Part shown: positions 1 through 64,000 of the stretch, piece by piece
Layout of the letters: each line of letters starts with the position of its first letter
How positions within the stretch are numbered: the stretch's first letter is position 1
From: Umbilicaria muhlenbergii
Taxonomy: Eukaryota > Ascomycota > Lecanoromycetes > Umbilicariales > Umbilicariaceae
Reading direction: 5' to 3'
Assembly: GCA_000611775.1 (NCBI GenBank)
Contig: KK106983.1
Span: 1,326,654-1,390,653, forward strand
Length of the DNA stretch: 64,000 nucleotides
The notes under the pieces: model-generated
What the model was told of the DNA's origin: nothing
The model's input: only the letters and a program-made list of their open reading frames with translations
Databases searched by the model: none
Translations under genes and position numbers: made by a program

Positions 1-2236
1 ATAGTGTAATACTGTTTTCTGCAGGTTTTCTTGACTTTTCAAAGTGAATTAATTCAGATTTACTGTCATTAAACTGTACTGTGTTTGTTTCTGCTCATAA
101 GAAGGCTGTTTCAGCTGTTGATTATAATTTTAAACAATTTTCTGCAGCTGATTTTTCAGTAATATATAGTGCCACATCATTTATATAACTGGGTTTTTCC
201 ATATCTGTGAATTTAGCCTTGATTTTTGAGAATAAATGCCTTATATATATTAAAAACAGTATTGAGGATATTAGTGATTCTTGTGAAATTCCTGTTTTGA
301 TTTTTTGCATTTCTTGTCTTTTATCATCAAAGGCTAATCCTGATTTTCTATTTTCTAGAAAGGATTTTGTTCATGATTGTATTTGTACTGATAACTTCAA
401 TTTCTTCATAATTGAAAGTAATTGCAGTAGTGATACATGATCAAAAGCTCCCTTGACATTTAGTAATAAACATGATAGAATATTATCTTTGTTCTGAGCT
501 GATTCTATATCATGTGTTAAGGTTAATATTATATTAATTGCTGATCTTTATTTTCTTTCTTCAGTTTAATCTTGATCTAATAAGTCTGTGACTTGACTTA
601 AATATGATAATCTAGTTGTCATGATTTTCTCTGTCACTTTGCTTAAACAATTTAATAATGTAATTATTCTGTAAGCTTTTGGTTTTGAATAATCTGACTT
701 TCCCGGCTTTTTTAGAATAACACTCATACCTTGATGTCAACATTCTGAGTGAAAGCCTGCTTGAATTAATTGTTTATAGATTGTAAACATTAATTCTGAT
801 ATTGCCTGATATGCTTTTTGAATAATAGCAAAGGAAATATCATTTGATTCAGGTGCTTTCTTTGCAGAGGATGTAAATATAACTTGTTTGACTTTATTTT
901 CTGTTAAGTCTGATCAATTTACATGTATTGTGTCTTGATTATCCTCAATTTCAGCTGTAGAAGGTTCTGAATACATTGCTGTAATGAATGCTTGACATTT
1001 GTCTTGAAATTCCTGACATAATATATCATTTTGATCTTGTATTGATGGTATTTTCTTCATAAGTCATAGCTTTGTGTATTTATATGCTTAAAATACATTT
1101 TTTTCACTTGCTTCTGTAAGAAATGTTGTTCAGGATTTTTGTTTTGCATTTTTAATAACTTGAAAGTACTCAGATCTGCTTTTTGTAAATTTAATTCACT
1201 GTCTTTCAGATTAATCATGCTTATTGTAATGTCTTCTTGCTGTTGACATTTCTTTTCTTAACCTGATGAGGTTTTCTGTTCATCATACTTTGAATTTGTT
1301 GCATGATTTTCATCTAGGAATATTGTCTTCTGCAGTTTGTGCAATTAAGTTTCTTAAGTTTTCAGCCATTTGTTTTAATGACTGATTTAAACTTATTGCT
1401 TTTGCATTTTGCTGTAATTCCTTTGTGAAGTTCTTTCAATCCGCTTTTTATATGTTAAACAGCGCGTTGAATGAGCTTTTCATCAGTGTAAGGTTTTCAG
1501 TAATTATTGAAAACTGAATAACCTCATGATCTGAATCAGTATAGACTTCTTCATTGACTTGTCAATCAATTATTTTCAGTATTAATTGATTTGTTGCAAA
1601 TGTTAAGTCTAGAACTGATGAATATTGTTTATTTACAATATGTTTAATGAACGTTATAGTGTCTGATATATTAACTAAATCACAGTGATTTATTTGCAGT
1701 CATTGTAATAAGCTTTCTGCATTTTTTGCGTCTGTGATTGTGAAGTTCCATCATGTGTGATGTGCATTAAAATCTCCACAGATTAAAGTTCTTGATGTTG
1801 TAATTATTTGACTTAACATCCTTTCTATCATTCATGTATTTAATTCAGGCTGAAGAGACCTTTTATTATATACATTTAACAGTAGAATTTCTTTCAAACC
1901 TGAGACAGAAATAAACAGAGCTTGTAAATCTGCATTCTTTGTTATATCTGATTTAAGTGTGCATTTTATTCCTTTGTTTGCTTTTGTAATAAATGTTAAA
2001 ACTCATGATCTGAGTTCTGACGTTGAGATAATGCTAGTAAATGCTGAGTGTGAAATAGTACTGTTATTTGACTCAATTCATGATTTTTGAATTAACACAA
2101 TATCTATTTTCCTCACTGCAGCTTTTAAACATGATTGCATGACATTTGTTGATCTATTACAGTTATGTTGAAAAATCTGTATTTTAAATAATTCCTGCAG
2201 GTCTGTGTTTGAATGTTGTGTGTTTATATTACACAT
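1..2236 (-). pseudogene. LINE ORF2: endonuclease-reverse transcriptase (decayed, truncated by window edge)
   Basis: The product would nick target DNA and reverse-transcribe the LINE RNA. I chose the ATG at 2234-2236 because it overlaps the ORF1 stop as TAATG. An APE-type endonuclease covers about 2190-1500, with GDFNAHH at 1757-1777 and an SDH motif near 1520-1535. RT covers about 900-1: block A reads NVKGAFDHV near 430-460 (first Asp now Asn), then GISQES near 270-290 (for the usual PQG-S), then YINDVALY near 169-195 (for Y-DD), then the KSELIHF thumb motif near 50. One frame spans the whole stretch with no frameshift that I could see. It is interrupted by roughly 16 TGA and about six TAA codons but no TAG; most TGAs fall where Trp is expected. 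Catalytic Asp losses mean it is inactive under any code. Confidence 0.88.
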
Positions 2237-2238
2237 TA
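2234..2238 (-). promoter_or_regulatory. ORF1/ORF2 stop-start overlap TAATG
   Basis: On the minus strand the ORF1 stop TAA and the ORF2 start ATG share one base (TAATG). Stop-start overlaps are known in some non-LTR elements, where the second frame is translated by termination and reinitiation. The overlap is seen directly; the coupling mechanism is inferred from family knowledge. Confidence 0.6.
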
Positions 2239-3165
2239 TTCATTCATGATTAAAGGGTCTCTGTCTGCTGAATAAGATTCAACTGCTTTGTAATATTCAC
2301 AGTCTTTGCTATTCACCTGGTGATTTTCTTTGCAATTTGCACACTTTATTATTATGTGACTGCATATTTCTTGTCCCTTTTTGCAAATAAAGCACGTGTG
2401 CTTCCTGATATAATGATTTTCAGTGCATATTTGGCATTCAACTTCATGCGTGCACTTATGCTGTGTGTGATCAAATCCTTGACATTTGATGCATTACTCA
2501 TAAGGTTTGCAGTCTGTGTATTCCGTGGTATGCAGTGAATTTTCAGTCATTATTAACTTAAATCTCAAGGCTTTTTCAGCCTCTTGACTGCTTGCAAAGG
2601 CAATGACTGCAGATGAATACTTTTTAAATTTTCTACTCTCTGCTGTAGACATTCAGCTTGGTTTACACATTAATTTTAAACCTTTATTGAAGATCTTTAC
2701 CTCATTTTTTAGCAATTGCATTCCCTCTGCATTGTTGAAAATCTCTGTAGATACTTCATGTAAAATTATCTTATATCATTTCTGATCTTTTCACACATGA
2801 ACTAGATTCAGGTTTAATTCTAACTCTCAGATATTTTTATATTGTAATAACTCTTCTGCACTGCTCTCTTCTACTGCAGTGAGGATTATACTATTTTGTG
2901 ATTTAGAAATAGTAGCTGTTGTAATCAACACCTTTGCAATTTTTGCATTTTTCAATGCATTGTTGACTTTGTCTTGAACTTGCATTGAGTTGAAGCTTGC
3001 TGTTGCAATTAGTATTTTTGATGTTAACAGTACTCTGCGTTTCCTTTGTGTAATCTGCTTAATCTCTTTAATTAATGCAGACTTTTGCGCCTTTTTAATC
3101 ACCTTCATTCATGGTTTATTGCTGTTTTGAGTCAACATTTGCGCAAATGTTGATTTTGAGTAAGT
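2236..3165 (-). pseudogene. LINE ORF1, C-terminal part with CCHC zinc knuckles
   Basis: ORF1 is the nucleic-acid-binding, gag-like protein of the LINE. A conserved basic stretch at 2830-3108 is followed by an esterase-free ORF1 core and by cysteine clusters. One clear CX2CX4HX4C knuckle lies at 2452-2493 and another at 2299-2343, with two irregular Cys/His clusters between them. Four TGA and one TAA interrupt the frame. One TGA is at a position where the family has Arg (CGA to TGA by CpG decay); the others are at likely Trp sites. The frame ends in TAA overlapping the ORF2 ATG. The upstream part of this ORF is at 10608-11420, beyond hAT-1. Confidence 0.85.
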
Positions 3166-3190
3166 TGTCATTTGAGTCAGGTCAGGTCAA
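3166..3190 (+). repeat. hAT-1 left terminal inverted repeat
   Basis: Starts TGTCATTTGAGTCAGGTCAG and is shared with the left end of hAT-2 at 33524. It pairs with the right end near 10583-10607. Just inside, around 3208-3222, is a short perfect palindrome, AACTCATGAGTT. Confidence 0.7.
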
Positions 3191-3760
3191 ATTGATGATT
3201 AAGGACTTAACTCATGAGTTCAGCCCCTTCATGAATCTGATATTCAGTGATCAACCAGGTTGACCCTGAGGTACTCATGCAGACACTGAATTAATCATAT
3301 ATGATTAAAATTGCTTAATCACCATAATAGTAGTAAGTTTAATATAAGTAATAACATCACTTTTCTTCTTATGTTATCACAGCTTTGCATTGTGTTGTTA
3401 TTAAAAGCAGGTATTGTGATAATTGAATACTTTTACATATTTTTAATTGAATTATTAATCCGCAAAGACTGATATTATACATTGTGAGCACTGTGCAAAC
3501 ATGAAGAAAAACATGATATGTTAAAAAAGTAATGCTCAAAGGTAATGCTCAAAGGTAATGTTTATTTAGAATTTGTGATGACTGTATACTTTTTTTAACT
3601 TTGCAGACTGTATCTGTAACTGATTTCATAACACAACTCAGCATTAATCTGCAGACAGCAATACTGATTGACTGATGCTGATAATGATGTGTTGCTCATA
3701 TGTTGAATTCATAGATTGTTTACTTTAACTGACTGCAGTTGATCTTCTCTGAGCTTCACT

Positions 3761-6200
3761 TCTTCATGCTGAAGTGAGGGAGGTCATCAGGTCATCAGAT
3801 GATAAAAACATGTTAAAATCATCTTGCTCTCTGCTCTTCAACACATCTTTAATTGTAATAAAAGCATCTGAGTCATTACTCTGCTCTGTTTTCACCCTCA
3901 TCTGATGCATATCAGTAAGTTCATCTACTCTCATATCATCTGAATCATTCATGTTGAACTCATCATGATTATTGCTGTTCATTGTCACTGTTTTGCACTT
4001 AACAGAGGTAAACTTCCTTCATTGAAGTGTCTTCATGAACTCATAAGCCTCCTCATCATCTGTTATAATTAACTCATTCAGAACAGAGGTTTCTTAAGTT
4101 CAGGTTTCAGAGGTGCTGACTTCCTCATCATTGTCATCATCATCAATGAGGTCATTCAACAAGGTGTTTCACTTATAATACTTAATTAAACAGAGCATAT
4201 GTATAATCTCAGTGCTCAGATGTTCACATCATCAATTGCAGATGTCTTTAATCATATTGAAGATGCATTTCACATTTATTTTAAAGACACATACAGCAAG
4301 AACATCTCTTGTCATCTGAAAGAGACCTTTAAGGTCACTGTAATTAACACTTCACATTTAATGATGTAATTAACTCAAGCCTCATATCAGCATTACCTTT
4401 GAGCATTACCTTTAATGAATCATTAACATAATTGACTGATGTGAAAAGATACTTAAAGATATCATTTTAAGTATTTATTCATCATTGATTCTTCAGCTTC
4501 ATCTGTTTAATTAATGCATTAAAATTCATATTCTGTGACTGACCTGCAGTGATAATTGAGTTCATAGTCAGACTCTCATATTTCAAGTAATGTAAATCAT
4601 AATAATCTTGAAACTGTTGATTTTATTTAATTTTTTAAGATTTTGTTACTTCCTTCCCCTATGATGCATTAGTCATGATCAAGCAGATATATGCATTGAA
4701 GTTATTTTATACTTAATCATCTTACATGACAGGTCTAAAATAATTGCAAGATTATAAATTTTTATAATAATCCCTCAACTTATCCTGGCAGGCTTTCAGG
4801 GCAGTGATCAGTTCATACTTTTAAAGAGTGATTTTTAACTGCACTCAGCAGCAGTGATCTGCAATGTGATTGATGAGTTGATTGTACATATATCAGGTCT
4901 TATGTATTATAACTTTAATAATTTTCAAAAGTGCTGCAGTTCAGTCTTTAAATGACTTTAATAATGTTAAAAGGTAACAGATCTGTTCTCATTTTAAATT
5001 AATAATTGCAAGAACTCAGAGCTTTCTATCTTGTTCATTAAAGACAAAGTTGTGCAGGGCCTCTCATAAAACATAAGTTTAAAAAAGCATGTCATATGTG
5101 AAATTTCATCATGTTTTAACATCTTGAATCATTTAAAAAGGTTTTTAATTTAAGCTGTTTACATAAACTTGCTGTTAAATATCTGCAAATCATTTGAATC
5201 TCTGTGAGGAAGAGTTGATTGTGATTGAAAGATATTAAATCTGTCACATGTTGTTAACATTCAAGCATTATCAATGAGCATTATCATTTCACTTGTCTTT
5301 TGCATGATGTTAATCAAAGATACCTTCTCTTGAATCTTTGTCAACTTGTTCACATTTTATATCTTCACATGATGATTGTTTCTGACATTCACATCAAGTG
5401 ACCTCAGTAAAGCCTTGACAGCAAGAGCTAAAACATGTGTCATGCATGATATTATTACTTCAGCATTGTCTCATTGAATATCATGATCACCGCTCAAGAT
5501 TGACTTCAGATGTGTGTGCATAATAATGTTATTAAAGATGTTATCTGTAGTGATAGTGAAGAACTTGTCCTTGATTTTAAAGATTTTTAAAACATTAAGA
5601 ATATGACTTGTCAGAGTGACTTCAATATGTGATTCATTTACATGCTTAAATCTCAATAAGGCCTCATTGTAGTTTCAGTTATTATCAATGTAATAAGCAG
5701 TAACCGTCAAGAAGAATAAATGATTATGAGATCAACAATTTAAAGTTAATGATACTTTATTATTTATCTGAGCAAGACTTTCTTGTATAATGAGCATCAC
5801 TTTTTAATATTGATCTGTGACAAGGTTTTAGATTTTATTGCAGCAAGGTATCTGAATATCATCTCAGAGCATCATAAGAGTGATATAAAGCTGCTTATTC
5901 TCAATGAATCAGAAGAAGGCATTCATAGATATGAGTGCATTAATAATTTACTGTTTGAAGGCCTCCTTCATGTATATCAGAATGTCAAGATTGCATACTG
6001 TTCATTTCTAAGAAATATCATAAAGGCATTAACTTTCAGCATTAATACTGATAAGAAAGGTAATACATAAAAAGAAACAAACTTACTGTTGACTGCAACA
6101 GTTCATTCAGTGTAGATTATAAATACTTTCACTTAAATGATATCTTGCAGCAGTCTGAATGCAAATGCTTCTTCATAATGCTGAAATCAGTGTTTTTCAT
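3761..6200 (-). pseudogene. hAT transposase (intron-bearing, decayed)
   Basis: The product would be the DDE-type hAT transposase that cuts and pastes the element. The best-conserved part is at 5030-5790 (minus): a TA-Y-ID-N block, then KIKDKFFTITTDNIFNNI at about 5515-5580, matching the hAT signature with its catalytic Asp and the NN pair, then a short THVL-LAVKALL segment. Upstream, about 5790-6007, is an AFKQ-like N-terminal stretch. A probable 59-bp intron spans 6066-6008 (GT...AG, branch-like AGTTAATGCC). The 3' end near 3761-3990 is acidic and ends MTSLTSA. Several in-frame TGA and TAA codons occur, at least three TGAs where hAT proteins carry Trp. The first exon is not identified. Confidence 0.75.
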
Positions 6201-8590
6201 ATTCAGGTGACTGATGACAGCTTGATAAAGCTTGCATTATAAGTTTAACTTTTCACTTCACATGACTGTGACCTGCTCAAACAGGTTTCAGTAGTTGAAG
6301 GACTGAGTAATGAATCTTTATTTAAAATTGCCTTTCAATTTGTCATGAGTGTGAAGATCATGTAAGGTTGACTTTCATCACTCATGAAAGAGTTTCACAT
6401 ATCACTTGTCACTTTTTCAGAAAACATGTGTCTTGAGAGTGTTGCATTGAAGTGCAATAAGTGATGATAGATTTCAAAAAGCATGAGGTAAGATTTAAGC
6501 ATCCTCAGATTTCTGAGAGGTTTATGATTATGAAAAAGAGATGAGAATTTCTTCTGCTTCTGAGAGAGAAAAGTCACTATCATATTAAGACATATTGATA
6601 GAAGTGTATGCAGAAATTGCAGTGATGAGTGATTTAAGAAAGAATATATTGTTGTGTAAAAAATAATTACACTTATATGCATATCAAAAGAGATGTCAGA
6701 TAAATATGTTACACAGAAAACCCTTTTTACTCTTGAAAGATAATGCTGAAAAATAATGATTAAAACACATGTATGAGGCATGTGTAACCCTGCAGTGTAA
6801 TTGAACAGATATCAGATTGCATGTACTTTGCATCAAAACATCTCTTTGCTCATCAAAGATAATCATCATGTTTTGTGTAACCCTGCAGTATTAATATTTG
6901 ATCACATTTATGATGCATGAAAAAGTCTGTTTGTGCAATAAAGATGATGATCATCTTATAAATAATCTTACAGTGATTTATGATGATCTGTTAAAAGATA
7001 TTAAGCTCATTCATCTTCAGTTTATAAGATCAAGTAATTAAAAAGATGCTAAAAATCATGAAAATGAAAGAAGTTGTGAAACAGTTATGATTAGATGAAA
7101 TTTAAGATTTCAACATGCTACTCACTTTAATAAGAATAGTCATATGTTAGAAGAAACACACTCTCTCATTATAAACTCATGACTTTAATTTTCATGTTAA
7201 AGTATGATATTATGCATCAATGAAAGTGAGCAAATGATAATGTCAGTAGATAACACCTGAATCTATTGTATAAATGTGCAGTTAATAAAAGAAAATTAAG
7301 TTTTAACTTCTTCTTCTGATGCAGATGTCTTCTCATACTTTGATTTTAAGCTCTCATCTTTTTTAATATCATTCATCACAAAGTTCACTGATTCTTCAGC
7401 TGCATAAGTATTATTCTTAGCTTTCAGATCATCCTTCAACTCATTAATGTTACATGCAATGTATGCAGGAAAATGAAAATTTTTTTAAAAATTTATAAGC
7501 TTCTTTTTCAGATTCTGTATTCATGTTAAAATCAAGCTTATCAGCATTATCTTCAAGCATTACCTCAGAGCTGACTTGCTTCAACAACTCATAATCAGCA
7601 TGATATATCAGTTATTCAAGATGCTGCATAATTGAAACATTATGTTTAAAAATTACCTCTTCAATCTCCTCTGACATTTATACTCATTAATCAGTAGATA
7701 ATGTAAATAAATAATGCTTATATCTGCTTATCTTCTTCTCTTCATCATCAGTGTCAGCATCATCATCATCTTCATCATCATCTTCATCATCATCTTCATT
7801 CTCTTCATCATTAATATTAATGTCTTCATCATCATTGTTCCTCTCATTGATGCATGTTAGATTTCACTTGATTTTGTTACTCTTTCACAGCAAGGCTTGA
7901 AGGAACTCATCTTTCACATTTTCATACTTAAAGATAATCTCATTTCAGATATTCATGAGATTTTGTTTAAATTATTTTGTTATAAGTGTAAGTAGCTTAT
8001 AAAATGAGCATTATTTATTAATCTTACCTGACAACTTCTTCTTGATATGTTTCACAGACTTAACTTCTCAGGCATTTTTCAACAAGACTTAATGTTCATC
8101 ATGACTCATTTCATTTCAACTTGATGTTATCTTTTGTATTTTTTAATGACATTTCAACTTAACCTGCTCATCTGCATTTCTAGCATGTGCAATTATAATT
8201 TGATTGTTAATTTCATTATAACACTTTTGCTGCTTTCTGATCATGCTTTCATGCTGACTATATTCACTGAGGTGCTTTTGTGAAGTGATTAATATAACAC
8301 TTATCTTATGTTGACCTGCTCACTGAGGTGTGATAGGTAGATTAATCATGATGAAGTAAAAAGAGGACTTAATTGCATCATTATTACATAAATTAATGAT
8401 CTGTCTTTTATGATGTGAGCATTACCTTTAATCATTACCTTGCTTCTGACATAAAAGAGTGAGGAAACAGGTGATCAAGTGTATTAATGAAGAAATGATG
8501 TGAGTTAAACAGTAAGTGTTAATAATTGTCATTATCATTAACATGTGAGTAATACCTGAAGAAATGAGACATGCTGCTAAATGATGAAGG
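6067..8590. other. hAT-1 middle region, no recognised gene
   Basis: This part of hAT-1 is absent from the two partial copies visible in the window, so it may be unique middle sequence or an old insertion. An acidic stretch reading minus-strand Asp/Glu repeats covers about 7735-7830 (a GAT/ATC-rich run), and another acidic segment lies near 7440-7680; these could be transposase N-terminal exons. A 16-bp direct repeat (TGTGTAACCCTGCAGT) occurs at 6781 and 6874. The open frame at 6395-6781 (minus) has no family resemblance and is probably accidental. Confidence 0.4.
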
Positions 8591-9259
8591 AGGATGAATA
8601 TTGAAGAGAGTTGATATACACAGCTGATAAGTTGTTCTTTAACTTGTGAATTTCAATACTGAGGCTTATGTGATTAAAAGCGCTGCTAGACAGGATCTGA
8701 TGTTAATATTAATTTACAACATTACTTAAATGATGAGGTGAAGTGCAAATCAAATGATGATAACATGAGCAGAGGTGAGTTGCGCAAGGAATGTTTATAT
8801 TTATGTATTTTAATCATGTTTTTAAAAACCTGTGTTGATATCACAGCATTCTGCCTCTGCAGTGAATGCACTGAAAGTTAAATGTTGATGTCACAACATT
8901 TCATCTCTACAGTGAATGTGCTAAAAGTGTTATGTTGATCTGACAACTTGATTATAGATGTGAAATCTGCAGCTGATCATGTTTTTTTTTCATGCACTTT
9001 AGCATCCACCTTCTACACCTCATTATTGAAGTTTCAGTTAAGTAATGCTTTTAGATAACATCTGTGATATTTATTCATGCTGACAAAGATTTACTTCTCT
9101 TTAAATCTTCAAGCTCTGCATACTTTCCTCATTATTTTTAACACATGTTTTTCATGTTGTCCTTCATCTAGATACTTGTCAGTTAAGTAATGTTTATAAA
9201 TAATGTCTGCATTCATTCTTGATGACTGATATTTTATTATCTTCAGATCTTACACACCT

Positions 9260-9430
9260 TTTCAATACACTTCTTCATCTTTGACATATCTTCTCAACTT
9301 TAACACATCTCATCACCTTCAATAAATTCATCACCTTCAATGCACTTTGTCATTTTTAAAACTCATCATCTTCAACACATCCTGTCATCTTCAATACACT
9401 CAGTCACCTTCAACTCACTCTGTCACAATC
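9260..9430 (+). repeat. degenerate short tandem repeats (TCACCTTCAAYRCAC-type)
   Basis: About eight imperfect units of 17-20 bp based on TCACCTTCAA followed by a CAC-rich spacer. The same tract, shortened, is at about 13190-13270 in hAT-b. It lies upstream of the plus-strand gene candidate and could be a promoter-proximal or transposase-binding array; function is not shown. Confidence 0.55.
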
Positions 9431-9439
9431 ATCACTCTT

Positions 9440-10300
9440 CATTATATTTAACATATCTCTTTAATGCACCTCTTGCCTCTTTTAGCTAGTCATACGCCTT
9501 CATCACTTTTCACAAGTATAATTAAACAAGTCAACACTCATAATAATGCTGAAAGTTAATGCCTATTAGGTAACTGAAGTATGATGTGTATTAAGAGTAA
9601 AGTCAGACATCTGTCAGCTGTCTTCTCTTCTTTTAAAGATGAGCTTTATCAAGTTGAAAAATCAGTGAAGATCTACAAATCATCAAAGAATAAAGCTGCA
9701 GAGAAGCATCAGAAAGACTTAACATAATGATGATTAATTACATAATCTGCACCTCAAGGAAAAGGACCTGCTCACTCAGAGCAGTCAAAAGTTTTATGAA
9801 AGATCAAGTCAAGAAGTAAGTTTCTCATATTAATTGATAATGTCAGAAGTTAATGCCCTTTTGCAGTGAGAACCTTTCATGAAATTAAACATTATCAACT
9901 TATGAAAGAGCTGCTTATTCTGAAAGCTGCATTTTAACATTTAATACATGAAATCATGATTGATCTGCCAGGCATGCAGAACATTAATGTTAAAAAAATA
10001 TGTTGACAGAAGACTGCTCTGCTGATGTTGCAGAAGTCAACAAAGGTGTTGTTGATTTCATTTTTTAAGAGTAAGTTGTCTGAAATACAAAGTAATACTA
10101 AAGTTAATGCCCTCACGCAGATATCAATTTGCTCATCATTCATGAAAAGCAGGTCATTATTCAGAGTAAGGATATAACTTTAACAAAACATCTCTTACTT
10201 CTTAATTCAGGTGGAAATCTTGTGTTGTATATCATTGAAATGCAGGATTCAAGGGCCATACCTGCTTCAAGGCAGCATGATGACTGAAGAGGTAATGTTA
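9440..10300 (+). pseudogene. unidentified intron-bearing gene candidate in hAT right half
   Basis: Four intron-like segments follow one another on the plus strand: 9516-9569, 9816-9866, 10071-10120 and 10166-10210. Each begins GTA and ends in AG after 45-54 bp; the first three share the branch-like motif AGTTAATGCC 8-13 bases before the 3' site. Regular spacing and repetition of the same signals make chance unlikely. The exons between them do not give a protein I recognise, and stops are present. hAT-b carries the same structure with some GT sites mutated. It may be a second transposon gene or captured host sequence. Confidence 0.45.
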
Positions 10301-10582
10301 AATGATAATGCTTAAATTGTTTCTGTAGGATAGAATATTAGTGTAGTAATAAGAACATGAAACAAAAACTGAGATCACTCTGATCTGCATAAGTGATAAC
10401 CCTACTGCGCAAAAGTAAAGTTTTAACCCTTGTGTGAATAAAATGCATCATGTATAAAGGCTTGATGAGTTCTGCAGGACCCTCAGTGTCTTACTTTATT
10501 ACTCACCTCAACCTGACACGTCAAGGTGAGTTCAAAATCATTGAGACACTGTCACTCAACTTGATTTAACTCAGCTTAACTC

Positions 10583-10607
10583 AGTGTCACCCTGACCTGC
10601 AGTGACA
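10583..10607 (-). repeat. hAT-1 right terminal inverted repeat
   Basis: Read inward from 10607 it starts TGTCACTGCAGGTCAGGGTG, matching the left end near 3166 imperfectly. The same end is at 14423-14447 in hAT-b. Confidence 0.7.
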
Positions 10608-11420
10608 GCCTAATTTTGAGCTTTGATGTTTTTAAGCATTTTCAGCATTTTCAGTCATACTCACTGAAAAGTTACCTGATTGAGCTGAATTTTTCATCAT
10701 ATATTCAAGCTCTTGTTTTGCACTAGTACTGAAGGTTTCAGCCTTATCTGATGCAATTTGACTGTTTTGTATTTCCGCGTGCTGTTTTTAACTGTTTTGT
10801 GCAAATGCTGCATTTGCAACTTTTTACATTTTCCTCATGTTTTCTGCAGCTGTTTTTACACTTGCATTCACACTGTCTGTTTTGCGCAGTAGTAAATCCA
10901 TTTTAGAATTTATGACTTGAATTTGGCTTTGCAAGTGATGATTTTGCATGTTTGTGTTCAAATTTGCCAATTGTAAACTTTTCACATTTTGTGAGTTTTG
11001 TGACTTTGCGAGGTGGGAAATTGCCTGATTTAGGTTAAATTTTTGCAACAGGTGTGATGCATTGACTAGATTTAACAGCACTGAATTTGCTGCTAAATAC
11101 AGTGATTTCATCATTTTGTGTCTCAAATTCAGCGTTTTTCCACTTTTACTCTGTTCATTATTTTGCGGATTTTCACAGTTTTCCCTTGAACTTTGAATTC
11201 ACACCTTCGCCGGTTGGCTTTCCTGTGAGAAAGTGGTGTTTTTGCGTTTTTTACCTTGCAATGTGACTTTTTTAATTTGCCTGTGTGTTTGTGAGAAGGT
11301 GAATAGGCTGTTTTGATTGCTATTCATAACAAAGTAGTTTTCCTTTGTTATAAATGCTGCTGGCGTAGGTGTAGTGCACTGATTACTGTTTTCAGACTTC
11401 ATGTCTGATGTTATATTCAT
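10608..11420 (-). pseudogene. LINE-1 ORF1, N-terminal part
   Basis: Upstream half of the ORF1 whose other half is at 2236-3165. The ATG at 11418-11420 (MNITSDMKSEN) is the first plausible start; an earlier start is not excluded. About 11200-11420 is polar and basic. About 10824-11126 is Gln/Asn-rich with a heptad-like leucine pattern that suggests a coiled coil. The split at 10608 is caused by hAT-1. Interruptions include TGA codons at probable Trp sites. Together the two halves would make an ORF1 of roughly 570-580 codons, a normal size for Tad-like elements. Confidence 0.7.
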
Positions 11421-12480
11421 TATAACATTTTTGGTGTTTTCCTGGCATTTCAGTCCTGGTGATATTCTGAATTTACCTCAAGTTTAATATTCCTTCCTTT
11501 ATAAATTTAAGCACAATCAAGAGTCTAAAGGCCCTGTTTTTTATCTCTGATACTCAGAATAAGTAGCCCTTATGATCCTTAGGAATTTAAGTCTTATAAA
11601 AGCCCCTAAAATCACCTGTAGCCTGGCTTAATCTGAGCTTATTCAAATAGAGAATGATATAGACTCACTGATCTTTACTTTTTATATATAAAATGCTTGA
11701 CAAGAGTTCTTTATATTTCTTATACTCAGAATAATGCTTTCCCCTGCAGGCTTGTTTGCTAATCTGAGCTTTTTACAGTCCTTTATGTTAAACTTAAAAA
11801 GAATGACCTTTAGTATTGTAAAGCATGAAGGAAAATGCAGAAAAAGTGAAGTTTCATGATATTTTGCAAGGTGATTGATTTAAGGTTTAGTGCTTACACC
11901 TCATCAAAATTCTCAAGAACCGTGACTTGACGTGTGTTGAACAATAACAAAGACAGAATACAGTGAATAACAATGTGTTTTTAATGTTTTGCAATTTGTA
12001 AAAGCAGTGCAAGATAGATTTAAATTTAATTCTTACATGACAAATCAAGAAAAAGGTGTTGTGATTGTTGTGTTGTTGTTTTTGTGATTTTTGATTGTTT
12101 TTGATGTGAAGATTGCAACAACTTTGTGATATGCTTGACTTCATCATGCTTTCGCAACCACTGCTGGCTTTGAGAATTGAAAAAAAGGGTTTAAGTCTTT
12201 GAACTGAGTAGTTTATGAGGCCTATGACAATGATATATCATATGTGTGACTTGATTGCTTTTTGGTTTCTTGTGATATGCTTGAATTCACTGTGCTTTCA
12301 CAATTATCACTGACTTTGAGAATTGAAAAAAAGAGTTTAAGTCTTTGAACTGAGTAGTTTATAAGATTTATGACAATGATATATCATATGTGTGACTTGA
12401 TTACTTTTTGGTTTCCGCGTTTTTTTTTTGTGAGGGTAGATGTTAAAGAAGGGTAAATGTCAAAAGAGAATAAATATTAA
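11421..12480 (-). other. LINE-1 5' untranslated region (inferred)
   Basis: About 1 kb without a convincing gene lies upstream of ORF1. It includes a 146-bp tandem duplication (12124-12415) and ends near a T-rich run at 12420, just before hAT-b begins. Its position between ORF1 and the disrupted hAT-b fits a LINE 5' region with internal promoter repeats, but this is inference from position only. The open frame at 11887-12147 is not supported by homology. Confidence 0.5.
12124..12415 (+). repeat. 146-bp tandem duplication
   Basis: Two head-to-tail units, 12124-12269 and 12270-12415, each starting TTGTGATATGCTTG and ending TTTTGGTTTC. Differences are almost all transitions, the first unit keeping more C and G. 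The arrangement resembles the tandem promoter monomers of some LINE 5' regions. Confidence 0.85.
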
Positions 12481-14447
12481 AGAAGAATGAATATTGAAGA
12501 AGACTGATATGTGCAGTTAATAAATTATTCTTTAACTTGTAAATTTCAATATTGAAGCTTATGTAATTAAAAGCGCTGCTAGACAGGATCTGTTGTTGAT
12601 ATTAACTTATAATATTATTTAAGTGATGAGGTGAAGTGCAAACCAAATTATAATAACATGAGCAGAGATGATTTGTATAAGAAATATTTATATTTATGTA
12701 TTTCAGTTATGTTTTTGAAAACTTATATTAATATCACAGCATCTCACCTCTGCAGTGAATGCATCAAAAGTCATATGTTGATATCACAACATTTTACCTC
12801 TACAATGAATGCATCAGAAGCGCTGTGTTGATCTGAAAACTTAATTATAAATGTAAAATTTGCAGCTGATCATGTTTTTTTTTCATGTGCTTTAACATCC
12901 TCCTTCTACACCTCATTATTAAAGTTTCAGTTAAATAATGATTTTAAATAATACCTGTGATATTTATTCTTGTTGACAGAGATTTACTTCTCTTCAGATC
13001 TTCAAGCTCTGCATGCTTTTCTTATTATTTTTAATATGCATCTTTCATGTTGTCCTCTGTTTAAATGCTTGTCAGTTAAATAATGTTTATAAATAATGTC
13101 TGTGTTTATTCTTGATGACTGATATTTTATTATCTTCAGATTTTACATATCTTTTTAACATGCTTCTTTATCTTTGACATACCTCCTCAACCTTAATGCA
13201 TTTTATCACTTTCAGCAAACTTGTCACCTTCAACACACTTTATCACCTTCAACACACTCTGTTACATTCATCATGCTTCATCACATTTAATATATTTCTT
13301 TAATGCACTTCTTGTCTCTTTTAGTTAATTATACGCCTTCACAACTTTTCACAAGTATAATTAAACAAGTCAACACTTATAATAATACTGAAAGCTAATG
13401 TTTACTAAGTAATTGAAGTATGATGTATATCAAGAGTGAAGTTAAATATCTGTCAACTGTTTCTTCTCCTTTTAAAGATGAGCTTCATTAAGTCAGAAAG
13501 TCAGTGAAGATCTACAAATTATTAAAAAATAAAGTTATGAAGAAGCATCAGAAAGACTTAATATGATGATGATTAATTATGTAAACTGCACCTCAAGAAA
13601 AAGGACTTGCTCACTCACAGACATTAAAGATTTTGTGAAAAATTAAATTAAAAAATAAGTTTCTCATATTAATTAATAATATCAGAAGTTAATGTTTTTT
13701 TGCAGTGAAAACTCTTCATGAAATCAAACATTATTAGATTACAGAAAAACTGCTTATTTTGAAAGTTGCATTTCAACATTTAATACATAAAATCATGATT
13801 GATCTGCCAGGCATGCAGAACATCATTAATATTAAAAAAATATATTAACAGAAGACTGCTCTGCTGACATTATAAAAATCAACAGAGGTGTTGTTGATTT
13901 CATTTTTTAAGAGTAAATTATCTCAAATACAAAGTAATACTAAAGTTAATACCCTCACACAGATATCAATTTGCTCATCATTCATGAAAAGCAGGTCATT
14001 ATTCAGAGTAAGAATATGACTTTAACAAAACATCTCTTGCTTCTTAATTCAGGTGGAAATCTTGTGTTGTATATCATTAAAATGCAGAATTCAAGGGTTA
14101 TACCTGCTTCAAGGCAGCATGATGACTGAAGAGGTAATGTTAATTAATAATACTTAAATTGTTTCTGTAGAATAGAATATTAATGTAGTAATGAGAATGT
14201 GAAACTTAAACTGAGATAACTCTGACCTGCATAAGTAATAACTTTAATGCACAAAAGTAAAGTTTTAATCCTTGTCTTAATATAATGCATCATGTATAAA
14301 GGCTTGACAGGTTCTGTTGAACTCTCAGTGTTTTATCTTATTACTCACTCTGACCTGACATGTCAAGGTGAGTTTAAAATCACTGAGACACTGTCATTTA
14401 ACTCAGCTTGATTTAATTTAACTCAGTGTCATCTTGACCTGCAGTGA
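12480..14447 (+). mobile_element. hAT-b: right half of a second hAT transposon
   Basis: Matches hAT-1 8590-10607 end to end, including the intron-like segments and the right terminal repeat (inward from 14447: TGTCACTGCAGGTCAAGA). Its left part is missing here. Since LINE-1 reads leftward from this junction, the simplest account is that LINE-1 inserted into hAT-b, leaving the left part of hAT-b beyond position 1. On the right it abuts LINE-2, into which it probably jumped. Confidence 0.75.
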
Positions 14448-15360
14448 CAACTTACTTTCATGTAGTTATTTTTGTGTGTTTTAAAAATATTAAAGTATTT
14501 TTAATTCCTTCCTTTGTACAAAGTAATGATTATAATGTTAATTGTGTGAATTTTACTTTTTACATTTTCTGTTTCAACTTCTGCTGCTCTTGTTTATACT
14601 GCCTGCAATTTAACAGTAAATGCTCTGATGACTGTTTTATCTTATATTAAAAATATTAATTATTTTCATATATAGGTAATCTGCAGAGATATGATTTAAA
14701 ATAATCATGTTTTAATTTTATTTGTGTAAATGTTGTAAAGGTTAACCTTTCACATTTGTATAATTCTTTTGACTTTATGATTAAGTCAGGTTTTATAACA
14801 TATATCTTGTATTATTGTCCTTGATTTGCATTTTGTCATTTTATTAATTATTCTTCTTTAGCAATTTCTTTGATATCTTTTTTAATATAAGATAAAGAAA
14901 TATATATGCCTTGAGTCTGCATTAATAACTGCATTTTCTGAGTTTAAAGCTTCTTGTTTGACTGCTTTATCTGTTAATTTATTTCCTGATATTTGATTAT
15001 GACTGAGAATTCAATGTATATGAATTAACTTTTGACTCTGCCATAATTGCTGTAGATTTAACTGAATTTGTTGTAACACTTTAGTATTTGTTGACTTTTA
15101 TAATTTTTATATTGCAGATTGACTATCTGTAAATATTCAAATGTTTTTCCCTAAAAATTATCTTTAAATTGCTTGTTTTGTAGCTTGCATTATAGCATAA
15201 AGCTTTGCATCTATTACTTCAGTGTAAAAACCTAGAATGTAGCTTTTTGTATGTCATAGGTTAATGACAATTCAGAATTTATGTAAAGTATGCATTTTAT
15301 AAGTGATTTAACAGTGTTAATGAGTCATTTGAAAACTCTGCACTGCTTAATCTCAACTTC
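14448..15360 (-). mobile_element. LINE-2: 3' segment with RNase H domain
   Basis: The minus strand from about 15290 to 14900 encodes a retroelement RNase H: AKLYAIMQATKQAI, then IFTDSQSAI around the catalytic Asp (about 15110-15130), then HIH-I-SHN-ISGNKLTDKA (about 14960-15025) with the His and the last Asp. Lower coordinates down to 14448 look like the C-terminal tail and 3' untranslated sequence. Stops are a mix of TAA and TGA, with one Trp still TGG, so it looks older than LINE-1. RT is not seen; the fragment ends where Gypsy-A sequence begins. It cannot be the missing end of LINE-1, which runs off the left edge. Confidence 0.75.
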
Positions 15361-16582
15361 ATTCCTTAGTTATTAATTTTATATAATTAAAATCACATAA
15401 TCTTTATATATTTATATCTCATGCTGTCACATACCTCAATTATACTTCCCTTTCTAGTAAGGAATATTATAATTCAACAGTTTTAATAACTTTATCTTCA
15501 AAAGAGTGATGACTTGAGATAAGATACAGATTTAAAATCAATTATGTTAAACTTCTGAAGCAGAATTAAACATAATAATTAAAAATTAATAACATAATAA
15601 TGAAACATCACTCATTTCCTCTGACATCAGTGAAGTGAACTTCATGAGTGAAGGATCCTCAGGTGAAATGATGCACAACATTAATAATGAGATTACATAA
15701 GTGAGATGATAATGAGATGAACTTTTAAAGTAATAAAAGCTGCAGCAACTCTGAACAGAAGTTTTAATATTATAAATTAATTTACTTAAACATTCTGTTA
15801 TTCATGTTGATACCTCAGTTGAGAGATTCTTCAACTTGATAAACACTGAGTCTGTAATAAACAAGTAAAGCGCTGATGAATCACTGTTAATATGAAATAT
15901 ATAATTAAGAATTCAGGCAAAGGAGTTGCTGCTATATCATGATAAGAACATGAAGAAGCATTTAAATTAAATATGAAATATAAAAAATACTTTTTATTTT
16001 AACTCAGCTGATTTCCTTTATGAAGAGGATAAGATAATTTACATCATGTAATACTTAAAAAATGAATCAAAGGAGGTGTAATTATAAAATGATAAAATTA
16101 AAAATTATTTCACTGTTATTTAAAATGATTTTATGAAATTCCTGCTCAATATTATTGAGGACTCTGTAAATCATCAGTTTTATATTATTTAATTGTATAA
16201 TGATGCTGTTCAATTACTTCATTAATCAGTTTAAGCTTTTAATAATTATTTAAGCACCTTGAAAGCTCAGTTACCTTCTTACAGTGAAAAGCACATGAGG
16301 ATTCACTTTTTTACAAAATTAAAACTTGAGGTCTGAGCAGCCTTGATGAATTATCAGGATTTACTCACAACTTAAAAAAAATCATCATCTTGACTGCATG
16401 CTTAAAGAATAACTTATGTTTGAGAGATGCTGTAAAATTGAAAGCAAATCTTAATATGATAATTATCTTCAATTATAAACTTGAGTCATCATTGAAGTCT
16501 GCTGAGAATAAGGATCACAAGCCTGATGAGAGCAAGAAGAAAAATAAGTAAAATGATAAATATAAAAATAAATTAATGAAGA
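15361..16582 (+). mobile_element. Gypsy-A, part 1: 5' end and gag region (fossil)
   Basis: First of three pieces of a plus-strand Ty3/Gypsy fossil. Its start is uncertain: a TG-type LTR start may lie near 15424 (TGTCACATACCTC), but the matching 3' LTR is not in the window. About 15600-16560 reads as degraded gag, polar and basic toward its end. The piece stops at 16582 with GAAGA, the target duplicated by Gypsy-B. It carries many interruptions and is clearly broken. Confidence 0.55.
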
Positions 16583-16920
16583 TGTAACAGGTGATGTCAT
16601 AGTGACAGAAGTAATATTATTGCTCTTTAAACTGTAAGTATCACAAGTAATACTAAGCAGGTTTAAAAGATAAAATTAGTAAATTATCTTTAATACATGA
16701 GTTGAGCATGAACTTCTAACTATGAATCTACCTGTGATTATATAAACTATAAGAGACTTATGTGCTCAGTGTGCTCATCATGTTCATCACAGTGAGCAAG
16801 ATGAGCAACTTGATGTAACACTTCATGCTCATCATGCTCAACAGGTGAGCAAGGTGAGCAGTATTTTAAGTACATGCACACTGCATACTTCATTAATATT
16901 ATAATATGAGAGCTGTAACA
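16583..16920 (-). repeat. Gypsy-B LTR (3' LTR in element orientation)
   Basis: 338 bp, TG...CA. It matches 23504-23841 with 16 transitions. At several sites one LTR has CA where the other has TG, as expected if an ancestral CG was lost on opposite strands. GAAGA lies directly to the left. Confidence 0.93.
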
Positions 16921-19900
16921 TTAGCTCCTCCCTCAAGGTTTTTATTCTTAAAAACTTAAACATCTTCATGCTTTCTTCTTGAGTGCAAAAGAAACTGAAC
17001 TTTTCTTAATAATGTCATAATTTTCTTCATAGGCTCAACCTTGCTCCTTTCATCATGCAATCATGTAGATGATGTGTTGATGATGTGAAAAATTGTTGTG
17101 TAAATGATGATTTTGAAAAGTGTGTCATCTGCATATAAATTAAAAAGTCTTGTGATCTTTCTTTCAACAGTGCTGACTGAGAAAAGATGAAAGCTGAATT
17201 AACTTCTCTGAAGGAAAAGACTTCTGCTGCTGAGGAAATAATTGCTGAGGCATCAGCTAAATTAGTTCATCTCTGTAAATAGAAAAAACTGTTGCAACAT
17301 CATCAGAAAGACTTCATATCCTGTGAGTTTATGAACATTAAAGAGTTGAAGGTGAAGAAGAGTAAGCAAGTGAAAACTTCAACTTTAAACATTACTTCTG
17401 ACCTCTTTAATTTCTCAGTGTTGAATGATCTCTGAGGTTCAGGTTCTGTTGTCAGAACTGATGTAATTTTGCTGCATAATGAGTGAAATTTTCTTCTGAT
17501 TCTCATGTGTTTCCTGCTGTGTCATACCCTTTTCACTTGATTAAATAATGAAGCTCATCATCAACTTCCTGTTGATTTAGAATTTCTTTTACCTTAAACT
17601 CAATATCTTAACTTTTTGAATCAATTTCTGATGAATTCATCTGTAACAGTGTTTTCAGGTCTGCTGATTTAAATAAAGATACATGAAATACTGAATGTAT
17701 CTGCATGAATGATGAAAGTTTAAACTTATAATTGACACTTTCTTTCTTCTTCACAATTTAAAAAGGTCTCAGCTTCTTGTGATTTAATTTATTACTTAAT
17801 CATGTTGTCTTAATGTTGTGATGTAAAAGATATACTTTACTCTTCTTTTCAAGAGTAGATTTTTTATCTTTTTTCTTATTATGATATACTGCTGATTTTT
17901 CTGAGGTAAATTTTATGTTTCATTGTAATTTCTTATGAAGATTTTTTAAGCAGTTCACTCATATTTTCACTTTCTGTGCTATGACTACTAATCCTCTCAC
18001 TTCATTCATAAGTGAGCTAAACTTGTAATTAATGTAAAATGATGATACCTTCATGAACTTTGTTGTTGTCATGTTGTAAGTTAACTGAGCTATTAGTAAG
18101 AGTTTTACTCAATTGATTTGTTAATAATTAACATAGCAACACAGGTACTGTTTCAACATTTAATTTAAACATTTCATCTGTCTGTCTGTTTGAGGATGAT
18201 AAGTGATGAACAGCTTATGACAGATCTTTAGTTAATTCATTAATGATTTTTAAAACTTAAAGATGAAGAGTTTATCTCTGTCTGAGATTATTTCTTTCAG
18301 CAGCTCATAATTGACTGTTATAATTTTTAAAAATGTATATATGAGTTCTTCTGCTGATGATGACTTCTTATAAGATAAGAAGTATTCATACTTCATAAGT
18401 CAGTCTGTTATGACAAGTATTATATTATATAATACTTTCATCAGAGGTTCCTTCAATCTTGATAATTTTATCATGAAGTTTAATGTGATGCTTGATCATG
18501 ATTATGCTGATGTTGATGATGACTTTAATAATTCATATGATCTGTGATGTTCTGCTTTGTTCTTTCAGCAGGTGTCACATTTCTGAATAATTTCTTCAAC
18601 TTTTTTCCTTATTCATGAGAAGTAATATGTTCATGTGAGTTGTTTCAATGTTTTCTTGACTTCTTAATATTCATTCATTTTGTTAGAATGACATTCTTCT
18701 ATCAGTGTTTCTCATAAACTGATTGATACATAAATTAAGTCTTAAAAAAGTAAGAGGCCTTCTTGCTTTTTAAAGCTTTCATGATCATTAATATTCTGAA
18801 GAACTTACTGCGTTAACTTGTCATTCTTCAACACTTTTTGAATTCAGTTTTCAAAAATGTTATCCTCAACTTTTATTATAAAGTTGACTTCTCAATTGTA
18901 AATTATATTATCATGCTCATCCTCTTGAAGGATGACTTGATTCATGATTAACTTTTCTTTTAAGTAGTCAGCTCATTTGTTGAGAATATTCACTTTGATG
19001 TTCTCTGATTCTTTTCAATAATGAATTTTAAAGTTGTATTGTGATAATTCTTCTGATCAATGAACCTGTCTTCAGTTTAGAACTTTCATTGTCATAAAGT
19101 ATAACAGATTCTTATGATTTGAATACATTTAAACCTCATGCTTTGATTCTTTGAGATATACATGTCATTGTTTGAATGTATCAACAATAATTAATAACTT
19201 CTTGTCATGTATTTTATATTCTTGTTCAGCACCTAAAAGCTTTCATGAGTAATAAGTTATTAATTATAAACGTCTCTTATCATCTGATTGATGAATGCAT
19301 GCTTTTATAGCTTCATCTGATGTGTTTGTCTTGAGTGTAATAAGTTTCTCAGGGTTGAAACTCATGAGAATTAATTATGATGTGAAGTGCTTCTTCAGCT
19401 CTTCAAAGGATTTTTGCACTTTAATGAATTAAACAAATTTTTAATTCTTCTTTGTCAACTCTGTTAAAGATGCTGTGATTTTAAAATACTTCTTAATAAA
19501 CTTTCTGTAGAAGTTTGCAAAGCTTAAGAAGAATTATACTTCCTTGATATTTATTAAAACTGATCATTTAATCATGAATCTGATTTTTTTCAGGTTCATC
19601 TGTAGGCCTTTTAATGTGATGATAAATTCAAGAAATTGAACTTCTTTAATGTGAAAAAGACTTTTCTCAAGCTTGATGCATAAGTTAGTGTCTTTTAACA
19701 CTTGTAGAACCTTTTAAACATGTTCAACATATTATTCCTTTATCTTCAAGTATATCAGTATATCATCAAGGTAAATGACTATGAACTGATTTAAATATTG
19801 TCACAAGATGTTATTAATGAAAGCTTAAAAAGTTGCTGAGGCATTAATTAATTCAAATGATATTATCAAATACTCATACAATCCTGAGTGTGTTCAAAAC

Positions 19901-20381
19901 ACTGTTTTTCATTCATCATCTTCTTTTATCTGTATCTGATTGAATGCTCTCAGAATATTGAACTTCATGAATCATTATACTTCTTAAAATCTATCCTGCA
20001 GTTCTGAGACAAGCAGCAACAGGTAACTGTTTTTTATCATTATGTTGTTTAATGCTTTATAATCAATGCACAACCTCAATGAACTGTTTGATTTTAAGAC
20101 AAACAATATCAGATATTCTGCTAAAGACTGAGATTCATGAATGAATCCTTTTCATAGATTTTTCTTTAAGTATTCTCATAATGCATTTAACTTCTGAGGT
20201 GACAATGAGTATATAAGTTGCTTCATCAGTTTATAACCTTTCATGATCTTGATCTTATGATTTTATTCTTAATGTTTCAGCAAGACATCCTGTTCCTTTA
20301 CTGCTGTAAACAATTCTTTGAAGTCTTTATATTCTTTAAAGATAGATAACTTGATAATAAAGTCTCAGTCATTATCAACTC

Positions 20382-21221
20382 ACATCAGCAATTTAGCAAG
20401 TTAGCTTTGAGTTAATTTTTAGCACTTTGAGCGCTCTGAGCTTCTGATCTCATGTTTCAGTTAACAGCCGCTCTTAGCACCTGCTGAGCACTTTGAGCTC
20501 AACCTTAAATCTTGAGCAGAACATCAAAATTTTGTGATAAAAAAACAGTTATTAAAACAATTGTTTAAACAAGTACACACACAGTGTTATAATAACAGTA
20601 AAACTTATAATAAGTAAACTTTTGCTAAAATTCACTTTTCTGCAATAAAAAATCATGATTTGTTGAGTCTGAAAGCACTGTATAAGTGTTGAGTTCTGAA
20701 TATTTAAAGAACTTCAAGATTTTCACCACTTAAAAATTTACACACTTTAATAACTTTTGCACCTCAACAGATATAAAGAAACTTTCAATGCATAAATTAT
20801 AAAAAACAGTATTCTCTATTAATGTTAAACTAAAAGTTTCTTCATAACTGCTGTTGTTCTTAAGTTATATTTAATTCAAGTTTTCAACAGCGAAAAATCT
20901 TTCAAAAAAAGTCACATACTTTGAATAACTATTGCGCTTTTATACTTATAATATAACTTTCAGGTTATAAGTTGTAGAGAATAAGCTGTTGAAGAGTTTT
21001 CTTATACAAAGTTTCTTTTTATATGTTGTTGTTGTTGAGTTATTCAAAAAGTCATCAAAAGTCTTTAAAACTTTTCAATAAAAAGTTTTTTATTATTCAT
21101 GAAGGTATAATAGTTATTTAAAGTGTAAGATTTGTATGAACTCATTTACTGCTCAGAGAGTGCTCTGAGAGCATAAAGTACTATTAACTAAAATCTTATT
21201 TTTGAGCGGGCTGCCAAGTTG
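20382..21221 (-). repeat. H2: unclassified modular repeat inside Gypsy-B
   Basis: About 840 bp matching H1 (53887-55001) in reverse orientation and outlasting all protein-coding similarity of Gypsy-B. The ends are rich in AGCGCTC/GAGCACTC-type motifs; the middle holds two degenerate modules about 175 bp apart, each starting AATAACTNTTGC (20749 and 20924). No coding sequence, LTR signature or clear target duplication was found. It could be a MITE-like element or another non-autonomous repeat. Confidence 0.75.
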
Positions 21222-23503
21222 TGAATGCATTTAGTTCACAGTATCTTTGCATCAGGATTCTTTAACTCCTCATGTGTTTTTTTCATTGTTATAATGAAGA
21301 CTTTCACTCCTTCAGGTGAGTTCAGGATTGAATATAACTTCATTAAAGTATTTTCTTTTATGAAGTATATCTCATTTTCAGCTCAATCAATCATGAGATT
21401 GATTGTTTGAAGTTAAAATATACTTAAAATTATGTCACTTCCTGACTGCTTCATGATGTCAAAACTGATTTTTTTCTCAGTGTTGATCAATTCAAACAGG
21501 TATCAGAACTGTTTCTTTATTTACTCATTCATTATTGTGTTTTATGAGGGTCTCATCAAACTCTTGAAGTAAATAAAAGTTTCACTTCTCTCAAATTTTT
21601 ATCTTGTTCATTTTTGTGAACCTTGAATTCAAGAAATTCTCTGTACAGTCATTGTTGATTAACAGTCAAGCTGAGTGACCTTTCACTTTAACTTAAACAT
21701 GAAAATTGCTCACATCTTCTGTGACAGTGATTTCTTTAGCAATCACTTCTTTTAAAGACTTTAAATTAAGCATCTTTGAGAGTCTCTGACCTGAAGAGCC
21801 TTCTAGTTTTTTGAATTAAACAAGAGGAATCTCAGATTCTCTTTCACATACTTAAAGTTCTTTGAGTCAACTTTCTTATCTGAATATTATATCAGATTCA
21901 ACTTCAAGTATTCACTTTGAAATTCTTAAACTTTCATTCACAGTTTTCTTGAAACATGTGCTTCATCAAGGGTAACATACCTTCCTTTGATGATGAATTT
22001 TGAACTCTTTAATAATGTTTTTTTAAGTATGTTTTAATAATTCATGTTCTTGACTTCACCTTTCTGAGTGAATGCATTTTTAATTATTCATAGAATTTGT
22101 TCTTGTAACAGGCTCACATGATTTATTTTTATAATAAACTCACATGATTTATTTCTGTAACAAGCTCACATGATTCTCATAATTCTCAGGAAATTCTTTC
22201 ATCACTTTAAATACTTCTTTATAAGTTTTTAACCACTGTTCTTCACAGGTAAATGCTTAAATGTCATTATTTTTTTAATGAATTTTTTAAATCTTCAGAG
22301 TCAGTTATCTTCATAAAGTCCTTCTTCTTATTAAATGAGAGCATTATTTTATTACTGTCAACATGATTATCTTCTTGATTGAATTAATCTCATTAAACTT
22401 GTTACTTCTTTAAGCTCATGACTTGATTTCAATGAGAGATCATGACATATTCTTTTGTCTTCTTCAGTTAATGTGAAAATTATTCAGAGTCATCTTTATC
22501 ACTCTGATGTGTGTGACAGTCATCATCATAATATGCTGTTTAAAACATAACTTTGTGATTATCTTTCTTTTTTACTTTTTATGTGACAGCATATGTTTTT
22601 CTTGATTGAATAATCTTTTCTGAGACTTAATAATCTCAGGCAAAATGTTTTAATTTTTTACAATTATAATAATTGTTTCTGTGAGGCTTTTTCTTCTTCT
22701 TTGAACTTTTTTTCACTGAAATTGAAACCTGAGTGACTGCATTGATCTTCATAAGTTGAGGTTTGTAGTAAAGTTGATTATTATACTGATGCTCATGATT
22801 CTTCTGAGCTCTTCATGATATGAGAATCTTGTGACTCTTCTTTAAACTTCATTCATAAGCTTAATTGTTGATGATGATTAATCATTTAATCATTTCTGAG
22901 AGCATGACAGAGTGTTTAATCTTGAAGATTTCATTCTTCATCACATTCTTTAATCTCTTATAATATTGTGCTGTCAAAGCAATATTGTCTTAATTTATAT
23001 GTGAGATGAGTCTTTGAAAGTTTATTATGTACATAGCAGCTGCTTCTTTCTGTTGAATATTATAAATTTTTCACTTCACTGTTCTCTCTTCATTAATTGT
23101 TTTAAACATTATCCTTATCTGCTTCTTGAATTTCTTTAATTCATGAAAGATCTCATTAATTAAGTCATCCTGATCTTCACTCTTGTTGTCAAGGTAATTT
23201 AAAGGATAAGTTTAAATTAGTTCAAAGCATCTGACCTCAGGAATGAGGAGGTGAACAACACTTTCTTTAATTTTAACATAAATAAAGACTTGTTGAACTG
23301 CAGGTACATGTCAAGCTGAGTGAAAAACAAGTTTAATAATCTTCTCTCATCAAGAAACTTATTCAGCAATGAGATCTTAATTCAGATTATTTTGTTAAAG
23401 AAGTGTTCAGTGACTGATTCTTCTCTGTCAGAGGATTTGAACATCATGAGACTGATGAGTTAATTCATTGCATGACTGATACCTCATAAGTTGATACTCA
23501 AAG

Positions 23504-23841
23504 TGTAACAGGTGATGTCATAGTGACAGAAGTAATACTGTCACTCTTTAAACTGTAAGTATCACAAGTAATACTAAGCAGGTTTAAAAGATAAAATTAG
23601 TAAATTATCTTTAATACATGAGTTGAGCATGAACTTCTAACTATGAATCTACCTGTGATTATATAAATTATAAGAGACTCATGTGCTCAGTGTGCTCATC
23701 ATGTTCATCACAGTGAGCAAGGTGAGCAACTTGATGTAACACTTCATGCTCATCATGCTTGATAGGTGAGCAAGGTGAGCAGTATTTTAAATACATGCAC
23801 ACTGTGTACTTTGTTAATATTATAATGTGAGAGCTGTAACA
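23504..23841 (-). repeat. Gypsy-B LTR (5' LTR in element orientation)
   Basis: Second 338-bp LTR; see 16583-16920. GAAGA follows immediately at 23842-23846. The LTR itself is rich in the short string GAGCA/TGCTC, also on both strands. Confidence 0.93.
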
Positions 23842-25157
23842 GAAGACTCCTGAAATAAAGAATTTATTACACATGATTTATTAAAATAATAATCAGAAGA
23901 GACATTATTCCTCTGATTATTCACAATTTATGAAGAACTCAGACTTGAATAAAATTTTAATTGCAATTGTTTCAGCATCAAAAAATAAAAACACTTCAAT
24001 GAAGACTTCATGCTGTTGAAGTGCTGAACAATAGTAATTTCAGAGTTGAGTTTAATTATTGATGAACAAGTTCTTCACAATGATGATGATATACTCATGC
24101 AAGCCTTATTAAACATGAGAGCTGAAGTCAATGTGATTTCACAACACTTCATTATTAAGCATTAATTGATTCATATGAAGGGCTTGTTACCTCAACTTTA
24201 ATTTTTAAATGATCAGAAGGTTTACTGCTTCAGTGTTTATCATGTGTGTTATCAACTTATCAACAGTTGAGGACAGTTTTAAGAATAGAAACATATATTT
24301 TATACTTTAAAAAAGTTAAAATCACCTCTTATCCTTGAACTTTTTACATTAAAGACTGAACATATGTGAATCAACTGTGAAATGAAGGCATGACACTTCA
24401 ACATTAAGGAGCAGTTTATTGAGTTACAGTCATTTGATGAATTTATAAAAAAGATTCAAGATCATCTTGCTGTTTACATTATGATATAAGTCAATCTGAG
24501 TGATGATGCTGCATTAAAGGTGTGCATAAAAAGTATTAATATAACATAAGTTTTATCTGAGAAGTACATTAATTATGTGAATATGTTTTCAACAAAAAAT
24601 GTTGATCTTCTTTCACTTCACAAGATCAGTGATCATGCAATTGACTTAAACAGTAAAGATTCATCTTATGACTTTTTATATAATTTCTTTAATACTGAGC
24701 TAAAGGTGCTATGAAAATACTTAAATGACATTTTAATGAAAGATTAAATTCATCATTTCATAAGCTCTGCAGGAGCACTCATTTTTTTTGTTTTAAAAAA
24801 GATAAAAAATTGCAGTTATGCATTAATTATTAAAATTTAAATAAAATGATCATCAAGAATAAGCACCTGCTACCTTTTATAAATGAAATATTGAATCAGT
24901 TTAATGAAGTTAAGTTATTTATAAAGTTAAATTTAAAAAATGCTTATCATTATATTTGCATAAAAAAAATAATGAGTGAAAAACAGTGTTCTGCACATGT
25001 TATAATCACTTTAAATATATAATCATGTTTTTTAAATTAATTAATGCTTCAGTTATGTTTCAAGCTTACATTAATTAAGCATTAATAAAGTTTATAAATG
25101 TCTTTTGTGTTATCTATTTAAATGATATTCTTATATACTCAGAATCATCAGTGAAAC
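23842..25157 (+). mobile_element. Gypsy-A, part 2: gag end, protease and N-terminal RT (fossil)
   Basis: The reading resumes right of Gypsy-B. A protease-like stretch lies near 24080-24250, and RT from about 24350, including a FIKLNLKNAYH-like block near 24925 and a leucine/aspartate-rich LIY block near 25100-25140. It is cut off at 25157 by Gypsy-C. Identification rests on the order of RT blocks and on their continuation after 31473. It is heavily decayed. Confidence 0.75.
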
Positions 25158-25364
25158 TGTTACAGTTAACTATTTCACTTCATAAACAGACTTAAAACTG
25201 TTGCAAGAGGTGAGTTATTTAAATTTAAAAAAGTACAAAGAAGAAAGCAGTCTTGTAAGTGCAGTCATGACATAAATGTCAAAGTGTCAAGACACATTAG
25301 TCTCAATCTAGTTTAATGTCAGGTAATTTCATATTTATCAGTGTTAATTAATCATGTTGTAACA
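25158..25364 (-). repeat. Gypsy-C LTR, left copy
   Basis: 207 bp, matching 31266-31472 at the same length; reciprocal TG/CA differences recur. Confidence 0.88.
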
Positions 25365-26829
25365 TCATCTTCCTTCAGACAGAAGAATTGTTCTTAGTTT
25401 TTATTTTAAACTTTTCATCTTGATTGCCTCTTGAGTTTTTTATTAATCATCATGTTGTCTTCATTCATTGAGTTCAGCTCTTCACTTGACTTGTAAACAT
25501 TTAATCAAATTTATAATCTTCTTGATGGCTTCACCTCATTCAGATAAGAGTCATGATAATTCTTTATCTTTTGAGATGATCTTATAAAGTCATCAGCATC
25601 ATATTATTCAAAGTTTGAATCATATTCCTCTCAAGTCACTTGATATTGCAAGACATTGTTGTGAATTCAGCTTGCTAAGATTTTTTTCACTGTGTACTCA
25701 GATTAATCATTAACTTCAGTTAATGACTCTGAGTCTTGAATTTAATTTGACATTGAATCATTCACCGCCTTTCTTAAATGATCAGCATGAAAGATGTTGT
25801 TCATCTTCATATGTTCAAGTAACTTCAGAATATAAAAGTGATCTTTCATGCTGAGAATCTGATAAAAGCTTGTCACTTAATGATTCAACTTTAAGTTAAG
25901 TCTTTCAGTGGTTCAGCTCTTTTGAGTAACATAAATTTAATCATTAATGAAAAAGTTTAATTTTCTTCAGTGCTTATTTGCTTGACCTGTCATCTTATTT
26001 TAAGCTCATTTTAAGTTGCTCTTTACTCATTTTATAGTGTCATGTGTTCTGATGACAAAGATTTAAGTCTCCTCACATGTGAGCTGCTCTCTCACTGTGT
26101 TCAAGGATTACATTCACTCTTTTTAATGAAAATGTAAATGAGGAGTTTGTTTCAACTTCAACTCATAAAACAACATGCCTGTGAACTCATGAGTGAGAAC
26201 TGCTTGAGTGAAGTTCATTATTAATAAAAGGTCTGATCAGTTGTCTTGAAAGTGATTCATGAAGAGATGAAGCTGTTGATTGATGTACTGATTCAATACC
26301 TCAGTGCTTTCATCAGTCTGTGAATAATATGTTGTTGAAAGCTTTTGCTTTACCCTCACAAGCTTGCAGAGTTCATTCATGAATGCTGAGATGAACTGAG
26401 AACCTCAGTTTGATGTTGTTGTCTCAAGTGTTTCATAAATCCTTCAGATGTACTTATAATATAATTATGCAACTTAAGCTGTCATAACTGTTTTCTGACA
26501 TGACAGTGAGAAGGCCCTTTTTTTAAAGTAATTAATAATAATGAATATATTATCAAAGCCTTTCTTGTCCTGTGAGAAGAATTTAAAGTTGAATAAAACA
26601 TGCTGTCAACACTTATCTTCAATTAATAACAAGTGAAGTAAGCCTGAGGTCTTGTCTCAGAGTACATGTGTTCAGTGACATGTTCAGCAGTTTAAAATAA
26701 AGATAAAACAGTCATTTGACAGACCTGATCAGTAGTATTGAACTGATAATAACTTTGTCATCTTAGTCTTGCCTGAGTGTGCTGTCACTGATGTTGAGTG
26801 AGCCTCATTAATTAAATGAGTCTGCAAAA

Positions 26830-27163
26830 TGTTCATGTTCAGCATTATGAGCTTTTTAAATCATGTAAGAAGGCTGTTTTAAAGCTTTTAATCTCATTTC
26901 TTCTTCCTTGTCATCTGATGATACTAATTCAGTGATTCATGAGAGTGATTGACTTGCAGAATTTAATTCATCAGCTGATAAGGATTTTCTGCTTATTGTT
27001 CATGTTCAGCATCATGAGCTTTTCAAATCATGTAAGAAGGCTGTCTTAAAGCTTTTAACCTCATTTCTTCTTCCTTGTCATCTGATGATACTAATTCAGT
27101 GATTCATGAGAGTGATTGACTTGCAGAATTTAATTCATCAGCTGATAAGGATTTTCTGCTTAT
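26830..27163 (+). repeat. 167-bp tandem duplication inside Gypsy-C
   Basis: Units 26830-26996 and 26997-27163 start TGTTCATGTTCAGCAT and are nearly identical. The few differences I see are all C in the second unit and T in the first, so the duplication is recent relative to the element and has since gained C-to-T changes. Confidence 0.85.
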
Positions 27164-30100
27164 TCAACCTCATTCAGTGAATCACTCTTGATGTTTATTG
27201 AACCCTCACCTATTGTGGTTATTACATAATTAAAATTCAGAAATAATTATATTCATGCAGTGATGTTCTTTTTTTTCTGAGTGATCAACTCATCATGTTT
27301 TCTTGTTAAAGCATTAACAACAATGTTGACTGTTCCTGAGTGATAAATAATCTTGAAGTTGTAATTTGTCACAATATCAGCTCATTTAGCCTGTCATGAA
27401 TTAAGCAATCACTTGATGATAAAGTATTTTAAAGCATGATGATTTATAATTATGACAAAAGGGGCTGCCTGTAAGTTTAATAACATGTCACATCATTTTT
27501 GAAGAGCTTTAACAACTGTTAACATCTCTTTGTCATGAATCTCATATCACATTTCCTCAGGTGACATTGTCTTTGAGAAGTAAATTGCAGATTTTCATTT
27601 ATCATCTTTCTGTTGCTGAGTGAGCACTTCTGTAACAACTTCACTGCTGACATCTGTCTTTATTCAAGTTTTCAAATAAGGTGAGTAATGAGCTCAGACA
27701 GCATTTGATAATACAAGCTCTTTTGCCTTCTCAAAGACTTGAATTTTCAGTTCTTTTAAGAGGTGTAAGGCTTCTTTTGCAGTCAACTTTGTCAACAGAT
27801 GTACAACTCAACCTCATTTTTTTAATGAGCAACAATAAAAGTTGCAGAATCTCAGGAAGAACTGAATTTCCTTAATTAATATTAATAATAATTAATCTTT
27901 AATGACAGAGACCTTGTCTGAGTTCATTATAATACCTTCAGTGTTAATGATGAAGCTCAGAAACTTGATAAATTAAATATTGAATTCACTCTTCTTTATG
28001 TCTGCTTGTAAGCTTGCTTTCTTAAGATGTTGAAGCATCTTTTTAACTTAAGTGTCATGTTTCAACAGATCCTCTGAGTAGATCAAGATATTATTCACAT
28101 AAGTTATGCAGAAATCATTTAAGTAATTAAATAAGATGTCATTAATATATTTTTAAAAAAAGGCAGATTTGTTACAAAGACTGAAAGATAAGATCTTGTA
28201 TTTGTAGAATTCATACCTCATTTGAAAGGTGATTAAATTCTTAACAGACTTTTTCATTCTTATTTGATAAAATACCTGCCTCACATTCAGCTTGATAAAT
28301 ACTTTTGTTTTAAACAGTCATGTCATTATCTTCTTAATCAGAGGTAGAGGGTATTTATTCTTCTTAATGATGATGTTGAGTTTTCAGTAATTAACACAGA
28401 AACATCACCCTTCTTCTGACTTCTTCATAAACAGGACTGATGATGCATAAGAAGTATCATTAAAAATTATAAAATTCTTCCTCAGATGATCTTCAAGATA
28501 AGTTTTAATTAACTTCAACTGCTTTAATGACATGTTGTACAAGAAGCTTGAGGTCAGGTTGTTTTCATCTTTTAAGATAATATTATGATTCATCTTGTTC
28601 TTATGTAGAGGCAGCTGATCTGATGTCATCTTGCTGAAAACCTTCACAAACTTTTAATACTGATGAGGTAATTTTTTCTTTATTCTCTGATTCAGCTTCA
28701 TTTTATTCTGCAGCAGCAGACAGAGGTTCTTTCAGTTTTTTATTAAGTAATTAACCTCATGAATGCTGATAATCTTAATAACAACTTCCTTTTTTTTAAT
28801 GTTGCATAAGAAGTTGCCTGCTTTCAGAAGTGCAATATTCACTTCTTAATAAAAAGAAGATTTATAATCCTTTGACTTCTTCACATTTAATGAACTTTGA
28901 CCTTCATTTATTGAATTATTCATGTGATTCATTAAATCTTCTTTTTCATTCAGCTGTTTTTTTATCTCATTAATGTTGATTTGCTGTTGAGCTCTTCATA
29001 TCTTTGATTATGCTCATAACTGCAGAATTGACTTTCTTAATATTTATGAATAATAACTGTTGTCCTCTACTTTTCTGAGAATTTAAGTTGATGTAACTGC
29101 CTCATACAGATTATCATGTCATTTCACATCTGCTTAATGCTCTGATATGAGTTTTAATAATTGAATTTTTCATCTTGACATTATCAAGTTTCTGCTTGCC
29201 TGATACTGAGCCTCCTCAGGTCAAATCAGCTTTTAATTGAAGTAATTAATTAAGATTTTAATCTTCTTGAATCATTTTCTTTTAATCAGAACATCATGCC
29301 TGCTGATATCATAAAATAAGAAGTGAGTAGAGATTCATCTCTCATTAATCATTAAATTTGCTGTAAATGCTCTGAAGATCACCTCAGCATTTCAATTATT
29401 ATATTTTGTAAAAAAAATTAACCTCTGTGCTGTTCTGATGTATAACTGCAGATGCTTTTTCACAAATTTAAAGTGCTTCTTGTGAATGAAAGTCTTTTCA
29501 GCAGCATTAATGTTTAGCAGAGCTGTTACTCTCATAATTAAGTCATTAACTGCAAGTTGATAATCTCAAGTTAATGATGATCTTCTTAAAATGTTTAATA
29601 TTTTCATCTTGCTTATCTTTGCTCCTTCTGTTGACTCTAGAGTGAAGACTTCATTTAAAGTAACTTATTTTCTGAATTTAAATGATTAAAGTTTACAGCC
29701 TTTGCCTCAGCCTTCTTTAACTTATCAGGACAATCCCTCACTAAATGTCTTTTTTTATTGCAGATATAATATGTTACATTAATTAACATTAACTTGATTA
29801 CTTCTCATGCAACAGCAGTGATTATGATGATTGTTTTCTTTTTAAATTTAAAAGTTAACTGCTTCCTCTGCAGCTTCTGTTGATTCTTTCATTTTTTAAT
29901 CCTCTCATCAGCCTTAACAAGATCTCTCATGAACTGTTGAGTCTTTTTACAATAAGCATCAAATGACATGTCCTCATCAGTGACATATATTCTCATTTGA
30001 ACTTGAAGTGAGTTGTATAACTTGTCATGAATTTTCTCTTTTCACTAATCTGTTGACATCTTCACTGAATTCATTAACTGTAAGAATTCTGACTGAAACA

Positions 30101-31265
30101 CATTAAAGTCTTTAAGATAAGACATCTTGAACTTCTTCAGTTGCTTTCATGTCTTCAAGTGATGATCTGAATCCTTGAAGATGTTCTTTAAGCATTGAAT
30201 AATTTCTTCAACATAAATCTCTCTTCCTGACTGAGCTTTCAATCATGAATAAAGATGTTCAGCAGCCTTGCTGTCAACTCACATCTTGATGTAAGTCACT
30301 TTAACATGTTCAGCTTCATCTTGATCTGACTGATTGAATTAATCATTATTAATTCATAACTTGCTCTTCATCTGATCATTTCATACCTGAAACGTGAGCT
30401 TAAAATTATCATTTAGAATTAATGAATTTGAAAACTTCATTGAATGCTTCTTCATTATGTCACTTATATTTAATTTAAGTGTGCCTTTTCTTGACTGCTC
30501 TGCTTCAGAGTTGTTAAATCATCAAGTTAACTTCAACACATTCTGTTTTAATTCTTATTTCTCAGTTGTTAACTTCTTTATTTAAGAGTTTTTCTGATTA
30601 TTCTGTTCTTTTAAATTCTTAATTTGTGTCTTGTATGAATCTCTCTGATTTAGTGTCTTCAACATTAGATGACAGGTGTTCTCTGAATCATGTGTTGCTC
30701 ATCATTATAAGTTTTTAGAAGTCATTTCATCTCAAGAGTTCATCTTCATGATGTTTATTATTTTTAATCTCTCATGATCATCTGACTGTTCTTCAGTCAA
30801 GAATAATTTTTTTAATTAAGAAGAGGTTCCTCCCTCTTGATGTGATTTAATCATGATTTCTTTAATACTTCAGATATTTACTTTTAGTGCTGAGATTATT
30901 TGATTCAGAACCTTGCTCTTTTAACTGCCTTTACTGCAGTTGTCTGTGTTTATAAATAAGTCTTTGAGAATGTTTACATGTTGCAGAATTTTCTGTTTAT
31001 TGTGACTGCTTCTCATAATTACTTGTCATCATGACAGAGTACTTTTTAATCATTCATTACTTACTTCTTGCAGGACTTGAGAATTGATTGTTAATAATTA
31101 ATTAATGAATTTAAGATGTTCTAAGAACCTCTTGATCACTCAGTAGATTATGAGTTGAGATGTTTGATGATGTTGAGGAAGAATTTTTTCATTAATACAT
31201 GTGTTTATCTCAGCTGATATTCTGTCACCTTCAGAAGTTGAAAAGAGTGTGTGATACTTTTTTAA

Positions 31266-31472
31266 TGTTACAGTTAATTATTTCACTTCATAAGCAGGCT
31301 TAAAACTGTTGCAAGAGATGAGTTATTTGAACTTAAAAAAGTACAAAGAAGGAAGCAGTCTTGTAAGTGCAGTCATGACATAAATGTCAAAATATCAAGA
31401 CACACTAATCTTGATTTAGTTTAACATCAGATAATTTCATATTCATCAGTGTCAATTGATCATGTCATAACA
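31266..31472 (-). repeat. Gypsy-C LTR, right copy
   Basis: 207-bp partner of 25158-25364. Gypsy-A coding similarity resumes directly after it. Confidence 0.88.
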
Positions 31473-33523
31473 TCAACACTGAGAGCACATTAAGTAAGTG
31501 TTAAATAAACTTTGTTAATTTCAACTTTACATAAACTTTAAGAAGTGTGAATTCTTCATTATCAAGGTGAAATTTTTAAAGTTTATTATCACAACTGACA
31601 GTGTAGTGATGAATTCATAATGAGTGAACATCATATGAAATTGATTAATATTAAGAACTTTTCAGAAAGTATAAGTTTTTCTGAGCTTTATAAACTTTTA
31701 TAAATGCTTCATTAAGTGTTATTCACAAGTTGCAGCCCCCTTGACAAACTTTATAAAAGATAACAAGAATAAAAAGAAATTTAAGCTTTTTAAATTCTTA
31801 AATGATATAAAGATGATATTTAACTGTTTTCATAAAATCTTTATGAAGGTGCTCATCCTGATTCACTTTAATTTAAAGTTATAAATATGAGTGAAAATTA
31901 ATATATTAATCATTAAGCTCACTGACATCCTGTCTTAACTGTTGAATAATGAGGAATGATATTCAATTATATTTTAATTAAGAAAGCTGTCTTCTTTAAA
32001 GATTTAATATAAAACTCATGATCAAGAGCTCCTTGTCATCATTATAATATTTAAACATTGACATCACAACCTCAAAGGCAGTTGTCATATCATAAAGGTA
32101 TTAACTGATCATAATAATTTATGAAGATTTATGAATGTGAAGGAATTAAATGACAGGCAAGCATGATGAGTAATGAAGTTTATTATTTTTAATTTTGATA
32201 TTTTGCATTAATTTAAAAAAACCAACCCTGCTGATATACTGTTAAGGTGATCAGACTATGAGAATGTTAAAAAAGTGAGTAAAATCATGAAGAAATTACT
32301 TTTAACACTTCAGAGAAAGTTAATTACTCTTATGAATATATTCTCACTCAGATATGCCTTTATTGTGAGGCAGTTACTCACAAGAGCAAGAAGAATGATT
32401 AAAATTAAAAATTTCAAACTTTAAAAAAAATACTGAAGAAGTGACAATAAAATATCTGCTCATGATAATTATCATATAACTGTGAAACAGCTTAACTCTG
32501 TCACTGAAACTGTTGATTGTAAACAATTTATTTCACATGTGATAATAAGAGATCTTGTCATTCATGAAATAATTAATAAAAGCTTGAGTTTATCTTTAAA
32601 GGATTTGATTTAAACTCTACAAAATGATAATTCATTTGTAGAAGTGATGTGCAACACTGATTATACATCAATGAAGCACAAGGTTAAAGTTAAAAGTCTT
32701 TAAAGATTTAACTCTGAAGGCCTTTTATTTCATGAGGAACAAATATACATTTCAGAAGAAAAGTTAATAAAAGTAAAAATTTTAAAACATCATCATGATG
32801 ATGTCTTAACAGAGTATTTCAGAGTAGAAAGAACTTTTAAATTAATTAACTGCAAATATTATTAAATTAATATGAGTCAAGATGTTAAAGATTATATTGT
32901 GTTATATGACATCTATCAAAGGATGAAAGTGCTTAAACATTATTTTTATGAAAAGCTACAAGTGTTACCTCAGTCAGAAGAATTATAACAGCAAATTATA
33001 ATAAATTTTATCATTAACTTATCATTAAATAAGTGCAAGAGTTGCATTTATGATGTGATTTTAATGATTATAAATCAATATACAAAAATGACTCAATATA
33101 TTTAAATCAAGAAAATGATTACAGCAACAAAGTTGATCAACTTGTTTTATGAGAAAATAATATGTTAATTCAATGTACTGAAAGAGGCTGTCTTTAATTA
33201 AAGATTAATTTTCACAAGCACTTTCTGATCAGAAATGTGCTATTATTTAAGAATGAAGCATCAGTTAAGCACTGTCTTTTATTCACAGATAAATGAACAG
33301 ACAAAACAGCAGAATTAAATCTTAAAATATTATTTTTATTATTATTACTCAGATGAATAAAACAACTGAATGAGCTTTTTACTTCTGACAAAATTCACTT
33401 ACAATAACAGAACATAAGTATTAATAAATTGTAACTCTTTTTATGTCATGTATGCTTATCATTCAGAAGTAAGATTTGAAGTTGAAGATGACTTTTAAAA
33501 AAAAGAGATACCTGCAGTTAAGC
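31473..33523 (+). mobile_element. Gypsy-A, part 3: RT end, RNase H and integrase (fossil)
   Basis: Plus-strand similarity resumes with the end of RT (31473-31690), then RNase H (about 31700-32110) and integrase (about 32130-33523), including a FH-QT-EQT-like core near 33270-33310 and the YHSEVRFE segment near 33460. It stops at 33523 where hAT-2 begins. The rest of the element and its 3' LTR are not in view. Heavily decayed, among the oldest elements in the window. Confidence 0.8.
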
Positions 33524-36445
33524 TGTCATTTGAGTCAGATCAGATCAGATTAATAATTAAAAACTTAATTCATAAGTTCAACTCCTTCATGAACTTGATA
33601 TTCAGTGATCAATCAAGTCAACCCTGAGGTACTCATGTGAACACTGAACTAATTATATACAGTTAAAATTGCTTAGTCATCATAACAGTAGTAAATTTAA
33701 TATAAGTAATAACATTACTTTTCTTCTCATGTTATCACAGCTTTGCATTATGTTGTTATCAAAGACAAATATTATGATAATTGAATATTTTTACATATTT
33801 GTAATTGAATTATTAATTCACAAAGACTGATATTATACATTGTGAGCACTGTGCAAACATGAAGAAAAACATGATATGTTAAAAAAGTAATGCTCAAAGG
33901 TAATGCTCAAAGGTAATGTTTATCTAGAATTTATAATGACTGTATACTTTTTTTAACTTTGCAGACTGTATTTGTAGCTGATTTTATAATGTAACTTGAT
34001 ATTAATCTGCAGACAGCAATACTGATTGACTGATGCTGATAATGATGCATTACTTATATGTTGAATTCATAAGTTGCTTGCCTTGATTGACTGCAGTTGA
34101 TCTTCTCTGAGCTTCACTCATTCACACTGAAGTGAGGAAGGTCATCAGGTCATTAAATGATAAAAATATATTAAAATCATCTTGCTCTCTGCCCTCTGAC
34201 ACATCTTCAATTATAATAAAGATGTTTAAGTCATCACTTTACTCTGTTTGCATCCTCATCTGATGCATATCAGCAAGTTTATTTACTTTCATACTATTTA
34301 AATCATTCATGTTAAACTCATCATGATTATCACTGTTCATTGTCACTGTTTTACATTTAACAGAGGTAAGCTTTCTTCATTGAAGTATTTTCATGAACTC
34401 ATAAGTCTCCTCATCATCTGTTATAATTAATTCATTCAGAACAGAGGCTTTTTAAGCTCAGGTTTCAAAGGTGTTGACTTTCTCATCATTATCATCATCA
34501 TCAATGAGGTCATTCAACAAGGTGTTTCACTCATAATACTTAATTAAACAGAGCATATGTATAATCTCAGCACTCAGATGTTCACATCATTAATTGCAGA
34601 TGTTTTTAATCATATTAAAGATGTGTTTCATATCTACTTCAAAGGCATATACAGCAAGAACATCTCTTGTCATTTAAAAGAGATCTTTGAGATCACTGTA
34701 GTTGACACTTCACATTTAATAATGTAATTAACTCAAGCTTTATATCAGCATTACCTTTGAGCATTACCTTTAATGAATCATTGACATAATTGATTGATGT
34801 GAAAAGATATTTAAAGATATCATTTTAAGTATTTGTTCATCATTGATCCTTCAGCTTTATCTGTTTAATTAATATGTTGAAATTCATATTCTGTGACTGA
34901 CCTGCAGTGATAATTGAGTTCATAGTCAGACTCTCATATTTTGAGTAATGTAAATTGTAGTAATCTTGAAACTGTTGATTTTATTTAATTTTTTAAGATT
35001 TTATTACTTCCTTCCTTTATGATGCATTAATCATGATCAAGCAGATATATGCATTGAAGTTATTTTATACTTGATCATCTTACATGACAGGTTTAAAACA
35101 GTTACAAGATTATAAATTCATCATTAACTTGCTTATGAATTTTCATAATAATCCCTCAACTTATCCTGACAGGCTTTCAAGGCAGTGATCAGTTCACATT
35201 TTTAAAAAGTGATTTTCAGCTACACTCAGCAACAGTGATCTGCAATATGACTGATGAGTTGATTATACATGTATCAGGTCTTATGTATTATAACTTTAAT
35301 AATTTTTGAAAGTGTTACAGTTCAGTCTTTAAATGATTTTAATAATGTTAAAAAGTAATGAACCTGTTCTCATTTTAAATTAATGATTACAAGAACTCAG
35401 AGCTTTCTATCTTATTTATTAAAGACAAAGTTGCGCAGGGCTTCTCATAGAACATAAATTTAAAAAAGCATATCATATGTGAAATTTCATCACATCTTGA
35501 CATCTTGAATCATTTAAAGAGGTTTTTAATTTAAGCTGTTTACATAAACTTGCTGTTGAATATCTGCAAATCATTCAAATCTCTGTGAGAAAGAGTTGAT
35601 TGCAATTAAAAGATATCAAATCTGTCACATGTTGTTAACATTCAGGCATTATCAATGAGCATTATCATTTCACTTGTCTTTTGCATGATGTTAATTAAAG
35701 ATATCTTCTCTTAAATCTTTGTCAACTTGTCTGCATTTCATATCTTCACATGATGATTATTTTTAATGTTCACATCAAGTGACCTCAGTAAAGCCTTGAC
35801 AGCAAGAGCTAAAACATGTGTCATGCATGATATTATTATTTCAGCATTATCTCATTGAATATCATAATCACCGCTCAAGACTGACTTCAGATGTGTGCAC
35901 ATAATAATATTATTAAAGATGTTATTTATAATGATAATGAAGAGCTTATCCTTGATTTTAAATGTCTTCAGAACATTAAGAACATGACATGTCAAGATGA
36001 TTTTAATATGTGATTCATTTACATACTTAAATCTCAATAAGACCTCATTGTAGTTTCAGTTATTATCAATGTAATAAGCAGTAACCGCCAAGAAGGATAA
36101 GTGATTATGAGATTAATAATTTAAAATTAATGACACTTTATTATTTATTTGAGCAAGACTCTTTTATATAATGAACATCACTTTTTAATATTAATCTGTG
36201 ACAAGGTTTCAGATTTTATTGTGATAAGATATTTGAATGTCATTTTGAAGCATCATAAAAGTGATATGAAGCTACTTGTTCTTAATAAATTAAAAGAAAG
36301 CATTCATAAATATAAGTGCATTAATGATTTACTATTCAAAGGCCTTCTTCATGTATATAAAAATGTCAAGGTTGTATACTGTTCATTTTTAAGAAATATC
36401 ATAAGAGCATTAACTTTCAGCATTAATACTGATAAGAAAGATATA
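33524..36445 (-). mobile_element. hAT-2: left half of a hAT transposon
   Basis: Matches hAT-1 3166-6062 along its whole length. The left end TGTCATTTGAGTCAGATC at 33524 is the terminal repeat. The minus strand carries the same transposase region, with the ITI-NNIFNNIIM signature near 35895-35950 and the same intron near its right limit. The 8-mer before it is AGTTAAGC, which should recur after the missing right end if hAT-2 was once whole. It is cut at the intron by Gypsy-D. Compared with hAT-1 it has more T and A, mostly at C/T and G/A sites, and so is the more decayed copy. Confidence 0.85.
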
Positions 36446-36898
36446 TGAGCATTCAGTGTACAGAACTCATCAGGTGCTAGTTTAAAATAAGAAAGATTAT
36501 ATTTAACAACAGCACAACCTTGTGAAGATAACTTTTATTAGTGAATCAACCTCATGAGGAAGCTCAGCTGATAAACATCACTCTCAACACTTCACAGAAG
36601 TGATTAAAGGAGTTGACATCATTAATGACATCTCATGAAGATGTGATTCAGTAATAAACACCTCATGAAAACAGCTTCACTGAGATGACTGCTTTATGAG
36701 ATCTTCCTCAGACAGGTTAACTTCAGAAGAGATATATTATGAGGTTAAAGCATGTTTCATTTTTTTTCTTAACAATAATTCTCTACTTACTAGCAATATC
36801 ATACTATTGTGAATCATCAACTATAAGTTTAAGTCATTATTATCACATAGCTTCATAATTCCTTAGTTAAGATATTACCTCATGATAGTACACTTACA
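36446..36898 (+). repeat. Gypsy-D 5' LTR
   Basis: About 453 bp, aligned with 43272-43723. A hand count of this LTR finds no CG, no CCA and no TGG, but about 24 TCA and 17 TGA, the clearest sample of the compositional bias. Confidence 0.88.
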
Positions 36899-39800
36899 GT
36901 TTTATTGCTTCAATTCATTGTAAGAATGCTGTTCAGCAAGAATGATTAAAAACTCATAAGCTCCTCAATCAGCCTTCATAATAATTTCATTAATCACTTC
37001 AGAAACCTCACAAGCAACAGTTCAAGATGATTTTATCATTTTTAATTCTCAGTCATGACACATCACTTCTACATTCTCTGAGGAGTCCCTCATGATGAAT
37101 ATCAGAATTCAACTTGTGAAGATTCAACTCATGAGTGAGAAGAAACATATCAGGCAGACTGAGTTTAAAACTCATGAACAATTTACATTAAATTCATCTT
37201 CAGCTCTGAAACACATCTGTTATAAAAAGTAAGTTAAAGATGAAAATCTTTACTGTATGAAGAACTATCCTCACTTTCAGTAATATGTACATTAAATTAA
37301 GCACCTTCCTGTGAAGCTCTGCCTTGAAGAGTCAGATCATTATCTGAATTATAAAATTATAAAATGATGAGTCACACATCATGAAGAAAAGAGCTTGAAA
37401 GATATCTGAGAAAGTCAGAAGAACTTTTTAAAGTCTCTTTTAAAAAATCATGATAATCAGGTGTATAACACATGAATGAATTAAATGAATTATCACAAGT
37501 TAAACAGTGAATCTGATGATGAGTATCTTCACAAGTTAAATGAACTTCTGACTTAAATAAGAAATGAGGTGAAGAATTATCATTAAATTCAGTTAATGAT
37601 CTTCTTCAAGAGCCTGAATTATGTCATGAAGCAGAAGATTCATGAACACTCTGTGTTTTCAAACTCTCATGAAGATTTGATTACACTCATGAAGAAACTT
37701 CATCTCAGCATTAAAACTGAAACTCACTTATGAGCAATAATCATGAACAGTGACTTCAGCAGAAGCACTTCTGTGAACATCATGAAGTGAAAAAATCACA
37801 AACTTACAACATTCATCATCATTACATCACATGATTCAAAACTTTTACAAGAAGTGTTCTTTAACAGAGACTGCAATTACTGTGATAAGTATGAACATAA
37901 AGAACTGAACTGTCTTAAGAAGAAGTTAAATAACACTGTGAGCAGAACTCTGTTAATCAGTTTAATTAACAACAGTAATCATATCACAGCAGCCTCTGAG
38001 GTTATCATGAAAATCATCATGAAGTCAAGATCAAAGAAAGGTGCATCATTTAAAATGAAAACATGATTATGACTTGCAGTACATCTTGCAGAGAGATCAT
38101 TTTCAATTGTTTTTAATAATGTTAATGACCTCAATCTCCTTCACAAGAATATTACAGAGGGCTTATCTTCAATCTTTAAGATGTTATTATTTCATCATAT
38201 TGAAGAAGACACCTTGCGGACTTATTTTATTTATCATGAAGTAATAAAGGTTCAGGACTTTTTCAGAGTCTGAAAATAAATTTGTGAACCTTTTACCTCT
38301 GCTGACTTAAAGATGTCAGTGATCTTAAAATTATCATAATTATAATGAAATAATCTGAAGGTTGACTTCATCAATTTTACAGTACAGTGAAGATCAGATG
38401 CAGGAGATTTTTTAACAACTTCACTATTAAAAAAGATCATCATAAAAGGCCTCATGAGAAAACTTAAAAACTTTAAGATGAACTACATGATGCAGAGATT
38501 ACAGGTGATAAATTTTAATGAATTAAAAAACTTCATGAATTTGATTCTTGAAGCTTATAAGAGCCTCATGAAAGTTTTTTTAAAAACTTAAATGAAAACT
38601 CTGCCTCCTCATTACAAAGAAGATCACTCAATTAACTTATTAAAGAAGACAACATCATCTTTTAACCTTATGTACAATCTTTTCATGAAGGAGTTGACTG
38701 TACTATGAAAGTATTTAAATATCAACCTCATGAATAAGTTTATTCAGCTGTCATGATCTTTCATGAAAGCATCAGTGCTTTTTGCATTTAAGAATGATGA
38801 AGGCTTGCAGCTCTGCATAAATTATCAGAGGTTGAATATTATTACTTAAAAGAACTGATACTTTTTATCATTAATTAATGAGATCATGAATCATGTCTGT
38901 GATGCTCAGATCTTTATGAAGATTAATGTTAAAAACACTTATTATCACATCTGCATACATGAGGATGATGAGTGAAAGACAGTATTTTATACTAAGTATG
39001 AGCTGTATGAATATTTAATTATGTTTTTTGAGCTTATCAATACTTCTGCAAGTTTTCAGTCTTATATTTATGAAGTTCTTCATGAATATTTAAACATCTT
39101 CATGATTATATTCCTGAATGATATACTGGTTTACTCAATGAAAGAGAGTCAGCATGAACAGCATGTTCAAATTGTCTTGAAAACTCTGCTCACAGCAGAG
39201 TTGTTCATAAAGCTTTTTAAATATTTATTTAATGTGAAGCGTGTGCCCTTCTTGAGATATGTTATCATAGATACAGGGGTTGAAATGAAGATGAATCATA
39301 TATTCATCATTGTCAACTGATCAGAGTCAAAAAGTATGCATAAAGTGTAAACATTTCTGAACTTCATGAATTTTTATTAAAGGTTCATACAGAGCTTCTT
39401 ATGTATCATTGCATCTCTCACAGAGATCATTAAAGGGTTTAATGCAAAATTAAACAAAAAGTTGATCTCATAGAGAGCAAGCTTCTTATCTTTAAAGACA
39501 CAAACTGCTTTTAAAATTCTTGTGCAGGCTTTCACTACTGCTTCATTCCTGCAGCATTTTAACATCACATTATCAATACAGCTTGAAATGAATGTCTCAG
39601 AGTATGTAATCTCAGGCATTCTCTCACAAAAGCACTCTGATGAGTGAAGAGTTACAGCTTATTTCTCATGAAAGATGATATCTGCAGAATAAAAGTATGA
39701 AACTCATGATGAAGAGCTGCTCATGATAATTGAGAGTTTTCATCATTGATGACATTATTTAAAAGGATTCACTCATTCAGTTGAGGTGTTATCAGATTAT

Positions 39801-41699
39801 TTGAGCTTGTGAAGCTTCATAACTACTCATAAGCTCTCATGAAGACAGGTTTAATGAGTGTTGACTTTATCAACTTATGATTTTATTATCACTTATTAAA
39901 AGAGAAATTTAAATTTTATTAACAGTCCTTCATGAAGACCTGATCATCAACATGAAGCAGAATAAGAGGATTAAATTAAAGATGTTTTAATATTGTAATG
40001 AGTGCTGTTCCTGACAGTAACCTTGATTTCAGTTGAGCTTAAAGATGACTTATTGACTCAGGAGGTACATCTTCACAAGGTATTAATTATGAGCACAATG
40101 AGTCTTTGACAGTGAAATCAACAGAAACAAGCCTCTGAGACTGTTTTAAATGAAGAGCTTTATGAGGAGGTTGACATCTTTCTTCTTGAAATGTTACCTG
40201 AATTCTTGTGAATTAATCCTCTCATGAAGCATATGCTGAAACAGATCACTGCTCATGAAGTTAATTCAAGAATGTCAAGTTCTTATTCACTCTGATCATG
40301 AAGAGATGATCTTTTATACTTTAACTCAGTGCTTTATATACCTCATGTGAAGTCATTATGACTTAAGATTATTAAGAAGTATCATGATGAGTCACTTGCA
40401 AGTCACCTCACAACAGAGAAAATCTTTGCCCTGATATATGCAAAGTACTACTGACTGAACATGCAGAAGTAAATTCAGAAATATTATAATTCTTGTCTTA
40501 TCTGTCAGAGAGTCAGAGTCATTCATGAAAGACAACTTAAATTATTACAACTCATACTTATTTTGAAGGAACCCTGAGAGGTACTCACTTTAAACTTCAT
40601 AACTGATCTTTCAGAGAGTCATGCTTATGAGGGTGTGTATGATGTCATACTGATGATGATGTGTAAATTCTTAAAAATAGCACATTATATTTCAGTCAGA
40701 AAGGACTGAACTGCTGATTAATTCATGAAGATCTTTGTTAAAGAGATTATTAAGCTGCATGAAGTCACTTAAGCTTTAATTTCAGATCATGAATTTGTTT
40801 TTACCTCATGACTCTGAGTTAACCTGATGTTTACATTGAAGATTAACTGCTGATTGAGCACTGCCTTTCATTCACAAACTGATGAGCAGACTGAACAGCA
40901 GAATAGCATGCTGAAATAATATTTATAAAGTTATGTCAATTATCAACAGGACAATTGAGTCTCACTTTTAATATTAATTGAGTTTATGTACAACATGAGC
41001 CTACACTCTTCTACTGAAAAGGCATCATTTGAGGTTGTTTATGACTTCATACTTAAATCAGATATGCTCACTGTGAAGGAACTCATGAAGTACTCTGCAG
41101 TTAAAGAAATTATCATTGAAGCTGAGCAGCTTATGAAGTGTCTTCATAAGATTTAAATAAAAGTTCACAGAGCTCTTGTGAAGTCTCAAGAGTATTAAGT
41201 TAAGCATTACAATCAGTCTCACCTTGATGTGACTTATAAAGTTGAACAGTTAGTCTGATTAAAGGTTAAGAACATAACCCTGAAGCAATTTTCATGAAAG
41301 CTGAATTGACAGCATTATGAACTCTTTCAGATTATAAAGAAGATTGAGAACATTGCTTATCAACTGAAATTATCAAAGAAGCTTCACATTTATAATGTGT
41401 TTCATGTTAACTTACTTCATGATCATAAATCATGAGCAGGTGAGGATACATCAGAGTTTAAATTATTTCACTTCATGAAGAACTCAGCTGAAAAGAAGTG
41501 AAAGGTTGAGATTATAACAACTTCATGAATTGTGATCAGCTCTGAGAATAAACCTGTCTTACAATACTGCATTATGTGAAAGGAATTCTCAGAGATCATT
41601 TAAAAGTTTGTGAATAACATCTGTAATTTCAAGAAATTAATTAAGAAGTTTCATGAAGACTTTCCTGAGACTTCATGAGTCATAATTAATGCTGATACA

Positions 41700-43271
41700 T
41701 GTTCATGAGGAAATTAAACAAAGGGTTAAGATTTCTTCTGCTCATCAGAGCATTAAGCTACTGAAGAATTAAAAATGAAATCACTTTATGAAGTTTGAAG
41801 ACTCATGAAGAGATGAGTCATGTTGACTTCAGCTTATCAAGACTTATTAATCTCTAGCATCATGAAGAGGTTCAACTCAGAGTTAAAGTCTTATAAAAGA
41901 TAATCCTCACAGGAGCTGATATTTACCTCTGAAAGAGTTTAAACATCTCAATCATCATTAGTTTGTCACAGTGATATTTTTCTTCAGTGAAGCCTGTGAG
42001 TCTTCACCTTCACAGAGGTGTTGAGCTTAAATAATAATCATAACAGCTTTATGAGTTCTGCTCACTCAGCATTTCTTCTGCTTACATGCCTTGCGCGCCT
42101 CCTTGTGACTCTCAGGGTCAGGGTTGATTGAGAGTGAAAATGAAAATGAAAGCAGACTCAGTTCCTGTAAGAGAAATGATGAGATTAAAGATGATGAAGA
42201 TAAAGCTACAACATGATTAATTAAAACACTTCATGAAAACATATCATAAAGTCATACACGGGAAGATGCAGGCTTTGTCAGTGTGTCAAAAGCACTTCAT
42301 GCACTTTACAACATGAAGAGAGAGGAAATAACTTTTAAAATGATTAAGACTGTGACCTGCAGCAGCAGCAACACATGACTTACAAGTTTAAGAAAAAATG
42401 ACTTTAATCTTCATGATTATTATCATGAAAATCAGTCATGAAGTGTTCTTACAGAGGATGATCATGAAAGTTATTTATAAATCACCTCATGATCTTGCTC
42501 ATGATCAGTGAGTTGAATGAGTTGTTATAAAATAATGCAATCATTAAGCTGAGGCTCCTCATGAAGAGTGACCTCATGAAAGATATAATTGCATAAGGCT
42601 TCATCATCAGCCTGCATAAATGAAGAAAATAAATGAGAATCACAGATGATTTGCTTGAGAGCATTAATTATATGATTAATGCAGAACATGATGAGCTGTA
42701 TCACTGTTAATAAAAAATCATCATGAAGGCAAGCATCATGAAGGCAAGCATTATGAAGACAAGCACTGTGAAAACAAGCATCATGAAGACAAGCATCATG
42801 AAAACAAGCATCATGAGAGTAAACGTCACAAGAGCACATTATAATAATCATTATCATGAATTTACTTGATGAGGAGTGAGAGAATTGAAGTTATAAAAAT
42901 TGCTGACAGTGAAAACTCTGATCTTATGATTCATGTGAAGTCATTCATGATGCTTGACAAAGTGAATCTGAACAACCTCATGAACAGCTGAACAGGCTTA
43001 CAAATAAATAATAATCATCATGAACATTAAATCAATGTATAAATTAATCATAACTTCATAAACATCTTGTGAAGGAAGACTTTTTTTCTCACTGAGTTTT
43101 AATGAGCTTCACAATATATTTTTTTTATGATTTTAATTCTTTTTTTTAACTTACAGGGTCATTTTTTTTTACTGTTATTGATGCATTGTGAAGCACTTCT
43201 CAGTGAAGGCTTGCAACTGCAAACATCATCATACTCATGAAGGCATGAGCCTTTGAAGGGGGAAAACAATG
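41700..43271 (+). other. Gypsy-D post-pol region without recognised domain
   Basis: This stretch follows the chromodomain-like end and precedes the 3' LTR. It contains a relatively CpG-rich patch near 42085-42125 (TTGCGCGCC), a 15-bp minisatellite (42719-42838) and T-rich runs near 43080-43175. No protein family was recognised on either strand. It could be an extra open frame of the element, a captured sequence or a nested insertion. Confidence 0.5.
42719..42838 (+). repeat. 15-bp x 8 minisatellite (CATCATGAAGGCAAG-type)
   Basis: Eight head-to-tail 15-bp units with mostly transition differences. Being a multiple of three it gives pentapeptide repeats on both strands (KHHEG-like on plus, DACLH-like on minus), so the apparent minus-strand open frame at 42525-42857 is a by-product of the repeat. 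Confidence 0.88.
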
Positions 43272-43723
43272 TGAGCATTCAGTGTATGAAACTCATCAGA
43301 TGTTAGTTCAGAATAGGAAAAATTATATTTAATAACAGCACAACCTTGTGAAGGTAACTTTCATTAATGAATCAACCTCATGAGAAAGCTCAGCTGATAA
43401 ACATCACTCCTGACACTTCATGAAAATGACTAAAGAAGTTGACATCATTGATGACACTTCATGAAGATGTGATTCAGTAATGAACACCTCATGAAGACAG
43501 CTTCATTAAGATGATTACTTCATAAAATCTTCCTCAGACAGGTTAACTTCAGAAGGGATATATTATAAAGTTAAAACATGTCTCACTTTCTTTCTTAACA
43601 ATAATTCTCTACTTATTAGCAATATCATATTATTGTGAATCATCAATTATAAGTTTAAGTCATTATTATCACATAACTTCATAATTCCTTAGTTAAGATA
43701 TTACCTCATGATAATATGCTTGT
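43272..43723 (+). repeat. Gypsy-D 3' LTR
   Basis: Partner of 36446-36898. Its end is placed at 43723 by alignment; the terminal base is uncertain by one because the next element starts TG at 43724. Confidence 0.85.
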
Positions 43724-43860
43724 TGTAACTCTATCAGGGCCTCAGCTTTATCAGGGCCTCATCACCTCTTATCTTAACTTAACTTAGCGTAGCTTAGTGA
43801 AGTCAGCATAAAAGCTGACTTCTTAATAAATAGAATACAACATCTTTATCACTCACAACA
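43724..43860 (+). repeat. Gypsy-E 5' LTR (inferred)
   Basis: TG...CA limits, a short duplicated string (ATCAGGGCCTCA twice within 43730-43770), and the same downstream ATGATAGCAAC element as in Gypsy-F support an LTR. The 3' partner is not in the window, so the limits are provisional. Confidence 0.55.
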
Positions 43861-46618
43861 AAAATGATAGCAACATCATCATAAATGATCATTAAGGCAT
43901 CATAGACTGCTTTAACAGCTAGGTCTTCTTACCTAGCATCAGTTCTATTAAAGCTTTAACTTTACCACGTAAATCATCAATCTGATGTTCACATCAGACA
44001 TCAATCAACTGGCTCTAGATCAGGCTATGATAGCACTCAGCTATTAACTTCAGGACTTCATCAACTCAGATCATTATTAAGCTGAAGACATCTCAGCAGT
44101 CAGGAAACAAGTCATCACCTGTGTTGTTCAAGAAAACATCAGATCAGCAGATGCTCAATTAAAGGAATTTAATTAATTCATCAGAGCAGTATCTCAAGAA
44201 TCTCTCACTTGATCATTTAAGTGAGTCACAGATAAATCATGATTAAATCATGATATCTGTAAGCTTTTAGAAGCTGTTTCAGCTGCTGCATCCTCAAGCT
44301 CACAAGAATGAGAATGTCACCTCTCAACAGAACATCATCCTGACTCCTTTATTCACAACTCATTCACATCAAGACTATTCAATGAGCTCATCACTCAACA
44401 AATCACAAGTGAAACTGAGTTAATACAGAGTGAATGAAGGTCATCTCATGATTCAAGCATGATAAACAACAGTGAAGGAATCTCTCAAGAAGAGATGCAG
44501 CAGCTTATTCAAGTTAACATTCAAGCAGCAGTAACAGCAGTCATGATCAACATATAAGCAGGCTCACAAGACTCATCAGGATCATTAAGTGAAGCTGAAC
44601 TCCTCAACTCTGTTGATTTAATAAATGACAGAATTAGAGGTAACTCAGTATTTAAGCTCTGAAATATCAGTTACTTTGACCTCAATTCAGATGTTGAACT
44701 GATTGAAGTCAAGGAGAATCATCAAATCTATTATAATGTGTTCAGCTTCATCAATCATTTATGCATCAAAGCACTCATCATGAACATGATTTTGTTTAAA
44801 CAAAACCTGAACACCTGCCTGCTAGGAAAGGTGAACACCTGATACATAAAGGAACTCACTCACCTTTCTCATATAAGCTTGAGGAACAACAACAATGAGG
44901 TATTCAAATGATGTAATGTCTTGAAAGTCAGATTTCAGAATAACCTCAGTAGAGCTCTGACAGCTCTAAAGGCTTTATAATACTTTGTTCAGAATGTTAA
45001 ACATCATTGAGATTCAGCCTTCTATATACAGTTCATCATTCTGCATGAGAAGAATGCTGAAACTGCTACAACAGAGACAGCTCAGGTTTTAATCATTTAT
45101 GAGCATTTAAATGCTGAGCTACACCTACACTTATCATGCCTCACACTCAACTCTATCATAGCGACCTTTATTGAAGACATCAACTATCAGAAGGATATTT
45201 GATTTGACATTTACATCAAAGATTAAGAGTTTAGCCATGATAATACCTTCAATGATTGATGAGAACACCAGCCAGGCAATCAACAAGACAAGCAACATTT
45301 TGATCATTCATCTCAGTTTCAATTTCAAGGGAACAATCATTCTCTGTTTTTTAATATTAATTATTCTGTTAATAACCCTTCATTTCATAATCTTGAGTGA
45401 TTCAACAGAGGATATGACTGTTATTCAGCATATCAAGACAGGAGAAGTTCTAATAATGTTTAAATGCAAGATCAAATCATAATCACATCTCAACTTAAAG
45501 AGATACAACAACCACTCATGATCATGAATGAAAACAGAAGATCATTCACTGATGTTAAATAATCACTGAATCAAAACACTGAAAACAAGAACCCCTTTCA
45601 GCACTGGCAGCTTAATCATCTCTGAGCTTATCATGAGGAGCCTGATGAAGATGAGCAGATGACTTATCAGAAGTGAAAAGATGATTTCTATGAGCAGGCT
45701 TATCAGCAAGACGCTGAGAACATCTACATCTCAAGTTTTAATGAATATAACAAGCAAGACATTCAAGCCGTGAAAGAATCAAGAGAGGAATCAAAAAATC
45801 TGAACATAAATCATTATACACCCTTCCTCTCCTGCTGAAACTGTCATGAGGAATTCTGATCAAACAATAAACTGCATAAGCATGTCTGAAAAGGCTGTCT
45901 ATCAGCAGTTAATCATAAGTTTATTGAAAGCTCACTTAATCACCCTATCATAATGAGCTCAAGCAAGCCAAAGCAGCCTATGCAAGGATACACTTTTCAG
46001 GGTTGATGATACATCACAATGAAGGTGAAATTCAATGAAAAGATGAATACACCTGCAGAGTCAGTCTGCATTGATAGCAGGTGCATTATGAGCCTCATTA
46101 ATAAATAATTCTTTCATGAATTAATCTTGAATGAGACTCACAAGGTGAAGTGAACAGCATCATTAATCTCAGTTCATGATCTTGAGACTGCAACTCATCA
46201 AGCAAATGAGTATGTCACTCTGAATATTTACCTCTCAGGCACTGACGGCAGGACAGCTCACATCAGCAGTGAATTTCATTTAATTAACAACCTTAAAGCA
46301 AACATGCTTATTGAGATGAATATACTGACAGCAGAGGAGGTCACAGTCAAGCTGTGATTAAAGAACTTAATGACTGTGATAGAAAGCTGTCAAAATATCA
46401 TCATTTCATTACATGTAACAACTAGATTTAACACCTGAATGAATAAAACAGTGATGTTTAATGAGTACACTGTGATTCCATCACAGGCTTAAATTGCAGT
46501 ACTCATTACCTCATTTCATGAGATTAAACTCCTCAAGGACAGGGACCTCTTATTTAAACTTAATGATATTAACATTGAACTCATGATCTATGCTCACATC
46601 ATCAATCACGTGATGTCT
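43724..46618 (+). mobile_element. Gypsy-E, part 1: 5' LTR, gag and protease region (fossil)
   Basis: A probable 137-bp 5' LTR (43724-43860, TGTAACTC ... ACAACA) is followed by a primer-site-like ATGATAGCAACA also present after the Gypsy-F LTR. Gag runs about 43930-45800, with a C-NC ... LHKHV ... C finger near 45835-45890; a protease-like region covers about 45990-46480. The element is cut at 46618 by Gypsy-F, with TGTCT duplicated, and resumes at 59457. It is related to Gypsy-F, as the segments around the insertion match equivalent F sequence near 55550-55690. It is broken many times. Confidence 0.82.
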
Positions 46619-46769
46619 TGTTATGATTATATCATGACTTCACTGTCATACTAGCTTCTCTAGTTTACCTAGTTAGGTTTAGCATAGTTTAGCTCATATA
46701 TAGCAGGCTTCAGCGTCATTACTAAAATAATAATTCTTTTACAACTCAACATTTGACGTACACCTAACA
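46619..46769 (+). repeat. Gypsy-F 5' LTR
   Basis: 151 bp; preceded by TGTCT and followed by a TTTGATAGCAAC string that may be the primer-binding site. Confidence 0.9.
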
Positions 46770-48984
46770 ATTTGATAGCAACATTGAATTAAGCATCATA
46801 AACTGCTTAATCAAATCAGGCCTCCTCATATCACTTAATTCAAGTGAGTCAATCAGAGTTTTCTGTTATTTTTCCTTCACCATCTAGCTGAGTCTGAGGC
46901 AGTCATGTCATCAAGCACTACTTCATCATCAAAACCCCTCATTATCAGCTGATTAAGCTGACTTTCAGCTTGACTCTTCTTACTTTAAACTCTGCTATCA
47001 TTGACCTGTGCTTCAAACTTCAGGACTTTATTGATTCAGAACACTCATGAGCTGAAGATATAACTGCTTCAAAATGCCAGGTCATAGCTCAAGCCATATG
47101 TGAACAAACTCAGTCAAATCATCACTCTGAACGTCAGACTCATTTAAGCTCAAAGGAGCTACTTACCTGATCTGCAGAGTGAGCAACTGACAAGTCACGC
47201 TTATGCTGAGATTTAAATTGAGCCTTTAATGAGATCTTAAATCACTTCTTCAATCAAGTTTTTACTAGCTCTGTCAGTTCTACCACCTCTCTGAGTGAAC
47301 TTGACATTATAACAGCTAGACGTCAGAGCTCTTTAATGAATATCATCAATTTAATGAATAATGAAAGAGCAGGCTGGACTGGCCAAGGAATAAAAGAAGA
47401 TCAGGAATTCATTAATACTTAATGATGAGAACTCACTGACCTTATAGCTCAGGCGGTCACTGCAGTTATGATGATTCAACAAGCAAGCAATACAGGAAGA
47501 TCAGGCAATAACAGAGGTGAAGATGAATGAACAGGCAATAATGAAAATGACACTGATAACTCTATCACCACACCTGTGATCACATCACAGTCAGCTCATT
47601 AAAGAGCAGATGAGATCAGTCTCTTTGATCCTCAACTTGATAAGTCTCATGAAGATGATGAAATTGTCACTGTTGAAAAGAACGTCTACTATTGAAGTGT
47701 CATGTTGTTCATTAAATGTATTCAAGATATGACTACAATCAAGAGAGCTCAATTAATAAGAATAAACCTCAATACCTGCCTCTGAGGTGCCTCTCTGACT
47801 TGATACACCTCTGAGCTTTCAAACCTCAAAAGAATAAGCCTTCAGAATGATGAGAACAGCATAAAGAAATGATGCTGAGCCTTGAAGAATCACTTCAAGA
47901 AGTCAGCTGCAGTTGCTCTCATCAGCCTCACCTTCATCAAATATATCATGACTGATGCACAGTTGCATCAAGAGTCTTCTGCATACATTCAAACAATCCT
48001 ACGTCATGCTAAGTCAGCAAACATCAAGAGCATTAAAAATCAGTTGATCTTCACCTATCAAAACATCATGACTGAACTCTGAGCGTTCATCAACCCCCCT
48101 ACTGATACTATCACAGTTAGCCAGTTTATCCAGACCCTCAAGCTCAAGAAAGACACTTGATGAGACATGCATAAGCATGATAATGAACAACACTTGAGTG
48201 GTCAGCATGACTGAGATAATCAAGGCCCTCAGTTTGAAGGTCAGAACAGTCAGTATAATGATTTTCATTTTAATCAAGCTCAATATCAGTCCCTCTATCA
48301 GTCTCTTTATTGTCAGCTCTCTTTTCCTTTCTCAGATCATTCTGTTCAGAGTTTCTTTCAAAATACCTTTCCTTTTCATTCAGTGAACCAAAACTCATCA
48401 TCTAATAATTATCAGCAGTGACTTACTGATACAGCCTTGGTTTTACCTCAGGCTTCTACTGGCAATCAATGTCAGCTGTTGCAGCCTACTTCAGGAAATG
48501 CAAACTCAAATCTGTATCATGAGCCTTATCAGAATTGAGCTGAACAGTCATACAATCAGTGAAATGAAGGTGAATACAGGCCTAACTACCCTCAGCAGCC
48601 TAAAGTATATTATGATGAGACTGAGTACAACCAATTTGAGGACTATGAAAATGACTACTACAACAATGATCATTTTGAGCAGGAAGATGTGTTGAATTTT
48701 GCTGATTCACTGTTGAGCAGACGTCATTGAGGCAGAGGTTTAAAGCAGAGGTTTCTAGCAAGAGAAGCAGTCACATCATGAGTGTACATATGTTTTGACT
48801 TAATGAAAAGCTCCTTAACATGTATATTAATGACTTGAAAGCCTCAAGTTTCTGCTTTCTTCCTCACGTTCATTTATATCATTTGGGTGATATTTAGGCA
48901 GATATAATACATTTATTTGATCTTTATATCATTTCATTACAACAGGTTATGAGCCTGATCAGTGTTTAAACTATCACCTGTTGC

Positions 48985-49080
48985 TGTTGTCTATCACCTC
49001 TGCCCTAACCCTCACTGCTCTAACCCCTGCTGCTGTCAACCCCGCCGTCACCACCCCCGCCGCCGTTGAGCAAGTTGAGC
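48985..49080 (+). other. C-rich, CpG-retaining patch at the Gypsy-F/Copia junction
   Basis: A cytosine-rich tract with repeated CTGCT and CCGCC strings stands out from its AT-rich setting and keeps CpG and CCA. A GTTGAG string occurs at its end and again just right of H1 near 55000, and may be the trace of the target duplication of the inserted block. Confidence 0.5.
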
Positions 49081-52000
49081 AACCAAAGTTTGCTTTGATA
49101 TAAACCTTCAATATCAGCCAGTTATAAAGTTGAAAAACTGACTGAAAAAGACGTCAATTCTTCATAGGAATTCCACTCTGAAAATTAAACAAATAGAAAC
49201 ATTTATATATATATGAAGGCTCAATGAATAAAACTTTAAATAAATACTCACACCTCTGAGTTGTTATCCACGCCGCCGCGTACACAGAAGGCAGTCACAC
49301 AGCTTTAAAAAAGCATGAAATATGAGTCTCTGAAGGCCTCAAGCCTAGTCAAACTCAATGAGATGAACTACGCTCAATGAGCAGGGAGAACAAGGGGTTA
49401 TTTAAAAGCATGAGACTACTGAGACATCATAGACGGGACTGATGCTGCGTCAGAGGGGAAGAAGGGTTCAGATGAGAAGACATTAAAGCCTCTCATTAAG
49501 GAGTATAAGAAGTGAAGAAGGACTGATAGAAAGACCTGAAATGACATATTGTCACTTTGCTCTCAGAAGGACGGAACATTCTACAAACTGAAGACAGCAA
49601 AGAAGCTTTGAGATCACCTTAAGAACATCAAGAAGTTTAAGAGCAAGTCATATTATCAATCACAGCTTAAAGCATTCATCAATTACAAGCAAGAACTGAA
49701 GGAGATGATGAAGCAGACTTATCACACCTTGAAGAAAATTCAGGTGAAGATTATGATGCTTAAATCAAAGACGCTCATCAATGATGACATGATTCAGAAA
49801 GTGTTCCTTGACTCTTTAAAGGAGGAGCCTTACGGCTCAGTTGTATTTTAAATAAACAATGAAATCATGAACCCTGAAATTGAGACTGTTCTACGTCAAT
49901 TGAAGGAGTGAGAAATGAAAGAAGCATTGAATAATAAATCAACTAATAATGCCACCGCAAACACAGCTCAAGCAGGAAGCAAAGGCAAAGATGACAAGAC
50001 AAGAAAAACATGTTTTCAGTGTCAGAAAAGAGGGCATTTCACCTCTGATTGCTATGCTTTGAAGATGAAAGACGGGGAAGAACTACATTTTAACAGAGTT
50101 AAATCATCATCAAAGTTCAAGGCAAATGCACGGCAAGTCAATGAAAATTCAGGGCCGGCAGAAGATTCAAAAAATTTGAAAGATCTGACTAATCAGGACA
50201 ATGAGTTCAACTCAGATGAGTGAGCATGAAAGGCAGTGACTATGAAAGCCTTAATCAACCTAGAATTAACCCCTGACTGCTGGATTGTGAACTTCAGAGT
50301 GAGCCACCACATGACTCTGAATCAAGCAATTTTTGTCAAAATTCAGAACTATTACATGGAAGTCTGCTTAACCAATGAGCACTCAATAAAAGCAGCTGGT
50401 ATGGGCAAGGTGAAAGTTGATTTTGAAGGGAGAAAACTCACTCTAAATGACGTCCTCTATGTCCTTGAATTGAATGGAAATTTGCTGTCGATTGAGGCAG
50501 CAAGCAAGCACGGAATAACAGTCAAATTTGAGCTTAAAAATGTTGTTTTTAAGCATAATGAAAGCGTCATGACCACAGCAAACCAACATGGTTCAGTTTA
50601 TGTTGTCAAGTCAATGAGCGCAAAAGTGGCCTTTAAGGTTCAAGTTTATCAAAAATTGATGAGCAGCCTGACAGCCTCAGTGACAGCAGAGGGAGGATCA
50701 CCTACATCAGAGTTCACTTCAAAGCTAATGAGAGCAGTATCAGGCAGCATGATTGTCAGTTTCATCACCCTTTATTCAAAAACAGGTTTAGGGCACATTA
50801 CCTCTGAAACCCCTGAAAATTTCAATTTTTCCACACAGGCCCAATTCAACTACTGGAAGTGACATCAGAGGTTTGACCATGCTGAGGCAAGCTGTATGCA
50901 ACACCTCAAGCCGTGTGTGAAGGGTATAACCCGCGAATTACGCCCTAATGAGGCGGAGAAAGCCTGCTCAACATGCTTGCATAACAAGATGATACAAGTA
51001 CAGGTCAAGGAGTCAAAGTCAACAGCTACAAAACACCTGCAATGAGTTTATTCAGACATTTGAGGAGTCTACTGTTTCAATACTTTAGGTGAAAACCAGT
51101 ATTTTGTTATCTTTATGAATGAATTTGCCTGATATTCTGATATTTTCTTAATGGCAAAGAAGACGGATATCTATGAAATATTTAAGACTTGAAAGATGAA
51201 AGCTGAGAAAGAAACCAGTGAGAAATTGAAGATTGTACAGGCTGACAATGACAGAGAATATATGAAATTGGCAAGCATATGAGGGTCAGAGGGGGTGAAA
51301 TTTGAATTTATCATCACCTACACACCTGAGCAGAACAGCGTCTCTGAACGCTTAAATTGTATGATTACAGAAGCAACTAGATGCATGCTTTATAACACTC
51401 AATTGTCAACTAAATTTTGAGGTGAAGTCATCAAAACTGCCTGCTACCTAAAGAATCACCTTCCTTTAGGAGACAACCATGGAGGAAGGACTTCATATGA
51501 ATTATATAAGAAGTTTAAACCCTCCGTTGAACACCTACGCTCATTCAGGTGTGTTGTTCATTGCCATATACTGAAGGAAAAACGGGCGAAACTTGAAAAC
51601 ACGTCTTATAAAGGGGTTTTCATGGGTTATTGTAAGAGTAATCAGCAATTTCAGGTCTGAAACCAAGTGAAAAAGCAGGTGGAAATACATACGCATGTTT
51701 TGTTCCTTGAGGAAGAGAAAGGCGGAAGCCTACTGGAAAATTCAGAACGTTTCAAAGCAAATGAGGACTTCATGGACCCATATATGAATGATGATGATTA
51801 CCCAGTGGTTTTAACGCCACAGGAACTTGCTCAGAGGTGCACTGAAAGTGAGAGAGTAATGTCTTCAAGCCCTGAAGGCCCTGAAGCAGTGATGGATTTA
51901 TCAGAGCCTTCAACGTCAACTCAGGGGCTCAAAAATCAAACTGAAAATTTCAAAGAAAATTTAAATGACAATGATATGCAACTGAAACAAGCTGAGGATA

Positions 52001-53886
52001 ATGAGGAAGGTTCTTCTGACTCTGAAGAAGCCTCTGAAACCATACACTTGACCCCTGAACCAGCCACTGAAATTCTGAAGCAGAATATGAGGCCGCCACG
52101 GCAGCAGGTCTCAGTGCCATACACTACTTGATCTGACTGAATAACAAAACCAAACCCTCACTATGCTAATATGGCAGTGCAGGAGCATATACATGAGCCT
52201 TTTATGTACAAGAAGGCTGTCCGGAGCCCTACCTATCAGCATCAATGATTACAAGCCATAGAAGAAGAGTTAAATTCTTTAACAGCAAACAGGACATGAG
52301 AATTGATTGAACTGCTTAAAGAGCATCAATCAATCACTTCTAAATGAGTATTCAAGGTTAAATACACTTTCAGTGACCTTATAAAGCGCTTCAAAGCCAG
52401 GCTAGTCATCAGAGGATTTTCCCAACAATATGAGATCAACTATGAAGAAACCTTTGCCTCAACCTTACATTTCAACTCACTACGCATGCTTCTGGCTATT
52501 GCAGCGTATGAAGACATGCATATACATCAAATGAACATCATTAGCACATACCTCACCGGTGAGCTCAAAGAGGAAATATATATGAAACTCTCAGAGGGGT
52601 TGTCATACAAGGGGTTTAAGAAAATGGCCTGCTGCCTAATCAAGGGGTTATATGACTTAAAGCAGTTTGAATGAGTTTAAAACAACACCTTCTGAGTCAC
52701 CCTACATGGCCTAGGGTTTGTCAGACTGTTCAGAGACAATTTCATTTTTCTAAATGAGAATTCAGGGGTAATTATTGCCCTTTATGTTGATGATTTGCTC
52801 ATTTTCTCAAAGGAAATGAAAGCAATTATGGAAGTTAAAATGGAGCTTCAAAAGGCGTACAATATGAAGGATTTGAGTGAGTCAAATGTCTGCCTCAGAA
52901 TTCAAATACGCTGAAATTGAAAAAATTGAACCCTTATGATCAATCAATATGCTTATGTTAGCAAGGTTCTTAAGGAGTTCTTTATGAACCATTCAAAGAC
53001 TGTTTCTACACCAATAGACAGCTATGAATACATAAAACCAGCCCTAGATGATGAGCCAATGGCGGATCAATTGAAATATCAAAAGGCGGTCAGAAGCCTG
53101 ATGTACATCATGACTGTCACTCACCTGAACTTGACCTTCACTGTGAGCAAATTCAGTCAATTTTGCCACGCCCTGTCTGTCTGAAATTGAGCAGGCTTAC
53201 AGCGTGTGTTTCATTACCTGCAAGGCATGAAAGACTTGAAAATTACATTTTCAGGGGCTACCTCTATGAGTATAAAGAGCTATTCAGACTCAGACTACGC
53301 TGAAGACGTCATGAACAGGAAGTTCACATACAGATATATGTTTACCCTTGCTAAGGAAGCAATATCATGATCTAGCTGAAAACAAAAGATCACCGCCACA
53401 TCAATCACTGAGGCTGAATATGTTGAATTATGCAACACCGCCAAGACAGCGGCCTGAATCATGAAGTGACTTAAAGGAGTCAAGTTAACATGATTTTTAA
53501 ATCATTCTTCAGCTCAATTATATGGGGACAATCAGTTGAGCATGAAGCTCACCAAAAATCCTGAATTCCACGTCAGGACCAAGCATATTGAGGTGCAGTA
53601 TCATTATGTAAGAAAAGCTTTAGAAGATGACCTTATTATACTCATTTACATTCCTACTGCTGATATGCCTGCTGACTGCTTGATGAAGTCACTTATGAGG
53701 GAGAAATTTCAGACTGAACTTTCCCTACTTGATCTCATCAACGCTTAGGGTTCTTCAGGACTGCTTTTTCAAGCTTAATCAGTATAATCATTTGAAAGAG
53801 TGTACTGAAATCCCCTTCTGATGAACTCCCTAGGTCTTTGAAGCACATGGTTGTTGACTCATGTTTTTATTTCAGTTCTACATCCG
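49074..53886 (+). mobile_element. Copia (Ty1) element inside Gypsy-F (fossil)
   Basis: Plus-strand Copia with parts in Ty1 order: gag about 49340-50080 with knuckle CFQCQKRGHFTSDC at 50011-50052, protease about 50270-50330, integrase about 50860-51560, an acidic linker about 51700-52120, RT about 52220-53000 with intact YVDDLL near 52785-52800, RNase H about 53280-53740. Integrase before RT defines Copia. The 49074-49260 leader has a TATATATAT run and could hold a 5' LTR, but no matching 3' LTR precedes H1. It is the least decayed element here, keeping most CpGs, though still interrupted many times and not whole. Confidence 0.9.
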
Positions 53887-55001
53887 CAACTTGGCAGCCC
53901 GCTCAAAAATAAGGTTTTAGTTAATAGTACTTTATGCGCTCAGAGCACTCTCTGAGCAGTAAATGAGCTCATACAAATCTTACACTTTAAATAACTATTA
54001 TACCTTCATGAATAATAAAAAACTTTTTATTGAAAAGTTTTAAATCTCTTTATTCTGTACACTTTACAAACTAAAGATTTCTTCATAAGTTTAAATTTGC
54101 AATAGTTATGAATTAAAAAACTTTTAACTAATTATAAATATATTAGCATATTAAATAACTATTGTGCTTTTATACTTATAATATAACTTTCAGTTTATCA
54201 GTTGTAGAGAAGAAGCTATTAAACAGTTTTATAACTTGAAGTTTTTTTATAACTGTTGTTGTTAAAAAGTTATATTGATTTCAAACTTTCAGTGATGAAA
54301 ATTACAACATTAATAAACAGATTTTTAATGACTTTTTGAATAACTCAACAACAACAACACATAAAAAGCAACTTTGTATAAGAAAACTCTTAAACAGCTT
54401 ATTCTCTACAACTTATAACCTGAAAGTTATATTATAAGTATAAAAGCGCAATAGTTATTCAACGTATGTGACTTTTTTTGAAAGATTTTTCGCTGTTGAA
54501 AACTTGAATTAAATATAACTTAACAACAACAGCAGTTATGAAGAAACTTTTAGTTTAACATTAATAGAGAATACTGTTTTTTATAATTTATGCATTGAAA
54601 GTTTCTTCATATCTGTTGAGTTGCAAAAGTTATTAAAGTGTGTAAATTTTTAAGTGGTGAAAATCTTGAAGTTCTTTAAATATTCAGAACTCAACACTTA
54701 TACAGTGCTTTCAGACTCAACAAATCATGATTTTTTATTGCAGAAAAGTGAATTTTAGCAAAAGTTTACTTATTATAAGTTTTACTGTTATTATAACACT
54801 GTGTGTGTACTTGTTTAAACAATTGTTTTAATAACTGTTTTTTTATCGCAAAATTTTGATGTTCCGCTCAAGATTTAAGGTTGAGCTCAAAGCACTCAAA
54901 GGGTGCTAAGAGCGGCTGTTAGCTGGGACATGAGATCAGAAGCTCAGAGCGCTCAAAGTGCTAAAAACTAACTCAGAGCTAACTTGTTAAATTGCTGATG
55001 T
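53887..55001 (+). repeat. H1: unclassified modular repeat next to the Copia
   Basis: About 1.1 kb matching H2 in Gypsy-B, starting CAACTTGGCAGCCCGC and ending TTGCTGATGT. Both ends carry clustered AGCGCTC, GAGCACTC and GAGCTC motifs. The interior holds degenerate modules of about 175 bp. Unlike H2 it has an extra stretch in which one module is inverted (arms about 54153-54230 and 54381-54460). It encodes nothing recognisable. It may be a non-autonomous DNA element; association with the Copia is probably coincidental because H2 has no Copia beside it. Confidence 0.75.
54153..54460 (+). repeat. inverted repeat (fold-back) inside H1
   Basis: Arms of about 78 bp at 54153-54230 and 54381-54460, roughly 90% complementary, sharing the core ATACTTATAATATAACTTTC. 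H2 contains only one of the two (20922-21007), so the other arm was gained in H1 or lost in H2. Confidence 0.85.
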
Positions 55002-58000
55002 TGAGGATGACGCTACGCCACAGTACAAGCTAAACTATCTCAGGACAGTCAGGTAGTCTCAATATGCTTAAACATCAATTGTATCATCAGCCTAATTAAC
55101 TGAGGCTTCCTTAAGGAACATGCCTTGAGAGCTGAAGTCAAGAAAATGACCTCACTGATGAAGGTTCAAGGACTAGGCTTCAGCTCTCATGCTGCTGAAG
55201 ACTATGTGAAATTAGACCTCTACCTCTCAGCTAAACATGGTAAAACCGCAGTTATATGTCATGAAATCCACGTCGTTGATGACCTGAAGGTGAATATACT
55301 AATTGAAACTGACATCTTAGTCTCAGAACAGATTGACATACTGTTATCTCAATGAAAGGCAGTCATAAAGAGCTGTAAGAATGTTGAGCTGAACCTGAAC
55401 ATTACTACCCTACTGAACCAGACAAATCAATTATTATTATTAAATGATTAAACTACAGTACCTGCCTATGGTTCAATTATTATTCAAATCAAGCCTCTCA
55501 ATGAGTTACCCGCTGATTGAGACTTATTATTTGAACTGAAGTGTAAGCTTGTGGACGCCTATGCATACACATCAATCATCAATCATAAACTCACTAGTAT
55601 CAAAGTCTGCAACAATTTCAGCAAAGCTGTGATTATATCATGTCATACACCTTTAGGTCACATTATTAAGTATGAAGTTAATGACTGCTTTTTAGTCAGC
55701 TCAGATCTTCTACAAGCAGGCCTGTCAAAGTTTATTAGCTGAATCAAATTGACCTTTCAGGCTCTACTGGCTGCTACTACCACTTACTACATAGCTTCCA
55801 CTACCACAGTTGAACCGGAACAGCAGTTGTTGAATGACATCACAGTTTATGAAAATACACCTGCTGTCACTGTCATAACTGAGGTCATCAACCGCTACCT
55901 CACTTTATGAGAGGACAACAAGAATGTTGCTGATGTCTCTGAGAATGAATGAATGAAAATACTGCTCCTTGATAACTGAAGAGAGCTGTACAAGCCTGAA
56001 CAAGTCAAGATATACCCTCTAGGCATCAAGGATCATGAGCTCATCAATGAGGCTTTTGACAAGCTACATGAGCAAGGCTGTATGATATGAATGACTCAAT
56101 CTACGCTCTTTACTTATCTCTGCTTTGTGGTCTGAAAGACTACCTCAGCTGAATGCAAAGACTGTGTAGTTGTTGACATTTGAGCTTTAAACTGAATAAT
56201 CATGCCTGATGCTTATTCAGTCCTCAGTCAAGCAGACATCCTCACTGCTGTACAAGAAGCAGATTACATATCAACTGTGAACTGTGCTTCTTTCTTCTAT
56301 CAATGAAGGGTTAAACCGCAGGATTGACATAAGCTCACAGTCTCTTCTCATCAAGGTCAGGAGACATTCAATGTCACTGTCATAAGATATAAAAACTCCT
56401 CAGCCTATGTTTAATGAATGATTGACTGCATACTTCAGTCACATCATGACTTCTTCAGAGCCTATGTGGATGACATCATTATTTATATTAAATCAAAGTC
56501 ATTAAATGATCATTTAGGACACCTGAATAAGGTCTTCAATTCTTTAATGAAGAAAGGCATATGCCTGTCCTCAAAGAAGTCTTTCCTTGACTATCTTATG
56601 ATTCAATTGCTTGACCAGCGTGTTGACGCCTTAGAACTCATCACCGCTGAAGACAAGTTAACTGCCATAATCAATATCAAATTCTCACGCACGCTTTCTG
56701 CCCTTGAGAAGTACCTAGGTATGACCGGCTATTTACGTCAATACATATCATACTACACCGCCATCATAAGGCCCCTGCAGGAAAGAAAGACAAGATTGAA
56801 TCATGATTTACAGAAGCTTTGAGTGGAAAAAAGACTTAATGAAGGAAAGATCAACAACATTGAAGGCAACACCTGCAAATCAATGACTGACAGAACTGCT
56901 ATTGAGGAGCTTACCTCCTCTGAGCTTGATAACTTTCATCACTTACAAAGCTTGTTTTCAAGGCTCACTATACTCATTCACTATGACCTGAAACGCCAGC
57001 TATATGCAGACATGAACGCCTCAAAGGAATTCAACTTCAGAGCTCATGTTTACCACATGAAGGAAGGTCACGGTTTCATCACAACTTCAGATCAAAAGAG
57101 CATGAAGTTAATACTCTTCCTTAGCAAGGCCCTAGTTAACGCTGAGACTCACTACTGACCAACAGAACTGGAAGTCACAGGCCTCATATGATTAGTCTGA
57201 AAGATTCATCATATGTTGAAATCAGCAGAAAAACTCATTATAGTTTATACTGATCACTCTGTCACCTTAAACATAGTTCATCAGTCAAGCCTGACTTCAA
57301 TCACCTCAATTGACAAGATGAATTTACAGTTGATTCACGTCAGTGAATTCCTTCAAAGGTTTCAGCTCAATGTCTGACATAAAGCAGGCAAGGTGAATAT
57401 AATCTCAGACATCTTATCTCAATTAGTCAGCTCTAGCAGCTCAGACCCTCATGATCAGTCTCTGAATGACTTAACAGTTGACACTCTGACAGTTGATGCC
57501 CTCATAACTGACGTCTGCTCTAGGCTAATGAATTGAGTGGCTCAATTGAAGGATGTTGACGTCTCAGAAGACTCTCTACTGATGAAGTATGCCTCAATTT
57601 ATGCAGTCAGTCTCATTGAGATGAATGAAGCTTTCTGAACCAGACTTCTTGAAGCTTATGAGGATGAATCATGATGAAACTGTATTTAAAAGATGATATC
57701 AGACAATAACACCTTAAAGGAAAATGCTGCAAAGCTTCTTTATCACCTAATTCAAAAGCTCATCTACTTCAATGATTCTGAACAAGGCCTTTATCTATGC
57801 ATTCTGAAAGATCTAACCAAGGAAGTCTTTCAGTTAACTCATGATGAGTTGAGACATCCTGAGTATGCCTGTATGCATGAACGCTTAACACAAGGCCTTT
57901 ACATTCATAACTTATTGAAGCAGCTGCATGAGTTCATTAAGCACTGCTCTCAATGTCAGTTAAATCAAACTCCCTGACACGCTTTTTATGAATTCATGCA

Positions 58001-59305
58001 GCTGATACTATCTTCATCATGACCCTTTCACATCATAATTCTCAATTTCATCCTAGGACTCCTGACCTCAATTGAAGGCTATGACACAGTCATGTCTGTA
58101 ACTGACAAGTTCAGCAAGGCAGTCACATTTGTCCCTGATAAGTTCACATGAGGAGGAAGAGAATGAGTGATGCAGCTATTAATTAAATTAAATTTACTAA
58201 GATGAGGCCTACTGAACGCTATCATATCAGATCATGATGTTCAGTTTGTAGCAAGCTTGTGAAGAGCAATATTTGAGCATCTTCATGTCAATTTATTCTA
58301 CTCTACTGCTTATCACCCGCAGACTGACGGCGCCTCTGAAGTCATTAATCAACAGGCTGAAATCACCTTACATTATTACTTAATGATGATGAATAATTTA
58401 GCTGAGTGGCTCATGATGCTTTCACAGCTTCAAGCTGCATCAAATAACTTTTACTGAACTTTCACTCATCAGACTTCAAATGAGGTGCTCTATGGTTTTC
58501 AACTGAGTGAAGCGCTTGACTTACTTCAAATGAACATTCCTATCAACAAACCTACCTTCATCAATGAACTCATTCATACTGAGCATGACCGTGGTCCTAC
58601 CACAACGGTTGAAGCTCATTCAATGAATGAAGAACACACTATTGAATGAGTTAAACTACAGAAAGCTTGAAGAAGAAACCTTCTACTTATCATGTTCACC
58701 TATTAATCAAGCCATATAGACGCCAAAGACGCCATTGCTTGAGCAGTCATGCAAGCAAAGTTTTATTATGATGTCAATTGACAGCCTCAATTCTTCTTCA
58801 TCAGAGATGAGGTCTTATTAAGGTTGCATCATGAATATAAGCTTCCAGGAATCATGAACTGAAAGCTTGAATGACAATTTGTTGACTCATTTAAAGTCAC
58901 TGAATGAGTAAGATGTCTTGCTTACTGCTTAAACTTACCTCCTGCATGAAAGATTCATGACGTCATCTTCATAGCTCATTTAGAGTCAGTTAGCATGAAT
59001 GACCTCTATGACTGACCTAGACCTTCACACCCCCCTTTGATAACAGTAGACGGCGCTGATGATCATTATGAAATTGAAAGACTTCTCTGAAAGTGAGTGA
59101 GCTGCTGAGGCCGTGGTTTCTCCACTGAATATCTCATGAGATGAAAGAGTTATGAATCAGAGTATGACGTCTGATATAACATGAAGGACTTGAGAGAAGT
59201 GAAGAAGTTAATCAAGAAGTATGAGAAGCATGTGTTTAAAAAGCAAGAAGAAGCACTACCTTAATTAATCATTGAGGTGATGGCTTTTCTTTGTTGACGG
59301 CAGAA
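55002..59305 (+). pseudogene. Gypsy-F pol region (fossil)
   Basis: Protease, RT, RNase H, integrase and chromodomain follow one another on the plus strand in Ty3/Gypsy order. The chromodomain lies just before the 3' LTR, as in fungal chromoviruses, where it is thought to guide integration to heterochromatin. The region is interrupted in many places. Confidence 0.88.
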
Positions 59306-59456
59306 TGTTATGATTATATCATGACTTCACTGTCATATTAGCTTCTCTAGTTTATCTAGTTAAGTCTAGCGTAGTTTAACTTGTATATAGCAGGCTTCAG
59401 CATCATTACTAGAATAATAATCCTTTTACAACTCAACATTTAATGTATGCTTAATA
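59306..59456 (+). repeat. Gypsy-F 3' LTR
   Basis: 151-bp partner of 46619-46769; a GGCAGAA string precedes it and TGTCT follows it. Confidence 0.9.
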
Positions 59457-62400
59457 TGTCTGAAGTACTGATTTATAATGAGTCTGAAAAGCCTGTGATC
59501 CTACCTTGAAAGACTCATCTAGGCCAAGTAGTGAAGTATGAGGCAGATGATTATTACTCAGCTCACTCAGACACCTCAATGCTTACTGTCTGAAAGACTC
59601 ACTCAGGAGATAATGAGAGCTGAGCATGCTGAAGTTTTCAAAGCATTCTAGCTGCAGTCACGGCATTCAATGTAATCATGAACAGTTTATTCACAGGAAA
59701 CTCTTCATTCTCATTATAATCATCTGCAGAGGGCCTGCTACTGAATGAAATCATCATGTGTGATGATGTGAGCATCATGTATCAGATTACTGAAGTCATC
59801 AATTAATATCCTCAGCTATGAGAAGATCAAGGCAACATTGTTGATGTTTTGAAGTCAAAGTGAATGAACATATCACTTCTTGATAACTGAAGAAAGCTCT
59901 ATAAGGCTGAGCAAGTCAAGGTATACTCACTAAAGAAGCAAGACAAGAAGCTCATTAATAAGACATTTAATAAGCTACACACTGAAAATCACTTAAAATG
60001 AGCGTCAACCGCCACCTCATTCACATACTCATGTTTCATCATGTGAAGAGATACTCAAGAAGGCTGTAAAGGCAGAGTGATCATGAATATATGAGCTTTA
60101 AATAAAATAATGATGCCAGATGTCTACTCAGTGTTATCTCAAGCTGAAATCCTCACAGCAGTACATGAGTTCAATTATATATCAACAGTAAACTGCAGCA
60201 GCTTCTTTCATCAATGAAGAGTAAAATCAGAGGCATGTCACAAGCTTATCATGTCCTCTCACTGAGGCCAGGAAGTATTCAAAGTGATGATGATGAGATA
60301 TAAAAACTCATCAGTCTATGTACAGAGAATGATAGACAAAGTTCTTTGAGAGCAATGCAAATTCACATGAGTTTATGTGAATGACATTATCATATTCTTC
60401 AACATGTTGAATGAGCACCTGCATTACCTAGATAATGTATTCAGGGTGCTAGTGAAGAAGAATATTTGTCTCTCTCTCAAGAAGTCATTTCTTAATTATT
60501 CCTCAGTAAAGCTCCTTGATCAGAGAGTTGATGCTTTAAAATTAACAACAGTGAAAGAAAAGCTCACAGCAATTACCTGATTAGAATTTCCTAAATCACT
60601 GAGCGCCCTTGAGAAATACCTTGATCTTATCAGGTACCTTTGACAATACATATTAAAGTATGCAGCTATTTCAAAACCACTTCAGGAATGAAAAACGCTG
60701 CTAAATAAACTCATTAAGAAGCAGTCAGGTAAATCATTCAAAGACACAGTAAGAAAAAAGATGATTAAGAGAGTAAAGGTAGACATGTCAACTTCATAAG
60801 AGCTTCAAGCATTTAATCAACTTCAAGTAATGTTCTCTCAGTCAATCATATTAACTCACTTCAATTCAGCCCGTCAGCTGTATGTTGACTTAAACATGTT
60901 GAAAGAATTTGAGTTCAGTGCTCACATTTACCACCATCAAAGTGATGATGAAACCAAGGCAGAACTGACTTCAGAGGTGAAACAAAAGAAAATGAAGCTT
61001 ATATGTTTCCTCAGCAGGCTGCTTATGAATGTGAAGATTAAGTACTGACTCACTGAGCTGAAAGTGACAGGTTTAATATGAGTTGTTCAGAAAATACAAC
61101 ACATGATTGAATCAGCCATCAAGGTCATTATCATATATACTGATCATGCAGCAACAGTCAACATAGTATGTCAATCAAGCCTGTCAACAACATCAACTGA
61201 AAAGATGAATCTACAGCTCATTTAAGCATCTGAATACCTTTAATGCTTCTGACTTAATGTTCACTACAAGCCTGATAAATTCAATGTGATATCAGACATG
61301 TTATTCAGATTGACAGAGCAAGATTACTGTCAGGAGTCAGATACCTCAACTCTTGACATTCTTTACACATCATCAGTCTACAACACAGCAGCATACCTGA
61401 TTTCACTGATGAAGTTAAACTCAGAGTTTCAAGAGCGCCTGATTGCTGAATATGATCAAGACGCTCAGTGAATCAGAGTTAAGATCATGATAAAAGCAAA
61501 CATCAGATTAGAAGAGAACACCTCAGCTTTATCATATAAGATAATAAACAGCTTGATTTACTACAAGGACTCAGAAATCAGCCTACAGCTAAACATCTCA
61601 TCAGTAAATGACTTGAAGAAGGAACTGTTTCAGCAAGCACATGATGAGCTGAGACACCCTGAATATGCAAGAATGCATGAGCATCTCACTGAGAGACTAT
61701 ACTTCTTCAACCTCTTTAAAAAGCTTTATGAGTTTATTCACTCATGCCCTCAATGCCAGTTATGTCAAACACTCAGACATAAATCATACAATGCTCTTTA
61801 ATCAATTCTGATGCCTTCACAGCCTTTTCACATCATCTCATTAAACTTCATACTAAGACTGCCTGTAACACCTCTGCCAGAAGAATATGACTGCATAATG
61901 TTTTTAATAGACAAATTCAGCAAAGTGGTAAGCTTTATCCTCAGCAAAACCACATGAAAGGATGCACAATGAGTCATAAAGTTCCTCAACTGTTTAACTT
62001 TTATGAACTGAGGCCTCCTCAAGGCAATCCTGACAGACAGAGACTCAAAATTCATAACAGGAATGTGAAAGAAGATCTTTAAGAAATTAAAGATCAAATC
62101 ATTATTATCAACAGCATATCACCCTCAAATGAATGAGAGCTCTGAAATTATGAATCAAACAGCAGAAATTGCACTGTGATACTTTCTGATGTCATTGAAA
62201 GACATTAACAGTTGAGTCATGATATTATCAAGGATGCAGGCAGCCCTGAACAACTCTACAAAGTATTTCAACATCATTAAAACACTGACTGAGGTCCTTT
62301 ATGAATTTTGAACCTGTGAAGTCCTCAACCTCTTATGAGTTGATGAGAATAGTGAGCCTACAAATGAGGCAGCTTCAAGAGAAATTCAAGATGCAAATCC

Positions 62401-63060
62401 TGCAGACTCAATGACAGAAATGATGAAATACAAGCTTACAACAGTTGACATGAAAGACATCATAACTTTCATCATCATTCACATGAAGGAATATTATGAT
62501 GACAGGCATACACTGAAGTTTTTTAAAGTCAATGACATGATCAACCTACAGTTACACTGAGGGTACACTATATCAAGCATTCAGAACAAGAAGATTGAAC
62601 AGCAGTTCATGAGCTCATTTAAAGTCATCAAGAGAATCAGATGCTTGACTTATAAGTTAAATCTCTTCTCTCATTAATGAATTCATGACATCATATCAAT
62701 AGCTCACCTGAAAGATGCAATCACAGCTGACTCATATAATCAGCTGAGGTCAGATCACTCATCATCAGTGATGATGAACAGTGATTTAAATCACTATGAA
62801 ATTGAACACCTGCTCAAGAAGAGAACAAGGCGCTCTGAACATGATGACTGCAGAATAATCACTGAATACCTTGTATGATGAAAAGGCTACAGTCTTGAAC
62901 ATGACATGTGATATAACATCAAGGATCTGAGGAGCGTGAGAGATCTCATAAAGATATATGATGATGCACATGCAAGAGCTCAGATTGAAGCACTGATGAT
63001 CAGTGATGAAAGCTGACACCTTCAAGGAGAAATCAATAAAAGATTCTTTAAGATCTTTTA
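59457..63060 (+). mobile_element. Gypsy-E, part 2: pol region (fossil)
   Basis: Gypsy-E resumes after Gypsy-F and runs parallel to the F sequence: end of protease region (59457-59750), RT about 59870-60660, RNase H about 60830-61290, integrase about 61480-62330 with the same LRHPEYARMHE head, chromodomain-like end about 62680-63000. No 3' LTR like 43724-43860 follows, so the element is truncated near 63.06 kb or its LTR is off-window. It is broken many times and about as decayed as F. Confidence 0.82.
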
Positions 63061-63520
63061 AAATCTCATCACATGACCTTGATTGCTCTGCATGCTATGA
63101 AATAACACTTAGTGAAGCATACTTACCATATTACAAAGCATTATACGTGACATGCTCAGAGAAATCCCTCACTGAATGACGTGCAGAGTCAGAATAATTC
63201 ACTGCCTCATCATTGAACAGTGAGCTCTACACCTCACTTTCCTCATCACTCAACAAATTATGTCAGAGAACCTCACTTTCTTCTTCACAACTACTGCAGT
63301 GAGCCTCCTCTTGTTTTTAAATGTTACATCAGAGAACCTCTCCTTGGCTTTGAACATTACATCAGATCACTTCCTCTGTCACAATTAATTCAGTGAACCT
63401 CTCCTTGTTCACAAAAGATACAGCATCATTATATAGTCACTGCTCAACATTCTACAGTGAGTCTCAGATCAACCATCAGTTACTTATCACTACTCATCAC
63501 TCATAAGAAAGAAATAATCA
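63061..63520 (+). other. unassigned region with degenerate direct repeats
   Basis: About 63255-63410 has four or five loose direct repeats based on CATCAGAGAACCTCTCCTTG, followed by a TATA-like ATTATATAG at about 63430 and the string CTGCTCAACATTCTACAGTG. The arrangement resembles an LTR U3/R region or a promoter leading into the next open frame. No second copy exists in the window, so the call is tentative. Confidence 0.35.
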
Positions 63521-64000
63521 TGGTGAAATCACATGATGTTGTGATGAGAGATCAACTCACAGCATGCATTTATCACATGAGCACATTAAGCAGGCATAAC
63601 TTCAAGAACCTTTATTATAATGATGAAGATGAAGTAAATTCTGATGATGAAATTCAGTACTATGCAGATGAAGATGAGGGCTCATGCAACTTATATGATG
63701 AAGATAACATGCTCATCAAGATCAGCTGACCTGATGAAATCATGATTAATTCACAGAAAGTTATCATGAGCGCCTTCACAGAGATGACAGCAGTATCAGC
63801 TGCATTTGAGCAAGTCATAAAGAACATCAATGATGATGATGATAACAATGAGCTCTTAAACTTGATCAAGATGCCTCTTAATATCACTTGTGATAAAATT
63901 AGCTGTCAGAGAGCCTGACTGTGAGTAAATAAACACAGTGAAGAGGATTTCAGCATCAATGAAATGATGCAAATAACAGATGAAGATATGAAGGAAGTCA
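63457..64000 (+). CDS. unidentified acidic open frame, possibly an element's first gene
   Basis: A plus-strand frame opens at 63457; the later ATG at 63521-63523 (ATAATCATGG context) is a more likely start and gives MVKSHDVVMRDQLTACIYH. The middle, about 63610-63720, is Asp/Glu-rich. A TGA follows at 63727-63729, after which the same frame continues to look like protein toward the window end, with one more Asp-rich block near 63825-63850. No domain was recognised. It may be the gag-like start of another element entering from the right; a host gene is not excluded. Confidence 0.35.

Follow-up and report, generated by a model that had tools for sequence, protein, structure and literature searches.

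RIP in Neurospora and other Pezizomycotina changes C:G to T:A on both strands of repeats. In its canonical form it works on duplicated DNA after fertilisation and before meiosis, spares unique host genes, and leaves repeats rich in TpA and poor in CpA and TpG. It is described as preferring CpA and is said to yield TAA and TAG, not TGA (passages of PMC3828140). Known RIP signatures, as set out in sections of PMC4352252, are CpA, CpT and CpG, with TpCpG in Microbotryum. CpT is the first or second signature in Botrytis, Sclerotinia and Magnaporthe, and target preference varies between species and may follow the RID sequence (same sections). CpG-biased RIP-like mutation is reported for Tuber, Microbotryum and Rhizoctonia; for Rhizoctonia, part of one account (PMC4014442) describes CpG hypermutation, with TGA as the commonest gene stop and the named main product of CpG change. 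In systems with DIM-2, the contexts reported are CpA for Dim2-linked changes in Zymoseptoria (portions of PMC8016269) and CGN and CAN for 5mC in Pyricularia MAGGY, with CCA and CTA hardly methylated in a high-copy MAGGY line (0.43% and 0.36%; excerpts of PMC7979813).

The window analysed here is a stretch of 64,000 nucleotides (C3:1326654-1390653) from the 34.8 Mb, seven-contig genome of Umbilicaria muhlenbergii. As in canonical RIP, changes are from C:G to T:A on both strands of repeats, the host genes looked at are intact, and candidate RID-like and DIM-2-like genes are present. Unlike in canonical RIP, CpA is the least-hit dinucleotide, TGA is the main stop codon produced and none of 127 one-kb windows is RIP-positive (highest product index 1.21, lowest substrate index 1.04; thresholds, from part of PMC7882544, are >1.15 for the product, <=0.75 for the substrate and >0 for the composite index). 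Over positions 1-44000 the product index (TpA/ApT) is 0.71 and the substrate index 1.64, compared with 0.66 and 1.23 in host loci. Because the CpA test of canonical RIP failed, we call the process RIP-like and not RIP. CpG is strongly hit, as in the CpG-biased systems, but no CpG context is hit as often as CCA, CTA is about level with CGT and CGG, and the upstream base has little effect, in contrast to the TpCpG of Microbotryum. CpT, favoured elsewhere, is low here and is hit mostly as CTA. A DIM-2-like gene is shared with Zymoseptoria and Pyricularia, for which CG and CA preferences are reported in the parts of the sources cited above, whereas the C preferred here is followed, after any one base, by A (C-N-A).

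The portions of the literature cited here give the signatures CpA, CpT, CpG and TpCpG, and none that is set by the +2 base and spares CpA. We found no C-N-A preference in accessible parts of the open-access RIP literature, a body that leaves out Clutterbuck's 2011 comparative RIP study, and none is described in the available sections of a 2026 review (PMC13297926). RIPCAL operates on CpN and not on trinucleotides (part of PMC2621366).

The composition of the window and the retroelement features outside its first element are as follows.

Positions 1 to 44000: AT-rich block of about 30% GC, with C nearly extinct before GA and CA (composition).
Positions 44001 to 64000: less mutated part, GC 0.33-0.40 per 2 kb (composition).
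Positions 18118 to 20383: strongly mutated copy of a reverse-transcriptase (RT) element family whose relatives elsewhere are less AT-rich.
Positions 27361 to 27744, minus strand: retroelement RNase H-like domain, PF17919/PF17917 (Pfam, stops as X).
Positions 31819 to 32928, plus strand: retroelement RNase H-like and integrase zinc-binding domains (Pfam, stops as X).

The less AT-rich relatives of the element at 18118 to 20383 are L001, L003, L004, L006-L008 and, in part, L005. On both strands of positions 1-44000, C/(C+T) falls to 0.001 in CGA, 0.014 in CCA, 0.019 in CGT, 0.05 in CGC and 0.088 in CTA, and CpG occurs at 0.06 of expectation; in 33 host loci the same ratio lies between 0.45 and 0.74 over 16 contexts. 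The order is similar in positions 44001-64000 (CGA 0.004, CCA 0.07, CGT 0.14, CGC 0.16, CTA 0.27). In simulated decay of host DNA, misfit was 0.115 with one rate, 0.041 with four CpN rates and 0.007 with 16 CpNpN rates, in a fit that carries no parameter penalty, so that more rates fit better by nature, and that assumes the starting composition of the repeats. The fitted CpNpN rates were 8.2 for CGA, 3.9 for CCA, 2.2 for CGT, 1.7 for CTA and 0.45 for CAA, with the others at 1.22 or less.

The direction of change can be read from an element of 717 bp whose terminal repeats measure 120 bp (TG...CA). It is near-intact in L079, L085, L086 and L087 and damaged in L081 and L082, whose loci have GC contents of 38% and 35%. 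The 120-bp repeat, met in the GC-rich locus L002, occurs partly in pairs with a spacing of about 597-600 bp; from their sequence these pairs look like LTRs, and the element is TRIM-like. An exact 4-bp target duplication occurs in five of the six pairs examined, the sixth (L082) being without one. Since two copies, L079 and L085, have identical LTRs, the element is young.

With near-intact L079 as the reference against L081 and L082 together, C>T (85) and G>A (81) are similarly frequent and together make up all but three of the 169 changes, the rest being two A>G and one G>C. Most favoured are C sites followed by A at the +2 position, in the order CCA (40/46 sites hit) and CGA (31/44), CTA (18/38), and CAA (11/70); overall, 100/198 C-N-A sites are hit, compared with 65/491 C-N-B sites (p 2e-23). 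Among the remaining contexts the counts are 5/14 for CGT, 7/20 for CGG and 2/10 for CGC; 6/20 for CCG, 20/78 for CCT and 6/48 for CCC; 6/52 for CTG, 4/62 for CTC and 2/52 for CTT; and 4/52 for CAG, 2/44 for CAT and 1/39 for CAC. By dinucleotide, CpG is hit at 45/88 sites, CpC at 72/192, CpT at 30/204 (18 of the 30 hits being CTA) and CpA, the least, at 18/205. The base upstream matters little (28% hit after A or T, 22% after C and 17% after G).

These counts depend somewhat on the copies compared. With L085 as the reference, C-N-A is hit at 93/188 sites and C-N-B at 71/493, and CGG (11/20) and CCG (10/20) stand level with CTA (20/42), which counts against a pure C-N-A rule. In the lightly damaged L087 the contrast (19/99 vs 13/246) is carried by CCA and CGA, with CTA (1/19) and CAA (2/35) counting against. 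Transition sites common to L081 and L082 number 53, compared with 19.8 expected if they were independent; the counts from the two copies are therefore not independent, and the shared sites may be hotspots or reflect common descent. Private changes are less skewed (C-N-A 12/27 in L081 and 14/32 in L082, against a base rate of 99/345 C sites). A comparison of the paired LTRs within an element is free of this problem because their differences arose after insertion: in L081, L082 and L087, 24 of 25 are transitions, and C-N-A is hit at 15/41 sites compared with 8/95 for C-N-B (p 2e-4).

In other families the spectrum was scored by leaving out one copy at a time and comparing it with the column majority, pooling the LINE (11 copies) and the RT family (6 copies). 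CCA was changed at 33/130 sites and CCB at 90/1154, CTA at 76/501 and CTB at 291/4877, and CAA at 187/2182 and CAB at 308/4901; no CGA sites remained for counting. Counting against the rule, CAA is changed no more often than CAT when the LINE is taken by itself (108/1605 vs 102/1339). Transitions dominate in both families and run in both directions relative to the majority. The LINE has 313 C>T and 306 G>A changes, along with 136 apparent T>C and 126 A>G changes, and such reversals are expected, though not proven, to reflect columns in which most copies had already changed. When LINE variable columns are counted without polarity, C varies before A at 295/544, before C at 91/126, before G at 29/37 and before T at 224/413. 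All contexts vary, and we take this to mean that the hottest are saturated.

These data give good support to a RIP-like mutator whose preference depends on the third base. We consider it very probable, as one joint statement, that a C-to-T mutator acting on both strands of repeats as a RIP-like defence damaged the LINE and the other repeat families examined, that the genome uses the standard code, and that the LINE, present in many copies, is dead. The preliminary description had suggested a RIP-like process that hits C before C or G and makes TGA and not TAG; the kind of process stands, and the rule is sharper, C-N-A. On balance, and with modest confidence, we favour a RIP-type mutator of repeats whose target is largely set by the +2 base, which spares CpA, and which is driven by RID or DIM-2 with a shifted preference.

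Four DNA methylase matches were identified in the genome. L039 matches PDB 9bap, a 1456-residue cytosine methyltransferase that we take to be Neurospora DIM-2 (E 3.9e-173), and contains PF00145; we consider it a DIM-2-like gene. L040 also contains PF00145, together with a motif that is presumably RID-like, and is a probable RID-like methyltransferase gene. We infer that one or both of the enzymes encoded by L039 and L040 drive the process; it would then be a RIP-like defence of the genome with a changed target preference, carried out by DIM-2, by a cytosine methyltransferase of the RID/Masc1 type, or by the two together.

The presence of a DIM-2-like gene, the strong depletion of CpG in positions 1-44000 and the grading of damage between copies also fit slow loss of methylated C, in which 5mC deaminates in heterochromatin with no active repeat-induced burst. 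A pure CpG process nevertheless could not produce the spectrum of the LTR element, in which the changes are not confined to CpG: CCA and CTA are hit and CGC is low. Slow loss would need methylation of C-N-A, and thus the same new preference with slower chemistry, and we regard it as conceivable but rather improbable. Somewhat less probable still is an overlap of two processes, CpG deamination and a separate mutator of CCA and CTA. The high counts at both CpG and CpC speak for such an overlap, and in L087 the effect of the +2 base within CpG is not significant (8/22 vs 4/22, p 0.31). However, in L081 and L082 the +2 base matters within CpG (CGA 31/44 vs CGB 14/44, p 6e-4), and a like effect is seen in CCN and CTN, as a single enzyme reading C-N-A would give. 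Context-dependent C-to-T changes in retroelements might also recall an APOBEC-like cytidine deaminase acting on retroelement cDNA, but we give this very little credence since the two strands are changed about equally in both the LINE and the LTR element and the LTR pairs differ by changes made after insertion.

With C-N-A as the target, T-N-G becomes T-N-A on the complement strand. TGG (complement of CCA) becomes TGA there, TAG (complement of CTA) is attacked in its turn and becomes TAA, and TTG and TCG are altered silently in a reading frame; on the sense strand, CGA becomes TGA and CAA becomes TAA. Such a target explains why TGA stands at Trp and Arg sites and TAA at Gln sites, and why TAG, being attacked itself, is scarce. 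Of 46 TGG on either strand of the 717-bp element, 38 became TGA, two TAG, one TAA and one TCA, and four were unchanged.

The window begins with an element to which these expectations apply directly.

Positions 1 to 2236, minus strand: LINE (non-LTR retrotransposon) reading frame of 745 codons, continuing past the window end.
Positions 1517 to 1888, minus strand: LINE endonuclease domain, PF14529, E 1.9e-17 (Pfam, stops as X, residues 117-240).
Positions 44 to 709, minus strand: LINE reverse transcriptase domain, PF00078, E 1.9e-15 (Pfam, stops as X, residues 510-731).
Positions 1 to 3160, minus strand: LINE stretch common to other genomic copies at 84-96% identity (DNA search).

The two domain matches in this frame identify the element as a LINE. 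The DNA search returned 61 pieces, the window's own included, from 40 scored of 131 candidates, and the window copy and ten further fetched copies make up the set of 11. All 11 have 28-32% GC and each has in-frame stops. Read without a shift from 2236 to 1, the frame of the window copy contains 17 TGA, six TAA, no TAG and one TGG by codon count, in close agreement with the preliminary description (about 16 TGA, about six TAA, no TAG and a single remaining TGG, without a frameshift); the other five frames contain 63, 60, 60, 101 and 35 stops. In the ten other copies, TGG occurs at least once at six of the 17 TGA columns, CGA at two and neither at nine, and some of these columns read TAA. The earlier view that most TGAs lie at Trp sites is thus borne out for six, the other 11 being not so supported, and in place of the one Arg site then reported there are at least two, because two columns show CGA in relatives. 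The sole TGG column is TGA in all ten other copies. CAA is seen in four of the six TAA columns, the other two being TAA throughout, and two of the ten copies have one in-frame TAG each.

TGG as a fraction of TGG plus TGA is 1/18 in frame and 7/139 over the other five frames of the LINE stretch, so that the out-of-frame survival of TGG formerly proposed is not confirmed; TGG is equally rare in and out of frame, and there is therefore no frame-specific conversion. Of the genome's 877 RT candidates, 150 matches were scored; 149 of these have at least one stop, and the 150 together contain 682 TGA, 106 TAA and 15 TAG.

The weakest explanation, raised as an alternative in the preliminary description, is that the nucleus reads UGA as Trp and that the LINE was formerly so translated. 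It accounts for 17 TGA in an unshifted 2.2-kb frame, several at Trp sites, and for the single TGG, but has a negligible probability given TGG at the conserved Trp sites of host kinases, ordinary eRF1 motifs, TGG no rarer in frame than out of it, TGG or CGA in other LINE copies at eight of the 17 TGA columns, and TAA within the frame. A change of genetic code is excluded. The kinase sample comprises the 30 best of 141 matches; 27 of these loci contain the motif D-x-W-[SA]-x-G, with its Trp encoded by TGG in all 27 and by TGA in none. Within the 30 matches there are 91 TGG, four TGA, three TAA and one TAG, and the four TGAs were judged by eye to lie in introns. These unique host genes are spared by the mutator: TGG is kept, GC is 0.50-0.59 and CpG is at 0.91 of expectation, values that hold for these best-scoring matches. 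The eRF1 locus (L076) carries both GTASNIKS and YLCDNKF, which we take to be ordinary stop-reading motifs, where changes for UGA recognition had been suggested as a sign of the altered code. The first match in an eRF1 family search was taken as DOM34/pelota and set aside, and the eRF1_2 family led to L076. A search with RF00005 gave 19 matches from 63 scored of 1258 candidates, and among those 19 ARAGORN called no Trp tRNA with either anticodon; a yeast tRNA-Trp query gave no match in the genome.

An apparent sign of a new genetic code is thus dismissed as false, and the case illustrates how a mutator is able to imitate one. Since RIP indices are built on CpA and TpA, genomes of this kind would score as RIP-free, and, if our reading is true, a C-N-A form of RIP may be widespread and overlooked. 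In such genomes, nonsense changes driven by repeats are predicted to show up as TGA, not as TAA or TAG, and the origin of RIP target choice is made testable.

Several other elements deserve mention. The near-intact LTR elements L079, L085 and L086 escaped the mutator. So did L002, a GC-rich LINE-like element (C3:3997214-4000876; GC 0.61) whose RT frame is open for 544 codons; it is without mutator damage and has no other long genomic match in a DNA search. A solo copy of the 120-bp repeat lies at 2997-3116 of L002, by eye between the endonuclease and RT parts. The possibility that this repeat is 5S rRNA was rejected, as Rfam found no rRNA in L079, L002 or L060. L066 (C2:6664600-6667400) and L067 (C1:6548600-6551300) are two kinase-like pseudogenes, related to each other, that carry TGA and TAA in frame. 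The idea that they are damaged copies whose intact parent survives was dropped, because the fetched loci include no close parent. L041 (C5) is a further C5-methylase-like gene with a AGFSCVDFSRLN stretch, and L042 (C1) is its degenerate relative, with 79% DNA identity over 947 bases. The two were rejected as a mutator pair: their differences (36 C>T, 39 G>A, 32 T>C and 25 A>G) carry no clear signature.

The preliminary description also mentioned a hAT transposase with TGA at Trp sites. In five stretches of the window, 3201-6202, 6201-11202, 11201-16201, 23501-28501 and 28501-33501, all six frames were compared with Pfam at E values of at most 0.001, with stops as X, and gave no hAT family. The window also contains two long repeat pairs, 3161-6062 with 33519-36443 (89% identity; no Pfam match in the 3161-6062 copy, which was scanned) and 8578-10616 with 12471-14458 (83% identity; no Pfam match in the scanned copies). 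Finally, the AT-rich locus L060 (C1:10594996 region) has a tRNA family match of 40.5 bits that is uncalled by ARAGORN. The tRNA-like stretch itself is without a match in the window, and other stretches of L060 recur there at 16670-16860, 22954-23557, 36486-36898 and 43309-43716.
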